A stretch of DNA of 64,000 nt from Solwaraspora sp. WMMD792. GTDB lineage: Bacteria > Actinomycetota > Actinomycetes > Mycobacteriales > Micromonosporaceae. Shown here in pieces: positions 1 to 64,000 of this stretch (the first letter of the stretch is position 1; each line of letters starts with the position of its first letter). The notes under the pieces were generated by a model. The model was not told where the DNA came from and did no database searches. It worked only from the letters and a program-made list of their open reading frames with translations. The translations under genes and the position numbers were made by a program. Location: contig NZ_JARUBH010000009.1 in NCBI RefSeq assembly GCF_029626105.1, forward strand, positions 3,720,001 through 3,784,000, given 5' to 3'.

Positions 1-1054
1 CGCGGGCGATGTCGAGCAGATGGTGCGCCCGCCGTTCCGGCAGCAGGGCGCTGAATCCCGGATCTTCCATGATCGCCTGGTGGGTCTCGACCGCCGCCCG
101 GCCCTCACCGAGCTCGACGGCGGCCGCCGCCCGGTGCAGTTGCACGTTGGTCGGGCCGAAGCAGGTCCAGTAATGGTTGCGGTTCTCGCCAAGCGCCCGC
201 GCCGCATCGTCGGCGCCGTTGACCAGGTCCCGGACGGTGGCGCTGTCGCCCAGCCGGGCGGCGGCCATCGCACCCTGCAGTAGCAGCAGGCCGTAGACGG
301 ACAGCTGCTCCGGAGTGCTGCTGCGACTGTCCGCCGGGGCCAGCCGGTTGGCGATGTTCACGTTCACTTCGAGGGCCGCACGGGACCGGCCGAGGGCCAG
401 CAGCGCGTTGCCGACCCGACAGGTCGCCACCCCGGTCAGCAGCCGGTCGCCGGCCCGGTGCGACACCGCGATCGACCGGTCGGCGGCCAGCCAGGCGAGA
501 TCGTACTCACCGAGCTTGCGCAGGGTGGACGAGGCGATCTGGTAGAGCTGGCCGAGCAGACTCGCCGCCTGCTGCGCGTCGTCGTCGTCACCGGTGTAGT
601 GGGCGTCGGCGGCCTGCGCGTCACGCAGCAGCCGGGGCAGTGCCCGGGCCAGCACCCCGTACTTGGCGTGCTGGAAGGTCAGCCAGGCGTGGTTGGTCGC
701 CTTGTGCATCTCGGCGAGCGGCGGCAGGCTGTTCGTGGGTCGGAAGAACGTACTGATCGAGTCGTAGCGTTCCAGTGCGGCCCGAATCTCCTCCACCTCC
801 ACCTGGTCTATGCAGGTGACGCTCTCCGGCCGCCGCTCCGGGTCCTTGCCGAGCAGCAGTTGCGCGTCGAGCTGTAGCACGTCGGCGATCTCGTGGATCA
901 CCGAAAACTTGTCCAGTCGGCGCACCCCCCGTTCGACCTTGTCCACCCAACTCTTGGATTTGCCGAGCCGGTCGGCGAACACCTGTTGGGACATCTTGCG
1001 TCGGCCACGCCAGTAGGCGACCCGTCGACCGATGGGTAACTCTTCCACGCTCAT
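1..1054 (-). CDS. XRE-family helix-turn-helix transcriptional regulator (C-terminus cut by window edge)
   Basis: Reading the minus strand from the ATG at 1054 gives an open frame that runs off the window start without a stop, so the gene is partial. Residues about 7-65 form a lambda-repressor-type HTH (IGRRVAYWRGRRKMSQQVFA then GKSKSWVDKVERG). The rest is a long alanine/leucine-rich helical region, as in Streptomyces-type XRE regulators with TPR-like C-terminal sensor domains. A GAGGGG Shine-Dalgarno lies just upstream of the start. It is divergent from the primase-like gene at 1348. The target is unknown; autoregulation or control of the neighbour is a guess. Confidence 0.85.
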   Translation of the reverse strand, partial: MSVEELPIGRRVAYWRGRRKMSQQVFADRLGKSKSWVDKVERGVRRLDKFSVIHEIADVLQLDAQLLLGKDPERRPESVTCIDQVEVEEIRAALERYDSISTFFRPTNSLPPLAEMHKATNHAWLTFQHAKYGVLARALPRLLRDAQAADAHYTGDDDDAQQAASLLGQLYQIASSTLRKLGEYDLAWLAADRSIAVSHRAGDRLLTGVATCRVGNALLALGRSRAALEVNVNIANRLAPADSRSSTPEQLSVYGLLLLQGAMAAARLGDSATVRDLVNGADDAARALGENRNHYWTCFGPTNVQLHRAAAAVELGEGRAAVETHQAIMEDPGFSALLPERRAHHLLDIAR

Positions 1055-1194
1055 GTTCCCCCTCGCGGTGCCGGGCACCTAGGAGCCGGCAAACGTGCTG
1101 GTCGATGCGGCATCCCCCCGGACACCGGGACCACTGACCGTGCTCATCGCACAGGCAGTGCGTTAGGTCCATCACAGATCGTCGTAGTTTTCGA

Positions 1195-1205
1195 TGCAAC
1201 TTGCA
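1195..1205. promoter_or_regulatory. Short palindrome in the divergent XRE/prim-pol intergenic region
   Basis: The 293 bp between the divergent starts (1055-1347) holds no gene. It contains a locally AT-richer stretch with the perfect 11-bp palindrome TGCAACTTGCA. A site like this between an XRE regulator and a divergent gene could be its operator, but there is only one copy and no direct support. Confidence 0.25.
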
Positions 1206-1347
1206 AAGGGTTGGCAGTCGAAAAGTTCCGGCGTGTCGCCGGGGGCGTACCCGTCCCGGCCACGCCGGATCCGGCTGCCCTGATCCGACCGGCCGGACCC
1301 GGCGAGTGGTCCGGCCGGCACCCAGATGTCTTGGAGGAATCTCGATC

Positions 1348-2094
1348 ATGCGGTGGACGGTCCAACCGCCTTTCGTCCGTCTGCGGCTACGCCGCGGCGC
1401 GCTGCGCTACGCCAGGCACGGCTGGCCGGTGACGCCAGGGGCATACCTGCACCAGGGGCGCTTCCGGTGCGACCGCCCCGGCTGTCCCACCACAGGCTGC
1501 CATCCGGCGTTGCAGCACTGGGAACGGGACGCCAGCGATCAGCGCGACCGGGTCGGCTCGTGGTGGCGCCAGCAGCCGCATACCGTCCTGCTGACTACCG
1601 GACAGGCGTTCGACGTACTCGACGTGCCGGCCCGGCTCGGCCTGCGGACGCTGTGCACGCTGCGGCTGCGTGGCGGTGCCGCAGCACCCGGCCGGGGCCA
1701 GCTGCGCGGGCCGGTCGCGGTCACCCCGACCGGGCGGTGGATGTTCCTGGTACGCCCGGGTGACGCGCTGCGCCCGGAGCTGGCCGATTCGCTGGACGTC
1801 ATCCAGCACGGCCCGGGTTCCTGGATCCCCGCCCCACCGACGGTACTGCCGCAGGGGCCGGTCCGCTGGGCGGTCGATCCGGACGAGGTCGGCTGGCGGC
1901 TACCTGACTCGTACGCCGTACAGCGGATCATCGTCGCCGCCCGGGAAACCGCCGCCGCGCCACCACGGCTGCCGCAGCCCCGCAGCGCGCCGGTCGGGCC
2001 GCTGCCGGGCGCCGTACCGCTCGCCGTACCGCTCGCTCCGGCGGCCGCGGTTTTCGTTCCCCGGCAGACGTCCACCCTGCGCCGGGCGTTGTGA
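1348..2094 (+). CDS. Bifunctional DNA primase/polymerase-like (AEP N-terminal domain) protein
   Basis: 248 aa from the ATG at 1348, which has a GGAGG ribosome site at 1333; the frame is open further upstream but without a better start. The pattern YARHGWPVTPGAY, then a cysteine cluster CDRPGCPTTGCHPA and a tryptophan-rich segment (HWERDA...WWRQQPHT) resembles the stand-alone prim-pol (archaeo-eukaryotic primase) proteins common in Streptomyces and Micromonospora. The N-terminal half holds the recognisable domain. The C-terminal 50 residues are proline/alanine-rich and probably disordered. Function in the cell is not established; these proteins often sit beside XRE regulators, as here. Confidence 0.7.
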   Translation: MRWTVQPPFVRLRLRRGALRYARHGWPVTPGAYLHQGRFRCDRPGCPTTGCHPALQHWERDASDQRDRVGSWWRQQPHTVLLTTGQAFDVLDVPARLGLRTLCTLRLRGGAAAPGRGQLRGPVAVTPTGRWMFLVRPGDALRPELADSLDVIQHGPGSWIPAPPTVLPQGPVRWAVDPDEVGWRLPDSYAVQRIIVAARETAAAPPRLPQPRSAPVGPLPGAVPLAVPLAPAAAVFVPRQTSTLRRAL

Positions 2095-2164
2095 CCTTCC
2101 CAGCGGTCACCTGCGGGTGACTCCACCGGCCCGGGTACTCACCCGGGTAGGCGGATCTTCCCGG

Positions 2165-2206
2165 CGGCCGCCGGCCCGGGACCGCGCGGTCCCGGGCCGG
2201 CGGCCG
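2165..2206 (+). terminator. Perfect 42-bp GC palindrome, terminator of the prim-pol gene
   Basis: A fully complementary inverted repeat with arms of 21 bp and no loop in DNA form starts 70 bp after the stop at 2094. It is followed by TCCTGTTT, a weak T-rich tail. Actinobacterial terminators often lack a strong U-tract, so intrinsic termination is the simplest reading. Confidence 0.7.
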
Positions 2207-2283
2207 TCCTGTTTGCCGGTTGAGGCGGAAGCTGCAGGACCGGGCTGCGTGAGCGGCGGGCGATTGGGTAATGCCCCGATGGC

Positions 2284-2325
2284 CGTTCGGTACGCATCGT
2301 TCGGTACGCATCGTTCGATAGGCAC
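2284..2325. repeat. Three 14-nt tandem repeats upstream of the DUF3040 gene
   Basis: Two perfect copies of CGTTCGGTACGCAT (2284-2297, 2298-2311) are followed by a third degenerate copy (2312-2325). They lie about 75-115 bp before the DUF3040 start, in the region where a promoter is expected. They could be a multi-copy protein-binding site or simple slippage. Confidence 0.6.
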
Positions 2326-2398
2326 AGCGCGCTACCGCACCACGCCACCGAAGCCACCACGCCACGGCCGTTTGGGACGTTCGGAGGGAAGGCACACC

Positions 2399-2650
2399 AT
2401 GCTCAGCAGGGAGGATCAACGCCGGTTCGACCAGATCGCCCGCCATCTGCGGACGACCGATCCGGACTTCGTCGCCCGCCTGGGTGATCAGGCCGCCGAC
2501 CGGCGGAACCGGGCGGCGATCATCGCCAGTGTGCTGCTCTGGGCGGTGGTGCCGCTGCTCGCCCTGTTCGGCGGCTGGATCGCCGCGTCGATCTGCACGG
2601 TGGCACTCACCGCCGCCGGTCTGCTCGCGCTGCGGGCCCGCCGCTGGTAG
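2399..2650 (+). CDS. DUF3040 family small membrane protein
   Basis: 83 aa. It starts MLSREDQRRFDQIARHLRTT, the hallmark of DUF3040 proteins, followed by two hydrophobic segments (about residues 41-57 and 59-75) and a basic end RARRW. The start ATG at 2399 follows GGAGGGAAGG. DUF3040 proteins are actinobacterial inner-membrane proteins of unknown role. The stop codon lies inside a tandem repeat (see 2641-2692). Confidence 0.85.
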   Translation: MLSREDQRRFDQIARHLRTTDPDFVARLGDQAADRRNRAAIIASVLLWAVVPLLALFGGWIAASICTVALTAAGLLALRARRW

Positions 2651-2692
2651 CCAGGGCATGCCGCTGGTAGCCAGAGCCCGCCGCTGGTAGCC
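2641..2692. repeat. 20-nt-period tandem repeat spanning the DUF3040 stop codon
   Basis: CCGCTGGTAGCC occurs at 2641, 2661 and 2681, an exact 20-nt period. The first copy contains the last codons and stop (TAG) of the DUF3040 gene. The array fills the whole gap to the convergent SWIM gene, whose stop is at 2696. The same kind of array is seen at other gene ends in this window. Confidence 0.85.
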
Positions 2693-2695
2693 GGG

Positions 2696-3622
2696 TCAGT
2701 CGTCGGCCGGTGCGGGTTCGGCGAACCGCCGGTAGGCCCGGCCCAGCACCGTCGCCAGGCCCGGACCGCCGATCGCCGGTGACGGCGCGCCGAGCTGGCG
2801 CAGCAGCAGGTCGGCGCGGGCCGGCAGGACCGGCTCGCGGTCCGGCAGCGGCACCGGCGCACGCCAGAATCCGGCGTCCGACGTGGCGACGGGTTCGGAC
2901 AGGCCGGCCAGCGCCGGGCCGGCACCGACCGGGGACCTCACCGGCAGCTCACCGGAGTCGGTGGACGGCGGGGCAGTCTCGACGGAGGGCGCACCGGCGG
3001 AGGGCGCACCGTCGACGGACGGCGCACCGTCACCACCGCCCCGGGCGAGCCGCAGCTGACGCAGCAGGGTGGCCCGGTCCCGTCCCCGCCAGTGCAGGAT
3101 CTGGAACGGGTCGGTGTCGAACTCCTCGGCGAGCAGATAGCAGGTGGCGGCCAGATGCTTGCACGGCACCGCCGCGTCCGGGCAGCTGCAGCTCATCGCC
3201 AGCTCGTCGACCCCGGCCGGGAACAGGGGTGCCCCGGCGGCGACGAACACCTGCTCCAGCTCCGGCGGCAGGTCGCCGGCGAGCAGCCGGGCACTGTACA
3301 GCGCCTGGCCGGCCAGAGTGTGCTCGATCCGCCGCCACACCGTGTCGCCGTAGCGCCGCAGCCCGATCCGTGCCTGGTACGGGCGGGGCCGGGAACCCTG
3401 TACCTGGGCGGTCACCACGCCAGGTGCCACGGTCAGGGCGAGCACCTGCCCGGCCCGGGCGTAGGAGCGGCCCCGGGTCAGCCGGGTGCCGAGCGCGAAC
3501 GACTCCAGCACGTCGACGAAGCGGCGCGACCACCAGGACTGACCGATCGCACCCCGGGTGCTGCGGGCCCGCAGCCCGCCGTCGACCCTCCGGGGCCGGC
3601 CGAAATCGGCGAACGAGCTCAT
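2696..3622 (-). CDS. SWIM zinc-finger protein, partner of the SNF2 helicase
   Basis: 308 aa from the ATG at 3622, which overlaps the upstream helicase stop by 4 bp (ATGA), so translation is coupled. The SWIM motif CSCPDAAVPCKH (C-x-C...C-x-H) sits near residue 147. The N-terminal part (SWWSRRFVDVLES, RGRSYARAGQVLALTV) is typical of actinobacterial SWIM proteins encoded beside SNF2 helicases. The frame stays open upstream to 3865, but that part is only the shadow of the helicase gene. The region after residue 190 contains PSVDGAPSAGAPSVE-type low-complexity sequence. Likely a zinc-dependent DNA- or protein-binding partner of the helicase; the process served is unknown. Confidence 0.85.
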   Translation of the reverse strand: MSSFADFGRPRRVDGGLRARSTRGAIGQSWWSRRFVDVLESFALGTRLTRGRSYARAGQVLALTVAPGVVTAQVQGSRPRPYQARIGLRRYGDTVWRRIEHTLAGQALYSARLLAGDLPPELEQVFVAAGAPLFPAGVDELAMSCSCPDAAVPCKHLAATCYLLAEEFDTDPFQILHWRGRDRATLLRQLRLARGGGDGAPSVDGAPSAGAPSVETAPPSTDSGELPVRSPVGAGPALAGLSEPVATSDAGFWRAPVPLPDREPVLPARADLLLRQLGAPSPAIGGPGLATVLGRAYRRFAEPAPADD

Positions 3623-6600
3623 TCGACCACCGCCCCGGCCTCCAATGTGAACAGCTCCCGCAGCTGCGCGGTCGACAGCTCGGTCAGCCACTGCTCGCCG
3701 CTGCCGACGACGGTCGCGGCGAGGCCACGCTTGTCCGTCACCATCGCCGCGATCTTCTCCTCCACGGTGCCGGCGCAGACGAACTTGCGGACCTGCACCG
3801 CCCGCCGCTGGCCGATCCGGAACGCCCGGTCGGTGGCCTGGTCCTCCACCGCCGGGTTCCACCACCGGTCCACATGCACCACGTGGTTGGCGGCGGTCAG
3901 GGTCAGCCCGGTGCCGCCGGCCTTCAACGACAGAACGAACAGCGGCGGACCGGCGCGCCCGTCGCCGTCGGCGTCGCCACCGGCCTGGAACCGGGCCACC
4001 AGGTCGTCACGGTCCGCCTTGGCCAGACCGCCGTGCAGGAACAGCACCTCCCGACCGGTGTACGCCGACAGGTACCCGCGCAGCATCGCGCCGAACTCGG
4101 CGTACTGGGTGAACAGCAGCGCCTTCTCCCCCGCCGCCAACACTTCGTCGAGGATCCCGGTGAGCCGGGCCAGCTTGCCGGAGCGTCCGGCCAGGTGCGA
4201 GCCGTCGCGCAGGAACTGCGCCGGGTGGTTGCAGATCTGCTTGAGCTTGGTCATGGTGGCCAGCACCAGGCCGCGACGCTCGACGCCGTCGCTGGACTCG
4301 ATCCGCCCCATCATGTCGTCGACCACGGCCTGGTAGAGCGACGCCTGCTCGGCGGTGAGGTTGCACACCACCTCCATCTCCAACTTGGCCGGCAGGTCGG
4401 AGATGATCGAGGTGTCGGTCTTGAGCCGGCGCAGCACGAACGGGCTGGTGATCCGGCGCAGCCGCTGGGCGGCCTCGGCGTCGCCGTGGCGTTCCACCGG
4501 TTCGGCGTACCGGCGGCGGAAACTGGCCGCGCCGCCGAGCAGGCCCGGATTCGCGAACTCCATGATCGACCACAGGTCGGCGAGGCGGTTCTCCACCGGC
4601 GTACCGGTGATCGCTACCCGGTGCCGGGCGGGCAGTGACCGGACCGCGACGGCCTGCCGGGTCGCCGCGTTCTTGATCGCCTGCGCCTCGTCGACCATGA
4701 TCCGGTGCCAGCCGACCCCGGCCAGGTCGGCGGCGTCCCGGGCGGCCACCGCGTAGGTGGTGACCACCAGCCGAGCGCCGGTCACCGCCGCGACGAATTC
4801 CGGGCCACGGGGTCGGTCGGCGCCGTGGTGCACGTGCACCGTCAGGTCCGGCACGAACCGGGCGGCCTCCCGCTGCCAGTTGCCGACCAGCGACATCGGA
4901 CAGATCAGCAGCGTCGGTCCGGCGCCGGGTTCGTCGGCGGCGAGCAGCGCCAGCAGCTGTACGGTCTTGCCGAGTCCCATGTCGTCGGCGAGCACCCCGC
5001 CGAGTCCCAACGAGTCCAGGAACCGCAGCCAGGCCAGACCCCGCTGCTGGTACGGGCGCAGCCGGCCCCGGAAACCGGCCGGCTCGGCCACCGGGGTGAG
5101 CCGGCGCTCCACCTCTCCGCTGAGCAGGTCACCGAGCGCCCCGTCGGCGTCGATGCCGAGCACTGGCAGCGGCAGCGCGGCACCGTCGCCGTCGCCGTCG
5201 AGAGCGACCCGCAGCAGGTCGGTGACGGTCAGCTCACCGCCGGAGCGCAGCAGTTTCAGTCCGGCGGCGAGCCGGGTCGGGTCGACCTCGACCCATTCGC
5301 CGCGCAGCCGTACCAGCGGGCTCTTGGCCCGGGCCAGGTCGCGCAGCTCCTGTTCGGTCAGCGGCTGGTCGCCGAGGGCGACCTCCCAGCGGTAGTCGAC
5401 CAGGGCGGACGTGCCGAAGTCGCGGTCGACGGCGACGGTGCCCGGGGCGGTACGGCTGCTCGCCCGCAGCCGGGCACCGAGTCGGGCGGTGGGCCGCCGC
5501 CACCACGACGGCAGCAGGACGCCGAACCCGGCGGCGTGCAGGGCCGGCGCGCCGTCGCGCAGGAACCGGTGGGCGGCGGCGACGTCCAGGTCCATCCCGT
5601 CGGGGGTGGCGGTGCGCAGCGCGTCGTCGATGGCCGGCCACAGCCGGCTGGCCCGGCCGAGCTCGGCCAGCAGCGTCTCCTGCGGGTCGGCGGTGTGCCG
5701 GGTGAGCGGCTGGAGCTGCCGGCCGCCGCGCCAGATCGCAGCGGCGTCGACCAGCAGGCTCGGCTCGGCGGTGGCCTGCAACGCGAACTCCAACCGCCAT
5801 CCGACGGTGCCGTCGCCGTCGGTGCCGTCACCGTCGGTGGCGGGATCGGGGTCGCGTTCGGGTTCGCGCAGCCGGAACAGGGCCCGCACCGGGCCGCCAG
5901 CCGCGTCGCGCTGCCAGTGCTCCAGCTCGGCGACGAGCGTGTCGAGTGCCGCGACCGGGGCGGTGAAGTCCCGCCGGGGCCCGGTCAACGCGGTCAGCCA
6001 GGCGTCGCGGGCGCCCAACGGCCCGGACCGGGCCCGGCCCTCGGCCAGCCGTACACCGTGCAGCGCGGCGCGGGCGGCGGCGTCGGTCAGCGCGTCCAGC
6101 GCCTCGGCGACCCGCCGGTGTCCGGTGCCGGGCGCCCCGGCGGCCAGCGCCGCCGCCGGAGTGGCCAACGCCAGCGACCGGGCCCACCGCTGGTCGACAC
6201 CGGTCAGCAGCGGCAGCCAGCAGGCGGTGGCCGACCCGGGTGCCGCGCCGGGCCGGACGGCGGGTAGCACCCGGCCCCGGGCGACCAGTTCGGCGGCGAA
6301 CCCGGCGAACAGCGCCAGGTGGCGCACCCCGGCGCCGATCACCAACCCGCCCGGCAGACCGTCGCCCGGCGCGATGTCGCCAGGCAGCCCGTCGCCAGGC
6401 GCGATGTCGGCTGCCGGATCGACGTCGTGCAGAGTGCAGAGCACCGGCAACGCCTCGTCGGCGTCGAACTCCAGGGTGGACACCAGCCAGTCGGCGTGGC
6501 CGCCGTCGCGGGCCAGCCCGGTGGTCGGCGCGTCGGACTGGGTACGGACCAGCTCCGGTGACTCGACCGGAGCACCGGCGACGGTCGGCAGCCGGACCGC

Positions 6601-6813
6601 CGTACTGCCGGTGACCGCCTTCACCGCCACCGGCCCGAGCAGTGGGCTCAGCGCGGCGACCAGGGTCTCGTGTCCGGCGGCGAACGGATGCGGTCGGCGG
6701 CGCGGCGGCCGCCCCGGCCGCCGGGGCGGCGCCGACGGCAACGTCGAGTCCTCAGCCCAGACGGCGAGCCGACCGGCGGGGCCGAGTAGCCCCTGCACCA
6801 CCAGCACACTCAC
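3619..6813 (-). CDS. SNF2/SWI2-family DEAD/DEAH-box helicase
   Basis: 1064 aa. The N-terminal half is an SNF2-associated region. The ATPase core starts near residue 600 with Walker A DDMGLGKTVQ, DEAQ-type motif II (VDEAQAIKN, near 706), motif III ITGTP and motif VI DQATDRAFRIGQ near residue 996. It is a double-strand DNA translocase; the biological substrate is unknown. The frame starts GTG at 6813, but the GAAGGAG ribosome site fits the in-frame GTG at 6807 better, which would shorten it by two residues. It is the first gene of a two-gene operon with the SWIM protein. Confidence 0.92.
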   Translation of the reverse strand: MSVLVVQGLLGPAGRLAVWAEDSTLPSAPPRRPGRPPRRRPHPFAAGHETLVAALSPLLGPVAVKAVTGSTAVRLPTVAGAPVESPELVRTQSDAPTTGLARDGGHADWLVSTLEFDADEALPVLCTLHDVDPAADIAPGDGLPGDIAPGDGLPGGLVIGAGVRHLALFAGFAAELVARGRVLPAVRPGAAPGSATACWLPLLTGVDQRWARSLALATPAAALAAGAPGTGHRRVAEALDALTDAAARAALHGVRLAEGRARSGPLGARDAWLTALTGPRRDFTAPVAALDTLVAELEHWQRDAAGGPVRALFRLREPERDPDPATDGDGTDGDGTVGWRLEFALQATAEPSLLVDAAAIWRGGRQLQPLTRHTADPQETLLAELGRASRLWPAIDDALRTATPDGMDLDVAAAHRFLRDGAPALHAAGFGVLLPSWWRRPTARLGARLRASSRTAPGTVAVDRDFGTSALVDYRWEVALGDQPLTEQELRDLARAKSPLVRLRGEWVEVDPTRLAAGLKLLRSGGELTVTDLLRVALDGDGDGAALPLPVLGIDADGALGDLLSGEVERRLTPVAEPAGFRGRLRPYQQRGLAWLRFLDSLGLGGVLADDMGLGKTVQLLALLAADEPGAGPTLLICPMSLVGNWQREAARFVPDLTVHVHHGADRPRGPEFVAAVTGARLVVTTYAVAARDAADLAGVGWHRIMVDEAQAIKNAATRQAVAVRSLPARHRVAITGTPVENRLADLWSIMEFANPGLLGGAASFRRRYAEPVERHGDAEAAQRLRRITSPFVLRRLKTDTSIISDLPAKLEMEVVCNLTAEQASLYQAVVDDMMGRIESSDGVERRGLVLATMTKLKQICNHPAQFLRDGSHLAGRSGKLARLTGILDEVLAAGEKALLFTQYAEFGAMLRGYLSAYTGREVLFLHGGLAKADRDDLVARFQAGGDADGDGRAGPPLFVLSLKAGGTGLTLTAANHVVHVDRWWNPAVEDQATDRAFRIGQRRAVQVRKFVCAGTVEEKIAAMVTDKRGLAATVVGSGEQWLTELSTAQLRELFTLEAGAVVE

Positions 6814-6888
6814 TCCTTCGCCGTCGCACCTGCGCCGATGGTACGGGTGGTTCGGCTGGTACGGCCGACGCCACCGCCGGGGGGGCGG

Positions 6889-8628
6889 TCAGCCGTGCCA
6901 GGAGCGCCACAAGGCGGCGTATGCGCCGTCGGCGGCGATCAACTCGTCGTGGCTGCCCTGCTCGGTGATCCGACCCTGGTCCAGTACCGCCACCCGGTCG
7001 GCGTCGTGGGCCGAGTTCAACCGGTGCGCGATGGCGATGACGGTCCGCCCGGCCAGTACCGCCGCCAACGCCTGCTCGGTCCGGCGGGCGGTGGTCGGGT
7101 CCAGTGCGGCGGTCGCCTCGTCCAGGATCAGGATGTCCGGATCGGCGACCACCAGCCGGGCGAGCGCCACCTGCTGGGCGTGCGCGGCCGGCAGGTCGAG
7201 CGCGCCGTCGCCGAGCAACGTGTCCAGGCCGGCGGGCAGGTCGGCGTACCAGTCGGCACCGACGGTGACCAACGCGGACCGCAACGCCTGGTCGGACGCC
7301 TCGGGGGCGGCGAACCGCAGGTTGTCGCGCAGCGTACCGATGAAAACGTGGTGTTCCTGGGTGACCAGGGCGATCCGGCGGCGCCGCTGCGCCGGGTCAA
7401 GGTCGGTGACCGGGCAGCCGCCGAGGAGCACCGCGCCGTCGCGGGGCGCCTCGATGCCGGCGATCAGCCGGGCCAGGGTGGACTTGCCCGCCCCGGACGG
7501 GCCGACGATCGCCAGCCGTTGCCCGGCGGCCACCGTCAGGTCGATGCCGCGCAGCACGTCGACGCCGCCGCCGTAGCCGAAGGTCAGACCGGTCACCCGC
7601 ACCTCACGGCCGGTCGGCGTGGCGTTCCGGCCACGCGGCTCTGGCGGCACCTGCCCGACGCCGAGCACCCGGGCGTACGACGTCAGCCCACGCTGGGCCT
7701 GTTCGATCCACTGCAGGATGGTGTCCAACGGCTCGACGGCCTGCTGCAGGTAGAGCGCGGCGGCGACCACCGCGCCGAGGGTGACGGTCTCCCGGTGCAG
7801 CAGCAGCCCGCCGACCAGCAACGCGGCACCGATCGGCAGCGCGACACTGGCCTCGGCCACCGGAAAGTACACCGAACGCAGAGCGAGGGTGGCCCGCCGG
7901 GCGGCCCACAGGTCGGCGATCCGGGTCCGGCCGGCGCGGATCCGTTCGTCGCCCAGCCGCAGCGCCTCCACCGTACGGGCACCGTCGGCGGTGGTGGTCA
8001 ACGCGTCGGTCAACGCGGCCATCGCCGCGCCCTCGGTCAGGTAGGCCGGGCGCGCCCGACGCAGGTACCACCGGGTCACCGCCACGATCGACGGCAGGCC
8101 GATCAGGCCGGCCAGCCCCAGCAGCGGATGCAGCCAGAACACCGCACCGAACAGCAGGACCAGCTGCGCGGTGGCGATCACCACCACCGGCACCACATCG
8201 CGGACCATGGTGCCGACCGTGGCGACGTCACTGGAGCTGCGGGTGGCGAGGTCGCCGGTGCCGGCTCGTTCGACCACCGACACCGGTAGTCCGAGGACGC
8301 GGTGCACGAAGTCCTCGCGGAGCCGGGCGACCGCCCGTTCGCCGAAGCGCAGCCCGACGTACCGGGCGAAGCGGGTGAGCAGCCCTTGCAGCAGGACGAA
8401 CCCGATCAGCGCCGCCGCCAGCCGATCGACCGCGGCCACCGACGCGCCGGCGGTGACCACGTCGACGATCCGGCCGAGCAGCCACGGCCCGGCCAGGCCG
8501 GCCAGGGCCGCGCCGACGTGCAGCACCAGGATGCCGACGACCACCCAGCGTTGCTGACCGAGTAGTTCACCGGTCGCCCGCCGGACGGTACGCGGATCGG
8601 CCACCGGCAACCGACCGGAGGCGGTCAC
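6889..8628 (-). CDS. ABC exporter subunit (TMD-NBD half-transporter) with intact Walker motifs but degenerate signature
   Basis: 579 aa: six-helix exporter membrane domain (about 1-310) and nucleotide-binding domain (about 345-579). Walker A GPSGAGKST (near residue 376), Q-loop VTQEHHVF, Walker B ILILDEATAALD and H-loop IAHRLN are all present. The signature is LDLPAAHAQQ instead of LSGGQ. It starts GTG at 8628, overlapping the stop of the upstream ABC gene by 4 bp. With that gene it should form a heterodimeric exporter. Substrate unknown; neighbours give no clear hint. Confidence 0.92.
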   Translation of the reverse strand: MTASGRLPVADPRTVRRATGELLGQQRWVVVGILVLHVGAALAGLAGPWLLGRIVDVVTAGASVAAVDRLAAALIGFVLLQGLLTRFARYVGLRFGERAVARLREDFVHRVLGLPVSVVERAGTGDLATRSSSDVATVGTMVRDVVPVVVIATAQLVLLFGAVFWLHPLLGLAGLIGLPSIVAVTRWYLRRARPAYLTEGAAMAALTDALTTTADGARTVEALRLGDERIRAGRTRIADLWAARRATLALRSVYFPVAEASVALPIGAALLVGGLLLHRETVTLGAVVAAALYLQQAVEPLDTILQWIEQAQRGLTSYARVLGVGQVPPEPRGRNATPTGREVRVTGLTFGYGGGVDVLRGIDLTVAAGQRLAIVGPSGAGKSTLARLIAGIEAPRDGAVLLGGCPVTDLDPAQRRRRIALVTQEHHVFIGTLRDNLRFAAPEASDQALRSALVTVGADWYADLPAGLDTLLGDGALDLPAAHAQQVALARLVVADPDILILDEATAALDPTTARRTEQALAAVLAGRTVIAIAHRLNSAHDADRVAVLDQGRITEQGSHDELIAADGAYAALWRSWHG

Positions 8629-10433
8629 GGTTGCCCCGCCCCGGGCGACGCCCCTGCAGTCGGCCCCACGATCGGCCCCAGCGTCGGTCCGGCCGCGTCG
8701 GTCAGTTCGCCGCCCCGGGCGACCAGCGCTCGGTAGTCCGGGTCGCCGGCCAGCAGCTCCGGGTGGCCGCCGATCCCGACGACCCGACCGCCGCGCAGGT
8801 ACGCCACCGTGTCGGTGGCCGCGAGCAGCAGCGGGGACGTGGTGACCAGCACCGTGGTCCGGCCTGCCCGCGCCACGCGCAGCCGGTCGGCGACCCGTGC
8901 CTCGGTATGCGCGTCAACCGCCGAGGTCGGCTCGATCAGGATCAGCACCTCCGGCTCCACCAGCAGCGCCCGGGCCAGCCGGACCCGCTGGCGCTGGCCG
9001 CCGGAGAGGGTACGGGCGCGACTGCCGATCGGGGTAGCCAGGCCGTCCGGCAGCGACGTCACCACGTCGTCGGCGGACGCGACCCGGACCGCCGCCCGCA
9101 CCCGTCGGTCACCGGCCGCGTCCGGCTCGTCCGCCCGCGCACCCTGCAGGATCTGCCGCAGCGTGCCGGCGAACAGGTACGCGTCGTGGTCAGCGACCAG
9201 GATCCGGGCCCGCACCTCGTCGAGCGCGACCGCGCCCAGCGGCACCGCGCCCCAGGTCACCCCGGACCGGCGGAACCGGCCCAGCCGGTCGGCCAGGGCC
9301 TGCCCGTCGCCCGGGTCGTCGGCCGCCACTCCGATCATCCGTCCGGCCGGCACGGTCAACCCGCTGTCGGGGTCGTGCAGGTCGGCCGGCTGCCGTGGGG
9401 CGGCGGCGGTGTGCCCCTCCGCCAGGTCCGTCACCGGGTCGGGAGTGAGCCGCAGCAGGGCCACGATCCGGCGGGCCGCGACCCGGCCCCGGATGAACTG
9501 GTAGCTGCCCTCCTGCAGGAACCAGACCGGGACGGTCAGCGCGGCCACGTACCCGTAGACGGCGACCAGCTCCCCGATGGTGATCTCGTCGGCGACCGCC
9601 ATCCGGGCGGAGATCCACACCACGGCGGCGAGGAACAGGCCGGGGACGGTGACGGTGAGCGCCTCGATCCAGCTGTTCACCGCCGCGACCCGGTAGCCGT
9701 GCCCACGCAGCCGCTGGGAGTGGTCGACATAGCGGTCGGCGAACAGGGACCGACCGCCGACCCCGGCCAGCACCCGCAGCCCGGCGACGATGTCACCGGC
9801 GCGGGCGGTGAGCTGGCCCTGTTCCCGCCGGTAGGTCTGCTCGGCCCGGTCCAACCGGCGCAGCAGCGGGCCGAGCAGCGCCGCGACGACCGGCACGCCG
9901 ATCAGGATGACCGCCGCCAGCACCGGCGAGACCGTCCAGAGCAGGACCGCGACCACCAGGTACGCCAGCACCGCGCCGACGCCCGGCCCGGTCAGGGTGA
10001 GCACGTGCGAGGTGTGGGTGATGTCGGTGCCGCCGACGGTGGCCACCTCGCCGGTGGCGAGCCGGCTCGGCAGCACCGCGCCGATGCGGGCCAACTGCCG
10101 CGACAGCACCCCGGCGGACCGGGCGGTGGCGTCCTCGCGGATGTAGGTCATCGTGCGGTGCCGGAACACACCGACCACGGAGATCAGCACCCCGGCGACC
10201 AGGACGGCACCGACCCACCACGCCAGTACGGCCCACCGGCCAGGGCGCAGTCCGTCGTCGATCGCCCGGGCCACCAGATACGGCCGACCGGCCAGGCCGA
10301 CCATCCACACCGTACTGAGCAACGCGCCGCGCAGCACCCGCCACGGTTGGCGACACACCAGCCACCACAGGTAGCGCACCGGCCCCCGGATATCGGGACT
10401 GCCCGGATCGGGGTGCGGGATCAGCGGCGGCAC
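8625..10433 (-). CDS. ABC exporter subunit with degenerate Walker A/B and H-loop but intact LSGGQ
   Basis: 602 aa, starting GTG at 10433. Membrane domain about residues 30-320, then an NBD with many lost residues: the Walker A region reads IGVAADDPGDGQAL, with no GK[ST]; the Q-loop region is VADHDAYLF; Walker B is VLILIEPTSAVD, with Ile for the Mg-binding Asp; and the H-loop His is missing (VLVTTSPLLL). The signature LSGGQRQRV near residue 475 is perfect. The motif losses are the exact complement of its partner at 6889-8628, so the pair keeps one full ATP site. The divergent gap 10434-10607 to the next operon holds no gene. Confidence 0.92.
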   Translation of the reverse strand: MPPLIPHPDPGSPDIRGPVRYLWWLVCRQPWRVLRGALLSTVWMVGLAGRPYLVARAIDDGLRPGRWAVLAWWVGAVLVAGVLISVVGVFRHRTMTYIREDATARSAGVLSRQLARIGAVLPSRLATGEVATVGGTDITHTSHVLTLTGPGVGAVLAYLVVAVLLWTVSPVLAAVILIGVPVVAALLGPLLRRLDRAEQTYRREQGQLTARAGDIVAGLRVLAGVGGRSLFADRYVDHSQRLRGHGYRVAAVNSWIEALTVTVPGLFLAAVVWISARMAVADEITIGELVAVYGYVAALTVPVWFLQEGSYQFIRGRVAARRIVALLRLTPDPVTDLAEGHTAAAPRQPADLHDPDSGLTVPAGRMIGVAADDPGDGQALADRLGRFRRSGVTWGAVPLGAVALDEVRARILVADHDAYLFAGTLRQILQGARADEPDAAGDRRVRAAVRVASADDVVTSLPDGLATPIGSRARTLSGGQRQRVRLARALLVEPEVLILIEPTSAVDAHTEARVADRLRVARAGRTTVLVTTSPLLLAATDTVAYLRGGRVVGIGGHPELLAGDPDYRALVARGGELTDAAGPTLGPIVGPTAGASPGAGQP

Positions 10434-10607
10434 CCGCCCAGGCTAAAACGTCCCAACTCACGTCGCCGACGCATTTTCCCCCATCGGCCGGCTGTGTCGT
10501 CGGTCACCGGGCACCGCTGAGCTGGGCCGCGCCGCGACCGGGCAGCTGGCACCGGTCGTGCAGAATCGGCGGCAGTCCGACGATTCGATCATGGGGGTGG
10601 GTCGACC

Positions 10608-10931
10608 ATGGGATGGTCCTGGCTGGTGTGGCCGGTCGGGGCTGCCGTGCTGGTGGCCGCCGGATACGTCACGGCGACGCTGCCCCGACGTCGGGCGCAC
10701 CAGAACGCCCGGCGCGTCTCCTGGTCGACGGCGAGATCCGCGATCGACGCGGCCACGGTCAGCCGCGACGCCGCGCCCCGGCCGGTCGCCGAGGCGGAGC
10801 AGCTGCTCACCCGGGCGCAGACCCTCGCCGCCGACCGGGGTGGACCGGCGGCAGCCCGCGCCGCCACCGACTACGCCCGGCGCGCCGACAAGCTGTGGCG
10901 TACCGCCGCCGGATCGCAGGACCGGGCATGA
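10608..10931 (+). CDS. Small membrane-anchored protein, first gene of a three-gene membrane operon
   Basis: 107 aa. Begins MGWSWLVWPVGAAVLVAAGY, a single N-terminal transmembrane helix, then a charged helical cytoplasmic region (RRRAHQNARRVSW...AEAEQLLTRAQTLAADRG) ending at an ATGA overlap with the next gene. No family recognised. The alanine/glutamate-rich part may pack with similar helical tails of the next two proteins. Confidence 0.75.
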   Translation: MGWSWLVWPVGAAVLVAAGYVTATLPRRRAHQNARRVSWSTARSAIDAATVSRDAAPRPVAEAEQLLTRAQTLAADRGGPAAARAATDYARRADKLWRTAAGSQDRA

Positions 10932-12295
10932 GACGCGCCGTCGGCACCGAGGTGGTGCGCTGGGGCGCCCTGACAGCGGCCGTCGCAGTCCTGGTGGTCT
11001 TCCTGCTGGCACAGCGGCAGCACATCGACGTCAGCTACGGGCAGTCGCCAGCCCGTGCGACGATCGCCGAGGGCAGCGCCGGCGAGTTGAGCGACGCCAG
11101 CGTGCCGTCGGTCGAGGAGATGACCGCGCTGGTCGCGGCCGACCCGGTGGTCCGCCTTCCCGGGGCGGTCGCCGAGTGGGACGACGACCGGGTGGCCGCC
11201 GTCATCGGCGACGCCGACGTGCGGATTCTGGTCGCCCCGCCCGGCCTGGACGAGGCGGAACGCGATCGGGTCCGCGAGGTCGACAACGCCACCGTACGGA
11301 TCATCGGCACCCAGGTCAGCGGCGGCTTCTACCAGGCGTACTCCACCGATCTGGACAGCTGGCGCGGGCAGTTCGCCACCGGCGACGTCACCGGCCTGCT
11401 GACCGTCCTGATCGCCGCGCTCACCGACCAGCCGAAACCGGCCGACGAGGAGGGTTTCGCCTGGCGGGACCCGACCCCGGCGGAACTCGGCGTGGTCGTC
11501 GGCGACCTGCGTACCGCCGAACGGCACGTCGCCGACGGCGCGACCCTGGCCGACGCGCCGCGGCCGGGTGCGGCGGACGCCTTCCCCGACGGCACGGTGC
11601 GATACGTCGCTCTGCCGCGACAGCCGTTCGGCGAACCGGTGCCGAACTACGGTCCCGCGCTGGCCGAGGTCTTCCCCGGCGACCCGATCGTGGTGCAGTA
11701 CGGCAACTGGGTCGAGTACCACGGGCCGGCCGCCGACGAGTTCGCCGAGGTGGCCGCGGCCAGCTTCTACGGCCAGTTCAGCGACCGGCTGAGCCGCTAC
11801 GACTACCCGCAGACCAACGTGCTCGACGCGTACCTGAACCGGGTCACCGACGTGCGGTACGCCGGACTGTTCGACCGGCCGTTGCCGTACCAGCCGGTCG
11901 ATCCGCTCCGGGTGGCGTTGCCGGCCCTGCCGTGGCTGTTCGCCGGCTGCGTGGTGCTGTTCCTCGTGTTGTCGGTGCGGTCGGTGCTGCGCGCCGACAA
12001 CCCGGCCGGGCAGCGGCGCAGCGTGCGTGGCCACAGCACGGTCCCGGCCCGGCTGGCCGGGTTGACCGCGCTGGCCGTGGAGATGTCCGCGGTGCCCGGC
12101 GGCGCCAGCGACGCGCCGCTGACCCGAGGCATCGGCAGGCTGGGCGCGGCCCGCGCCGCGCTCGACGACGACCTGCCCGACCGGCATGTGCACACCCTGC
12201 TCGACGAGGCGGAGGACGAGTTGGACGGCACCGCCCGGCTGCTGGGCTTCGACGGTTACCGCCCGGACGTCTACCTGCGGAGCAGGCTCGGATGA
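10928..12295 (+). CDS. Two-TM membrane protein of unknown function with large extracytoplasmic domain
   Basis: 455 aa from the ATG overlapping the previous stop. One TM helix at about residues 13-30 (GALTAAVAVLVVFLLAQ), an acidic extracytoplasmic domain of about 310 residues, a second TM near 335 (LPWLFAGCVVLFLVLSV) and a C-terminal cytoplasmic helical tail (GGASDAPLTRGIGRLGAARA...LDEAEDELDG). The outer domain has no recognised motif. The architecture matches that of the next gene, so the two may be distant paralogues or partners. Confidence 0.8.
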   Translation: MRRAVGTEVVRWGALTAAVAVLVVFLLAQRQHIDVSYGQSPARATIAEGSAGELSDASVPSVEEMTALVAADPVVRLPGAVAEWDDDRVAAVIGDADVRILVAPPGLDEAERDRVREVDNATVRIIGTQVSGGFYQAYSTDLDSWRGQFATGDVTGLLTVLIAALTDQPKPADEEGFAWRDPTPAELGVVVGDLRTAERHVADGATLADAPRPGAADAFPDGTVRYVALPRQPFGEPVPNYGPALAEVFPGDPIVVQYGNWVEYHGPAADEFAEVAAASFYGQFSDRLSRYDYPQTNVLDAYLNRVTDVRYAGLFDRPLPYQPVDPLRVALPALPWLFAGCVVLFLVLSVRSVLRADNPAGQRRSVRGHSTVPARLAGLTALAVEMSAVPGGASDAPLTRGIGRLGAARAALDDDLPDRHVHTLLDEAEDELDGTARLLGFDGYRPDVYLRSRLG

Positions 12296-13254
12296 TCCGG
12301 TTGACGCGGTTCATCGGTACGCCGTTCGGCCTGGCCACGCTGGCCTGCCTGGCGCTGGCCGGCTGGGCGTTGTGGTCCGGTGGTGTCCTCGACGGCCCGA
12401 TCGCCCGCGAGGTCCGGGGTTCCTCGGTGTACGCCGCCCCCGGGGTGGAGCTCGACGAGCCGGCGGCCGAGCAGGTGATCGGCAACCGGCGGCTGGTCGT
12501 GCTCTTCCTGGAGCCCGGTGCCGATCTGCGCGACGGCTGCCGGGCGACGGAACGGGCGGCGGACGGGACGCTGGTGCTGGCGTTGAGCCGGGAGGTCGAC
12601 GACGAGGGCTACGACACGTACGGCTGCGCCTGGCTGCCCGGCCGCGACGACGCGAACTTCGGCCGGGCGGCGGTCGCCGAGACGACCATCGGCCGGGGCG
12701 CCGACCAGTTCCCGGACGAGCCGGTCGAGGCGGTCAAGGTGATGGTGGTCAACTACGACCTGCTGGTACGGGCCGACATCGTCCCCGACGGTGCCCGCAC
12801 CATCAGCCCGTCGCTGCCGCGCTTCCTGGTCGCGGCCGCTGCGGTCGCGGCGGTCGGCGTCGGCGCGGCGAGCATCTGGCTGGCCGCCCGGCGGGCCGGG
12901 CGGCTAGCGGACCGGCGGCGGGCCCGCCGGCAGCAGCTGGCGGACAGCCGCAGCCGGTTGTCGGCCGCCGCTGCCGTGCTCGGCCAGCAGATCATCGACC
13001 TGGACCGCCGGTACGCGCGGGCGGAACGAGGTACGGCCGGCGGCAAACAAGACGCGGTCGGTGGCACCGGGGAGCGAGGTGACTTCGTCCGACGGTACCG
13101 TCGACTCACCATGGACTACACCGACCTGCTTGCCGACATCGTCGCCGCCGACCGGGCCGACGGGCCGGATGTCGACCGGCTCACCGCCCGGCTGGAGCAG
13201 TTGATCGGACGTGGCCGCGAGCTGGCCGACTCGCCCGCCGTACCGGGGAGCTGA
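12292..13254 (+). CDS. Two-TM membrane protein of unknown function, third gene of the operon
   Basis: 320 aa, ATGA overlap with the gene before. N-terminal TM (GLATLACLALAGWALWSGGV), an outer domain of about 150 residues with two cysteines (DLRDGCRATE and TYGCAWLPG) that could form a disulfide, a second TM (FLVAAAAVAAVGVGAASIWL), and an arginine-rich coiled cytoplasmic tail. Family not recognised. Its stop is only 4 nt from the acVLRF1 gene start, so the release factor is probably co-transcribed. Confidence 0.8.
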   Translation: MIRLTRFIGTPFGLATLACLALAGWALWSGGVLDGPIAREVRGSSVYAAPGVELDEPAAEQVIGNRRLVVLFLEPGADLRDGCRATERAADGTLVLALSREVDDEGYDTYGCAWLPGRDDANFGRAAVAETTIGRGADQFPDEPVEAVKVMVVNYDLLVRADIVPDGARTISPSLPRFLVAAAAVAAVGVGAASIWLAARRAGRLADRRRARRQQLADSRSRLSAAAAVLGQQIIDLDRRYARAERGTAGGKQDAVGGTGERGDFVRRYRRLTMDYTDLLADIVAADRADGPDVDRLTARLEQLIGRGRELADSPAVPGS

Positions 13255-13258
13255 GCGG

Positions 13259-13909
13259 ATGCGCGGCGCGCGGCCGGCGGCCGGCGGCGGCCGGTGGGTG
13301 GAAATCTCCCCGGAGCGCCTGCGGGGCTGGCTGGACGGCTTCTACGGCCGGCACGACGGCGCCGCCGAGGACGGTCTGACCCTGACCGGGGCCAGCAACG
13401 GCGACACGGCGACCCTGCATCCGCCGCCCGGAGTCGACGGGATCACCGACGTCGACGGTCTGCTCACCGCACTGATCCGGCCGCCGCGCATCGGCCTGCT
13501 GCTGGCCCGCAAGGGCGCGGTGGCGGTCGGTGTCGTCGACGGCACCAATGTTGCGGTGTCCAAGGTGGAGCGCCACTACGTGCAGGGACGCACCGCCGCC
13601 GGCGGGCAGTCACAGCAGCGGTACGCCCGCCGACGCGACAACCAGGCGACGGCGGCGGCCGGCCGGGCCGCCGACATCGTGGCCCGGGTGCTGCTGCCAT
13701 ACTGTCCCGCCGACGCTGAGGAGCCGATCCGCGCGCTGGTCTGCGGCGGCGACCGGTTGATGGTCGACGCGGTCCTCGCCGACCGGCGGCTGGCACCGTT
13801 GCTGCCGATGCGCCACCCGCACCTGCTGGACTGCCCCGAGCCACGGCTCGCCGTGCTGCAGGACGCCGCAGTCGCCGCCCGCCGCGTCCGCATCCACCTG
13901 GTGCCGTAG
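13259..13909 (+). CDS. acVLRF1-type (Vms1/ANKZF1-like release factor) peptidyl-tRNA hydrolase
   Basis: 216 aa from the ATG at 13259. The segment VERHYVQGRTAAGGQSQQRY followed by RRRDNQA matches the VLRF1 fold signature with the Gly-rich loop and conserved glutamines, and IRALVCGGDRLMVDAVL matches the eRF1-like domain. The family cleaves peptidyl-tRNA on stalled, split ribosomes (Vms1 in yeast); the actinobacterial version is thought to act in ribosome rescue. It directly follows the membrane operon at 10608-13254. Convergent with the Hsp70-like gene, 16 bp between stops. Confidence 0.8.
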   Translation: MRGARPAAGGGRWVEISPERLRGWLDGFYGRHDGAAEDGLTLTGASNGDTATLHPPPGVDGITDVDGLLTALIRPPRIGLLLARKGAVAVGVVDGTNVAVSKVERHYVQGRTAAGGQSQQRYARRRDNQATAAAGRAADIVARVLLPYCPADAEEPIRALVCGGDRLMVDAVLADRRLAPLLPMRHPHLLDCPEPRLAVLQDAAVAARRVRIHLVP

Positions 13910-13925
13910 GCCGCACGCCGTCGGC

Positions 13926-15641
13926 TCAGGAACGGACGAACGTCGCGGTGCCGGTGTTGCTCGGCGAGCCCGCATCCACCCAGTGCATGTCCGCCCGGTC
14001 CGGCTCCTGCAGGATCAGCGTCCACTGCGCCGCGCCGACGCACAGGGACCGCGAGTTGACCGTCGTACGCTGACGGAGGTGAATCTCCCGGCTCGTCGGA
14101 CGCGGTTCGATGATCGTAAGAGTGCCCTCGCAGCCGAGACTGGTCGACCGGAAGGTCCCGCCGTCGGCGCCGGCCGCGAACGTCGCCGTCAGACTCCACG
14201 AGGTGACCGTGCCGGTGGGCTGGTCGACGATCCCGCTCCACTGGCCGGCGAACGAGGTAGGCACGCCGGTCGGGGTCGGCAGCGCCACAGCCAGCGGGCT
14301 GGCCGACTCCGATGGGTCGGTCGAGGGCTGCCGGGTCTGGTCCTGCCCGGTCTGCGGCGACCCGCCGTCAGGGTCGTCGTCCCGCTGCTCCATGACCAGG
14401 TATCCGACCCCGGCTGTCACCGCGAGTACGACGGTCACCGCGACGGCCAGCATCCGCCGGGTGCCACGCACCGACAGCGACCTTCCGACCAGCGGTGGGC
14501 TCACGGCCGGAGGCGGATTCACGGCCGGCACCGGACTCACGGCCGGAGGCGGACTCACCGGCCGGGGCGGCGCGGCGACGCTGCCGTACGCCACGGCAAG
14601 CTCCGGCTGGTCGAGCACCACCGGCGGACGGCCGTACGCCTGGTGCAGCAACGTGCCGACCAGCGGGATCCGGGTCGAGCCGCCGACCAGGAAGATCTCG
14701 GCAAGGTCCGATTCGGCGAGCTGAGCGTCCCGCAGGGTCGCCCGGCTCGCCGCGATCGTCCGGTCCAGCACCGGACGGGCCAGCGTCTCGAACTGCTCCC
14801 GGCCCAGCGGCACCTCCGTCTCCAGCATCGGGACGTGGACCGACGTCGCCGCCGCTCGGGACAGCACCTGCTTGGCGACCCGGACGCCGTCGAGGAACAT
14901 CCGCCTGGCCCGCAACTCCGTCGGTGTGCTGGGACTGCGCAGACAGCGCCAGGCGGCATCGTCGGGTCGCAGGTTCGCGCTGATCGACGCCGCGACCGCC
15001 TCGTCGATGTACAGCCCACCGGCGTCGGACAGGCCCTGGCTGGCGATCACCTCGAATCCGGCCGCCGAGCGCCGGATCACGGTCGCGTCGAAGGTGCCCG
15101 CGCCGAGGTCGTACACCAGCGCCAGTTGTCCCTCGGCCAGCCGGACGTCCGGCAGCCCCACGAAGTGCGCGGCGGCGGCCACCGGCTCGTGCACCGTCGC
15201 CGGTTCCGGCAGGCCGGCCAGCCGTGCCGCCGCGGTGAGCGTCGCCAGCCGGCGCTGCCCCCAGGCCACCGGGTAGGCGATGGTCACCGCGTCCACCCGG
15301 CCGGCCGCCTGCTCGGCGGCGACCCGCACCCGTCGCAGCAGCGCGGCGAGCAGCGTCTCCACCGGCACCTCCTGCGCACCGAGCAGGACGTACCGGTCGT
15401 CGATGCATCTTTTGGGGTTGGGCTCCAGTTGCGCCGGCCGGGTCATCGCGGCGTGCCAGGCGTCGGGTCCGACGAGCGTCGTGTCACCGTCGACGAACAC
15501 GGCGGACGGCAGCAGCGGCGCCCCGTCGAACAGCACCGGCTGAACGCGACCGTCCCGGCCCCGCAGTGCAGCAGCCGTGTTGTAGGTGCCGATGTCGACG
15601 CCGAGGTGCACCTCGCCGGAGCCGGCCGGGCTTGTTCCCAT
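13926..15641 (-). CDS. Hsp70-family ATPase with C-terminal transmembrane helix and exported domain
   Basis: 571 aa from the ATG at 15641; the frame is open to 15785, but no ribosome site supports a longer form. Residues 1 to about 360 are an actin-fold ATPase: GVDIGTYNTAAAL (phosphate 1), LVYDLGAGTFDATVIR (phosphate 2) and FLVGGSTRIPLVG (adenosine). There is no peptide-binding domain. Instead a proline-rich linker (PPPAVSPVPAVNPPP) leads to a single TM (MLAVAVTVVLAVTAGVGYLV), an acidic/Ser-Thr linker and a beta-rich outer domain of about 110 residues with two cysteines. So the ATPase is cytoplasmic and the tail faces outside. Related proteins occur in actinobacteria; the partner is unknown. 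Confidence 0.88.
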   Translation of the reverse strand: MGTSPAGSGEVHLGVDIGTYNTAAALRGRDGRVQPVLFDGAPLLPSAVFVDGDTTLVGPDAWHAAMTRPAQLEPNPKRCIDDRYVLLGAQEVPVETLLAALLRRVRVAAEQAAGRVDAVTIAYPVAWGQRRLATLTAAARLAGLPEPATVHEPVAAAAHFVGLPDVRLAEGQLALVYDLGAGTFDATVIRRSAAGFEVIASQGLSDAGGLYIDEAVAASISANLRPDDAAWRCLRSPSTPTELRARRMFLDGVRVAKQVLSRAAATSVHVPMLETEVPLGREQFETLARPVLDRTIAASRATLRDAQLAESDLAEIFLVGGSTRIPLVGTLLHQAYGRPPVVLDQPELAVAYGSVAAPPRPVSPPPAVSPVPAVNPPPAVSPPLVGRSLSVRGTRRMLAVAVTVVLAVTAGVGYLVMEQRDDDPDGGSPQTGQDQTRQPSTDPSESASPLAVALPTPTGVPTSFAGQWSGIVDQPTGTVTSWSLTATFAAGADGGTFRSTSLGCEGTLTIIEPRPTSREIHLRQRTTVNSRSLCVGAAQWTLILQEPDRADMHWVDAGSPSNTGTATFVRS

Positions 15642-15827
15642 CGGTCTGAAGTCTAGGCCGGCGACGCTCGTCGGCCACAGTGGCCGTTGCGCCGAACGTA
15701 CCTTGCCGACCGCCACGTCGGGCGGCAACCTGGGACATTTACCAGGGTCTACATCCATTGGTCCCGTCCGGTAACACTTCTCCACCAGGATCGGGTGACG
15801 ACCCGACTACAGAAGGCGTGCCCGACG

Positions 15828-16925
15828 ATGACTGTGACGAGCCGACCGATCACCGACCCGCCGGTCGGGGAACGCGCCGACCAGACCGGCCGGACCGACT
15901 GGCACGGGTTCATCCGGCTGGCCCGGCTGCGCTTCCTGCTCTACAACCTGCTCCCGGTGGGGCTCGCGGTGGCGGTCTCGGTGCACCAGGGCTATCCGCT
16001 GCACCTCGGCTGGTACGTCCTGGCGCAGCTGTTCGCCTGGACGGTCCACCTGATGACGCACTACTGCAACGAGTACTTCGATCTGGCGGCCGACCGGGCC
16101 AACGTCTATTTCACCCCGTGGACCGGCGGCAGCCGGGCCCTCGTCGACGGTCTGGTGCCGCCGGTGGTGGCGCTGGGCACCGCGTTCGTGCTGGCCGCCG
16201 TGGCGCAACTGATGATCGTCGCGATGCCGGACTGGCCGACCCGGTTGGCCGCCACAGCCGCCATCGTGCTGGCCTGGTTCTACACCGCGCCGCCCGGCCG
16301 GTTCAACTACCGCGGCCTCGGTGAGGTGACCGTCGCGGCGATCCTCAACGGGCTGTGGCCAGTGGTCGCGGTGCTGCTGCAGACCGGCACCGTGCCGGTC
16401 CTGCTGCTGGCGATCCTCGCCCCGACCGCGCTGCTGCAGACCGTACGGATGATGGTGATGAACCTCGGCGACCGTCGCTCCGACGAGCAGGTCGGCAAGC
16501 GCACCGTCCCGGTCATCATCGGCTACGACCGGGCGGTACGCGTCATCGTCACCGCCCAGCCGGTCGCGTACGCCGCGCTGACCGGATTCGCCCTGGCCGG
16601 CTGGGTGCCCTGGCTGGTCTGGGCGCCGATGACGGCGACCGCGGCGATCTCCGGCTGGCTGGTGCTGCGGCTGCGCCGGGGCGACATGCGCGACCTCGAC
16701 CAGCGGCGGATGACCCCGGTGGTCTTCTGGGCCTCCAACCACGTCTCGCTGATCGTCGGCGCGGCGATGCTCGGCGTCCTGCTCGACGCGGCCCGCACCG
16801 GCGCCGACGGCGGCGCGCTCACCCTGCTCGGCGCGGTGCTCGCCGGCTACCTGGGCCTGTTCGCCCACCGGCTGTGGCTGGCCGGGCGGACCCGCCCGAC
16901 CAGCGCACCGGTCGACCGCCGCTGA
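15828..16925 (+). CDS. UbiA-family prenyltransferase
   Basis: 365 aa from the ATG at 15828 with AGAAGG upstream. The two aspartate-rich motifs are visible: NEYFDLAAD (about residues 83-91) and GDRRSDEQVGK (about 215-225). Seven to nine hydrophobic helices follow the UbiA/MenA pattern. The enzyme would transfer a polyprenyl group to an aromatic acceptor in the membrane; the motif spacing is closest to the MenA (dihydroxynaphthoate polyprenyltransferase) type, but no men genes are nearby, so the acceptor is uncertain. Divergent from the Hsp70-like gene (186-bp gap). Confidence 0.88.
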   Translation: MTVTSRPITDPPVGERADQTGRTDWHGFIRLARLRFLLYNLLPVGLAVAVSVHQGYPLHLGWYVLAQLFAWTVHLMTHYCNEYFDLAADRANVYFTPWTGGSRALVDGLVPPVVALGTAFVLAAVAQLMIVAMPDWPTRLAATAAIVLAWFYTAPPGRFNYRGLGEVTVAAILNGLWPVVAVLLQTGTVPVLLLAILAPTALLQTVRMMVMNLGDRRSDEQVGKRTVPVIIGYDRAVRVIVTAQPVAYAALTGFALAGWVPWLVWAPMTATAAISGWLVLRLRRGDMRDLDQRRMTPVVFWASNHVSLIVGAAMLGVLLDAARTGADGGALTLLGAVLAGYLGLFAHRLWLAGRTRPTSAPVDRR

Positions 16926-17204
16926 TCAGAGCGGCTGGGGCACCAACTGGTCCGGCACCGCCGTCGGTGCCGGACCGGCGCCGTCGGCCGCCCGCCGGTC
17001 GGCGTCGGCGACCGCCGGCCCGGTGTGCGGCTCGGCGGCCAGGAGTTCGTTGAGCACCTGAATGGCGCCGGTGATCCGCAACAGGGTCTGCTGGATGTCG
17101 GCCCGCCTGGCCTCCACCTCGGCGAGCATCTGCTGGCCGGCGCGCAGCTCGGCCTCCAACTCGGCGACCCGCTGCGCCAATTGCTCCCGCATGTCTTGAT
17201 CCAT
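16926..17204 (-). CDS. Small coiled-coil protein at the 3' end of the eCIS operon
   Basis: 92 aa from the ATG at 17204, 18 bp after the fibre gene stop. Residues 5-55 are a strong heptad coiled coil (QLAQRVAELEAELRAGQQML), and the tail is alanine/proline-rich. No family recognised. Its position and spacing make it the last gene of the eCIS operon, perhaps a fibre chaperone or trimerisation helper. Stop abuts the UbiA stop with no gap. Confidence 0.7.
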   Translation of the reverse strand: MDQDMREQLAQRVAELEAELRAGQQMLAEVEARRADIQQTLLRITGAIQVLNELLAAEPHTGPAVADADRRAADGAGPAPTAVPDQLVPQPL

Positions 17205-17222
17205 CCCGTCGAGGGTCGGCTG

Positions 17223-18806
17223 TCACTGGTCGGAGATCTCGAACTGCCAGAACGTTTTCGTGTGCGAGGCCGCAGGCTGCCCCGGAATCCACGTCAACGC
17301 GTGGAAGTAGGGGCCGCCGTCGAACTTCCTGGCGCCGTCCCAGATGTAGCTGTCGTAGTAGGTGTTCCGCAGCTTGCAGACCAACTCGTTGTCGGCCAGC
17401 TTCTTCAGGATCTTCAGCTCGCGCTCACCGATGACGACGTCACCGATCCGCACCGTCTTCGCGGTCACCTGCCCGGCGTGGATACCGCGATATTCGCCAT
17501 CGCCCGCTCTGAAGTGGAACCCGGCCGGGTCCACTTCGAGCTGGTACGCGTACCGGCCACCGTGGTGGAACCGGATGGCGAGCGGCGTGGGCGGCACGGT
17601 GTGCGCGGCCGTGTCAGCCTGTAGCAACTCCAGGAAGACGAGTTTCTGTCCCGGCTCGACGTCGCGCGCGTCCCGGCGCAACAGCAGATGCCGGTGCTCG
17701 GCCCGGACAGCCAACTGGTACCCACCGGTGGCGTCGGTGCCGACCCCGACCTGGCCGGCCGGGTTGACGGTGAGCCGGGCGGCCTGGTTGGTGACCAGCG
17801 TCAGCGGGCTCGCCGTCCCGGTGCCCACGATCATCCCGGCCGGCGCACCGAACATCCCGGTGTCGTGCGCCATCACCCGGCCGTCCACCTTCGCTGTGCG
17901 GACCGACAGCTTGGTGGTCGCCGTGCCGACCACGTCGACGACCCGACCCCAGCCGTCGGCACCCGACAGGTCGGTGGTGCCGATGCCGACGTGGCCGTTC
18001 GCGTCGACGAAGAGCCGGGTCGTTCCGGCCGGGTCCGAGTCGTGGGTCCGCACGTGCAGGCCATGCCCGGCGGCCGACCGTCCGTCGTACTCGATGGAGA
18101 AGCCCTGGTTGGCCGCGCCGGCCCAGAACCGGATCCCGCCGCGACGCTGATCGTCGTCGGCGAACCGGAACGTCAGATGCCGGTCCTGCGGGTCGAAGTC
18201 GCCCACGTCCAGGCCGCCACCGACGGCGTCGGTGCCGATCCCGATACCGCCCGCCATCGACAGGCTGGACCGGTGGGCGGCGGTCGGGTCCACCGTGACG
18301 TCGCCGTTGGCGGCCACCGTGAGCCGGCCGAGCAGCACCGTCGGTCCCTCCAGCTCGGGCGGGGCCTCGGCGGGGGCGACCGCCGTCGTTCCGTTCGGGG
18401 CGACCGCCACGACCTTCGGCCGCTCCTCCCAGCGCCGGGCACCTACCCCGCCGTCCCCGGTCTGTCCCACGTCCGTCGGGGACTCCTGGTAGGCCAGACG
18501 CACCTCGACGTTCTGCTGGTTGGCGAATCCCGAACCCAGCGCAATATCGGTGCCGACGGCCAGGACGAGGTGCCGGCCCAGGGCGTCGACCGCCATCCCG
18601 GCGGAGACGGTGACCGTGGACGGCTCGTCCGCAGCAGTCAGGGTCAGGCCGTCGCTGACGCCGGTGAGCCGCAGCAGCCGGCTCTGCCGGCGCTCGCGGT
18701 CCAGGTGGAACTTCTGCTCGTCGATGAAGTCCTGGTCCTCCAGGAACTGCCCGTCGAAGAAGCGGACACGCTTCGATACGACGTCAGGTTGGGTGTAGTC
18801 CGCCAT
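17223..18806 (-). CDS. eCIS tail-fibre/host-binding-like protein
   Basis: 527 aa; ATG at 18806 preceded by GGAGGAGG. The N-terminus (FDGQFLEDQDFIDEQKFHLD) resembles baseplate-attachment segments of eCIS fibres. The middle carries three GxGIGT/GVGT repeats (GGIGIGTDAVGGG, GHVGIGTTDLSGAD, GQVGVGTDATGGY), a pattern typical of trimeric tail-fibre shafts. The C-terminus (ELKILKKLADNELVCKLRN, then aromatic-rich) could be the receptor-binding or chaperone-like tip. Corresponds by position to Afp13/Pvc13. Target unknown. Confidence 0.75.
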   Translation of the reverse strand: MADYTQPDVVSKRVRFFDGQFLEDQDFIDEQKFHLDRERRQSRLLRLTGVSDGLTLTAADEPSTVTVSAGMAVDALGRHLVLAVGTDIALGSGFANQQNVEVRLAYQESPTDVGQTGDGGVGARRWEERPKVVAVAPNGTTAVAPAEAPPELEGPTVLLGRLTVAANGDVTVDPTAAHRSSLSMAGGIGIGTDAVGGGLDVGDFDPQDRHLTFRFADDDQRRGGIRFWAGAANQGFSIEYDGRSAAGHGLHVRTHDSDPAGTTRLFVDANGHVGIGTTDLSGADGWGRVVDVVGTATTKLSVRTAKVDGRVMAHDTGMFGAPAGMIVGTGTASPLTLVTNQAARLTVNPAGQVGVGTDATGGYQLAVRAEHRHLLLRRDARDVEPGQKLVFLELLQADTAAHTVPPTPLAIRFHHGGRYAYQLEVDPAGFHFRAGDGEYRGIHAGQVTAKTVRIGDVVIGERELKILKKLADNELVCKLRNTYYDSYIWDGARKFDGGPYFHALTWIPGQPAASHTKTFWQFEISDQ

Positions 18807-18822
18807 CGGACCTCCTCCGGTT

Positions 18823-19449
18823 TCAGGTCGAGTCGCGCGTGCCGAGCAACGTGTTGCGGCCGAGGACGAGCCGCTCCGGCTTGCCGCCCTCGCTTTCCTT
18901 CAACTCCTCGGAGACCAGCCGCATCGTGGGCACCACGACCTTGAGCGCGTAGAACGTGTGGGCCGGCTTCTCCCGGTCGATGATCGCCCGGGCGGTCTCC
19001 TGCACCCTGCGCAGCTCGTCGCGGTCGGCGGCGCCGAGAGTCAGCTGGACCTGGAAGTAGTGTGCGGGAGTGTCGTAGTCGTCGAGGATCACCACGTCCT
19101 CCCGGGTCACCTGGTCGGCCAGGGGCCGCAGGTAGATCTCCAGCATGCGGCGCATCCCGGCCAGGGTCCCCCGCTGCCGGTACAGCGGCACGATCTCCCG
19201 GATGAAGCCACGCTTGGTGGCCGTGTCCCAGTCCGCGCGCAGACTCAGCGCCACCCACCCGGCCAGCCACGGCAGGAAGTCCTCACCGGTGTGCACCGGG
19301 TCGATGTAGTCGGCGGACCCTTCGATGGCCTGTTCCAGACCCTCGACGTCGTCGCGGCCGGTCAGGATCGCCTCGAAGGCCAGCAGGAAGCGCCCGGCGA
19401 ACGGGTCCTCCCGGAACATCGCCGGCAGGTGGTCGAGGTACCGGCTCAT
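18823..19449 (-). CDS. Phage tail protein I-like baseplate protein
   Basis: 208 aa; begins MSRYLDHLPAMFREDPFAGRFLLAFE, with the motif SADYIDPVHTGEDFLPWLAGWV and then LYRQRGTLAGMRRMLEIY, the pattern of the tail-protein-I-like phage tail domain. It would link the baseplate wedge to the fibres. The ATG overlaps the stop of the J-type gene upstream by 4 bp (ATGA). Confidence 0.85.
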   Translation of the reverse strand: MSRYLDHLPAMFREDPFAGRFLLAFEAILTGRDDVEGLEQAIEGSADYIDPVHTGEDFLPWLAGWVALSLRADWDTATKRGFIREIVPLYRQRGTLAGMRRMLEIYLRPLADQVTREDVVILDDYDTPAHYFQVQLTLGAADRDELRRVQETARAIIDREKPAHTFYALKVVVPTMRLVSEELKESEGGKPERLVLGRNTLLGTRDST

Positions 19450-20435
19450 GGCGCACCCGCCCCACTCGGCAGGTGGGTGCGGCCGTACGTGTCGTAGCCG
19501 ACCAGGTCCAGCCGGGCCAGCCGGGGCAGCTGGTGCACGTCCAACTCGATACTGGCCGCCACACCGTCGGCGCTGGTGGCGGCACCATCTGCGTCGACCA
19601 GGGTGAGCCGCACGTTCTCGATGTAGTCGAGCAGCGGTGACTGTTCGAGTACGGAGTACACCTCGGACGGGTGGATCCCCTGCCCGAAGGGCCAGCCGGT
19701 GCCGGCGGCGCCGCCGGTGAGCGGGTCGTAGAACCGGTGCAGCCGGGCCTGTGCGTCGGCGAGGGCGTCGGCCGGCGGGGCGTCCTCGCGCAGCGCCAGG
19801 TCGGCGGAGACGCCGATGTCGACGTACTGCGGGCCGACGACATGGTGGCGTACGGTCAGCAGCCGGCGCGGCTCGAGAAAGTCGTGCAGCTCGGTGGTCA
19901 GCGCATCGGTGGGCACCGGATGGGTGTCGGTCGCCGCGCCCGGCTCAGGGACGACGACGACGCTGACGTGCGCCGGGGCGACCGCAGCCGGATCGGGGCC
20001 GGCAAGGTCACGACCCGCGACGCACCGGACCCGCCGGACCGGGGCCGGCCCGGCGGACTCGCGTTGCGCCGGCCAGAGGGTGCCGACCAGGTACTCGTAG
20101 TCGTCGGCGGTCGCGGCCCGGTAGCGCTCATGCAGGTCGGCCAGGCTCTGCCGGACGGCGGCGTCGAGCCCGCCGGTGGCTGGCGGGGTCCACTCCGGGC
20201 CGTTGAGCAGCTGCAGGAAGTTGCGGGTGTGGCTCTGTGGGATCTGGTTGACCTGATACAGCTGCATCTCGGTCAGCCAGGCCAGCATCTCGACCAGGAC
20301 GATGCCGGGGTCGCTCGGGTTGTGGTCGGTCCACTCCGGCAGCAGGACCGGGATCAGCGACCGCGCCTCGCCGACGAGGTCGTCGTAGTCGCGGTCGTCG
20401 AGGTTCGGCAACGGAATCGGCACGGCGGTCCTCAC
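19446..20435 (-). CDS. Baseplate assembly protein J-like (second, shorter copy)
   Basis: 329 aa from the GTG at 20435, overlapping the upstream stop (GTGA). Starts VRTAVPIPLPNLDDRDYDDLVGEARSLIP and contains LLPEWTDHNPSDPGIVLVEMLAWLTEMQLYQVNQIP, the classic gp47/J-like core (Afp12-like). The frame extends upstream to 20861, but that is an off-frame read of the larger J gene. C-terminal half matches the J repeat WPFGQGIHPSEVY seen also in the large copy (WAFGRKPHRSDLY). Confidence 0.88.
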   Translation of the reverse strand: MRTAVPIPLPNLDDRDYDDLVGEARSLIPVLLPEWTDHNPSDPGIVLVEMLAWLTEMQLYQVNQIPQSHTRNFLQLLNGPEWTPPATGGLDAAVRQSLADLHERYRAATADDYEYLVGTLWPAQRESAGPAPVRRVRCVAGRDLAGPDPAAVAPAHVSVVVVPEPGAATDTHPVPTDALTTELHDFLEPRRLLTVRHHVVGPQYVDIGVSADLALREDAPPADALADAQARLHRFYDPLTGGAAGTGWPFGQGIHPSEVYSVLEQSPLLDYIENVRLTLVDADGAATSADGVAASIELDVHQLPRLARLDLVGYDTYGRTHLPSGAGAP

Positions 20436-23400
20436 GCTGGAAGGGTCACGGTGATCTGGTGCCGCCCGGAGTAGACCAGCGCGCGCGCCAGCCACCGGGC
20501 CAGGTCCGGAGCCACCGGCTCGGCCGCGCCCTGGGCGAGCGAACGGTCGAGGACGGCCGCCAGCCGCTCGCCGAGCACGTCGGACTCGGCCACCTGCGCC
20601 ACGTCGAGCTCGCGGACGTGGTCGACTCCGTCGATCGCGGTGACCGCCGCGTACAGGTCCGAACGGTGTGGCTTGCGGCCGAACGCCCAGCCGGTGCCGT
20701 CCGGTCCGCCGGTCAGCGGGTGCAGGAAGCGGTCCAGGGTCTGCACGACCCGCGCCTGGATCAGCCCGGCGGCCTCGGGTGTGGTGGCCACCACCGTGGC
20801 GGCGACGGTTACCTCGATCCATTCCGGTCCGGCGACCCAGAGGCCGACGGTCGGCGCACACCGGGCCCGCAGGTGCTGATCCACCTGCCGCAGCAGTCCC
20901 AGGCTGGGCACCGGTCGGGCGGCGTTGGAGACCGGGACCACGATGACCCCGACCCCGCCGACGTCGGCCTGCTGATGCTCGTCACCCGGCTGCTCGTCCG
21001 GATCGAGCCACAGGTTGAACGGGTCGAACCCGCTCGGCGGCACCGCCTGGGCCCGAGCCACCTCCGTCGAGGACTCGAACGCGAGGTCCACGTAGTCGTC
21101 GACCGTGACTGCCCGGTCGCGGTGGCGCAGCGCCTTCGGTCCCCGGTCCCGTACCCGCTCCAGCGGCTCCCAGCCCGCACCACCGGAAGCCGGCTCGTGG
21201 TTGGTCACCGAGTCCAGGTAGGGCACGGCAGATTTCAAGGTGGTGATGGTGCCCGCCGGTCGGTTGCCCTGCTCACCGCCGCCGGTGCGGTAGGTGATCC
21301 GCACGTTGTTCTGCCCAAGCGGCACCACCCGCCCCGCCTGGCCGTCGCCGAATCCGATCTCGCCGGTCGCGGCGTCGATGGTGTAGTGCCGGTCGCCCGG
21401 CCCGGAACGGTGGAAATCCGTCACCTCGTGCCAGCGTACCCAGATCTGCTCGGCGTCGTCGGTGACCGTGACCGCGCCCGGGCCGTCGGCCTCGACGAGC
21501 GCGGCCTCCTCCGGCGGTGACGGCCGCTGCGGCTCGCGCACGACGAGCCGCTGGCCGGCCAGTACCGGCGTCTGCGCGGTGGTCAGCCGTTGGCCGGCCT
21601 CGGCGACGCCGGACCCGAGGATCTCCTCGGCGATGGTGGTCGTCTGCGTCGCCCAGGTCGTGTTGGGAGAGACCCGGCGCAGGCGGGGCGGGATCGCGAA
21701 GCTGCCGCGCCGATGCCGCAGGCGCAGCCAGCACCGGTGCTGCCCGAAACGTTCCCCGGCGGTCAGGTCCGGCGGGCCGACGAAGCGGACCACACCACGG
21801 TCGCCCAGCGTCCCGGTCTCGTCGATCGCGGCCAATGGCCGCCAGCCGTCGACGCCGCTGTACTCCCACACCAGGTCGGCCCGGTCGGTCAGGTCGGCCC
21901 CGGCGAGCCGGTCGGCGGCCACCTCCTCCGGCGCCGGTGGCTCGACCTGCAGGTAGAGCGTGACCGGGCGGTTGCCGAACGGCTGGTCGAAGCCGAGGTA
22001 GAGGGCGGGGTCCCGGTGCGGATTGGGGACGAACGGGGTGACCTCCCACGGCTCGTCGCCGACACGGTGATGGGTGACGAGGCGGAAGTCGTTCTCGGTC
22101 ACGCAGGCCTGCGCCGGGACTGCGGCTGCCAGCCCGGCCCGGGACTGCCAGGACAACGTGGTGACGACCGGCGGCGCGAAGGTCGCGTCGACGAGTTCGT
22201 AGCCGCCGTCGTCGTCGTCGCGCGTGTAGTGGGCCGCGACGCCGTAGTCGCCGCCGATCAGCCGGACCCGGACCCAGTACTCCTCCACCCCGTTGACCTC
22301 GGTGGGGGCGAAACCGACCGGCGGGGTGAGCGTCACGGTGCCGCTGTCGGTGAAGGCGTACTCCGGATCGTCGACGGTCACCGTACGCCAGGCCGCGCCG
22401 TCCCAGGCCTCCCAGACGAGCCGTGGGTGACCCTCGGTGCGTACCGGCGGCACCGCGGGACCGGCCGGGTCGTCCGGGCCCGCCGGGTCGGTCGGCCCGT
22501 TGGTCAGCGTCACCTCGACGACGAGCTCCGCGCCCGGCCAGACCAGGTTCGCCGGACAGGCCAGGTAGCAGGTGTCGTTGAACCGGGGCTGCTCGCCGAA
22601 GGGACGGAAGTCCTTGGTCACGTCGATCGGGCTGGTGTTGCTGAAGGCGTGCGGCAGCGCCACCGGGTCCGGTGCCGTCTGCATCGATACGTCGATGGCG
22701 GTGATGACGGGCAGCTCCGAGTCATATCCCACGGTCACCGCCGCCAGCTGGGGCAGGGTGGCGTACGTCGCACCGTCGTCGACGATCTCGGCCCGCAGCC
22801 AGTGGCCGGACCGTCCCTGGAACAGCTCGGCCGGCCACTCGGCCGGCACCCGGAAGCTGATGTCGCCGTCGCGGGTCAGCGCCTGCGTACCGTCGCGCAG
22901 CCTGGCCGGAGTGTCGAACCCGGACGCCACCTGCGCCGTGCTGGACCGGCCCAGCGGCTGCCATTCGTCGCCGACCTTGTACGACCACACCACCTGCACC
23001 CTGGTGTCCGGGACGGCCGTTGCCGGTCGGGCGAGGGTGACGGTCAGTCGGACGACGGCACCGGGAAAAGCCGTCGCCGTCGGGACGCTGAGGTAGCACC
23101 GCCGGACCTGGCTGCTCTCGCCGAACGGGAAGACCCCCGCGACGTCAACCTGCGGGGTGCGCTGACCGGCCGCGACGGCGTCGAGGGCCAGCCCGGTAAC
23201 CGGGTGTGGCAGCGGCATGTCGAGCTGTGCGCGTAACCATCCGGCGGTGGTGCCGTTCACGTCGTACGCGGGCAGGGGCGGCAGGCCGGCGAGGGTCACC
23301 ACCAACGCGGTGTCCGCCAGCACCGTGTCGGCGTCGACCGGCTGCCACCGGGCGCCGTCCCAGTACGCCCAGGAAACCGGCCAACCGCCGAGCATCGCGA

Positions 23401-24001
23401 CGTCCGTGGTGGTCAACCGCACGGTGACGGTCTTGATCCCTTCGGTGGCGAGGACCGGGTCGCAGGCCAGGTAGAACCGGTGCGGCACCGGCTGGTCACC
23501 GGTGAAGGCAGCGAACGACTCGTCGCGCTGGCCGGTGCCCGCGGCGCTGCGGTCGGCGTAACTGTCCGTCAGCGCGTCGTCCACGAGCACGGCCTGCAGC
23601 TGGGCCGGGGTGACCACCAGGTCGGCCGCGGTCTCGAAGACGACCTCGTCGTCCTCGCCGTCGCGCGGGGTGGCCGCGACCTGGGTGCCGGCCGGGACCA
23701 CCGCTTCGGTGCGGCTGCCCGCGGCAAGGACGAAGGTGAGCGGTACGCGGGCCGGTCGCGGCGGCACCGGTCGGGTCCCGATCAGGTTGAGGAACGCGAG
23801 GTAGTCGCGTTCGGGCACCTGGTTCAGCCGCTGCACCACCAACTCGGCGTAGCGGGCGAAGATGCCGATCAGTGCCTGGCCGGCGTCGGGCCGTCCGTCG
23901 GCGCGCGGCCGCCAGTCGCTGTACCGGGTCGCCAGCGCGGTGGTCTGCGCGGCGAGCGCCGCCCGGTCGCGGGGATCGATGGGTGGGGGCTGTCCGGTCA
24001 T
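20432..24001 (-). CDS. Large baseplate assembly protein J-like (gp6/Afp11-like)
   Basis: 1189 aa, ATG at 24001 overlapping the gp25 stop. N-terminus DAGQALIGIFARYAELVVQR and LNQVPERDYLAFLNLIGTRP match the J/gp47 family start. The middle (about 200-800) is a long insertion of beta-sandwich-like repeats with many WEAWDGAAW/WEYSGVDGW motifs. The C-terminal 350 residues return to the J core (KALRHRDRAVTVDDYVDLAF). It forms the main baseplate wedge around the spike. Much larger than phage J proteins (about 300 aa) but of the usual size for actinobacterial eCIS. Confidence 0.9.
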   Translation of the reverse strand: MTGQPPPIDPRDRAALAAQTTALATRYSDWRPRADGRPDAGQALIGIFARYAELVVQRLNQVPERDYLAFLNLIGTRPVPPRPARVPLTFVLAAGSRTEAVVPAGTQVAATPRDGEDDEVVFETAADLVVTPAQLQAVLVDDALTDSYADRSAAGTGQRDESFAAFTGDQPVPHRFYLACDPVLATEGIKTVTVRLTTTDVAMLGGWPVSWAYWDGARWQPVDADTVLADTALVVTLAGLPPLPAYDVNGTTAGWLRAQLDMPLPHPVTGLALDAVAAGQRTPQVDVAGVFPFGESSQVRRCYLSVPTATAFPGAVVRLTVTLARPATAVPDTRVQVVWSYKVGDEWQPLGRSSTAQVASGFDTPARLRDGTQALTRDGDISFRVPAEWPAELFQGRSGHWLRAEIVDDGATYATLPQLAAVTVGYDSELPVITAIDVSMQTAPDPVALPHAFSNTSPIDVTKDFRPFGEQPRFNDTCYLACPANLVWPGAELVVEVTLTNGPTDPAGPDDPAGPAVPPVRTEGHPRLVWEAWDGAAWRTVTVDDPEYAFTDSGTVTLTPPVGFAPTEVNGVEEYWVRVRLIGGDYGVAAHYTRDDDDGGYELVDATFAPPVVTTLSWQSRAGLAAAVPAQACVTENDFRLVTHHRVGDEPWEVTPFVPNPHRDPALYLGFDQPFGNRPVTLYLQVEPPAPEEVAADRLAGADLTDRADLVWEYSGVDGWRPLAAIDETGTLGDRGVVRFVGPPDLTAGERFGQHRCWLRLRHRRGSFAIPPRLRRVSPNTTWATQTTTIAEEILGSGVAEAGQRLTTAQTPVLAGQRLVVREPQRPSPPEEAALVEADGPGAVTVTDDAEQIWVRWHEVTDFHRSGPGDRHYTIDAATGEIGFGDGQAGRVVPLGQNNVRITYRTGGGEQGNRPAGTITTLKSAVPYLDSVTNHEPASGGAGWEPLERVRDRGPKALRHRDRAVTVDDYVDLAFESSTEVARAQAVPPSGFDPFNLWLDPDEQPGDEHQQADVGGVGVIVVPVSNAARPVPSLGLLRQVDQHLRARCAPTVGLWVAGPEWIEVTVAATVVATTPEAAGLIQARVVQTLDRFLHPLTGGPDGTGWAFGRKPHRSDLYAAVTAIDGVDHVRELDVAQVAESDVLGERLAAVLDRSLAQGAAEPVAPDLARWLARALVYSGRHQITVTLPA

Positions 24002-24399
24002 GTCAGGTAGAAGGGGTAGACGAGGTTGAACCGGCTGTTGGTCGAGCGCACCTGGTAGTTGATCTCGATGAGCAGTCGGCGCCGGTCGGCGGGGTCAGGT
24101 GCGGCGTAGACGTCCAGCACGTCGATCCGGGGTTCCCAGCGGGCCAGTGCCTCGCGCACCGACCGGCTGACCCGACCGGCGGTGCCGATGTCGTTGACGT
24201 CGAACACGATGTCGTGGATGCCGCAGCCGAATTCCGGCCGCATCACCCGCTCGCCGGGTGCGGTGCCGAGGATGAGTCCGATCGACTGACGGATCAGTGC
24301 CTCGCCGTCGTCGCTGAGCCGGATGCCCTGCGCCGGCTCGTGGCCGACCGGGAACGCCCAGCCGGTGCCGAGAAAGCCGTGTTTCACCGTGCCGGTCAC
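23998..24399 (-). CDS. GPW/gp25-family baseplate wedge protein
   Basis: 133 aa, GTG at 24399. Pattern FLGTGWAFPVGHEP, DGEALIRQSIGLILGTAPGERVMRPEFGCGIHD is diagnostic for T4 gp25/GPW. gp25 joins wedges and nucleates sheath assembly on the baseplate. Linked by GTGA to the PAAR gene upstream and by ATGA to the J gene downstream. Equivalent to Afp9. Confidence 0.93.
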   Translation of the reverse strand: MTGTVKHGFLGTGWAFPVGHEPAQGIRLSDDGEALIRQSIGLILGTAPGERVMRPEFGCGIHDIVFDVNDIGTAGRVSRSVREALARWEPRIDVLDVYAAPDPADRRRLLIEINYQVRSTNSRFNLVYPFYLT

Positions 24400-24794
24400 C
24401 CGACCGTCACCGTGCCCGTGGCCAGCACCGTGCCGCTCGGCAGGTCCTGCGGATCGTTGCAGGTCGAGGCCAGGTCGCCGGACCTGATCGCCGGCTTACC
24501 GTTGATCTTCACGGTCGTACTGCCGCCTTCGAGGGTGGCCGTGTTCGACGGCTGCTTCTGGAACGACGTACCGGGCGCGGTGGGTACGTGCGCCGGGGTG
24601 TTCTCGGCGGTGGAGCCGGCCACCGCCGCCGGCTTGCCCATGATCTTGACATCGGCGCTCAGCCCGCCGTTGATGATCCCGGTGAAGGGATGCGGCAACG
24701 GTGTCGGTGTCGGCGCGGGTGCCCCGGGCACCATGACGATGTGGATGTCGGTCGCGTTGACCCGGTCACCCTGCTTCGCCGCGAACTGCCCCAT
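24396..24794 (-). CDS. PAAR-like spike-tip protein
   Basis: 132 aa, ATG at 24794. Repeating HxxP/IxGKPAA blocks (VKIMGKPAAVAGS, VKINGKPAIRSGD) and VNATDIHIVMVPG fit the PAAR-like cone that sharpens the spike (Afp10-like). No C-terminal effector extension: the protein ends shortly after GTVLATGTVTVG, so it carries no obvious toxin. Confidence 0.8.
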   Translation of the reverse strand: MGQFAAKQGDRVNATDIHIVMVPGAPAPTPTPLPHPFTGIINGGLSADVKIMGKPAAVAGSTAENTPAHVPTAPGTSFQKQPSNTATLEGGSTTVKINGKPAIRSGDLASTCNDPQDLPSGTVLATGTVTVG

Positions 24795-24811
24795 GAGAAC
24801 TCACCCCCCAT

Positions 24812-25456
24812 TCAGTTGATGTTGACTTGGCTGCCCTTGATGTCCAACTGCCCACTGGACTTCACCGCGAGCGCGGACTTCGCCTCGACCTTGACGTCGG
24901 CAGTGGAGGTGATCTCGACGCCGGCACCGGCCAGCCGCAGCCGCCCGCCGGCGGAGATCACCACGTCCGCGTCCGCGGTGACGGTGATCTGGTTGTCCTT
25001 CGTACTGATCACGATGCTGTTCCTACCGCTGCCGTCGACGATCTCGATGCGCTCGTCCTGCTTGGTGTCGACCAGGCGGATCACGTGCTTGCTGCGGGAG
25101 ACCATCACCCGTACGTCGTTGCGGCCGTCGGCGTTGGTGACCGGTGGGGCGTCCTTGCCGTTCCACAGCGCACCGACGACGTAGGGGACCTCCGGATTGC
25201 CGTGCTCGAAGGCGACCAGGACCTCGTCGCCGACCTCCGGTAGGAAGTAGCAGCCACGGCCAGGGCCGGCCATCGGCGAGGCCACCCGCGCCCAGTCGGT
25301 CTCGACATCGTCGGCCAGCCAGGGCAGCGCCACCTTGACCCTGGCCAGACCGTCCGGGTCGTTGTTGTTGGTGACGATGCCGATCACCACCCCGTGGTAC
25401 CGCCCGTCCGGGTGGGCCGGCTCGCCACCCGCCAACTGGTGGTAGACGTCCGTCAC
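24812..25456 (-). CDS. gpV/gp5-type baseplate spike protein
   Basis: 214 aa, GTG at 25456. OB-fold domain in the first 110 residues (YHGVVIGIVTNNNDPDGLAR, LPEVGDEVLVAFEHGNPEVP, VVGALWNGKDAPP), then a beta-helical needle of repeated ITV/DVVISAGG/VEITS segments. Trimeric central spike of the particle (Afp8 C-part). GTGA overlap with the hub gene upstream. Confidence 0.92.
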   Translation of the reverse strand: MTDVYHQLAGGEPAHPDGRYHGVVIGIVTNNNDPDGLARVKVALPWLADDVETDWARVASPMAGPGRGCYFLPEVGDEVLVAFEHGNPEVPYVVGALWNGKDAPPVTNADGRNDVRVMVSRSKHVIRLVDTKQDERIEIVDGSGRNSIVISTKDNQITVTADADVVISAGGRLRLAGAGVEITSTADVKVEAKSALAVKSSGQLDIKGSQVNIN

Positions 25457-26508
25457 GCCGCGTTCCTCCGTACTTCGAAGCTGGACCGGTAACCGGCCGC
25501 TGCGGTCACCGAGTGTTCGACGGAGACGACGTAGTACTCACCGCTGAAGGTCTCACCCGCTCCCTCGATCCGCACCACCTCGCCGGCGTGCAGGCGAGGC
25601 TGCCCGCCGCACTCGGCCTCGCCGGTGATGTAGCTCAACGCCAGGTCGTCGAACTGTCCCCGGGCAAGCTGGTCGGCACGGTCCTGGTTCGGCACCGGCA
25701 GGTCCACCCTGGTCGATCTGGTTCGGCCGAAGACCCGGCCGACCTCGCGGGGCCCGGTGACGGCACCCATCGCCGTGGACTCGGATCCGGAGCCGAACGT
25801 GGCGACGACGGCCTTCTTGGCGGCCACGTCCCAGCCCCGTACGGAGTGTTCGGCAGCCTGGCCCATGGTCCGCAGCCGGGGGGTGAACTGGGAGATGTCG
25901 TCGCCGACGCGCAGCTTCGCCGCCGGCACCCGGCCGTGCTGCGGCGGCCGGAAGGACAGCACCTTGTCCCGTACGTGAATCTCGTACCCGAGCAGCCCCG
26001 CCCTCCGCTGCAGGAACTCCAGATCGGTCTGGTTGTTCTGCAGTACGTAGTCGAGGTCGGTGCGGGTGTCGGGTACGTCGGCGCGCAGACCCGCTTCCTT
26101 GGCCAACTGCCGAGCGATGGTGCTGTCCCTGGTGCGGGTGAAGGTCCTGGTCCGCTGCCGGCGGGCCAACCGGTGTCGCAGGTCGTAGCCGCGGATGGTC
26201 AGCGTCGGCGGCCGGCCTTCCGCGAACGACGGCTCCAGGCTGGTGATCTCCCCGGTGATCGCCAGGTGCAGGTCCTTCACGTACCCGAGCGAGATCCGCA
26301 CCTCGGTGCCGACCGCGAACAGCGTGGAGTCCGACCAGGTGACCGCGAGCCGCTCCGCGTCCCAGTTCTTCAACGTCACGGTGAACATGCTCAGCGCGTT
26401 CAGGTCCTCCAGCACGGTCACCGACTCCACGTCCTTGTGGGCGTTCGGCGGCAGGCGCCGGCCACCACACCGGATCTCGAAGTCCGGCCCCGACTCGGCG
26501 GTTTCCAT
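25453..26508 (-). CDS. Phage late control gene D-like hub protein
   Basis: 351 aa, ATG at 26508. Segments YDLRHRLARRQRTRTF, STIARQLAKEAGLRADV and LQNNQTDLEFLQRRAGLLGYE are diagnostic for the gpD (gp27-like) hub. It binds the base of the spike. In Afp the hub and spike are one VgrG-like polypeptide (Afp8); here they are two coupled genes, as is common in actinobacterial systems. Confidence 0.92.
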   Translation of the reverse strand: METAESGPDFEIRCGGRRLPPNAHKDVESVTVLEDLNALSMFTVTLKNWDAERLAVTWSDSTLFAVGTEVRISLGYVKDLHLAITGEITSLEPSFAEGRPPTLTIRGYDLRHRLARRQRTRTFTRTRDSTIARQLAKEAGLRADVPDTRTDLDYVLQNNQTDLEFLQRRAGLLGYEIHVRDKVLSFRPPQHGRVPAAKLRVGDDISQFTPRLRTMGQAAEHSVRGWDVAAKKAVVATFGSGSESTAMGAVTGPREVGRVFGRTRSTRVDLPVPNQDRADQLARGQFDDLALSYITGEAECGGQPRLHAGEVVRIEGAGETFSGEYYVVSVEHSVTAAAGYRSSFEVRRNAA

Positions 26509-26523
26509 CGTCTGACTCTCCGC

Positions 26524-27306
26524 TCAGCTCAGCCGCGGGATGGTCAGGACCGTGCCGGGACGCAGGTCACGGGGGTTGACGATGCCGTTGGCCGAGGCGA
26601 TGTGCCGCCACAGCCGCGGATCCCGGTACTCGGCGGCGGCGATGCTGTGCAGCGTGTCGTTGCGCCGCACCACCCACGTCTTGTGCACGTCGGAGGAGTG
26701 CAGCTCACGCTCCTTGAGCTGCGCGTCGGTGAGCGACTCCACGAAGCTGCAGGAAACCGTCGCCCGGACCGGTGTGCCGTCGGGCAGGAACATGGTGAAC
26801 CGTTCGCTGATCTGGGTGAGCACGCCGGTGAAGATGTCGGCGAAGGCACCCCAGGACAGGGTGCACAGCGGAGGTCGGTGCAGTTCCTTGTCGAACTCGG
26901 CCAGCCGGGCCACCCGGCCGGTCAGCGCGGTGACGTCGGTCGCGTCGCCGGTCTGGAACGGATTGGGTGGCGTCACCAGCGAGGTGGCCCGGGCCCACAT
27001 GGACGCCTCCGCCCTCGACTCGTAGGTGTCGAAGAACAGCTCGAGCGACAACGTCGCGGGCTGCATGGCCGCGAACTCCTGCTGCAACCCGCTCCACGTC
27101 CAGGCACTGCCCTTGCCGGCGCTCTCGTGCGCGTGCCAGTTGACCGACCGCGACCGGGTGATCTCGTGCGGATTGAACAGCGCCTCGATCGGGCCGTTGC
27201 GATCGAAGTCCGTGCCGTCGTGGGCGATGGTCAGTTTCTGCAACCCACCGCCGCCGGGGCCGAACCCGAGCGCGGCGCTGGCCAGGCCCGCCTTGTTGAG
27301 ACTCAC
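26524..27306 (-). CDS. CIS tube-adaptor protein with C-terminal LysM (Afp7-like)
   Basis: 260 aa from the GTG at 27306 (VSLNKAGLASAALGFG), overlapping the stop of the 408-aa gene by 4 bp. Residues 20-190 match the CIS_tube/gp53-like fold (IEALFNPHEITRSRSVNW, LELFFDTYESRAE). Residues 205-258 are a LysM domain (KTWVVRRNDTLHSIAAAEYR, DLRPGTVLTIP). It connects tube and hub. The open frame runs on to 28089, but that stretch is an off-frame copy of the upstream proline-rich gene. Confidence 0.9.
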   Translation of the reverse strand: MSLNKAGLASAALGFGPGGGGLQKLTIAHDGTDFDRNGPIEALFNPHEITRSRSVNWHAHESAGKGSAWTWSGLQQEFAAMQPATLSLELFFDTYESRAEASMWARATSLVTPPNPFQTGDATDVTALTGRVARLAEFDKELHRPPLCTLSWGAFADIFTGVLTQISERFTMFLPDGTPVRATVSCSFVESLTDAQLKERELHSSDVHKTWVVRRNDTLHSIAAAEYRDPRLWRHIASANGIVNPRDLRPGTVLTIPRLS

Positions 27307-28529
27307 CGCCGCACCCCCCGACGCTCGGCCTCGACCGCCAGCCGGCGCATGATCCGGCCGTGCACCTGCTCGGTGACCTGCCCGACGTCGACCTGCGGGG
27401 CCGGCTGAGCAGGCGGCTGCGGCACACCACGGTCGGCCCGGGTCGGCCCGGACCCGAAACTGCCGGGCAGGGGGCCGGCGCCGTCGCGCGAGCCGACTCC
27501 ACGGCCGCCGAGGAAGGTCGCACCATGCCCGGTCGCACCATGCCCCGGGCCGCCGGAAGCCGCCCGCATCGGGCCCGCACCGGCCGGGTGCTGTGGTACG
27601 CCGGCCGCCGACGGTGCGGCCAGCGGAAGCTGCGGCGCCGGTCGGGCCGCCGGAGGCCGCGCCGTGACCACCTGGGACGGGGTCGCGGCGGGCGAGCGCT
27701 GCCCGCCGGTGGACGGCACACCGGCGGCGGGCCAGCCGGCCTGATCTGCCGTGGGTGGCGTGCGGAAGACCAGGTGGGGTCCGCTGGCCATCCGGCCCGG
27801 GTCGCCGATCAGCCCGGCCCAGTCGGCAGGGCCGGCTGCCGTCGGAGCCGTAGCCGTGGGAGTCCACGGCCCGGCGTCGGCGGCCGGGGCACCCGTCGGC
27901 ACCGCCGGCCCGGTGGCCGACGGTCCGATGGACGCCGGCCGTTTGGCCTGGTCGGCCGGCGATGGCGCGGAACCCGGTTCGGCAGACACGGCCGCCTTGC
28001 GTTGGATGGTCAGCGGCCGGCCGGCGGCCGGCCGGGGCGGCACCGGCTGCGTGGAGCGGCCGGCGACCCCGGGACCGGTGGCGGCCCACACCGGGCTCGA
28101 CTCGGCAACGGGGCGGGCCGGGCGCGCCGGCACCACCGGGCCGGACGCGGCGGCCGGCGATCCGCCGGCCGGGTCGGCGGCCGAACGGCGGGCGGACGCG
28201 ACCGGCCTACGGTGCGCCGGGGCTGGTGGCCCGGCGCTCGCCGGGTCGGCGGCCGGGCTGGTCGGCAGAGCAGCGGCCGGGGCAGCGTGTCCGGCGGACG
28301 GCGGCGGTGCGGGTCGCGCGTACACGATGGGTGTCGTCGGCCCGGTGTGCTGCTGCGTGGCCAGGTTGACGTAGCGCGAAGCGACCTCGGCCAGCGGCAG
28401 ACCCGCCGGCATGGTGTGGTGGCGGGTGAGCGCGGACCGGGCCTGGCCCAGGTCGATCAGGCCGGGTCGCCGGGCCGGCCGGGACAGCCGGTGGACCAGC
28501 GCCGGGTCGAAGGTCGTGTCGTCGTTCAT
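27303..28529 (-). CDS. Proline/alanine-rich eCIS protein of unknown function (possible linker, ruler or cargo)
   Basis: 408 aa from the ATG at 28529. Only the two ends look folded: residues 1-65 (FDPALVHRLSRPARRPGLID, LAEVASRYVNLATQQHTGP) and the last 30 (VDVGQVTEQVHGRIMRRLAV). Everything between is a low-complexity Pro/Ala/Gly/Ser segment. No TM or signal peptide. It sits between tube 2 and the LysM adaptor. The conserved-looking C-terminal helix suggests docking to the particle. No tape-measure protein is recognised elsewhere in the cluster, so a role as spacer is possible but unproven. Confidence 0.75.
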   Translation of the reverse strand: MNDDTTFDPALVHRLSRPARRPGLIDLGQARSALTRHHTMPAGLPLAEVASRYVNLATQQHTGPTTPIVYARPAPPPSAGHAAPAAALPTSPAADPASAGPPAPAHRRPVASARRSAADPAGGSPAAASGPVVPARPARPVAESSPVWAATGPGVAGRSTQPVPPRPAAGRPLTIQRKAAVSAEPGSAPSPADQAKRPASIGPSATGPAVPTGAPAADAGPWTPTATAPTAAGPADWAGLIGDPGRMASGPHLVFRTPPTADQAGWPAAGVPSTGGQRSPAATPSQVVTARPPAARPAPQLPLAAPSAAGVPQHPAGAGPMRAASGGPGHGATGHGATFLGGRGVGSRDGAGPLPGSFGSGPTRADRGVPQPPAQPAPQVDVGQVTEQVHGRIMRRLAVEAERRGVRR

Positions 28530-28542
28530 CCGAGGCTCCCGG

Positions 28543-29085
28543 TCAGCCGACCATGCCGGCCACGCCGTGCGCCAGCGCGGCGGCCTGGCCCAGCAGCGGC
28601 TTGGTCAGACCCTCGTGCACCAGCTCCAGCGACTCGAAGCCGACATCGTCGCCGCTCGCGCTGAACGTCGGGCCGGTCCAGCGCACCGGCAACGCGTTGC
28701 GGAAGTTCCACCACATCACCGGGATCTGCCGCCGGTCGAGCAGCACGATCGTGCCGCTGCGGCGCTGGATGACGCCCCGGGTGGTGTTGTCGTACCAGCC
28801 CCACAGACCGCTGAGCGGGCTCAGCCCCTGCCGCAGCACCAGGTGCGCGGGAGTGGCCGCGCCGGGCAGCTGGTGAACGAAGCCGTTGACCCCGCCCTCC
28901 CGGTAGGACTCCATCTCGATCTGACTTTCCAGGCCGCTGACCTCGTTGAACCCGGCCAGCAGCAGGCCCTCGATCTCCACCGCGAAGTTGAAGGTCTGGA
29001 ACGGGTCCGGCAGCCGCAGGCCGGTCCAGTTGCCCACGGCGGCAGGTGCCCAGCTGAGCCCGAGCGGAATCCCGGTCGACATCAT
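28543..29085 (-). CDS. Second tail-tube protein (T4 gp19 family, Afp5-like)
   Basis: 180 aa; ATG at 29085 (a second in-frame ATG at 29082) overlaps the DUF6760 stop. PFQTFNFAVEIEGLLLAGFNEVSGLESQIE and YREGGVNGFVHQLPG are the gp19 tube signature. Relative to tube 1 it has a longer N-terminus and a C-terminal tail, as expected for the baseplate-proximal tube ring. Confidence 0.9.
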   Translation of the reverse strand: MMSTGIPLGLSWAPAAVGNWTGLRLPDPFQTFNFAVEIEGLLLAGFNEVSGLESQIEMESYREGGVNGFVHQLPGAATPAHLVLRQGLSPLSGLWGWYDNTTRGVIQRRSGTIVLLDRRQIPVMWWNFRNALPVRWTGPTFSASGDDVGFESLELVHEGLTKPLLGQAAALAHGVAGMVG

Positions 29086-29255
29086 CTCCGTGCCCCTCCC
29101 TGTTCATTGAGTCGCTCGTTGATCCGCGCGACCTCCGCGACCCAGCGCTGCCGTTCCCGGTGGTCCAGCTGCATGATCTCGTGATAAGGCCAGTGAAAGT
29201 GATAGGCCAGGTACGCTACTTCCTCGTGCAGCCGGTCCGGGGAGTAGCGCGTCAT
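29082..29255 (-). CDS. DUF6760 small eCIS protein
   Basis: 57 aa: MTRYSPDRLHEEVAYLAYHF followed by HWPYHEIMQLDHRERQRWV. A small conserved protein recurring in actinobacterial eCIS loci next to the tube genes. Starts at the ATGA overlap with the chaperone-like gene and ends at the ATGA overlap with tube 2. Function not known; position between a putative chaperone and a tube protein suggests assembly help. Confidence 0.78.
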   Translation of the reverse strand: MTRYSPDRLHEEVAYLAYHFHWPYHEIMQLDHRERQRWVAEVARINERLNEQGGARR

Positions 29256-29638
29256 CCCCCCAGGCTGGGCGGCTCCACTTCGAACGATCCACTGCAGTGT
29301 GGGCAGTCGACCTGCAGCCGGGCGTGCCCGTTGAGGTTGATCCGCTGGTAGAAGTCCTGCAGGTAGGCGAGATCGGCGGAGTAGAGGTTCTCCACCACGT
29401 TGGTGTTGATGTACTCCAGTCCGCCCAGCCTGGTGATCACCCGGGCCAGCAGGATGATCACCAGGTAGCCCGGGTTCGACCGTACCCGGGGATCCTTGAT
29501 CGGCTCGATCTCGTCGAGCGCGGTGGCCATCCGCATGGCTCCCTCGCGGTGCACCGTGCCGTCCGGCGCGACCAGTCCGTGCGGCAGGGTGAACGGGAAC
29601 TCGGTACGGCGGGCCTCGACGACGCCGGTCAGCTCCAC
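29252..29638 (-). CDS. T4 gp26-like baseplate hub assembly chaperone-type protein
   Basis: 128 aa, GTG at 29638, overlapping the tube 1 stop by about 10 bp. EFPFTLPHGLVAPDGTVHRE...DEIEPIKDPRVRSNPGYLVIILLARVITRLGG follows the pattern of the T4-family hub assembly chaperone. A single CPHC pair near the C-terminus hints at half of a zinc knuckle. Together with DUF6760 it likely escorts tube or hub proteins; assigned by pattern only. Confidence 0.65.
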   Translation of the reverse strand: MELTGVVEARRTEFPFTLPHGLVAPDGTVHREGAMRMATALDEIEPIKDPRVRSNPGYLVIILLARVITRLGGLEYINTNVVENLYSADLAYLQDFYQRINLNGHARLQVDCPHCSGSFEVEPPSLGG

Positions 29639-30066
29639 TGGTCGACCTCGATGCGTTCACAGGCGAGGATGAGTTGCTCCACGGCGATCTCGTCGCTGGT
29701 CGCGCTGAGGCTGGGTCCGCTCCACGACTTGGGCCAGCAGTCGAACAGGTTCCAGGTCACCTTCGGATTGCCCTGCTGGTCGAGCAGGGTGATCGACACG
29801 TTGTGCCGTTCCACGGTGCCCTTCATCACCTTCTGCCGCCACTCCCACAGCTTGCTGTCGCTGGTGAGGCCACGGCTGAGCGTGATGTCACCGTAGCTGT
29901 TCAGCCCGGGAATCTTGCGCGGCGCCAGGTTCCGGTCCGTACCCTCCCGGTACTCGGCGACGTTCTGGCTGGTCTCCAGCCCGGAAGCCTCCCGGAATCC
30001 GGCCCGGGTGATGCCGTCGAGCTCCACCGCGAAGTTGTACCCGAAGTATGGGTCGAGTCTGTCCAC
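29629..30066 (-). CDS. Main tail-tube protein (T4 gp19 family, Afp1-like)
   Basis: 145 aa, GTG at 30066 with GAGG upstream. DPYFGYNFAVELDGITRAGFREASGLE and YREGTDRNLAPRKIPGLNSY give a clear gp19 match. It should polymerise into the inner tube through which cargo travels. A 45-bp gap separates it from sheath 2. Confidence 0.93.
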   Translation of the reverse strand: MDRLDPYFGYNFAVELDGITRAGFREASGLETSQNVAEYREGTDRNLAPRKIPGLNSYGDITLSRGLTSDSKLWEWRQKVMKGTVERHNVSITLLDQQGNPKVTWNLFDCWPKSWSGPSLSATSDEIAVEQLILACERIEVDQWS

Positions 30067-30111
30067 AACCGCACCTCACTGTTTGTCCGCACCGACTGTT
30101 GTCCGCACCGG

Positions 30112-31272
30112 TCACGCCACGCCGACCGTCACCCCGCTCGCGCCGTGGATGACGCGGACGGTGATGAACTCGGCCGGCGCGGTCGGTGCCACTCCGATGT
30201 GTGTCACTACCACCCCGGCCTCGATGACCGCGGGTGGGTTCGTCTCGTGGTCGCACTTGACGTAGAACGCCTCGGCGGGCGTGCGGCCCTGCAGGGCACC
30301 GCGCTGGAACAGCCCGTCGAGGTACGCGGTGAGTTCCCGCATGATCCGCACCCACAGCCGGACGTCGTTGGGCTCGTGCACCAGGCCGGTCATGAACCGT
30401 TCGATCCACCGGCCGATCGTGCTCACCAGGCGGCGGGCGGTCACGTCCTGCCAGGCCGGGTCGGCGCCGAGGGTACGCGCGCCCCAGACCCGTACGCCCC
30501 GGCCGGGCAACGCCCGCAGGCAGTTGACCCGCTGCCCGTACAGCGTGCCGACCTCGGCAGCGGTGAGCTGCACCTGCAGGTCGACAATGCCCTCGACCAC
30601 GGTGTTGGCCGGTGCCTTGTGGACGCCGACCCGTTGGTCGGCGGTGGAGTACACGCCGGCCACGTGCCCGGACGGCGGCAGGTGACGCAGCCGCCCGTCG
30701 GCGCCGGACGCGCCCAACCAGGGGTAGTACAGCGCGCCGAACGCACCGTCGGCCCCGGTCAGCGCCGCGCACTGCTCGGCGACCTTCGCCGGGTCGACGG
30801 CCGGGACGCCGTCGAGCAGCGCGAACCGGTCACCGTGCTGCCGGCAGTGCCGCAGCATCGCCTGCTGTGCCTGCACGACCGGGGCGAGATCCTTGTCGAC
30901 CGGCCACGGCGCGGCGGCCACGATGCCGGGGGCACAAATCAGGTCGACATCGTCCAGGTCGTCCAGCGTCGCCAGTGCTTCCTGCACCTCCTCGACGGGC
31001 GTCAGCCCTCTGGGCACCCGGACGACGTGACACAGCGTCCCGCCGTTGTCGAAGAACCCCCGGACCGCGTCGGCCAGGAAGCCGTCCGGGGCGTCGCCGG
31101 AGGTCGCACCACCGAAGACCGCCTCGAACTGCGGCCACAGGGTCAGCCGCTGCGGGGTGTACGGGCCGGTGGCGGCCCGGCCGAGGAAGGCGGGCACCCC
31201 GGTGAGCTGGGTCGGTGGCGGCGGCGGGAACACGTCCTGCCGGTGCACACCGGGTGTCAGCGGGTAGGTCAC
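30112..31272 (-). CDS. Contractile tail sheath protein (second copy)
   Basis: 386 aa from the GTG at 31272 (VTYPLTPGVHRQDV). Sheath signatures: FLGRAATGPYTPQRL, FFDNGGTLCHVVRV, YYPWLGASGADGRLRHLPPSGHVAGVYSTADQRVGVHKAPAN and the C-terminal RGVRVWGARTL / AFYVKCDHETNPP. It lacks the acidic insertion of sheath 1. Two sheaths per particle are usual in Afp-type eCIS. Confidence 0.92.
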   Translation of the reverse strand: MTYPLTPGVHRQDVFPPPPPTQLTGVPAFLGRAATGPYTPQRLTLWPQFEAVFGGATSGDAPDGFLADAVRGFFDNGGTLCHVVRVPRGLTPVEEVQEALATLDDLDDVDLICAPGIVAAAPWPVDKDLAPVVQAQQAMLRHCRQHGDRFALLDGVPAVDPAKVAEQCAALTGADGAFGALYYPWLGASGADGRLRHLPPSGHVAGVYSTADQRVGVHKAPANTVVEGIVDLQVQLTAAEVGTLYGQRVNCLRALPGRGVRVWGARTLGADPAWQDVTARRLVSTIGRWIERFMTGLVHEPNDVRLWVRIMRELTAYLDGLFQRGALQGRTPAEAFYVKCDHETNPPAVIEAGVVVTHIGVAPTAPAEFITVRVIHGASGVTVGVA

Positions 31273-31291
31273 GGTTTCGTCCGGGCGTCCG

Positions 31292-32572
31292 CTACTGGAC
31301 CCCGCCGGCCCACTGGCTGATCCGGAACACCACGAACTCGGCCGGGCGTACCATCGCCACCCCGATCTCGACCACCAGTTGGCCGGCGTCGCGGACCGCG
31401 GCCGGGTTGACGGTCTCGTCACAGCGTACGTAGAACGCCTGCTCCGGGGTGTTGCCCAGCAGCGCACCGGAGGCCCACACAGTGGTCAGGAAGGCACTGA
31501 CGTTACGCCGGATCTTCGACCACAGCTCCGGCGCGTTCGGCTCGAAGACCACCCACTGGGTGCCTTCGTCGATCGATTCGCGCAGGAAGTTGAACAGCCG
31601 CCGGGAGGAGATGTAGCGCCACTCAGCCTGATCCTTGCCGGCGAGGGTACGGGCACCCCAGATCGTGATGTTGCCGCCGAACTTGCGGATCACGTTGATG
31701 TCGTCCGGGTTGAGCCCGGCCTGCTGCTGCTTGCTGACCAACGCCTCGACGCCCAGCGCACCCCGAATCACCTCGTTGGCCGGCGCTTTGTGCACACCCC
31801 GCTCGGTGTCCACGCGGGCGTACACCCCGGCGATGTGCCCGCTCGGCGGCTGGTACACCTTGTTGCCGTCGGCGTCGGTGACGCCCACGTCGATCCACGG
31901 GTAGTAGATCGCGCCGTAGCTGCTGTCCCGGACGTCGCCCTGGATCGCTGCCTTGGTCAACGTGGTGGTCTGCCGACCGTCGAGGATCGCGAACCGGTCC
32001 TGCAGGTACTGGTTCTCGCAGTGGTCGAGCAGCGCGGTCTGCACCGCGTCGCTCACCGCGCCGGGGATCGCGACCAGGGCGATCTCGTCGATCGCGGCGA
32101 AGGTCGCCAACGCGTCGATCAGGTCGTCGTCCGAGGATCCGGCGGCGGCAGCGGGGGCAGAGGCGGCATCGTCGGCGTCGTCATCGTCGGCGTCGGCGGG
32201 TGCGGGTGCGGGTGCGGGTGCGGAGGGGGCGGCGACGCGGGTGATCCAGCAGCGGCCGCCACCGTTGTTGAAGAAGCCGTACACGGCGTGGGCGAGGGTG
32301 CGGTTGCCGGGCTGGATGTCGCCGAAGAGGTTCTTGAACGTCTCCCAGCCGTCGACGAGCTGAGCCTCGCCGGCAGGCGCCACCACGTGGAAGTCGGCCG
32401 GCACGGGGGTGCCGTCCGCCGTCACACCGGCACGACCGGGCAGCAGCGGCATTGTGACGTCGTCGGCGACGACACCGATGAAGCCGGCGGTGCTGGTCCC
32501 CACACCGGCGATCGGCTTGATCGCCGAGGGGACCTCCTCGACGTACACGCCCGGCGCTAGATACTGCGGCAT
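31292..32572 (-). CDS. Contractile tail sheath protein (main copy) with acidic low-complexity insertion
   Basis: 426 aa from the ATG at 32572, nine bases after a GGGGGAG site. Begins MPQYLAPGVYVEEVPSAIKP, typical of sheath N-termini. Core: FFNNGGGRCWITRV, YYPWIDVGVTDADGNKVYQP, PSGHIAGVYARVDTERGVHK. Between CWITRV and LIDALATFAAID (about residues 120-155) sits a Pro-Ala then poly-Asp/Ala stretch, encoded by GCGGGT-type hexamer repeats at 32190-32225, most likely a surface loop on the contracting domain. The frame is open further upstream but is shadow. Confidence 0.93.
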   Translation of the reverse strand: MPQYLAPGVYVEEVPSAIKPIAGVGTSTAGFIGVVADDVTMPLLPGRAGVTADGTPVPADFHVVAPAGEAQLVDGWETFKNLFGDIQPGNRTLAHAVYGFFNNGGGRCWITRVAAPSAPAPAPAPADADDDDADDAASAPAAAAGSSDDDLIDALATFAAIDEIALVAIPGAVSDAVQTALLDHCENQYLQDRFAILDGRQTTTLTKAAIQGDVRDSSYGAIYYPWIDVGVTDADGNKVYQPPSGHIAGVYARVDTERGVHKAPANEVIRGALGVEALVSKQQQAGLNPDDINVIRKFGGNITIWGARTLAGKDQAEWRYISSRRLFNFLRESIDEGTQWVVFEPNAPELWSKIRRNVSAFLTTVWASGALLGNTPEQAFYVRCDETVNPAAVRDAGQLVVEIGVAMVRPAEFVVFRISQWAGGVQ

Positions 32573-32591
32573 CTGTGGGTACTCCCCCTCG

Positions 32592-33185
32592 TCAGGACTC
32601 GTGGCCCACGCCCTGGCCGACACGAATGACCGTCCCGGTCACCTCGGGCCCGACCGGCATGGATTCGAACACGTCGACGCTGAGCGTGACGCTGTAGTGC
32701 AGAACCGCTTTGGGTCGACCGCCCATGGCCTGCCAGAACTCGCCGATGCCCTGCAGTTGGCTCTCGGCGGTGACCATCGCGCGCAGCGGTGGCTGCTGCC
32801 CGGCCAGGTCACCGCGCAGGTAGTCGGCGGGAATCTCCCGGTGGCGCAGCAGCACCCGCAGTACGTCGCCGAGCAGCCGGTGCTCGTCCTGCGCCGGGTT
32901 GGGCGCGCTGTCGTTGGGCCAGGCGGTGACCAGGTAGGAGCAGTCGACCCGGGCCGGCACCCGCCGACGGGTGATCATCCCGGACTCCTGCCGGGTGTTC
33001 TCCCACTGGTTGGTCCGCAGCTCGTGGTTCTCCCGTACGTCGTAGAGGAAGAACGCGATCGCGGGCAGGGTGACGCCGGAGGGCGGAAACTGGTCGTCCG
33101 GTGTGGCGAAGCTGACGGTGATGCCGGGCAGCGCCAGCTCGCCCTGCACGAGGGCGGCGAGCGACGCGTCCAGATCATGAAACAC
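32592..33185 (-). CDS. DUF4255 tail-terminator/cap protein (Afp16/Pvc16-like)
   Basis: 197 aa from the GTG at 33185 (VFHDLDASLAALVQGELALP), with AGGG just upstream. DDQFPPSGVTLPAIAFFLYDVRENHELRTNQW is the DUF4255 signature. Cap proteins end tube and sheath growth. It is the first gene of the structural operon; the inverted-repeat cluster at 33327-33363 lies 140-180 bp upstream. Confidence 0.9.
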   Translation of the reverse strand: MFHDLDASLAALVQGELALPGITVSFATPDDQFPPSGVTLPAIAFFLYDVRENHELRTNQWENTRQESGMITRRRVPARVDCSYLVTAWPNDSAPNPAQDEHRLLGDVLRVLLRHREIPADYLRGDLAGQQPPLRAMVTAESQLQGIGEFWQAMGGRPKAVLHYSVTLSVDVFESMPVGPEVTGTVIRVGQGVGHES

Positions 33186-33326
33186 TGCCCTGTCCCGCCC
33201 CCAATTGCGTCCTTCGCGCCGGTCGACAGGTCTACCGGACGGGCGTCCCACGAGCGTCTGCGCCGGCGTCTACCGGACCGCCTCGGCGGATCCTGGGCGA
33301 CGAACCAAAGGGCTTGACGTGGCAAG

Positions 33327-33363
33327 TCACATGTCAATGTGATGCGCGCCACATAGGCATCAC
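33327..33363. promoter_or_regulatory. Cluster of overlapping inverted repeats upstream of the eCIS structural operon
   Basis: Three nested inverted repeats share this 37-bp AT-richer stretch: TCACAT-N4-ATGTGA (33327-33342), ATGTG-N8-CACAT (33337-33354) and GTGATGC-N11-GCATCAC (33339-33363). It lies between the frameshifted small gene and the cap gene. A regulator-binding site or a switchable hairpin controlling the structural genes is a reasonable inference. The whole gap 33186-33382 contains no gene. Confidence 0.5.
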
Positions 33364-33382
33364 GCTGTCCCGACCACCACAG

Positions 33383-33618
33383 TCACGAGATGAACAGCCC
33401 CCTGAAGATCTCTCCTGCCCTGGAGACCTCCCCCGGCGCGTACCCCCGTCTGGCGCGCAGGTTGTTGCGGACCCGGACCGCCATGTCCGCCCACTCGTTG
33501 GGCTGGTAGGTATGCCGGTAGGTGTGTAGCCACGCCTGTTGCGCTCCAGCAGTTCATCAACGAGGTCGTCCTCCGCGAAGAGCGCTTCGAGTTCCGGATG
33601 CGTTTCGACCATATGCAC
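33383..33618 (-). pseudogene. Small eCIS-linked gene split by a one-base frameshift
   Basis: A GTG at 33618 with GGAGGG six bases upstream opens a frame reading VHMVETHPELEALFAEDDLVDELLE. Near 33540 coding sense switches to the next frame, giving RQQAWLHTYRHTYQPNEWAD then MAVRVRNNLRARRGYAPGEV to a TGA at 33383. Adding a single C at the GCGCAACAG stretch restores one open frame of about 78 aa. So the gene is a recent pseudogene, a sequencing error, or uses frameshifting. It starts 21 bp after the ATPase stop on the same strand. Family not recognised. Confidence 0.7.
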
Positions 33619-33639
33619 GTCGAACCCTCCACAGTCTCG

Positions 33640-36600
33640 TCAGAAGCGCCGATCAGCGGCGACCTGCCCGTTCGGCGGGTCGGCGCCGAATTCCCCCGCC
33701 GAGAGGATCTTGCCCATCTTCTGATACTCACGCCGGGTGGCGTGGAGCAGATGCGCCATGGTCACCTTGCCCTCGTCGGCGGCGGCGAGGAAGGCGCTGG
33801 CGAGGGCGATGTTTCGGATGTTTCCGCCGGGCAGATCGACCTGCCGGGCCAGCAGGTCCAGATCGACTGTCGGGTCCAGCGGCGCCTGCTCGGGCCAGAC
33901 CTGCGTCCAGATGCGGCGACGGTCCGCCACCTCGGGGACCGGGAAGTCGACGGTGGCGTGCAGCCGGCGGGTGAACGCGTCATCGAGGTTCTTGCGCAGG
34001 TTCGTCGCCAGGATGACCATGCCCTCGTGCTGCTCCATCCGCTGCAGCAGGTAGCTGACCTCCAGATTGGCGTACCGGTCGTGTGCGTCACGGACCTGGG
34101 AACGTTTCCCGAACATCGCGTCGGCCTCGTCGAAGAACAGCACCGCGTTGCTGGTGGCCGCCTCTTCGAAGATCCGGGACAGGTTCTTCTCCGTCTCGCC
34201 GATGTACTTGCTCACCACCGTCGACAGGTCGATCCGGTAGAGGTCCAGGCCGAGTTCGTGGGCCAGCACGTCGGCGGCCATCGTCTTGCCGGTGCCCGAC
34301 GGGCCGGCGAACAGCACCGCCAGGCCGCGCCCGTTGGCCAGCTTGCGCTCGAACCCCCAGGACTCGTAGACCAGGGCCCGGTAACGGGCCTGGTCGGCGA
34401 TCTCCCGCAACTGCTGCATCCGGTCGGCGGGCAGCACGATGTCCGACCAGCCGTAGTGCGGCGTGATCCGCTGCGCCAGGTCGGTCAGCTTACGGTTGGA
34501 CTGCAGGCGGCACGCCGCGTACAGGTCGTCCTGGGTGATCCCGGGCGCGTCGGGCGTCCGGGCGTACGCCAGGTTGCGGGCCGTCGCCGCGGCGTCGCGG
34601 ATCTGGCCACCGGTGAGTCGGAACTTGCCGGCGACGGCGGCCGGGTCCAGGTCACCCTGGTCCCCCCCGACCAGCGCGTCGTCCCAGATGCGCAGCCGCT
34701 CGGCGTAGCCGGGCGCGGGGAACTCCAGCCGGACGAAGGTCAGGCCCGCCGGCAGGTCGACCGGCTCCCAGGTGGTGCCACCGGCCAGGAACGACGGAGC
34801 AGGGTACGCCGCCAGGGCGGACATCAGCAGCGACAGCCGTGGCCGGGCCTGCTCGACCAGCAGGGAGTCGGCGTTCACCCAGCACATGACCGCGCCCTGC
34901 AGCCTGGCTTCCCGCTCGACCAGGCCAACCAGGGTCGCGAACTCCTCGGCCGGGCGGTCGGCCAGCAGATCGGCGGACACCACCAGCAGCGGCGCGCTCC
35001 AGTGACGGGCGCACGCCGCCGCGAGGCTGCGCCGGCCGACGCCGTACGGCCCCTGGCAGTAGACCAACAGGTCGTCGCCAGCGTGCTCCCGCAGCCGGGC
35101 CAGGGTCGCCGCGAACTCCGCCGGAAAGTGCAGGTCGTCGAGGGTCCCGGTCGGTGCGACGATCCGGGCGTACGGCTGAAGCTGCTCGGCGAGGTCGTCG
35201 TCTTCCAGCAGGAAGCCGACGACCCGTGGGTCCAACCGGAGGTTGTTACCCAGCAGTGAGTGCACCGGTGCGGTCGGGTCCTCTGTCGACGTGACGAGCC
35301 GATGGCGGAGCAACGGTGCCGACGGCGCGAACCGGGCTCGCGCGGCCATCCGTGACTGACGGTCGGCGCACAACATGGTGAGAACGAGATCGACCGTCGG
35401 CAGCCGGCGGGTCAGATCGTCGTGCAGGTAGCCGTACAGCCGCTCGTAGCTCCGGTCGATCTCGGGCGCGAGGCAGGCCACGATCACTTCGACGTCGAAC
35501 GGGGCGAGGTCGAACATTCCGGCCAGTGCCACCAGCCGCAGACCCACACCGTCCCGCAGGCTCTGTGCCACCCGCTCGCCGATCTCGTGGGACAACCTGT
35601 CCAGCTCGGCGGCGGTCCCCGGGTCGTCGTCGCCCGGCGGCGCCCAGTCGGGTACACCGTCCAGCAACGCGTCGGCTTCGGCCTCGGAAACATAGAAGGT
35701 GGAAAGCTCGCCGCCGGGCCGGGGTCGGGCCTTCCGGACCCGACTGACCTGCCTACCCAGCACCAGGTCGAGCCGGGCGAGTTCGGCCAGCAGGTGTTCC
35801 GTCGAGTTGGCGTACCCCGAACCGTCCATGGATCCCAGCACCTCGTCCCGGTTGTCCCCGACCGGTAGATCATCGCCGCCGGAAGGGGCCGGCACGATCG
35901 TTGATACGCCGACCGTCAGCACCGATCGGCCGTTCCCCGGTCGGATGTCCGCCGTCCGGTCCGCCCGGATCTGCTCGTAGAGGACCGTGGTGTCCACCGA
36001 CGGGCGCACCCCGAACTCCTGGTCCACCACCGACGTACACAGATCGTACTGGCGAAGCGCGGCGATCCGGTCACCGGCGGCGTAGTGCAGCCGCATCAGC
36101 TGGCGGTGGGTCCGCTCGCGCGCCGCGTCGTGGCGCAGCACGGTCTGACCGAGGTCCACGCCCCTGGCGTAGAGACCACGGGCCTCGCAGTAGCCCATGA
36201 GCTGTTCCTGCATCAACAGGTAGGTGTCGCGTAGCCGGTCCCGTTCGGCACCGCACCAGTCGTGGTACCAGGTGGCGAGAAGATCTCCACGGTAGAGCTT
36301 CAGCGCATGCTCCACCGCCTGCGCCTGGTCGTCGGAGAGCGCTTCGCCGGGCACGTCGCGGACCGCCGCGTAGCTCTGCTCGAACGCGTCCACATCCAAC
36401 CAGCAGGACGCATCCGGGTTGATCCGTACCCAGCCGGGGTCGATGACGACGAGGTCGCTCGCCGGCCGCCGGTCGTTCGGCTGGTCCTGCATGCTCGTGT
36501 TGAGCCGCCACAGTGCCTGGCGCAGGTACTTGCGGGCAACGCCGGGCTCGGCCCCCGGCCACAGCAGTTCCGAGATGGATTCGCGGGCGTGGGTCCGGTC

Positions 36601-36708
36601 CCGGTGGACGAGCAGGTAGCCGAACAGCTCGAGGGCCTTGCCGGGCGGAGCGTTCAGTGGCTGGCCACGTCGGAGGATCGAGACGTCATCGAAGAGTCTC
36701 ACCTGCAC
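33640..36708 (-). CDS. eCIS AAA+ ATPase (Afp15-like) fused to an N-terminal SARP-type winged-helix + BTAD module
   Basis: 1022 aa from the GTG at 36708 (VQVRLFDDVSILRRG; AAGGAGA upstream). Residues 1-95 look like an OmpR-type winged helix (GKALELFGYLLVHRDRTHAR, ESISELLWPGAEPGVARKYL). Residues 100-245 are a bacterial transcriptional activator domain (HALKLYRGDLLATWYHDWCG, LRQYDLCTSVVDQEFGVRPS). From about 300 the usual eCIS ATPase follows: a winged-helix region, a first AAA module with degenerate Walker A (QGPYGVGRRS, near 554), and an active second AAA module with AGPSGTGKT (near 800), Walker B VLFFDEADAMFG (near 860) and a sensor at ATNLRKNLDDAF. The fusion suggests the assembly ATPase also acts in regulation or sensing. 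Confidence 0.88.
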   Translation of the reverse strand: MQVRLFDDVSILRRGQPLNAPPGKALELFGYLLVHRDRTHARESISELLWPGAEPGVARKYLRQALWRLNTSMQDQPNDRRPASDLVVIDPGWVRINPDASCWLDVDAFEQSYAAVRDVPGEALSDDQAQAVEHALKLYRGDLLATWYHDWCGAERDRLRDTYLLMQEQLMGYCEARGLYARGVDLGQTVLRHDAARERTHRQLMRLHYAAGDRIAALRQYDLCTSVVDQEFGVRPSVDTTVLYEQIRADRTADIRPGNGRSVLTVGVSTIVPAPSGGDDLPVGDNRDEVLGSMDGSGYANSTEHLLAELARLDLVLGRQVSRVRKARPRPGGELSTFYVSEAEADALLDGVPDWAPPGDDDPGTAAELDRLSHEIGERVAQSLRDGVGLRLVALAGMFDLAPFDVEVIVACLAPEIDRSYERLYGYLHDDLTRRLPTVDLVLTMLCADRQSRMAARARFAPSAPLLRHRLVTSTEDPTAPVHSLLGNNLRLDPRVVGFLLEDDDLAEQLQPYARIVAPTGTLDDLHFPAEFAATLARLREHAGDDLLVYCQGPYGVGRRSLAAACARHWSAPLLVVSADLLADRPAEEFATLVGLVEREARLQGAVMCWVNADSLLVEQARPRLSLLMSALAAYPAPSFLAGGTTWEPVDLPAGLTFVRLEFPAPGYAERLRIWDDALVGGDQGDLDPAAVAGKFRLTGGQIRDAAATARNLAYARTPDAPGITQDDLYAACRLQSNRKLTDLAQRITPHYGWSDIVLPADRMQQLREIADQARYRALVYESWGFERKLANGRGLAVLFAGPSGTGKTMAADVLAHELGLDLYRIDLSTVVSKYIGETEKNLSRIFEEAATSNAVLFFDEADAMFGKRSQVRDAHDRYANLEVSYLLQRMEQHEGMVILATNLRKNLDDAFTRRLHATVDFPVPEVADRRRIWTQVWPEQAPLDPTVDLDLLARQVDLPGGNIRNIALASAFLAAADEGKVTMAHLLHATRREYQKMGKILSAGEFGADPPNGQVAADRRF

Positions 36709-37045
36709 GACGCGTCTCCTTCGTACCGCAACGGCCCGCCCGGCCGGCCACCGCCGGCACGGATGCGGGCGCCGCTCGCCGCCTCGTCGCCGCACGTCGT
36801 CCCCGGCTCCGGTGCCAATCGGACATACGGGCGCCACGCTACTCCACGGTGGTTCGACTGGTCACCGTGACTGTCGTCGACCGGCCACCGTCACCCGCGA
36901 CAACGGGCGCCCCGCCACCCGCGTGGCCCGCAGATGAGACAGAACAGGTTCGGTCCGGCATGGCGACATCTGCCGACGTACATCGATGCCATATGCCATG
37001 CGGCTCCCTGCCGTCCCCTGCCCAACCAACCTCCGGAGGGCAACG
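36709..37045. other. Gene-free upstream region of the eCIS ATPase
   Basis: About 340 bp between the ATPase start and the CBM2 remnant. No coding sequence is supported on either strand. It should hold the promoter for the ATPase gene and any promoter of the former CBM2 gene; I see no clear -35/-10 pair. Confidence 0.4.
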
Positions 37046-37410
37046 ATGGTGCTGGCGCAGGCTGCTCGCGCTCTCAGCCGCAGCGGCAGCCACCGGCACC
37101 ACGGTGCTCGCCTGGTACGCGTTCGACGGAGGTCACACGCCGACGACGCCACCGGCCAGCCAGACACCTCCGCCGAAGGCCGGTGCCTGCACCGCCAGCT
37201 ACCGGATCATCAGCCAGTGGACCGGCGGTTTCCAGGGCGAGGTGACCGTACGCAACGGCACCTCGACCCGCGACCACGGGATGGACGGTGACCGCCCGCA
37301 ACGCGAGCTGGAACGGCAACCTACCCGGCAGCGGCAGCACCACGTTCGACTTCCTCGCCTCCTGGAACGACACCAAACCGGCACCCACGTCGAGCTGCAC
37401 ACTCGGCTGA
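37046..37410 (+). pseudogene. Broken CBM2 (carbohydrate-binding module 2) secreted protein gene
   Basis: A good ribosome site (GGAGGG) precedes an ATG at 37046, but the export-signal-like segment WRRLLALSAAAAATGTTVLA is in the next frame. That frame continues into ACTASYRIISQWTGGFQGEV then TVRNGTS, an exact CBM2 start. After one more frame change it reads TGWTVTARNASWNGNLPGSG and FDFLASWNDTKPAPTSSCTL to a TGA at 37408. The two CBM2 cysteines are at either end. About 25 residues between GWTVT and TARNASW are missing, with ACGGTGACC as a likely microhomology. Two frameshifts plus a deletion make it non-functional. Confidence 0.82.
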
Positions 37411-37498
37411 CCGCCCGGGTGCCCGACACTGGAAACGCGTACCCCGCCGGCGCGGTTATGGCTCACGGGCTATTTCCGGCAAAAGCAGGGTATGCCTC

Positions 37499-37900
37499 TC
37501 ACTGGGCGGCGAGCTCCGCCGTAAGACGGCGCGCGATCGCCCTCTTACGCCGGTTCACCACACCGGCAAAGTTGACCAGGAAACCAAGATAGACAATGGT
37601 ATCGGATGCCCACATGTCGACCTGAGAACCACCATCCGAGCGACGTCCGACGGTGATTGACATGGTGATTCCACCACGGAATCCCCGCCGACGCATGTTG
37701 ATCGTTCCCGGCCCGCTGGCTGCCGTCCACAGCACGGCACGCGGGCCGGCGAACGACTCTCGGACGATGCGAGCGACCTCCGCTGGATCGTAGGTCGTCT
37801 CTATTGTCGTCGTCTCGACCGCATTCCGCGTCTCGATGAGCTGCCAGACAAGTACGGCGATCGGGCCGACAACCAGCATGATACACAGAAGACTTTCCAC
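37499..37900 (-). CDS. Unknown single-TM protein
   Basis: 133 aa from the GTG at 37900, with AAGGAG six bases upstream; a longer frame to 37996 exists but lacks such a site. Residues 2-22 form a TM helix (ESLLCIMLVVGPIAVLVWQL). The rest is a small soluble domain with YDPAEVARIVRESFAGPRAV and a basic C-terminus. Base composition is somewhat less GC-rich than neighbours. No family recognised. Same strand and close behind the next gene, so possibly one transcript. Confidence 0.65.
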   Translation of the reverse strand: MESLLCIMLVVGPIAVLVWQLIETRNAVETTTIETTYDPAEVARIVRESFAGPRAVLWTAASGPGTINMRRRGFRGGITMSITVGRRSDGGSQVDMWASDTIVYLGFLVNFAGVVNRRKRAIARRLTAELAAQ

Positions 37901-37967
37901 AGCGTTCTCCTTCTTCAGCGCGCGCACGGATCGATCCAGCGGAGCATTTACGAAAGACGCAGCAGAT

Positions 37968-38369
37968 TCAGCCGCGCCCCTCCCTGATCTGCGCAATTCG
38001 TTCCATCTCGAAACCCGTCAGCATGGCGGACGACAGCCCGCGCGACCGCTTGAATTCGATGCCTGCGTCGATCAATGGCAACGCGAGGGGGATGCGAAGT
38101 GCGTCACTCCCGTACATTTCCCAGACGAGGCGGGCGGCGCCGAAGGTCGCGAATCCACCGCGATCGTCCGCCACGACGGCCTGAAGTCCGGCGAGGAAGC
38201 CTTCCCGGTCGCCGGTCGCGTGACCGTAGAGTCCCCCGACGCGGCGCCACAGGTCCCCGCCGTCGATGCCGCTGTGCTGAGCGTCGAGCGAGTAGCGGCC
38301 GAACAGCCCCAACCACCGCAACATGTCGTCGGGGAACGGCGACCGACGCTTCCTACCGAACAGTCCCAT
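37968..38369 (-). CDS. Unknown cytoplasmic protein
   Basis: 133 aa from the ATG at 38369: MGLFGRKRRSPFPDDMLRWL, then a helical alanine/leucine-rich body. No motif recognised; no TM. A 24-bp near-palindrome lies right before the start and may be the operator for this and the following gene. Confidence 0.65.
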   Translation of the reverse strand: MGLFGRKRRSPFPDDMLRWLGLFGRYSLDAQHSGIDGGDLWRRVGGLYGHATGDREGFLAGLQAVVADDRGGFATFGAARLVWEMYGSDALRIPLALPLIDAGIEFKRSRGLSSAMLTGFEMERIAQIREGRG

Positions 38370-38377
38370 GTCCCGTC

Positions 38378-38401
38378 TCTGACGGACCTAGGTCTGTCAG
38401 A
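38378..38401. promoter_or_regulatory. 24-bp near-perfect palindrome before the 38369 gene
   Basis: Arms TCTGACGGACCT and AGGTCTGTCAGA pair at 11 of 12 positions around a central CTAG. It sits 9-32 bp upstream of the start at 38369, overlapping the place of the ribosome site or transcription start. Good candidate repressor operator; the regulator is not in view. Confidence 0.5.
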
Positions 38402-38519
38402 AGGCAACCGGGAACTGCGGAGGAGGGACCCCCGTGTCATCCAGCAGGACAGCAGGCGGACGGTGTCCGCGATGAGCCGATGGCCGGCATCTCCAAGAGC
38501 CGTGGACACACCGAGGAGA

Positions 38520-38553
38520 CAGGAGCTGCCCGCTCGGGACCGGGCAGCTCCTG
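38520..38553 (-). terminator. Terminator hairpin after tRNA-Val
   Basis: 13-bp perfect stem (CAGGAGCTGCCCG and its complement) with an 8-nt loop, 11 bp past the tRNA 3' end on the minus strand, followed by TCTCCT. Fits intrinsic termination of the tRNA transcript. Confidence 0.7.
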
Positions 38554-38564
38554 ATGGAAATCGG

Positions 38565-38636
38565 TGGGCGCGGCAGGTTTCGAACCTGCGACCCCTCGCT
38601 TGTAAGGCGAGTGCTCTCCCACTGAGCTACGCGCCC
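38565..38636 (-). tRNA. tRNA-Val (anticodon UAC)
   Basis: 72 nt on the minus strand. Acceptor GGGCGCG pairs with CGCGCCC, D-arm GCTC/GAGC, anticodon stem CTCGC/GCGAG with loop CTTACAA (anticodon TAC, reading GUA), T-arm GCAGG/CCTGC with loop TTCGAAA, and discriminator A. CCA is not encoded (CCG follows). All cloverleaf arms pair perfectly. Confidence 0.97.
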
Positions 38637-38793
38637 GGGCATCACAAGAATCGCCGGCCCGGCGGCGGCCAGTTTACCCTGCCGTCTCCGGCGCGGCGCG
38701 ACCGAGTTCCCGGCGGTCGGCGACCGTACGGCCGGCAAGCGGACCGCCCCGGCCCGCGGGGCCCGCTGGACGGTAGCGGGTCCCGCAGGGTCG

Positions 38794-38853
38794 GACGCTG
38801 GTCAATCGGCCCGGAGGCTGGTCAGTTGTCCGTGACGCTGGTCAATCGGCCAG
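38794..38853. repeat. 20-nt-period tandem repeat spanning the AhpE stop codon
   Basis: GACGCTGGTCAATCGGCC at 38794 and 38834, with a diverged copy GAGGCTGGTCAGTTGTCC at 38814: an exact 20-nt period. The last copy contains the stop of the peroxiredoxin gene (38842-38844). Same behaviour as the repeat at 2641. Confidence 0.85.
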
Positions 38854-39306
38854 GTCGGCCAGCGCCTTGCGCCACACGGCCTGGTCGCGGGCCTGGCCCG
38901 GCCCGTTCATTTCGGCGAAGCGGACCACGCCGGCCTTGTCGATCACGAACGTGCCCCGGTTGGCGATCCCGGCGGCGTCGTTGAACACCCCGTACGCCTG
39001 GGCGACCGCGCCGTGCGGCCAGAAGTCGGCGAGCAGCGGGAACTGGAAACCTTCCTGCTCCGCCCAGATCTTGTGGGTGTAGACGGAGTCCACGCTGACG
39101 GTGAGCGTCTGCACGTCGTCGTTGACGTAGGCGTCGATGTTGTCCCGGACCTCCTGCAGCTCGCCCTGGCAGGTGCCGGTGAACGCGAGCGGGTAGAAGA
39201 TCAGCAGGACCGCCTGCCGACCCCGGAAGTCGGCCAGCCGCACCTCCTGGTTGTTCTGGTTCTTGAGGGTGAACTCCGGTGCCGGCGTGCCGACCTCGAC
39301 GGGCAT
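38842..39306 (-). CDS. ahpE: AhpE-type one-cysteine peroxiredoxin
   Basis: 154 aa from the ATG at 39306, five bases after AAGGAG; an in-frame GTG at 39324 would give 160 aa. Catalytic loop FYPLAFTGTCQGELQEVRDN with the peroxidatic Cys at about residue 45, and FVIDKAGVVRFAEM near the end. Size equals mycobacterial AhpE (about 153 aa). It reduces peroxides in the cytosol. Directly downstream of the DUF3052 gene, a pairing seen in other actinobacteria. Confidence 0.9.
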   Translation of the reverse strand: MPVEVGTPAPEFTLKNQNNQEVRLADFRGRQAVLLIFYPLAFTGTCQGELQEVRDNIDAYVNDDVQTLTVSVDSVYTHKIWAEQEGFQFPLLADFWPHGAVAQAYGVFNDAAGIANRGTFVIDKAGVVRFAEMNGPGQARDQAVWRKALADLAD

Positions 39307-39320
39307 GTGCGCTCCTTCAC

Positions 39321-39758
39321 TCACTTCTTGGCCTTGGCCCCACGGCGCAGTACCAGCCGGGCGGCACTCCAGTCCTTGCCGGCGTTGACCATGGAAGTCT
39401 GTTGCAGTCCGGCGCTGGGCGCGGACTCGCTGATGTCACTCGGCTCGACGTGGCCGTCACGCCCGGCCTTGGGCGTCAGCAGCCACACCACCCCGTTGTC
39501 GGCCAGCGGGCCGAGCGAGTCGACGAGCAACTCGAACAGGTCTCCGTCACCGTCGCGGTACCACAGCAGCACCGCGTCGACGACCTCGTCGGTGTCCTCG
39601 TCGACCAACTCGCCGCAGCGGTCGGTCAGGGCGTCGCGGAGATCCTGGTCGACGTCGTCGTCGTAACCCATCTCCATGACCACCATGCCCGGCTCGATGC
39701 CGAACCGGTCCGCCAGGCTCCGTACGCCGTCGGCGGCCTGACCAGCGGTCGCGCTCAC
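39321..39758 (-). CDS. DUF3052 family protein
   Basis: 145 aa from the GTG at 39758 with a GGAGG site upstream. Core segments RFGIEPGMVVMEMGYDDDVD, ALTDRCGELVDEDTDEVVDA and DNGVVWLLTPKAGRDGHVEP match DUF3052. Highly acidic; role unknown. The 109-bp gap upstream carries CACAACTGTG, a short palindrome that could be a promoter element. Confidence 0.9.
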   Translation of the reverse strand: MSATAGQAADGVRSLADRFGIEPGMVVMEMGYDDDVDQDLRDALTDRCGELVDEDTDEVVDAVLLWYRDGDGDLFELLVDSLGPLADNGVVWLLTPKAGRDGHVEPSDISESAPSAGLQQTSMVNAGKDWSAARLVLRRGAKAKK

Positions 39759-39867
39759 TGTTACTTGCCTCCTCGTCTTGAGCTGCCGGTATCCGTCGGA
39801 CACCGATAGCGGGTAGTTCACACAGTTGTGCCGCCCGGCGCAAGTGGCGCACCGAGTTCACCGGAAT

Positions 39868-42294
39868 TTACCGTGCCAGCAGCGCTCGGGCACCCTGGGT
39901 GATGGCATCTTCGCCGACCAGCACCTGGTTGGCGACCGGGCCGAGGGGGACGTAGGTGTCCAATGCCGCGATCCGGGCAGCAGCTCCGACGTACCCGGCT
40001 TCGACCAGCGCTGCCAGCACCCCCTCACCGACCCCGCCGGAGCGGCGGGTCTCGTCGACCACCAGCACCCGACCGGTCGCCGTCGCCTCGCGGATGATGT
40101 CGGCCACCGGCAGCGGTGCGAGCCAGCGCAGGTCGACGACCCGACAGCCGGCCCCTTCGGCGGCCAGCCGGGCCGCGACCCGCAACGACATCCGTACGCC
40201 GTTGCCGAACGTGATCACCGTCAGGTCCTCGCCGCTGCCGACGGAGTAGCTGCGGGCCCGGCCGACCGGGATGTGCCGGGCGCCCCACTCCCCTGGCGGG
40301 GTGTACGGCGCCAGCCACAGTCCGTCGTCCGGACTGTGCAGGTCACGGGTGTCGTAGAGGGCGACGGGCTCCAGGAAGACGCACACACTGCCGTCGACCG
40401 CCGCGCTGGCCAGGCAGGACCGCAGCAGCCCGGCGGCGTCGTCGGCCCGGGCCGGCACGGCCAGGACCAGGCCGGGTACGTCCCGCAGCACCGCCAGCGA
40501 GTTGTCGTTGTAGAGATGTCCGCCGAGGCTCTCCTGGTAGGCCAGACCGGACACCCGCAGCACCATCGGGTTGCGGTAGCCGCCCCGGGAGAGGAACTGC
40601 AGCGCGGCGGCCTCGCCGCGCAGCTGGTCCTCGGCGCTGTGCAGGTGGCTCAGGTACTGGATCTCCGGTACCGGCAGCTGACCGGCCAGTCCGGCGCCGA
40701 GTCCGATGCCGAGGACTGTGGTGCCGTCGCCGGTGGTGTCGAAGACGCGGTGGTCGCCGAACCGGTCCTGCAGCCCGGCGGTGACGCCGTGCACCCCGCC
40801 TTTGGCGGCAACGTCGGCACCGAACACGGTCATTGCCGGGTACGCCAGCAGACCGTCGGCGAGCGCCGCAGTGATCGTCTGGGCCAGGGTCATCGGCCCG
40901 CGTTCCTCGGGCAGCCGGGTGCCGAGGGTGGTGGCGCGGGTGGTGGCGGCCGCTCCGGCCGCGCGGGCGCCGGTGTCGGCGACCACCCGGGCGACCCGGA
41001 TCGGCCGGCGCGGGGCGATGGTGGCCACGACCTGCCCGGCGGTTTCGAGCTTGGCCTCCCCGATGACCTCCTCGGCGACCTTGCGCACCTGCCAGCCGAC
41101 TTCGTCGTACCGGGAAATGATCTCGTCGGGGCTGGCCAGGCCGGCGGCGACCAGCAGCCGCGCGGTGCCGACCAGTGGGTCGCGGGCGACGTCGCGGTCG
41201 ATCTCCTCAGCCGACCGGTACGCCGATTCGACGTCGGCGCCGCTGTGCCCCATCAGCCGGACGGTGGACAGGTGCAGCACCGCCGGCCGGCGGTGCTCGC
41301 GGACCCAGGCGGCAGCCTCAGCGGCGACGTCGTAGGTGGCCGCCAGGTCGCACCCGTCGGCGGCGAAGTACCGCAGCCCTGGTCGGGAGCGCAGCGTCTC
41401 GGCGACCCAGCCATCCGGCGACCGTACGCTGCCACCCAGGCCGTTGTCCTCGCAGACGAACAGCACCGGCGTGGACAGCCCTGCGTGATCGGCCCAGCCG
41501 GCGGTGTTGAAGGCCGCCGCAGCAGCGGCATGGTTGACCGCCGCGTCGCCGAAGCTGCAGACCACGATGGCGTCGTCCGGCCAGGGCAGCCGGGGTTCCA
41601 GGTACGCCCGGCCGACTGCGGCGGACCGGGTCAGCCCTGGTTGACGTTGCCGGACGGTCGGCACCATCCGGCGCATCCGGTCGATGCCGAGCGCGGTCCC
41701 GACCGCCCGGGGCAGGTGCCCGCCGACGGTGCCGGAGGTGGGCACGATGTTGATCGCGGTGTTGCCGAACACCTTGCCCCGGCCGCCGGTGGTCGGGTCG
41801 GAGGCGGAGGCGACGGCGCCGCGCAACACGTCCCAGGCGGCGTCGGTGACCGGGTCGGTTCCGGCTTCGCCAGCGTCGGTGCCGGCCGCGGGGTCGGCCA
41901 CGCCGGGGCGGAGGCCCGACTCGACGCCGGGCTCGTGGCCGGCGGCGAGGCCGGCCTGGGCGAGCCGGGCGCAGTAGAAGCCACCGGACCGGTAGTGCAG
42001 TAGCGCCGGGTCGGTCACCCGGACGGCGGCCGCCAGCGCCGCGTTGCCCTCGTGGCCGGACGAGCCGAGCGTGTAGAAACCTTCTCCGAAGCTGCGCAGC
42101 CAGCGTTTGGCCAGGTCGAGATGGCGGCTGGTGAGTTGGGCGTCGAACAGCGCCAGCGCGGACTGCCCGGTGAGCAGGGTGCCGTCGCGTACCGGCTGTT
42201 CGGGTGCCCGTCGGTCCGGCGCGGTGTCCATCGCGGCGACCGCGGTGCGGAACCGTTCGTCGAGGTCCTGCGGGGTGGTCACGTCGGACAGCAT
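39868..42294 (-). CDS. 2-oxoacid dehydrogenase E1, alpha and beta subunits fused
   Basis: 808 aa from the ATG at 42294 (no strong ribosome site; a GTG at 42282 or upstream starts are possible). Residues 50-390 are the E1-alpha part: SSGHEGNAALAAAVRVTDPALLHYRSGGFY, and the cofactor region CSFGDAAVNHAAAAAAFNTA. From about 475 the beta part begins (MTLAQTITAALADGLLAYPA) with the pyrimidine-binding segment and the C-terminal transketolase fold (RVLVVDETRRSGGVGEG). It decarboxylates a 2-oxoacid, probably branched-chain or acetoin-like, using thiamine diphosphate. No E2 or E3 gene is nearby. Confidence 0.88.
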   Translation of the reverse strand: MLSDVTTPQDLDERFRTAVAAMDTAPDRRAPEQPVRDGTLLTGQSALALFDAQLTSRHLDLAKRWLRSFGEGFYTLGSSGHEGNAALAAAVRVTDPALLHYRSGGFYCARLAQAGLAAGHEPGVESGLRPGVADPAAGTDAGEAGTDPVTDAAWDVLRGAVASASDPTTGGRGKVFGNTAINIVPTSGTVGGHLPRAVGTALGIDRMRRMVPTVRQRQPGLTRSAAVGRAYLEPRLPWPDDAIVVCSFGDAAVNHAAAAAAFNTAGWADHAGLSTPVLFVCEDNGLGGSVRSPDGWVAETLRSRPGLRYFAADGCDLAATYDVAAEAAAWVREHRRPAVLHLSTVRLMGHSGADVESAYRSAEEIDRDVARDPLVGTARLLVAAGLASPDEIISRYDEVGWQVRKVAEEVIGEAKLETAGQVVATIAPRRPIRVARVVADTGARAAGAAATTRATTLGTRLPEERGPMTLAQTITAALADGLLAYPAMTVFGADVAAKGGVHGVTAGLQDRFGDHRVFDTTGDGTTVLGIGLGAGLAGQLPVPEIQYLSHLHSAEDQLRGEAAALQFLSRGGYRNPMVLRVSGLAYQESLGGHLYNDNSLAVLRDVPGLVLAVPARADDAAGLLRSCLASAAVDGSVCVFLEPVALYDTRDLHSPDDGLWLAPYTPPGEWGARHIPVGRARSYSVGSGEDLTVITFGNGVRMSLRVAARLAAEGAGCRVVDLRWLAPLPVADIIREATATGRVLVVDETRRSGGVGEGVLAALVEAGYVGAAARIAALDTYVPLGPVANQVLVGEDAITQGARALLAR

Positions 42295-42622
42295 TACCGA
42301 CGCCCGCCAGGCGCGGCCACCGGGCGGCGAGCGGGCCGCCACTGGGCCGGGTCGGGGCAGACTGCAGCGCCGCTGGTGGCCGGGGAGGTCATGGTCGCGA
42401 TGCTACGCGGCAGCCCGGCAAACGGCAGCGCAGCCGCGCCGCCGGGAGCGGCTTGGACACGGCAGCGCAGCCGCGCCGCCAGCGGGGTCACTTGCGGGCG
42501 GCGGATAGCATAAGGTTCAGTACGTTCTGAACGTTCGTAACAGCCGTTGATCGTCACAGCCGTTGATCGTCAAACGCTTCGAGGCGCAGCGTCGACAACC
42601 CAAGTCAAGGAGGCGAGGTCCG
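42295..42622. other. Intergenic region between fused E1 and ABC genes, with two direct repeats
   Basis: No gene. It holds a 22-bp direct repeat (ACGGCAGCGCAGCCGCGCCG plus CC) at 42422-42443 and 42459-42480, a TetR-like operator at 42515-42534, and a perfect tandem ACAGCCGTTGATCGTC at 42540-42571 close to the ABC gene ribosome site. Confidence 0.6.
42515..42534 (+). promoter_or_regulatory. Inverted-repeat operator upstream of the ABC-2 transporter genes
   Basis: GTTCAG-N6-CTGAAC (42515-42532) overlaps the smaller palindrome ACGTTC-T-GAACGT (42522-42534). It lies about 90 bp before the ATG at 42623 in an AT-richer stretch (GATAGCATAAGG just upstream). Shape and spacing suit a TetR-family repressor; none is encoded adjacent. 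Confidence 0.5.
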
Positions 42623-43534
42623 ATGGCTGACCCGGCCATCCGTACCGAGCAGTTGATCAAGACGTACGGCCGCAACCGCGGCCTCACCGGCCTCGACCTT
42701 CAGGTCGAGACCGCCGAGGTGTACGGGTTCCTCGGCCCCAACGGGGCCGGCAAGTCCACCACAATCCGGCTGCTACTGGATCTGATCCGCCCGACCAGCG
42801 GCACCGTCCGGGTGCTGGGGCTCGACCCGCGCGCCGACGGCATTCCGCTCCGCCGACGGATCGGCTACCTGGCCGGCGACTTCATCGTGGACGGCCGGCA
42901 GACCGGCCACGAACTCCTCACCTATCTGGGCAACCTGCGCGGCGGGGTGCCCAAGGCGCGGATCACCGAACTGGCCGACCGGCTCGACCTCGACCTCGGC
43001 CGGCGGATCAAAGGGCTGTCCAAGGGCAACCGGCAGAAGGTCGGGGTCGTGCAGGCCTTCATGCACTCCCCCGAGCTGCTCATCCTCGACGAACCGACCA
43101 GCGGCCTGGACCCCTTCCTGCAGCAGGAGTTCGTCGCGATGGTCCGCGAGGCAAAGGCCGCCGGGCAGACCGTCTTCATGTCCTCGCACGTGATGAGCGA
43201 GGTGCAGCAGACCGCCGACCGGGTCGGCATCATCCGCGACGGCCGGCTGGTCACCGTCGAACGGGTCGAGGAGCTGCGGGAACGGGCGGTACGCCGGATC
43301 GAGATCGTCTTCGACGCACCGGTGCCGGCCGACGAGTTCGCGACGGTTCCCGGGCTCAGCGACGTCGTGGTGCGCGACAACCGGCTCAGTTGCCGGCTCG
43401 ACGGACGGGCCGATCCGCTGATCAAGGCGGCGAGCCGGTACACCGTCGTCAGCTTCCTCGCCGAGGAGCCCGACCTGGAGGACCTCTTCTTCACCTACTA
43501 CGAGCGGACGGAGACCGACGGTGTTGCTGCGTAA
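42623..43534 (+). CDS. ABC-2 type transporter ATP-binding protein
   Basis: 303 aa from the ATG at 42623 with AAGGAGG upstream. Walker A GFLGPNGAGKSTT, signature LSKGNRQKVGVVQAF, Walker B LLILDEPTSGLDP and H-loop MSSHVMSE are all intact. The C-terminal 80 residues form the DrrA-like accessory domain. Pairs with the permease that starts 14 bp before its stop. Substrate unknown; drug or lipid export is typical of the family. Confidence 0.93.
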   Translation: MADPAIRTEQLIKTYGRNRGLTGLDLQVETAEVYGFLGPNGAGKSTTIRLLLDLIRPTSGTVRVLGLDPRADGIPLRRRIGYLAGDFIVDGRQTGHELLTYLGNLRGGVPKARITELADRLDLDLGRRIKGLSKGNRQKVGVVQAFMHSPELLILDEPTSGLDPFLQQEFVAMVREAKAAGQTVFMSSHVMSEVQQTADRVGIIRDGRLVTVERVEELRERAVRRIEIVFDAPVPADEFATVPGLSDVVVRDNRLSCRLDGRADPLIKAASRYTVVSFLAEEPDLEDLFFTYYERTETDGVAA

Positions 43535-44318
43535 CCCGTTCACCAAGGCGCTGCGCGACAACCGCCGGTCCATGCTGGGCTGGGCGGTGTCGATCGCAGC
43601 CGTCGGCACCATGTACGCGGCGTTCTGGCCGACCATGCAGACACCGGAGATGGCAGACGCACTGGCTGCATATCCGGAAGGGATGCTGGAGGCGCTCAAC
43701 TTCGAAGACGTCACCAGTCCCGCCGGCTATCTCGGCAGCGCCGTCTACGGACTGCTCATCCCCCTGCTCGTGGCGGTGTTCGGGATCGGCGCCGGGGCCC
43801 GGACGATCGCCGGTGACGAGGAGACCGGTTCGTTGGACCTGCTGCTCGCCCACCCGGTCGGCCGGGCCCGGGCCGCGCTGCAGCGGTTCGCCGCGCTGCT
43901 GGTCGGGCTGGTGGTCACCGGGGCGCTGCTCTGGCTGGCCCTGGTGGCGATCCGTGGTCCGGCCGAGTTCACCGCCGTCGGGGTCGGTGCGCTGGCCGCG
44001 ATGACCCTGCATCTGGTGCTGTTCGGCACCGCGTTCGCCGCCCTGGCGTACGGCGTGGGGGCCGCCACCGGCAGCCGCGCGACGGCGCTCGGCGTCGGCG
44101 CGGCGGTCGCCGTGCTCGGCTACCTCGCCAATGCCGTCCTGCCCCAGGTCGACGCATTGGCGTGGGCCCGCGACGTCTCCCCGTTCCACTGGTACCTCGA
44201 CGGCGACCCGTTGGTGAACGGGGTGCAGGTCGGCGGCGTACTGCTGCTCGCCGGCTTCGCCGCGGTCTGCGTCGCCGCCGGCACCTGGCGCTTCACCCGC
44301 CGCGACATCGCCGTGTGA
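43521..44318 (+). CDS. ABC-2 type transporter permease
   Basis: 265 aa from the GTG at 43521, overlapping the ATPase gene by 14 bp. Six hydrophobic segments, a cytoplasmic start RNPFTKALRDNRRSMLGWAV and the family pattern GAGARTIAGDEETGSLDLLL AHPV region after TM2. Membrane half of the exporter encoded with the gene before. Confidence 0.9.
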   Translation: MLLRNPFTKALRDNRRSMLGWAVSIAAVGTMYAAFWPTMQTPEMADALAAYPEGMLEALNFEDVTSPAGYLGSAVYGLLIPLLVAVFGIGAGARTIAGDEETGSLDLLLAHPVGRARAALQRFAALLVGLVVTGALLWLALVAIRGPAEFTAVGVGALAAMTLHLVLFGTAFAALAYGVGAATGSRATALGVGAAVAVLGYLANAVLPQVDALAWARDVSPFHWYLDGDPLVNGVQVGGVLLLAGFAAVCVAAGTWRFTRRDIAV

Positions 44319-44403
44319 CGAATCCGCCGCGCGGCCGGGTTGGTGGGTGCCGCGCCGGCCGGGCCCGCCCAGCCGGGCGGGCCCGGCTGCCACACTGGCA
44401 GGC

Positions 44404-44808
44404 ATGGACTCCGACGTGATCTCCATCCGGACCGGCTCCCGACCCGTGGTGCGTGACATCACCGCCGAGGCGGGACGGTTCGTCGCCGGACGTGGCGACG
44501 GGCTGCTGCACGTGTTCGTACCGCACGCCACCGCCGGTATCGCGATCATCGAGACCGGTGCCGGCTCCGACGACGATCTGCTCACCGCCCTGGACCAACT
44601 GCTGCCCACCGACGACCGCTGGCAGCACCGGCACGGCTCCCCCGGGCACGGCCGGGACCATGTGCTGCCGGCGTTCGTCGCCCCGTACGCCACCCTGCCC
44701 GTGCTCGACGGCCGGCTCGCCCTCGGCACCTGGCAGTCGGTCTGCCTGGTCGACCCGAACGGGGACAACGCCGACCGCAAGGTCCGGTTCTCCTTCCTCG
44801 CCGGTTGA
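44404..44808 (+). CDS. YjbQ (UPF0047) family protein
   Basis: 134 aa from the ATG at 44404. GDGLLHVFVPHATAGIAIIE, DRWQHRHGSPGHGRDH and LALGTWQSVCLVDPNGD are the three conserved YjbQ blocks. The family has weak thiamine-phosphate-synthase activity in vitro; its true role is unclear. Standalone gene, 85 bp after the permease. Confidence 0.9.
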   Translation: MDSDVISIRTGSRPVVRDITAEAGRFVAGRGDGLLHVFVPHATAGIAIIETGAGSDDDLLTALDQLLPTDDRWQHRHGSPGHGRDHVLPAFVAPYATLPVLDGRLALGTWQSVCLVDPNGDNADRKVRFSFLAG

Positions 44809-44996
44809 CGGCGGCCGACTCGCTGGTCGAGACGGCCGGCCGGGGCGGTCGGAGCCGGGGCCGGAGCCGGCCGGAAGTTACCGTCTGGTACCTGTGTCCC
44901 AGATCGCCTCTATGGCGACCGCGCGTGACGCAACCGGCCTCCAGGGGGCAGGATGGTCAGTAGAGACCTATCCCACACACAACTGAGGGAACGCCT

Positions 44997-47759
44997 GTGG
45001 CCACGGAACGCAAGCGCCCGGTGATCAGCGACGGCCTGCCGAGCCAGCTTCCGGACATCGACCCTGAAGAAACCAGCGAATGGGTCGAGTCACTCGACGG
45101 AGTGATCGACGAACGCGGCGCCAAACGCGCCCGCTACGTCATGCTGCGCCTGCTCGAACGGGCTCGGGAGCGTCAGGTCGGGGTGCCGCCACTGACCACC
45201 ACCGACTACATCAACACGATTCCGCCGGAACGCGAACCCTGGTTCCCCGGCGACGAGATGATCGAGCGGCGGATCCGCGCGTACATCCGGTGGAACGCCG
45301 CGGTGCTGGTGCACCGCGCGCAGCGGCCGGAGATCGGCGTCGGTGGCCACATCTCCACCTACGCCAGCGCCGCGTCCCTCTACGAAGTGGGGATGAATCA
45401 CTTCTTCCGTGGCAAGCAGCACCCCGGCGGTGGTGACCACATCTTCTTCCAGGGGCACGCCTCCCCCGGCATGTACGCCCGCGCCTTCGTCGAGGGCCGG
45501 CTGTCGGAGCAGCGCCTCGACGGCTTCCGGCAGGAGCTGTCGCACGCCGGGCTCGGCGGCGGCCTGCCGTCGTACCCGCACCCGCGACTGATGCCGGACT
45601 TCTGGGAGTTCCCCACCGTCTCGATGGGCCTCGGCGCGATCAACGCGATCTACCAGGCCCGGTTCAACCGGTACCTGCAGCACCGGGGCATCAAGGACAC
45701 CTCCGACCAGCACGTGTGGGCGTTCCTCGGCGACGGTGAGATGGACGAGCCGGAGTCGCTCGGCGCGATCGGGGTGGCCGCCCGCGAGGAGCTGGACAAC
45801 CTCACCTTCGTGATCAACTGCAACCTGCAGCGGCTGGACGGCCCGGTGCGCGGCAACGGCAAGGTCATGCAGGAGCTGGAGGCGTTCTTCCGGGGCGCCG
45901 GCTGGAACGTGATCAAGGTCGTCTGGGGCCGGGAGTGGGATCCGCTGCTCGCCGCGGACACCGACGGCGCGCTGGTCAACCTGATGAACACCACGCCGGA
46001 CGGCGACTACCAGACCTACAAGGCCGAGTCCGGCGCGTACGTGCGGGAGCACTTCTTCGGTCGCGACCCGCGTACCCGCAAGATGGTCGAAGGGCTGTCC
46101 GACGACGAGATCTGGAACCTCAAGCGCGGCGGACACGACTACCGCAAGCTGTACGCGGCGTACAAGGCGGCCACCGAGCACACCGGCCAGCCGACGGTGA
46201 TCCTGGCCAAGACGATCAAGGGCTGGACGCTCGGGGAGCACTTCGAGGGCCGCAACGCAACCCACCAGATGAAGAAGCTGACCCTGGACGACCTGAAGAC
46301 CTTCCGGGACCGGCTCTACCTGGACGTGCCGGACGAGCAGTTGGAAGCCAACCCGTACCTCCCGCCGTACCTGCGCCCGGCCGACGATTCCCCGGAGATG
46401 ACCTACCTGCAGGAGCGCCGCAAGGCCCTCGGCGGGTACGTGCCGACCCGGCGGACCGCCGCCCGTCCGCTGGCGGTGCCGGGCAGCGAGCGGTTCGGTG
46501 ACGTCAAACGCGGCTCCGGCAAGCAGAAGGTCGCCACCACGATGGCCTTCGTCCGGCTGCTCAAGGACATCATGAAGGACCGCGAGTTCGGCAAGCGGTG
46601 GGTGCCGATCATCCCGGACGAGGCGCGGACCTTCGGCATGGACTCGCTGTTCCCGACGCAGAAGATCTACTCACCGCACGGGCAGAAGTACACTGCGGTG
46701 GACCGGGAGCTGTTCCTGTCGTACAAGGAGTCCACCGCCGGGCAGATCCTGCACGAGGGGATCAACGAGGCCGGCTCGGTCGCGTCGTTCACCGCCGCCG
46801 GCACGTCGTACGCCACTCACGACGAGCCGATGATCCCGCTGTACATCTTCTACTCGATGTTCGGCTTCCAGCGCACCGGTGACGCGTTCTGGGCGGCGGC
46901 CGACCAGATGGCCCGCGGCTTCGTCCTCGGGGCCACCGCCGGGCGGACCACGCTCAACGGCGAGGGCCTGCAGCACGAGGACGGGCATTCGCAGCTGCTC
47001 GCCGCGACCAACCCGGCGGTGGTCGCCTATGACCCGGCGTTCGCGTTCGAGATCGCCCACATCGTGGAGAACGGCCTGCACCGGATGTACGGCGAGTCGC
47101 CGGAGAACATCTTCTACTACCTGACGGTGTACAACGAGCCGATCCTGCAGCCGGCGCAGCCGGACGGGCTCGACGTCGAAGGACTACTCAAGGGCCTCTA
47201 CCGGTACGCGGCGGCACCACAGGTGAGCCGGGCCGACGGCGCCGAGGTGCCGCGCGCGACGATCCTCGCCTCCGGCACCGGGATGCAGTGGGCGCTCAAG
47301 GCCCAGCAGCTGCTCGCCGAGGACTGGCAGGTGGCCGCCGAGGTGTGGTCGGTGACCTCCTGGACGGAGCTGCGTCGCGACGCGGTCGCCTGTGAGGAGC
47401 ACAACCTGCTCAACCCGGGCGGTGACCTGCGGGTTCCGCATGTACGCACGGCGCTGGCCGACGCGCCCGGCTCGGTGGTCGCGGTCAGCGACTGGATGCG
47501 GGCGGTGCCGGACCTGATCGCCCGTTGGGTGCCGGGGGACTACACCTCACTCGGCACCGACGGTTTCGGGCTGTCGGACACCCGGCACGCGCTGCGTCGG
47601 CACTTCCACGTCGACGCCGAGTCGGTGGCGGTCGCGGCATTGCGCCAGTTGGCGCTGCGCGGCGAGATCCCGGCCGAGGTGCCCGCTGGCGCCGCCAAGA
47701 AGTACGCGATCGACGATGTCGGGGCTGCCCCGGTCGGGGAGACCGGCGGCGAGTCCTGA
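44997..47759 (+). CDS. aceE: Pyruvate dehydrogenase E1, homodimeric type
   Basis: 920 aa from the GTG at 44997 (GAGGGA upstream). Diagnostic regions: [20 protein letters not shown], thiamine-diphosphate motif [20 protein letters not shown] with [17 protein letters not shown], and [20 protein letters not shown]. Converts pyruvate to acetyl-CoA together with E2/E3 encoded elsewhere. Size matches the family. The 188-bp leader has no gene but includes TCGCC-N5-GGCGA. Confidence 0.97.
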
Positions 47760-47776
47760 TCCGCGGCGACCGCTGT

Positions 47777-47812
47777 CGACGGGCCCTGGCGGGTGACCGC
47801 CGGGGCCCGTCG
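47777..47812 (+). terminator. Terminator hairpin after aceE
   Basis: A 16-bp stem (one T-G wobble) beginning CGACGGGCCC, with loop GTGA, 18 bp after the aceE stop. No T-tract follows, as is usual in this genome. Confidence 0.7.
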
Positions 47813-47852
47813 CGTCCGGGGGCCGCACCGTCTGCGGACCTGCCGTAGCTGG

Positions 47853-47943
47853 GGTCGGCCACGGTCAGCAGACGTAGGTCCGGTCGGCCACAGTCAGCAG
47901 ACGTTGGTCCGGTCGCCGACGTTGGTCCGGTCGCCGGCGTTGG
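47853..47943. repeat. Two tandem arrays across the end of the SRPBCC gene
   Basis: A 29-nt unit is present twice head to tail (47853-47881, 47882-47910, two mismatches) and crosses the stop at 47894. An adjoining 18-nt unit GACGTTGGTCCGGTCGCC is repeated at 47900 and 47918 with a partial third copy. The 18-nt unit is coding and gives the C-terminal repeat GDRTNVGDRTNVC. Confidence 0.85.
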
Positions 47944-48382
47944 CGGCGTGCCGGGCGGCGGCCAGGTCGGACAGGCGGCCCAGGGAGGTCTCCAGATCGG
48001 CACCGACCCGGTGCTTGCCGAGTCGCAGCAGGGTCGCGCTGACCTGGCCGGCCGGCCACCGCACGATGGTCAGCCGTACTGCGGTGCCGTCGCCCTCCGG
48101 GGTGAGTTCGACCTGCACCTCGGTACGGGCCTCGGCCCGCAGGCCGGGACCGGCGGCCCGCTCCCGCCAGGCGATCAGCTTGGGCGGCTGGAACTCGATT
48201 ACCTCGGCGTCCGCGGCCGCGCCGTCCGCCGTGTGCACCCGCATCCGGCGGATGTCGCCGCCGATCACCTCGGCCTGGCGGACACCGGCGAGCCAGTCGG
48301 GCAGCAACGCGGCCTGCCCGACCACCTCCCAGACGGTGTCGATCGGGGCCTCCGCCCGTCCGCTGCGTTCGATGAGGATCAT
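47894..48382 (-). CDS. SRPBCC (polyketide cyclase/START-like) family protein
   Basis: 162 aa from the ATG at 48382. Pattern RSGRAEAPIDTVWEVVGQAA, LLPDWLAGVRQAEVIG, then QPPKLIAWRERAAGPG and GTAVRLTIVRWPAG matches the SRPBCC ligand-binding fold. The last 13 residues are a repeat-expanded tail (GDRTNV twice). The frame is open upstream through a CTFCGKCDLGCAC stretch to 48649, but this overlaps the divergent gltX start and is not supported. Ligand unknown. Confidence 0.82.
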   Translation of the reverse strand: MILIERSGRAEAPIDTVWEVVGQAALLPDWLAGVRQAEVIGGDIRRMRVHTADGAAADAEVIEFQPPKLIAWRERAAGPGLRAEARTEVQVELTPEGDGTAVRLTIVRWPAGQVSATLLRLGKHRVGADLETSLGRLSDLAAARHAANAGDRTNVGDRTNVC

Positions 48383-48579
48383 CTGCCCGCCTGTCTCTGC
48401 CTGCTCGTCCTGACAGGCGCAGCCTAAATCACATTTTCCACAAAAGGTGCAGACTTCGCTGTTCGCCCGACGCCACCGCGACCGCCGCACGCCGACCGGT
48501 CCGGTCGGTCGCCCCCGAGCCGACGACGGTGACCGGACCTGGCCGTCGGGCGGGGATCGGCCGCCCGTAGGCTGGGGCC

Positions 48580-50013
48580 GTGACGGTACGCGTACGCTTC
48601 GCCCCATCCCCCACCGGTATGTTCCATGTCGGCGGTGCCCGTTCAGCACTGCAGAACTGGATCTACGCCAAGCAGCACGGGGGCGTGTTCGTACTGCGGG
48701 TGGAGGACACCGACGCGGCCCGCAACCGCCCCGAGTGGATCGAGGGGATCCTCAGCGCGCTGGACTGGATCGGCATCCGTCGTGGTTCGTACGAGGGGCC
48801 GTACTTCCAGTCGACCAACGCCGGCGAGCACCGCGCGGCGGCCGACCGGCTGCACCAGTCCGGGCGTGCCTACTACTGCGACTGCGCCCGCGCCGACGTG
48901 CAGGCCCGCACCGGCAGCGAGTACCGGGGGTACGACGGGTTCTGCCGCGACCGGGGTCTCGACGCTGGTGCTGGACGGGCACTGCGGTTCCGCACTCCGG
49001 ACACCGGCAGCACCACGGTCGTCGACCTGATCCGCGGCGAGCCGACGTTCGAGAACCAGTTGATCGAGGACTTCGTCATCGCCCGGGGCGACGGCTCACC
49101 GGTCTTCCTGCTGGCCAACGTGGTCGACGACATCTCCCAGGGGATCACCCACGTGATCCGCGCCGAGGAACACCTGCCGAACACCCCGAAACAGCAACTG
49201 CTCTGGGCAGCACTCGGGGTCAAGCCACCGGTGTGGGCGCACGTGCCGGTGGTCGTCAACGAGAAACGCCAGAAGCTGTCCAAGCGCCGCGACAAGGTGG
49301 CGCTGGAGGCGTACCGCGACGAGGGGTACCTCGCCGACGCGATGCGCAACTATCTGATGCTGCTCGGCTGGGCGCCGAGCAACGACCGGGAGATCGTGCC
49401 CTGGTCGGTGATCGAGGAGGAGTTCCGGCTGGAGGGGGTGAACCCGTCACCGGCGTTCTTCGACGAGCGCAAGCTACGCGCCTTCAACGGCGAGTACATC
49501 CGGGCGCTGCCGGTCGAGGACTTCATCGCCGCCTGCCAGCCCTGGCTGACCGGGACTCCGTCGGCGCCGGCGCCGACCGGCAGCGGTATCGCGCCGCCGC
49601 CGTGGCGGGCGACCGACTACGACCCGACGACGTTCGCGGCGGTCGCCCCGCTCGCTCAGACCAGGATCGCCGTACTCAGCGAGATCGTCGCCAACGTCGA
49701 TTTCCTCTTCCTCGACGTCCCGGTGATCGACGACGCCGCGTGGGCAAAGGCGATGAAGGACGGCTCGGCCGACCTGCTGGACGCGACGATCGCCGCGTTC
49801 GCGGCGCTGCCGGACTGGTCCGCCGAGCCGTTGAAGGCGGCGCTGGAGCAGGTCGGCGCCGAGCGTGGCCTCAAGCTCGGCAGGGCCCAGGCACCGGTAC
49901 GGGTCGCGGTGACCGGCCGGTCCGTCGGGCTGCCGCTGTTCGAGTCACTGGAAGTCCTCGGGCCGGAGCGCACGTTGCGTCGGCTGCGCGACGCCCGCGC
50001 CCGGCTCGGCTGA
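48580..50013 (+). CDS. gltX: Glutamyl-tRNA synthetase
   Basis: 477 aa from the GTG at 48580. [20 protein letters not shown] carries the class I HIGH-type motif (HVGG), [16 protein letters not shown] the Glu-binding site and [15 protein letters not shown] the KMSKS-type loop. Charges tRNA-Glu. The C-terminal anticodon-binding domain is complete. The stop lies within a 30-nt tandem repeat. Confidence 0.96.
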
Positions 50014-50085
50014 CGCCGCGACGCCCGCGCCCGGCTGGACGCCGCGACGGTCCGGCCGGATCGCCTGGACGCTGCGACGGTCAGG
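49987..50085. repeat. 30-nt-period repeat spanning the gltX stop codon
   Basis: CGCGACGCCCGCGCCCGGCT at 49987 and 50017, then TGGACGCCGCGACGGTC at 50036 and TGGACGCTGCGACGGTC at 50066, all on a 30-nt period. The array starts inside the last gltX codons and fills the gap to the convergent copC stop at 50086. Confidence 0.85.
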
Positions 50086-50661
50086 TCAGGTGCTACGGCG
50101 GCGGACGAAGAACGCTCCGGCCGCCACCGCGACCAGCAGGACGACGGCACCGACCAGCCACGGCCACCAGGGCGTCGACTCGGTGGAGCTGGTCGCCTGC
50201 GGCGTCGGCGGCGCCGGGGTCGCCTCCGGTGTCGGTTCGGCGGCGGTGGGACTGGGCGCCCCGGTCGGTGACGGATCAGCGGTCGGCTCGACACCGACCG
50301 TCAAAGTGAAGGCGAGTGTGCCCTTGACCCAGTGCCCATCAGTAGACAACACATTGTAGTCCACTGTGTATTCGCCGGCGGGTCCGGGACGGAACGGCAC
50401 GCTCACCGCCTTGCCGTCCACTACGGGCGCCCCGGTGGACGCCGCAGCGCCGTCCGGACCGGTCACACTCAGTTCGGTCTGCTCCTGGTTGAGATTGGCC
50501 AGAAAGGTGAGGCGGACCGTCTCGGGGGCCTGCGCAAGCTCCGCGCCGTCAGCCGGATCGCTCCCAGTCAGCACGTTGTGTGCCTGGGCCGGTGATGCTC
50601 CGAACAGCACCGCGAGCATCCCGACGAACACCGCGAGCAACACCCCTGGTACGCGTACCAC
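50086..50661 (-). CDS. copC: CopC-domain copper-binding protein with C-terminal membrane anchor
   Basis: 191 aa from the GTG at 50661; a longer frame to 50796 lacks support. Signal peptide VPGVLLAVFVGMLAVLFGAS ending ASPAQA-H puts a histidine at the mature N-terminus, the usual copper ligand (AHNVLTGSDPADGAEL). Second ligand region VLSTDGHWVKGTLAF. A Pro/Thr/Ala-rich linker and a TM (WLVGAVVLLVAVAAGAFFV) anchor it outside the cell. Periplasm-side copper binding and homeostasis are inferred from family. Confidence 0.9.
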   Translation of the reverse strand: MVRVPGVLLAVFVGMLAVLFGASPAQAHNVLTGSDPADGAELAQAPETVRLTFLANLNQEQTELSVTGPDGAAASTGAPVVDGKAVSVPFRPGPAGEYTVDYNVLSTDGHWVKGTLAFTLTVGVEPTADPSPTGAPSPTAAEPTPEATPAPPTPQATSSTESTPWWPWLVGAVVLLVAVAAGAFFVRRRST

Positions 50662-50928
50662 CCTGTCCCCCACCTGTTGCGATCGCCGGATACGATCGGT
50701 CGCCAGACAACGTACCGGGCCGTCATCGGCCGACCTCCCTGGTTGGTCGGTCACCGGTCGTCGATGGTTCCCGAAAAATCCGTCCAGCGGGTGCAACCGT
50801 CCAGGGTCATGCGGAGTCTCTCACAGTGAGGGTCCGCGACCCCGCCCGCCGCTGATTACGTCGGGCAGCCATCGGGTAGTGAGCACATCGACTAGGGACC
50901 TGACCTCCGCGGGGCGAGGGAGTTGACC

Positions 50929-51576
50929 ATGGGACAGCGGGCAGCCAGCCGTCTCTTAGCGGCCGGTGCGCTGCTCCTGGCATTCGGCACGTCCATTTTG
51001 TCGGCGAACCGGGTGTACGCGGCACCACCTGCACCAACGACCGTCACCATCGAAGGTGACGACCTGCCGGAGCCGCTCGCCGTGCACGCCGACGCCGACG
51101 CCGAGTTGTTCGCGGCCGTGCTGAGCCAGGTCAGCTGGCTCACCGGACCGGGCCAGACCAGTTCCCCGGAGCCGGGCGACCTCGGCCCGAAGTACCTGGT
51201 CGTGGTCATGGTGGCGGACGAGCCACATCGCACCTACGAGCTGTATCCACTGGCCGAGGGTGGCCCGCGCGCGTTCCGACCGGCGGAGCAGCCCGGTGAC
51301 GGCAAGACCACGGCCGGCTGGTTCTTCGGCCGGCTGACGATGTCCGAGACGCTGCGGGCGGCCGGCGCACCGCTGCCGGCCCGCCCGGACAGCATCAGCG
51401 GTGGCATCGGCGGCGGCGAACGGGTGATCCCGGAGGACGCGCTCAACCCGGGTGAGGACATCGACAAGATGCTCACCGACCTGCGACAGGTCATGATGCT
51501 CAACGCCGCCGTGGTGGTCGGCATCACCCTGGGTATCGCGGGGATCGCCCTGCTGGTGCGCCGCCGGACCCGGTGA
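50929..51576 (+). CDS. Secreted, membrane-anchored protein of unknown function
   Basis: 215 aa from the ATG at 50929 with GAGGGAG upstream; a TTG at 50923 is less likely. Signal peptide (ASRLLAAGALLLAFGTSILS), an outer domain of about 130 residues (TTVTIEGDDLPEPLAVHADA, TYELYPLAEGGPRAF), then a TM (AAVVVGITLGIAGIALLV) and RRRTR. Divergent from copC, 267 bp apart. No family recognised. Confidence 0.78.
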   Translation: MGQRAASRLLAAGALLLAFGTSILSANRVYAAPPAPTTVTIEGDDLPEPLAVHADADAELFAAVLSQVSWLTGPGQTSSPEPGDLGPKYLVVVMVADEPHRTYELYPLAEGGPRAFRPAEQPGDGKTTAGWFFGRLTMSETLRAAGAPLPARPDSISGGIGGGERVIPEDALNPGEDIDKMLTDLRQVMMLNAAVVVGITLGIAGIALLVRRRTR

Positions 51577-51612
51577 CCGGCTGGGCCGTGCAGGTGACCG
51601 GCCGGGGCGTGT
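51572..51612. repeat. 21-nt imperfect tandem repeat at the stop of the 50929 gene
   Basis: GGTGACCGGCTGGGCCGTG at 51572 and GGTGACCGGCCGGGGCGTG at 51593 differ at two positions. The first includes the TGA stop at 51574. The remaining gap to 51856 (about 245 bp) shows no gene or clear hairpin. Confidence 0.65.
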
Positions 51613-51856
51613 CAGCACCAGCGGTGCGGCGGGCGTTCCCGACGTACCACCCGGGAGCTCGGCCGGACCCCGAGGTGACGGTGCGCGCCCGCCCATCCCC
51701 GTTGCCCCGCGCAGCAGGTCGACGGCGGCCGCGGGTCGGCCGGGCCGCCCCGGCCGGTTCCCTGCCCGGTCAACGTCCGACCGGGTGACGGTTGGTCCCG
51801 CTCCCCCGGATGGTCCCGTTCGACGCCGCCGCTGTGGCCAGCCCCCAGGTACGCCA

Positions 51857-52549
51857 TCACGAACTCCTCACCTCGCACGAGCCGTCCCGAGACGACACCT
51901 TGCCAGGTACCGGGCCGGCCGCCGCCGGCCCCCCCGCCCGTGATGACCAGAGGCGGGCGGCCAGCGCCACCACCGTCACCGCCACCAGGACGCCGCCGAT
52001 CACGTCGACCGGCCAGTGGGCGAGCAGCACCAGCCGGGTCGCCGCGATGAACAGCGCACCGGCTCCGGCGAGCACCACCACCAGCAACCGCCCGGTACGC
52101 CGTACCCGGGGCCAGACCAGCAGGACGACCGCGAACGCCGCAGCGGCGGCGTTGGTGGTGTGCCCGCTGGGGAAGCCGTTGGCGGCGATGGTCACGAAGC
52201 CGTCCGCCGGGCGGGGCCGGTGCAGCAGCCACTGCCCCAGTTGCCAGCTGACCGGGGCCGCGACGGTCACCGTCGCGCAGAACCAGGCCCGGGGCCGGTC
52301 CCGGCGCAGGGCGAACAGGATGGTCGCGGCGGCTCCGACGGCCAGGAACGACAGCGTCGCCGCCAGATCGGTGGCGGTCCGCAGGACCGCCACCAGCGTC
52401 GGCCGGTCCGCGGCGTAGGCCCGCAGCCCGTCGGTCACCGGGGCGTCCAGCCGGGCGACCAACGCGGGATCCACCACCAGACCGGTGGTCAGCGCCGCGA
52501 GGGCGAGCAGGGCCAGCAGCGGGACGACCAGCGGCGGGCGGGCGATCAT
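51857..52549 (-). CDS. PAP2-family membrane phosphatase
   Basis: 230 aa from the ATG at 52549 (or GTG at 52555). The three acid-phosphatase motifs are seen: LLHRPRPADG, NGFPSGHTTNAAAA and RLVLLAHWPVDVIGG. Six hydrophobic helices. Likely removes phosphate from lipid phosphates such as undecaprenyl or phosphatidate type on the outer face. Divergent from fasR with only 58 bp between starts. The upstream open frame to 52927 is a shadow. Confidence 0.88.
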   Translation of the reverse strand: MIARPPLVVPLLALLALAALTTGLVVDPALVARLDAPVTDGLRAYAADRPTLVAVLRTATDLAATLSFLAVGAAATILFALRRDRPRAWFCATVTVAAPVSWQLGQWLLHRPRPADGFVTIAANGFPSGHTTNAAAAAFAVVLLVWPRVRRTGRLLVVVLAGAGALFIAATRLVLLAHWPVDVIGGVLVAVTVVALAARLWSSRAGGPAAAGPVPGKVSSRDGSCEVRSS

Positions 52550-52607
52550 CAGCACATGTTGGCACGGTCGGCGCGGTCGTGCCCGCTGGCCGTGACACCC
52601 TGACGGG

Positions 52608-53810
52608 GTGGCGACCAAGCGCAACGACGCCGGGCTCACCGCGACCCTGCGTCGTATCGAGCGGTCGGCCGGGGCGCTGGCGACCGCGAGCGTGGCCCGG
52701 ATGGACGAGACCCTGCCCTGGTTCCGTGAGCTGCCCGCCGACCAGCGTTCCTGGGTGATGGTGATCGCCCAGGCCGGGGTGCGGTCCCTGGTGGAGTGGC
52801 TGCGCGACGGTGGCGGCGCGAACGGGAGCCCGCAGGAGGTCTCCGACGAGGTCTTCGCCGCGGCGCCGCGGGCGCTGGCCCGGTCGATCAGCCTGCAGCA
52901 CACGGTCGCCCTGATCAAGGTCACCATCGACGTGGTCGAGGCGCAGGTGCCGCACCTGGCCGCGACCGGCGAGGAGTCGCTGCTGCGCGAGGCGGTGCTG
53001 CGGTTCTCCCGGGAGATCGCCTTCGCCGCCGCCCGGGTGTACGCGCGGGCGGCGGAGTCGCGCGGCGCGTGGGACGCCCGGCTGCAGGCGCTGCTGGTCG
53101 ACGCGCTGCTGCGCGGCGACTCGTCGGACGTGCTGGCCAGCCGGGCCGCCGCGCTGGGCTGGACCGACGCCTCGCCGGTGTCGGTGGTGGTGGGGCGGTC
53201 ACCGGGCGGCGAGGTCAGCGCGGTCCTACAGATCGTCTACCGGGCCGCCCGGCGGATCGGGGTGGAGACGATCGGCGGGGTGCACAACGACCGGCTGGTG
53301 GTGGTGCTGGGCGGGGCGGCCGATCCGGCGGCGGCGACCGGCAAGCTGCTGGACGCGTTCGGCGCCGGCCCGGTGGTGGTCGGACCGATGGTGGCCAGCC
53401 TGGACGAGGCGACCGAGTCGGCTCGGGCGGCGCTGGCCGGATACCGGGCGGCGCCGGCCTGGCCGGCGGCGCCCCGCCCGGTCGCGGCGACCGATCTGCT
53501 GCCGGAGCGGGCCCTCGCCGGTGATCCCGAGGCCCGCCGTCGGCTGCGCCGCGACGTGTACGGAACCCTGGTCCGGGCCGGCGGGGAACTGCTGGAGACC
53601 CTGGACGCGTTCTTCGCCGCCGGGGCCGTGCTGGAGGCGACAGCGCGGGCGCTGTTCGTACATCCGAACACGGTGCGTTACCGACTGCGGCGCATCGGTG
53701 AGGTGACCGGACTGTCGCCGTTCGCTGCCCGCGACGCGTACGCGCTGCAGATGGCCCTGGCGATCGGCCGGCTGGATCCCCCGCCGCTGCTGCGCACCTC
53801 ACCTGACTGA
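52608..53810 (+). CDS. fasR: PucR-type HTH regulator FasR of fatty-acid synthesis
   Basis: 400 aa from the GTG at 52608. The C-terminus ALFVHPNTVRYRLRRIGEVT GLSP is the PucR/CdaR HTH, and the middle is a GGDEF-like fold remnant. Size, position and orientation directly before fabD-fabH-acpP-fabF match FasR of Streptomyces and mycobacteria, which activates this cluster. A 17-bp near-palindrome in the following gap is a candidate site. Confidence 0.88.
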   Translation: MATKRNDAGLTATLRRIERSAGALATASVARMDETLPWFRELPADQRSWVMVIAQAGVRSLVEWLRDGGGANGSPQEVSDEVFAAAPRALARSISLQHTVALIKVTIDVVEAQVPHLAATGEESLLREAVLRFSREIAFAAARVYARAAESRGAWDARLQALLVDALLRGDSSDVLASRAAALGWTDASPVSVVVGRSPGGEVSAVLQIVYRAARRIGVETIGGVHNDRLVVVLGGAADPAAATGKLLDAFGAGPVVVGPMVASLDEATESARAALAGYRAAPAWPAAPRPVAATDLLPERALAGDPEARRRLRRDVYGTLVRAGGELLETLDAFFAAGAVLEATARALFVHPNTVRYRLRRIGEVTGLSPFAARDAYALQMALAIGRLDPPPLLRTSPD

Positions 53811-53862
53811 ACGCACTTCCGAGCAACATTTGCGGGCAAAAGACGTGCACATCCGACGATCT

Positions 53863-53879
53863 TTGTAGGAATCCTCCAA
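53863..53879 (+). promoter_or_regulatory. Candidate FasR operator before fabD
   Basis: TTGTAGGA-A-TCCTCCAA, 7 of 8 arm positions complementary, centred about 77 bp before the fabD GTG, in the 137-bp fasR-fabD gap. A second small palindrome TTGCGGGCAA lies 25 bp upstream. Position fits an activator site; identity of the binding protein is inference. Confidence 0.45.
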
Positions 53880-53947
53880 CGACGGTAGTGCGGATTGGTA
53901 TCTCAGCGCACCCAAGTGACCCGTGGGTATCAGGAAGAGTCATAGCC

Positions 53948-55153
53948 GTGCTCGCCGTACTCTCCCCCGGCCAGGGGTCCCAGAAGCCCGGCTTCCTCAC
54001 CCCGTGGCTCGACCTGCCCGGCGCCGAGGCCCGCCTGCGGTGGTGGTCCGCGCTCGCCGGGGTCGACCTGGTGCACCTCGGCACCACCGCCGACGCCGAC
54101 GAGATCAAGGACACCGCTCGCACCCAGCCACTGCTGGTCGCCGCGGCCCTGCTCGCCGCCGAGCACCTGCCTGGCGGATCACCGGCCGGGCACCGCCGGG
54201 GCGGGCTCTACGACGTCGCCGTCGTCGCCGGTCACAGCGTCGGCGAACTCGCCGCCGCGTCGCTGGCCGGGGTTCTGCCCGCCGAGTCGGCCATCACGCT
54301 GGCCGCGGTCCGGGGCCGGGAGATGGCCGCCGCCTGCGCGCTGGAACCCTCCGGGATGGCCGCCGTGCTCGGCGGCGACCGGGACGAGGTGCTGGCCGCG
54401 ATCGACCGTCACGGACTGCACCCGGCGAACCACAACGGAGCCGGTCAGATCGTGGTGGCCGGAGCCACCGGCCGACTGGAGAAGTTCGCTGCCGAGCCGC
54501 CGGCCCGGGCCCGGGTGGCGGTGCTGCAGGTAGCCGGGGCGTTCCACACCCCGTACATGGCCCCGGCCGAGCAGGCGCTCGCGAGCGTCGCCGCCGGGAT
54601 CATTCCGGCCGATCCCAACCGAATCCTGCTGTCCAATCTGGATGGCGATGCCGTCGACCACGGCCGGGAGCTGCTGCAACGCCTCGTCCGGCAGGTGACC
54701 GCACCGGTGCGCTGGGACCTGTGCATGCACACCCTGGCGGACCTCGGTGTCACCGGAGTACTGGAGCTGCCACCGGCCGGCACCCTCGCCGGTCTGGTCA
54801 AGCGGGAGTTCAAGGACCGCGGCGTGCCGGAGATCGTCACCCTGAAGACCCCGGACGACCTGCCTGCGGCGCGGGCCCTGATCGCCCGGCACGGAATGGC
54901 CCCCAGCCACGAGCCGACCAGGCAGTTCCGGGTCGTCGTGTCGGCCAGCGCCGGCACCTTCGAACCAGCTGCCGGACTCGCCGAGGGCGACCCGCTGACC
55001 GCCGGTCAGATCATCGGACACGTCACCACCCGGCAGGGCCCGGTCGAGGTCGCCGCGCACGACGCCGGCCTGCTCACCGAATGGCTCGCCCACCACGACG
55101 ACCCGGTCGCACCGGGCCAGCCGCTGGCCCGGATCAGCGGTTCCGCACTGTGA
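53948..55153 (+). CDS. fabD: Malonyl-CoA:ACP transacylase with C-terminal biotinyl/lipoyl-like domain
   Basis: 401 aa from the GTG at 53948 (AGGAAG ten bases upstream). SPGQGSQKPG near the start, catalytic Ser97 in VAGHSVGELAA, and His200 in VAGAFHTPYM give a normal FabD of about 310 residues. Residues 327-398 form an extra barrel-sandwich domain: SASAGTFEPAAGLAEGDPLT, GQIIGHVTTRQGPVEVAAHD and DPVAPGQPLARIS. It looks like a biotin carboxyl carrier fold, but the lysine hairpin (EAMKM) is absent. Loads malonate on ACP; the extension may bind a carboxylase or ACP. Confidence 0.93.
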   Translation: MLAVLSPGQGSQKPGFLTPWLDLPGAEARLRWWSALAGVDLVHLGTTADADEIKDTARTQPLLVAAALLAAEHLPGGSPAGHRRGGLYDVAVVAGHSVGELAAASLAGVLPAESAITLAAVRGREMAAACALEPSGMAAVLGGDRDEVLAAIDRHGLHPANHNGAGQIVVAGATGRLEKFAAEPPARARVAVLQVAGAFHTPYMAPAEQALASVAAGIIPADPNRILLSNLDGDAVDHGRELLQRLVRQVTAPVRWDLCMHTLADLGVTGVLELPPAGTLAGLVKREFKDRGVPEIVTLKTPDDLPAARALIARHGMAPSHEPTRQFRVVVSASAGTFEPAAGLAEGDPLTAGQIIGHVTTRQGPVEVAAHDAGLLTEWLAHHDDPVAPGQPLARISGSAL

Positions 55154-55190
55154 GCGCGCACCCCGACAGCGCGCCGGGAAAGGCAGCAAC

Positions 55191-56135
55191 ATGACCGGAT
55201 CACAGATCGTGGCACTCGGGCACTACCAGCCCTCCCGGGTGGTCACCAACGACGAGCTCGCCCAACTGGTGGATACCAACGACGCCTGGATCCGGGACCG
55301 TGTCGGTGTCGTCACCCGCCGGATCGCCGACTCGGAGACCGTCGCCGACATGGCCTCGGCGGCGGCCGAGAAGGCACTGGCCAACGCCGGCCTCACCGCG
55401 GCCGACATCGACCTGGTGGTGGTGGCGACCTGCACCGCCATCGACCGCAGCCCGAACGTCGCCTGCCGGGTCGCGTCCCGCCTCGGCATCGCCGCCCCGG
55501 GTGCGTACGACATCAACACCGCCTGCTCGGGCTTCAGCTACGCGCTCGGCACCGTCGACCACGCCGTACGGGCCGGTGCCGCACGCAACGCCCTCGTCAT
55601 CGGCGCGGAGAAGCTCTCCGACTTCACCAACTGGACCGACCGCTCCACCTGCATCATCTTCGGTGACGGCGCCGGTGCCGCCGTGGTCACCGCCACCGGC
55701 GGCAACGAGCCGGCCGGGATCGGACCGGTGGTCTGGGGCTCGGTTCCGGACAAGAGCGACGCGGTACGCATCGAGGGTTGGCGGCCGTACGTCGAGCAGG
55801 AGGGCCAGTCGGTGTTCCGGTGGGCGACCACCGCGCTCGCCCCGTTGGCCCTGCAGGCCTGCGAGCGCGCCGGGGTCGACCCGGCGGAAATCGCCGCCTT
55901 CGTCCCCCACCAGGCGAACGCCCGGATCATCGACGGCATCGCCAAGCGGCTCGGGATGCCCGACGCGATCGTCGCCAAGGACATCGTCGAGTCCGGCAAC
56001 ACCTCGGCGGCCAGTGTGCCGTTGGCGCTGTCGAAGCTGGTCGAGCGGCGGGAAATCCCGTCCGGCGCCCCGGTGCTGCTGTTCGGCTTCGGCGGTGGAC
56101 TCACCTACGCCGGGCAGGTCGTCCGCTGCCCGTAA
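55191..56135 (+). CDS. fabH: 3-oxoacyl-ACP synthase III (KAS III)
   Basis: 314 aa from the ATG at 55191. Catalytic triad Cys112 (NTACSGFSYA), His240 (FVPHQANARI) and Asn270 (ESGNTSAASV) all present. It starts fatty acids by condensing acyl-CoA with malonyl-ACP; actinobacterial versions prefer branched primers. 37 bp after fabD, same operon. Confidence 0.96.
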   Translation: MTGSQIVALGHYQPSRVVTNDELAQLVDTNDAWIRDRVGVVTRRIADSETVADMASAAAEKALANAGLTAADIDLVVVATCTAIDRSPNVACRVASRLGIAAPGAYDINTACSGFSYALGTVDHAVRAGAARNALVIGAEKLSDFTNWTDRSTCIIFGDGAGAAVVTATGGNEPAGIGPVVWGSVPDKSDAVRIEGWRPYVEQEGQSVFRWATTALAPLALQACERAGVDPAEIAAFVPHQANARIIDGIAKRLGMPDAIVAKDIVESGNTSAASVPLALSKLVERREIPSGAPVLLFGFGGGLTYAGQVVRCP

Positions 56136-56221
56136 GCTCCTACCGCCCGCTCCGAGGTGGAGCGGGCCGCCCGCCGATCCGGCAGGCATCATTGTTTCAA
56201 CCGAGAGGAAAGTAGAAACCC

Positions 56222-56461
56222 ATGACCCGTGACGAGATCACCGCCGGCCTCGCCGAGATCCTCGAAGAGGTCGCCGGGGTCAACCCGGACGACGTGGCCG
56301 GCGACAAGTCGTTCACCGATGACCTGGACGTCGATTCGCTCTCCATGGTCGAGGTCGTGGTGGCCGCCGAGGAGAAGTTCGGCGTGAAGATCCCGGACAA
56401 CGAGGTGCAGAACCTCAAGACCGTCGGCGACGCGGTCGCCTACATCGAGACGCAGGCGTGA
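56222..56461 (+). CDS. acpP: Acyl carrier protein
   Basis: 79 aa from the ATG at 56222, with GAGAGGAAAG upstream. The phosphopantetheine serine is Ser39 in DLDVDSLSMVEVVV. Acidic helical protein of normal ACP size. Its stop overlaps the fabF start (GTGA). Confidence 0.96.
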   Translation: MTRDEITAGLAEILEEVAGVNPDDVAGDKSFTDDLDVDSLSMVEVVVAAEEKFGVKIPDNEVQNLKTVGDAVAYIETQA

Positions 56462-57684
56462 CGATGGTCGACGTCGTCGTCACCGGGCTCGGCGCGACGA
56501 CCCCGCTCGGCGGGGACGTCGCGGCGACCTGGGATGCCATGCTCAACGGCAAGTCCGGAGTCGACAAGCTCACCCACGACTGGGCCGCGCAGCTGCCGGT
56601 CCGGATCGCCGCCGAGTTGGCGTCCGAACCCGCCGAACGGTTGGACCGGGTCAAGCTGCGCCGGCTGGACCGATCCGAGGCGATCGCGCTGATCGCCGCA
56701 GGTGAGGCGTGGACGGACGCTGGGCTGGGCGACGCCGGCGTCGACCGGGAACGGCTCGGCGTCAGCATCGGTTCCGGCATCGGCGGCGCGCTCACCCTGC
56801 TCGCTCAGGACGACATCCTGGAAGCCTCCGGGCCCCGACGGGTGTCGCCGCACACCGTACCGATGCTGATGCCCAACGGCCCGGCCGCCTGGGTCGGGTT
56901 GGAGTTCGGCGCGCAGGCCGGCGTCCACTCGGTCGCCAGCGCCTGCGCGACCGGCGCGGAGGCGATCGCGCTCGGCCTGGACATGATCCGGGCCGGCCGG
57001 GCCGACGTGGTGATGGCCGGCGGCACCGAGGCCGTGGTGCACGGCCTGCCGATCGCCGGTTTCGCCGCGATGCGGGCCATGTCCACCCGCAACGACGACC
57101 CGGAACGGGCGTCGCGGCCATGGGACAAGGCCCGCGACGGGTTCGTCCTCGGTGAGGGCGCCGGGGTCGTGGTGCTGGAACGGGCCGAGCACGCGGCGGC
57201 CCGCGGCGCCCGGGTGTACGCCCGGCTCGCCGGGGCCGGGCTCACCTCCGACGGGTACGACATGGTGCAGCCGCACCCCGAAGGGCTCGGCGCGGCCCGG
57301 GCGATCCGGCTGGCCCTCGCCGACGCCGGAGTGTCCGGCGGCGACATCGTGCACGTCAACGCGCACGCCACCTCGACCCCGGCCGGCGACCTCGCCGAAC
57401 TGGTGGCGCTACGCGAAGCGATCGGCGACCACCCGGTGCTGACCGCGACCAAGTCGATGTCCGGCCATCTGCTGGGTGCGGCCGGCGCGCTGGAGTCGAT
57501 CGCCACCATCCTGGCGATCCGCGACAGCGTCGTCCCGCCGACGATCAACCTGGACGACCCGGACGACCAGCTCGACCTCGACGTGGCAGCGCAGAAGGCC
57601 CGATCGATGGACGTACCCGCCGCGTTGAACAACTCGTTCGGCTTCGGCGGACACAACGTCGCGCTCGTCTTCACCCGGGTCTGA
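56458..57684 (+). CDS. fabF: 3-oxoacyl-ACP synthase II (KAS II)
   Basis: 408 aa from the GTG at 56458, coupled to acpP by a 4-bp overlap; an ATG at 56464 is the alternative. Cys163 in SVASACATGAEA, His303 in VNAHATSTPAGD and a second His in MSGHLLGAAGA complete the active site. Counting from the GTG gives the same numbering as E. coli Cys163/His303. Elongates acyl-ACP. Confidence 0.96.
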   Translation: MTMVDVVVTGLGATTPLGGDVAATWDAMLNGKSGVDKLTHDWAAQLPVRIAAELASEPAERLDRVKLRRLDRSEAIALIAAGEAWTDAGLGDAGVDRERLGVSIGSGIGGALTLLAQDDILEASGPRRVSPHTVPMLMPNGPAAWVGLEFGAQAGVHSVASACATGAEAIALGLDMIRAGRADVVMAGGTEAVVHGLPIAGFAAMRAMSTRNDDPERASRPWDKARDGFVLGEGAGVVVLERAEHAAARGARVYARLAGAGLTSDGYDMVQPHPEGLGAARAIRLALADAGVSGGDIVHVNAHATSTPAGDLAELVALREAIGDHPVLTATKSMSGHLLGAAGALESIATILAIRDSVVPPTINLDDPDDQLDLDVAAQKARSMDVPAALNNSFGFGGHNVALVFTRV

Positions 57685-57727
57685 CAGCCGACCGGGTCAC
57701 GACGACAGCAGACAGGGCTCCGGCCCT

Positions 57728-57769
57728 GCCGACGGCGCTCCGGCCCTGGCGGGCCGGAGCGCCGTCGGC
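57728..57769. terminator. Bidirectional terminator between fabF and the GH3 gene
   Basis: 19-bp perfect stem with a 4-nt loop (TGGC), between the convergent stops at 57684 and 57789. An upstream partial copy (GGCTCCGGCCCTGCC) could form an alternative fold. Confidence 0.8.
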
Positions 57770-57788
57770 GTCTGGTCGACGCGTGTGG

Positions 57789-59528
57789 TCAACCGGTGCA
57801 GCTGGTGGCGGGCAGGCCGGACACTGGCACCGGCAACCGGCCGGGCGCCGGTGCGGCACCCCGCAGGACGTCGGCCAGCGCGGACATCGACGCCGGGCTC
57901 GACGAGTAGGTGGCCAGCAACGTCGCGGACCGGGCCTCGGCAAGCAGGTGCGGGGTGTCCATGGCAACGGTCACCGCCGCGTCGACGTTCAGGTCGGACG
58001 GGCCGTCGCCGTAGCCGACCAGGTGCACGACCGTACCGCCCTGGCCGACCACCTCGACGCCGGCGGCGCGCAACTCCTCGATCAACAGCGCCCGGGTACG
58101 CTCCCGGCCACCCGAGGCGGTGACGGTCACCGGCCCGTCGACCCCGGCGCAGTCCCCCCGCACCTGGGTGACGGCGGCGGCGGCCAACCGCCGGGCGGCG
58201 GCGTAGTGGTCTTCGGCGCCGAGCACCGTCATCGGCGGGGTGGGCTCCCCGGCGAGCCGCTGTTTGAGGGTCAGCACCCGGGTGACCGCCTGCACGAGTC
58301 GCGTCCGGGGCAGTGACCCGTCGCGCAGCGCGGCGAGCAGACCCTCGTACGCGGCCGTCACGTCCGGCGGCATGAGAATCAGGTCGTTACCCGCGTTGAT
58401 CGCCGCGACGGCCGCGTCGCCGGGCGACAACGCGCGGGCCGGAGCCATGTTCATCCCGTCGGTGACCACCACCCCGTCGAAGCCGAGTTCGCCGCGGAGC
58501 AGGTCGGTGAGGACCTTGCGGGAGAACGTCGCCGCCACCCCCGGGTCGACCGCGGCGACGTCCAGGTGTCCGGACATCACCAGGCCGGCGCCGGCGTCGA
58601 TGCCGGCCACGAACGGCGGCAGGTCGGCGGCGGCGAGAGCGGTCCGGTCCTGGTCGAGCACGGGCAGGTCGCCGTGGGAGTCGACAGCGGTGTGGCCATG
58701 CCCCGGGAAGTGCTTGAGGGTGGCCGCGACGCCGGCCGTCTGCAGGCCACGGACGGCGGCGGCGACCTGTCCGGCCGCCGCGTCCGGGTCGGCGCCGTAC
58801 GACCGGGAGCCGATCACCGTGCTGTTCACCCCGAGGACGTCGGCGACCGGCGCGAAGTCGACGTTGACGCCGAGCGCCGCGAGTTCGGTACCGGCCGCCC
58901 GCCAGGCCGCCTCGGTCAGCTCCGGCTGCCCGGCCGCACCGGCCGCCATCGCGCTGGGCAGCAACGTCACCCCCTGGTTGATCCGGGTGACGATGCCGAA
59001 CTCCTGGTCGGTGCCGATCAGCAGCGGCAGCTCGCCGACGCCGTCGGGCAGCGCGGCGGCGGGCAACCGCCCGGCGGCGTCCTGCAACCCGGTGGTCAGC
59101 TCCCGCACCTGGGTGGTGCTGTCGACGTTGGTGGTGGGTTGGTTGCTGCCGGTCGGGTCGTCGGCCGAGAAGCCGACCAGGATCAGGCCGCCGACCCGGT
59201 AACGGTCGATCATCTCGGCCGGGGTGTCGACTCCGGCGAGCTGCTGGTTACCGGCCGCCGACCCCGGCGAGACCTCGGTCGCGGACGCCCCGTACGCGTA
59301 CGGCATCAGCACCTGACCGACCAGGTCCTCGTCACTGAGCGTCGCGGCCAGCTGGGCGGCCGGCGACGCTGCAGGGCTGGCTTTCGGTTCGCTGGAAGGG
59401 CCTTCCGGGCTGCTGGGAGTGCTGGCTTCAGGCCGGTCGCCGGGTCCGGCGCAGCCGCTGGTGACACCGAGGATGGCCAGCAGAACGGAAGCGATGGTTA
59501 CGCGGGGTGAGGGGAGCACACCGGCCAT
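57789..59528 (-). CDS. Glycoside hydrolase family 3 lipoprotein (NagZ-like beta-N-acetylhexosaminidase)
   Basis: 579 aa, ATG at 59528. Signal peptide ending TSGC (lipobox-like), then a Ser/Pro linker. GH3 core: GTDQEFGIVTRINQG, ADVLGVNSTVIGSRSYG, the KHFPGHGHTAVDSHGDLP loop with catalytic His/Asp, and nucleophile region GVVVTDGMNM. The C-terminal GH3 domain follows. Likely removes N-acetylglucosamine from peptidoglycan fragments on the cell surface. Confidence 0.88.
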   Translation of the reverse strand: MAGVLPSPRVTIASVLLAILGVTSGCAGPGDRPEASTPSSPEGPSSEPKASPAASPAAQLAATLSDEDLVGQVLMPYAYGASATEVSPGSAAGNQQLAGVDTPAEMIDRYRVGGLILVGFSADDPTGSNQPTTNVDSTTQVRELTTGLQDAAGRLPAAALPDGVGELPLLIGTDQEFGIVTRINQGVTLLPSAMAAGAAGQPELTEAAWRAAGTELAALGVNVDFAPVADVLGVNSTVIGSRSYGADPDAAAGQVAAAVRGLQTAGVAATLKHFPGHGHTAVDSHGDLPVLDQDRTALAAADLPPFVAGIDAGAGLVMSGHLDVAAVDPGVAATFSRKVLTDLLRGELGFDGVVVTDGMNMAPARALSPGDAAVAAINAGNDLILMPPDVTAAYEGLLAALRDGSLPRTRLVQAVTRVLTLKQRLAGEPTPPMTVLGAEDHYAAARRLAAAAVTQVRGDCAGVDGPVTVTASGGRERTRALLIEELRAAGVEVVGQGGTVVHLVGYGDGPSDLNVDAAVTVAMDTPHLLAEARSATLLATYSSSPASMSALADVLRGAAPAPGRLPVPVSGLPATSCTG

Positions 59529-59623
59529 CCCATCAGGCTACGGTCGCGGCGGCAACCCGTGCCCGGCTGGGGTAGGTTCCGTGCCCGGCTCACCCGGCCG
59601 GGTCTGCTCACCCGGTGACCGGA

Positions 59624-60115
59624 TCAGCCCACCCGGGTGAGCAAGGTCACCGGCGCTCCTTCACCGGCGTGCCGGTACGGCTCGAGTTCGGTGTCCCAGG
59701 CGGTGCCCATCGCCTTGTCGAGGGCGTGCGCGATCGCTTCGGGAGCCGGCGACGCCGCGATGATCGCCCGGATCCGGTCCTCGCCGAGCTGGATGTCCCC
59801 GGCCGCCCCGATGGTGGCCCGGAACAGGCCGCGACCGGGTACATGCATGAACCGCTCCCCGTCGGCGCCCGGGCTGGGTTCCTCGGTGACTTCGAAACGG
59901 GTCATCGGCCACTGCCGTAGGGCAGCGGCCAGCTCGGCCCCGGTCCCCGCCCGGCCGGTCCAACTGCACTCGGCACGCCGGCCGTTCGGATCGAGCGGCT
60001 GAGCGGTCCAGTGCAGGTTTACCGGCGCGACGAGGACGCGCGATATCGCCCATTCGACGTGAGGGCACACGGCGAGCGGGGTCGAGTGGACGTATACGAC
60101 GCCACGCGTTGGCAC
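59624..60115 (-). CDS. DUF3145 family protein
   Basis: 163 aa from the GTG at 60115, five bases after GGAGG. GVVYVHSTPLAVCPHVEWAI, LHWTAQPLDPNGRRAECSW and LGEDRIRAIIAASPA are the DUF3145 pattern. Conserved in actinobacteria near fatty-acid and cell-division genes; role unknown. Confidence 0.9.
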   Translation of the reverse strand: MPTRGVVYVHSTPLAVCPHVEWAISRVLVAPVNLHWTAQPLDPNGRRAECSWTGRAGTGAELAAALRQWPMTRFEVTEEPSPGADGERFMHVPGRGLFRATIGAAGDIQLGEDRIRAIIAASPAPEAIAHALDKAMGTAWDTELEPYRHAGEGAPVTLLTRVG

Positions 60116-60424
60116 GGTGACCTCCCGGAGAGCGAGGTGCGTCTTCCCCTACGACCTCGACCACCGGGCGGTGTGACCAATGATGACTGTTGTGACGGGT
60201 GGTGCGCCAGTGAATCGGCAAACTGGTCGCGGAAATTGTCGCCGCCCGGCTCGTCGGGTCCGCTCCGCCGCTGGGAATGACAGCCACGGGTGCGTCGTTG
60301 TCCCTGCTGGCCGGCCGGAAACCGGGGCCGAGAGCGAGGTGGCCAGCCGGTCTGCGGCCAGCCGTCCGGTAAGATGAGGTCGGCGTATGCCCGACACCCG
60401 GCGGACCCGTTCGTGTGATCCGCC
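60116..60424. other. Gene-free region upstream of the 60509 gene
   Basis: About 310 bp with no supported gene. It should contain divergent promoters for the DUF3145 gene and the 60509 gene. No clear operator is seen; frames on both strands look like arginine-rich shadows. Confidence 0.4.
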
Positions 60425-60496
60425 GTACCGCCAGTTTTGCCAGTACCACCAGTCTTGCCAGTACCACCAGTCCTGTCCGTACCGTCAGTCCTGCAA
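60425..60496. repeat. Four 18-nt tandem repeats ending at a ribosome binding site
   Basis: Units start at 60425, 60443, 60461 and 60479; the second is GTACCACCAGTCTTGCCA. They diverge by 1-4 bases from each other. The last unit runs straight into the AAGGGAG ribosome site of the gene at 60509, so copy number would change the 5' leader. Confidence 0.9.
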
Positions 60497-60508
60497 GGGA
60501 GTCCCCCC

Positions 60509-60838
60509 GTGGCGAGCAACACCTCCAAGACCGCGCGCGCGTCAGTCCGCGCCGGCCAGGCCGGTCAGGGTGGTGCCCTGAGCGTCCTCGGCGAGTTCAA
60601 GTACCTGATCCCGCTCAACGGCGGCAAGCACGCCTATGTCCGCAACCTCACCAACGGGAAGACCGCTCACCTGCGTACCGACTCGGACGCGTTCGTGGAG
60701 GAGATCCGGTCGCTCGCCGGTGCCGGCCACGCCGCGAAGATCCGGTTGGAGATCAACGCACTGGCGGCCGCCCACCCGGGTCACGGCTGGGAGCTGACCG
60801 AGAAGCGGCTCGTCGAGGCCGGGGTCTTCGAGGCCTGA
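60509..60838 (+). CDS. Conserved small protein of unknown function
   Basis: 109 aa from the GTG at 60509 with AAGGGAG about 8 bases upstream. An alternative TTG start at 60437 would add a VPPVLP-type repeat peptide from the tandem array, less likely. GEFKYLIPLNGGKHAYVRNL and NGKTAHLRTDSDAFVEEIRS are well-formed; no family recognised. Cytoplasmic, no TM. Confidence 0.75.
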   Translation: MASNTSKTARASVRAGQAGQGGALSVLGEFKYLIPLNGGKHAYVRNLTNGKTAHLRTDSDAFVEEIRSLAGAGHAAKIRLEINALAAAHPGHGWELTEKRLVEAGVFEA

Positions 60839-60875
60839 GCATGATCTGACGGGTCGGCGACGACCCGGACCTTGG

Positions 60876-60910
60876 ACGGCCCCGCCGGGCGACACGCCCG
60901 GCGGGGCCGT
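60876..60910. terminator. Strong bidirectional terminator
   Basis: 16-bp perfect stem (ACGGCCCCGCCGGGCG and its complement) with loop ACA, followed by TTTCC. It sits between the convergent stops at 60838 and 60936. Confidence 0.88.
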
Positions 60911-60935
60911 TTCCGTCGCTGGTGTTGGCGACTGC

Positions 60936-61595
60936 TCAGTTGAGCAGTTCCACCTGACCGTTTCCGAGGTCGTAGACCCCGCCGGTGACGTCGATCCGCC
61001 CGTCCGCGAGCGCCGCGGCGAGCAACTCCACCTGCCGCAGCCGCTGCACGGTCCGCCGCACATGGGCCCGTACCGCGAGGGGCTGCACATCCGGGTGCCC
61101 GACACCGACCTCGGTCACCGCCGGAGCGATCTGCTCCACCAGGTACCCGATGCTGCCGGCCGGGCGGCTGCCGGTGCGTTGCGCGCTGATCGTCGACGCC
61201 ACCGCCCCGCACCGCTCGTGTCCGAGCACGATGACCAACGGCACACCCAACGCGCCGACGGCAAACTCGATCGACCCGACGATCGCCTGGTCCAGCACCT
61301 GGGCGCCGGACCGCCCGACGCAGATCGAGCCGAAGTTCTGGTCGAAGATCGCCTCCAGCGGCACCCGCGAGTCGATGCAGCCGAGCACGAACGCGATCGG
61401 ATACTGCTCGCCGAGCGCCGCGCTGGCCGCAGCCGCCGACACGTCGTGACCGTGCCGTGGTCGTCCGGTGACGAAGCGCTGGTTACCGGCCAGCAGCTCG
61501 GCCAGCGCCTCGGCCGGGCCGGGGTGATCGGGTGGTGGCGGGCCGGACGGACGCGGTGCCCGGGAATCCGGCATCGGGAACGACGGTGACGACAT
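60936..61595 (-). CDS. Beta-class carbonic anhydrase
   Basis: 219 aa from the ATG at 61595 (alternative ATG at 61574). Zinc ligands in FVLGCIDSRVPLE (Cys-Ile-Asp-Ser-Arg) and LGHERCGAVAS (His-x2-Cys). GNQRFVTGRPRHG is also family-typical. Interconverts CO2 and bicarbonate, supporting carboxylases such as acetyl-CoA carboxylase. Proline-rich first 25 residues are probably disordered. Confidence 0.93.
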   Translation of the reverse strand: MSSPSFPMPDSRAPRPSGPPPPDHPGPAEALAELLAGNQRFVTGRPRHGHDVSAAAASAALGEQYPIAFVLGCIDSRVPLEAIFDQNFGSICVGRSGAQVLDQAIVGSIEFAVGALGVPLVIVLGHERCGAVASTISAQRTGSRPAGSIGYLVEQIAPAVTEVGVGHPDVQPLAVRAHVRRTVQRLRQVELLAAALADGRIDVTGGVYDLGNGQVELLN

Positions 61596-61731
61596 GGTTG
61601 CAGCGTGGCGTGCTACTGGCCGGTCGGGAAGGCAGTTGCGAGTCTTCTCACCGTGCTGGTTCCAGATCCGGCCTACCGGGGTACGTACGTCCGAGCCGGG
61701 ACCGCCAGCGACATGGGCGGAGGTGACGACG

Positions 61732-62634
61732 GTGGGCAGGCATCAGGAGTTCAGCGTCCGGCTGCCGGACGGAGCGGTGCTGCGCGGGCGGTCGAGCGGC
61801 CCGCGCGCTGCGGAACTGACCCTCGTCCTGTTGCACGGCTGGACGCTCGACCAGCACACCTGGCACCGTCAGGTCGGTGAGCTGGCCGGGACGTCCGGAC
61901 AGCGGGTCCGGGTGGTCACCTACGACGCCCGCGGTCATGGCCGGTCCACGGCCGCCGGGCTGGCCACGATGACTCTCGGGCAGTTGGGCGACGACCTCGC
62001 CGCAGTGTTGCGCCAGGTGGACGCCGCCGGCCCGGTGGTCCTGGCCGGGCATTCGATGGGTGGCATGGCGATCATGGAGTACGCGCACCGGCACCCGGTG
62101 GATTTCGCCGCCCGGGTCGCCGGCCTGGCGTTCGTGGCCACCACGGCGGAGGGACACACCCATACCGCGTACGGGCTGGCACCCCCGGTCGCCCGGCTGG
62201 TCCGGCTCTGCGAGGTGGCCGGAGCCGGCGTGCTGGCCAGGTGTGGCGCCTGGCGACCGCATCCGGGTCTGCTGCAGCCGCTGCGGCCGACCCTGCGGTG
62301 GCTGCTGTTCGGCGACACCTGCGACCCGCAGGACCTCGAACTGGCGACCACCGCCGTCGGTCGGACGACGCTACGGGCGATCGGCGGCTACCGTGCTTCG
62401 ATCGGCGCGCAACGCCGGCTCCGCACGCTGGCGGCGCTCGACGAGGTCCCAGCGGCGGTGCTGGTGGGAGATCGCGACCGGCTGACGCCGCCGATCTGTG
62501 CCGAATCGATCGTCGACGCGTTGCCCGGAACCGACCTGACGGTCTGCCACGGGGCCGGACACATGCTGATGCTGGAACGACCGGACCGGGTGACGGCCGC
62601 CCTCGTCGAGGTGCTCGGCAGGGCGGCGCGCTGA
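61732..62634 (+). CDS. Alpha/beta-fold hydrolase
   Basis: 300 aa from the GTG at 61732, eight bases after CGGAGG; another GTG lies at 61723 and the frame is open to 61594. LVLLHGWTLDQHTWH is the oxyanion region, VLAGHSMGGMAIMEYA carries the nucleophile Ser, VLVGDRDRLTPP the acid, and CHGAGHMLMLERPD the His. Substrate not predictable. Divergent from the carbonic anhydrase gene. Confidence 0.9.
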   Translation: MGRHQEFSVRLPDGAVLRGRSSGPRAAELTLVLLHGWTLDQHTWHRQVGELAGTSGQRVRVVTYDARGHGRSTAAGLATMTLGQLGDDLAAVLRQVDAAGPVVLAGHSMGGMAIMEYAHRHPVDFAARVAGLAFVATTAEGHTHTAYGLAPPVARLVRLCEVAGAGVLARCGAWRPHPGLLQPLRPTLRWLLFGDTCDPQDLELATTAVGRTTLRAIGGYRASIGAQRRLRTLAALDEVPAAVLVGDRDRLTPPICAESIVDALPGTDLTVCHGAGHMLMLERPDRVTAALVEVLGRAAR

Positions 62635-62841
62635 AACAGGCTCGGCAGGGCGAACGCGGTCGTCGGGTGCCCTGGGAGCCAGCGCCGGGCTGGCGCGCGG
62701 ACGGTAACGTCGTAAGGCTGCCGGGTCCGATCACGTGACGGGGTCACCACGCTCTGCCGTCGCCACCCGGCGCCGTGACCGTCCGCCGGCGGACCGGCCG
62801 CCCTACCCCGGCCGGCCCGCCCTCGCCCAGGAGCCGCAGCG

Positions 62842-64000
62842 TTGACCGACGCCACCACGTTGGACCAGGAGATCGCCGCCGAGCAGCGGCACGTCGACCG
62901 GGTGTACGCCCGGTTGGCGCAGCTACGCCAGGACGCGGTACGCGCCGAGCGGGACGGCTACCGCCTTGCCCGGGTGGGCAACGTCGGCGCCCTGGTGGAG
63001 CGCGACGCGATGGTCTTCCACGCGGCCCGGCGGCGGCATCTGCTCGACGCCGAGCACGAAGGGCTGGTGTTCGGCCGGCTCGATCTACGCGACGGCGCGG
63101 TGCTGTACGTGGGTCGGCTCGGGGTGCGCGGCGAGCGGGCCGAGCCGCTGCTGATCGACTGGCGTGCCCCGGCTGCCGCCGCGTTCTACCAGGCGACGCC
63201 GGCCCGACCGCGGGGCGTGGTGCGGCGGCGAACCATCCAGTCCCGGGGCGAGCGGGTCACCGGTGTCTCCGACGACCTGCTCGATCCGGCGGCCGCGCCG
63301 GCCGGGATGCGGGTGGTCGGCGACGGTGCGCTGCTGGCCACCCTGGCCCGGGCCAAGGGACGTGGGATGCGCGACATCGTGGCCACCATCCAGCAGGAGC
63401 AGGACCAGGCGATCCGGTCGCCCGCCGCCGGGGTGACGATCGTCTCGGGCGGCCCCGGCACCGGCAAGACCGCGGTCGCGCTGCACCGGGCGGCGTACCT
63501 GCTCTATTCGGACCGGAGCCGGTTCGCCGGCGGCGGCATCCTGGTCGTCGGCCCGACCGGTGTCTTCGTCGAGTACATCGCCGCTGTGCTGCCGGCCCTG
63601 GGTGAGGAGAGCGCCACCCTGAGGTCGTTGGGGTCGCTGCCGCCGGGAGTGTCGGCGACCCGGACGGATCCAGCGTCGGTCGCCGTGCTGAAGGGGTCGC
63701 TACGGATGCGGCGGGTGCTGGAACGGGCGGTACGTGACGCGGTACCGGACGGGCCGACCGAGCTACGGCTGCTCTACCGGGGGCAGTTGCTGCGGCTACG
63801 CGGCCCGGAACTGGACGGCATCCGGGCCCGCGCGCTGCCCCGGGGGGCGCGGCGCAACGAGGTCCGGCGGGCCGGTATCGACGGGTTGTTCGAGGCGTTG
63901 TGGGCGCAGGCCCGGCAGTTGGTGGCCCCGGCCCGGCTGCCCGGACAGGCCGAGTTCGAGGACGAGTTGTCGGACCGGGACGATTTCCGGGACTTCCTGC
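62842..64000 (+). CDS. HelD-type RNA-polymerase-associated helicase (C-terminus cut by window edge)
   Basis: Starts TTG at 62842, seven bases after CAGGAG, and stays open to the window end (386 codons). The N-terminus (LDQEIAAEQRHVDRVYARLA) is the coiled coil that enters RNA polymerase; PLLIDWRAPAAAAFYQATPA and Walker A GGPGTGKTAVALHRAAYLLY are hallmarks of HelD. The family releases stalled RNA polymerase and in actinobacteria can confer rifampicin tolerance. The 207 bp upstream contain no gene. Confidence 0.88.
   Translation, partial: MTDATTLDQEIAAEQRHVDRVYARLAQLRQDAVRAERDGYRLARVGNVGALVERDAMVFHAARRRHLLDAEHEGLVFGRLDLRDGAVLYVGRLGVRGERAEPLLIDWRAPAAAAFYQATPARPRGVVRRRTIQSRGERVTGVSDDLLDPAAAPAGMRVVGDGALLATLARAKGRGMRDIVATIQQEQDQAIRSPAAGVTIVSGGPGTGKTAVALHRAAYLLYSDRSRFAGGGILVVGPTGVFVEYIAAVLPALGEESATLRSLGSLPPGVSATRTDPASVAVLKGSLRMRRVLERAVRDAVPDGPTELRLLYRGQLLRLRGPELDGIRARALPRGARRNEVRRAGIDGLFEALWAQARQLVAPARLPGQAEFEDELSDRDDFRDFL

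Follow-up and report, generated by a model that had tools for sequence, protein, structure and literature searches.

A SARP-like front fused to the eCIS ATPase in three Solwaraspora genomes, with a split counterpart in Frankiaceae

The eCIS ATPases of the Pvc15/Afp15 type are among the closest described relatives of the protein reported here. In Pvc15, the AAA module D1 is degenerate and D2 is active, and the protein binds and loads cargo and is required for the association of cargo with the particle (PMC11495950). The N domain of Pvc15 resembles the winged helices of transcription factors, with no function known for it (PMC11495950). A second line of work concerns regulators. The BTAD was listed among the eCIS-associated domains, with a suggested role in regulation (Geller 2021, PMC8213781), and a review of 2026 repeats both the association and the suggestion (PMC12961389).

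We analyzed a stretch of 64,000 nucleotides from Solwaraspora sp. WMMD792, hereafter the window, in which a protein of the first kind is joined to one of the second. The features are as follows.

16926..33251, minus strand: eCIS structural genes (Pvc16, two sheaths, tubes, LysM/CIS_tube, hub, spike, PAAR, gp25, J, P2_I, fibre-type and coiled-coil genes)
33383..33617, minus strand: decayed remnant of a cargo-type eCIS_core gene (PF13699, former DUF4157), between the ATPase and Pvc16
33640..36708, minus strand: fused gene, SARP-like front plus eCIS ATPase, 1022 aa, with a GTG at 36708 and the stop ending at 33640
33643..34488, minus strand: predicted active AAA module D2 (GPSGTGKT, LFFDEAD, sensor N903, Arg fingers R914/R915), by sequence and alignments
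34489..35169, minus strand: degenerate AAA module D1, Walker A GVGRRS (Lys to Arg), lacking an acidic Walker B
35170..35820, minus strand: winged-helix variant PF22977, the ATPase N domain, residues 297-513 (Pfam E 1.9e-53)
35827..35829, minus strand: candidate internal start ATG, codon 294, which would yield a free ATPase of 729 aa
35830..35964, minus strand: linker, residues 249-293, of which 255-291 are predicted to be disordered; dN/dS about 1 or above
35839..35844, minus strand: internal Shine-Dalgarno sequence GAGGTG, nine bases before the ATG (-11.7 kcal/mol)
35965..36399, minus strand: BTAD, TPR-like helices, residues 104-248 (Pfam PF03704, E 1.7e-19, over the cut-off)
36400..36708, minus strand: OmpR-type winged helix, residues 1-103, from the AF2 model and its fold match to AfsR and EmbR
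36716..36722, minus strand: Shine-Dalgarno sequence GAAGGAG of the GTG start, 7 bases before it (-9.6 kcal/mol)

The GAAGGAG before the GTG is kept across all three species with the fusion, and its pairing energy is equal in the three genomes. A longer reading from an upstream start at 36837 was rejected, since an indel of one nucleotide breaks the frame between species there, which marks the stretch as non-coding. The gene cluster around the fused gene reads as a complete-looking eCIS. Two other genomes, G005 and G006, also carry the fused gene, and at the position of the remnant they have a full-length eCIS_core gene of about 618 aa. At another locus (L070, 12105-13577), a 490-aa protein without a Pfam match adjoins an eCIS ATPase and contains a RSVGNTAALRLA motif as found in eCIS_core cargo proteins.

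The first-pass annotation had pointed to the inverted repeat at 33327-33363 as a site for the fused protein. This palindrome (TTGAC-N13-GTCAA) lies upstream of Pvc16 rather than of the ATPase, and it is lost in G005; the proposal was therefore given up. No conserved direct repeats of 11 or 22 bases of the SARP type were found upstream of the fused gene, and a scan for sigma-70 promoters found none. On the minus strand, 36709-36900 is conserved and holds a perfect GTCACGGTGAC palindrome some 150 bases ahead of the start codon, a possible promoter or operator.

The same annotation had read the first 245 or so residues as a winged helix followed by a BTAD. In Pfam the BTAD passed the cut-off, while Trans_reg_C stayed below it (E 0.12) and gave a weak hint, so that the profile search bore out one half of the reading. 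The structure prediction supplied the other half. An AF2 model of the front, built on 36 sequences, had a pLDDT of 86 (mostly above 90 in the BTAD) and showed a winged helix of the OmpR type and a helical BTAD; residues 255-291 came out as disordered. The whole SARP domain of AfsR matched this model with Z 21.1 over 239 aligned residues, and EmbR matched from residue 1 with Z 19.2; the two matches span residues 1-252. Unrelated TPR proteins ranked after them in the fold search, at Z of about 12. As modelled, residues 1-254 combine a winged helix of the OmpR type with a BTAD and have the AfsR fold.

We mapped the contact positions of AfsR, taken from its cryo-EM structure (PMC10936776), onto the front through a sequence alignment (offset 24). 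About half of the DNA- and RNAP-contacting residues are kept. AfsR W74, P79, R87 and the base-reading R92 correspond to W50, P55, R63 and R68, and the RNAP-contacting R173 is retained as R158. Conservative changes are found at Q48 (K24), T88 (Q64) and D71 (E47). The phosphate contacts R94, K95 and S91 are lost (N70, T71 and W67), as are the activation residues E76 (G52) and R59 (H35). The pattern is compatible with DNA binding. Among the three species, the winged helix has a dN/dS of 0.12-0.20 and is more strongly conserved than the BTAD.

Residues 294-1022 correspond in sequence to a standard eCIS ATPase of the Pvc15/Afp15 type, in agreement with the earlier reading of this part as a contractile-injection ATPase with one degenerate and one active AAA module. 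Besides the motifs given above, Pfam AAA (PF00004) matched at residues 798-923 (E 4.7e-30), and neither AAA_16 nor NB-ARC passed the Pfam cut-off on the fused protein. The full-length structure model was used for the linker and the ATPase only; the front was poorly modelled in it, with few fronts in the alignment. In comparisons of the three species, dN/dS is 0.08-0.47 in the front and in the ATPase, so purifying selection acts on both; on the linker it does not (1.1-2.5, over few sites).

An internal start near residue 280 had also been named in the first-pass annotation. A strong sequence candidate was found at codon 294. The pairing of GAGGTG before ATG294 with the 16S tail is the strongest among the start-like codons of the gene and exceeds that of the true start in all three genomes. 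We took 263 internal ATGs from the window and two related loci as a background; only three of them had sites at or below -11.5 kcal/mol, and all three are the codon-294 site in the three genomes. In each fused gene, the disordered linker ends at ATG294, which is where unfused ATPases begin. Nucleotide conservation around this ATG was not significantly raised (Fisher p 0.22). Because of the strong internal Shine-Dalgarno sequence and the position of unfused ATPase starts, we think that a free ATPase is also made. It is rather probable, judged from these signals, that the old ATPase start persists and that two proteins are produced, a regulator-ATPase of 1022 aa and a free ATPase of 729 aa.

The fusion has a narrow distribution. 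Homologues of the ATPase were found in 127 of the 355 genomes of the family, and only three of the 127 have the fusion, with a match over residues 1-1022. These three all belong to the window's genus, and in two of them the assembly is a single contig. In the other homologues of the family, the match begins at about residue 290-300 or later. No further fusion was found in a sample of the order (250 genomes) or of the class (395 genomes), and none was among the best 80 matches, from many phyla, listed in a scan of one genome per species. When the front alone was searched against 346 genomes of the phylum, none of the loci examined had another front on an eCIS ATPase, and among plasmids no record covered 80% of the fused-protein query. 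N termini were checked with the BTAD profile at 16 larger loci and about 110 loci of the scan, and by match range at the others. The fusion is thus not generally present in eCIS ATPases, as judged from the searches of the family, order and class and from the best 80 scan matches listed. The earlier statement that Pvc15-type ATPases lack such a front stood insofar as the fusion is absent from nearly all others examined; it needs the addition that a winged-helix-like N domain (PF22977) is already ordinary in them, being common to the unfused eCIS ATPases too.

Of the window's genus, seven genomes were covered, and four of them have an eCIS sheath. In the fourth of these, G004, the ATPase region has been lost. 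The structural genes at its eCIS locus (L269, 4557-9345 and beyond) are 94-98% identical to those of the window. An insertion of about 4.1 kb with a reverse-transcriptase-like gene separates the sheath from Pvc16, and mobile-element-like genes stand where the ATPase would be, as in a decaying cluster. In other Actinomycetota, no eCIS genes could be recognized within about 10 kb of the closest standalone fronts (L224-L228), and the front family is therefore not specific to eCIS. In an eCIS of Anaerolineae (L157, 1417-2370), a standalone BTAD gene closely related to the front in the window lies right before the sheath gene.

A split form of the same protein pair was found in Frankiaceae. In Frankia nepalensis (L092, 2652-3590), a separate BTAD gene has a stop that overlaps the GTG of the ATPase gene by four bases (GTGA). 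Its structural genes are on another contig, and the main sheath and tube proteins are 53-76% identical to those of the window. A second member of the family, G784, has a matching gene pair with a four-base ATGA overlap; the pair follows directly on the structural genes and is itself followed by an eCIS_core gene. The front beside the ATPase is hence not confined to one genus, as Frankiaceae encode it as a separate overlapping gene. In the ATPase tree, Frankia is the sister of the window's genus (97*), and the two fall within unfused ATPases of other phyla; no BTAD gene was seen at the loci of the nearest ATPase outgroups. In the BTAD tree, the fronts of the window's genus and of the two Frankiaceae are sisters (98*), and the next relatives are standalone proteins. 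Since both trees place the split-gene Frankiaceae as sisters, the fusion derives from a coupled pair. The simplest history is that the pair was acquired or formed in a common ancestor and became fused in the window's genus. Frankiaceae have the pair at the cluster's 3' end and the window has it at the 5' end, which means that the two genes moved together. As relatives keep the two proteins as overlapping neighbor genes, the SARP-like front and the ATPase probably act jointly.

The split BTAD proteins (L092 and L258) have a C-terminal amphipathic helix (EIAALHERLGEIQASLDILLLAIGHG) that is absent from the fused protein; it may do the docking that a fusion makes needless. In gut Clostridia (L154 and L163), too, a BTAD protein is encoded immediately upstream of the eCIS ATPase. 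Their fronts are distant, and this pairing may have an independent origin. At one of these loci (L163, 637-5160), the reading frame of the ATPase is overlapped by that of a 1508-aa protein of the STAND type, whose C-terminal part holds a winged helix and a BTAD.

Could the fusion be an artefact of assembly or annotation, in which a frameshift error joins two genes? The two proteins do have separate frames in the sister loci. However, the identical open frame occurs in three independent genomes, with 89-92% identity among the fused genes and two of the genomes in single contigs. We consider an artefact hardly credible, and the fusion is a true gene fusion. The fusion, the split sister state, the SARP fold and the purifying selection are demonstrated. 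On the history preferred here, an ancestral eCIS had a small gene for a SARP-like regulator immediately ahead of its Pvc15-type ATPase gene, with translational coupling between them, and the two reading frames became one in the window's genus. Control of the cluster by DNA binding, tied to the ATPase, is the likeliest function of the front, and that of a cargo or scaffold adaptor comes next. The first-pass annotation had offered both readings, as one protein that promotes assembly and controls expression of the cluster and as a scaffold formed by the TPR-like BTAD. Under the former, the front would bind DNA and RNA polymerase like AfsR and activate the eCIS cluster or its own promoter. The state of the ATPase ring, idle or busy loading cargo, would set the number of fronts free to activate, comparable to the control of AfsR by its NOD module. 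Weighing all of this, we give such a gated activator an even chance. The AfsR fold, the partly kept contacts, the selection on the winged helix, the split counterparts, the congruent trees, the Shine-Dalgarno sequence of ATG294 and the listing of the BTAD by Geller 2021 argue for it. The lost AfsR contacts, the lack of conserved direct repeats and the p of 0.22 around ATG294 argue against it. So does the place of the regulator gene in Frankiaceae, because the 3' end of the structural operon is an odd site for the activator of that operon.

It is also possible, with a clearly smaller probability, that the front is a protein-binding adaptor, whose TPR-like BTAD brings cargo, a chaperone or baseplate parts to the ATPase ring, DNA binding being lost or irrelevant. 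Cargo binding and loading by Pvc15 (PMC11495950), the eCIS_core gene next to the ATPase gene in G005, G006 and G784, and the many peptide-binding TPR domains in the Foldseek list are in line with it, as is the loss of several DNA and RNAP contacts of AfsR; the four-base gene overlap within a structural operon suggests a stoichiometric complex. An adaptor, however, would need neither a winged helix more conserved than the BTAD nor the base-reading Arg, and both are present. The front might even be the passive leftover of a chance frame fusion, an ordinary tethered regulator, while assembly would be wholly the work of the free ATPase from codon 294. The disordered, fast-evolving linker and the strong internal start fit this account, but three diverged species have retained the fusion, and purifying selection acts on D1, D2 and the front alike, which makes the account improbable. 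For the preferred reading, in which the front is a regulator tied to the ATPase, a further step can be imagined. One gene with two starts could give mixed hexamers with a variable number of DNA-binding fronts, so that the cargo-loading state of the ring is read out as eCIS transcription. We mention this step as speculation and consider it rather unlikely.

The fusion bears on how the expression of an eCIS is tied to particle assembly and cargo loading, and it offers a concrete protein, with residues and start codons, for testing the cooperation of a SARP-like protein with the ATPase. Compared with Pvc15 and Afp15, the fused protein has the same PF22977 N domain, degenerate D1 and active D2 and is likewise encoded within an eCIS cluster, but known members start at the N domain, whereas here 293 further residues with the SARP fold precede it. 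With the SARP family (the SARP domain of AfsR, and EmbR), it shares the full-length winged helix and BTAD (Z 21 and 19), the base-reading Arg and several contacts, although some DNA and RNAP contacts of AfsR differ. Large SARPs such as AfsR (SARP-NOD-TPR) also combine, in a single chain, a SARP front with a regulatory ATPase behind it. In contrast to them, the ATPase here is a Pvc15-type double AAA unfoldase, not STAND/NOD, and there is no TPR tail. The BTAD genes of Geller 2021 likewise encode a BTAD protein at eCIS loci; the main text of that study has the regulators beside the operon and mentions no fusion or overlap with the ATPase gene. In the literature, we found no SARP attached to an eCIS ATPase and no mention of a BTAD-ATPase fusion or overlap. 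What is new is the addition of a SARP-like front to an eCIS ATPase, rather than a winged helix as such. Two known eCIS-linked proteins stand in one chain, with a possible second start, and two loci of Frankiaceae have them as an overlapping pair of separate genes.
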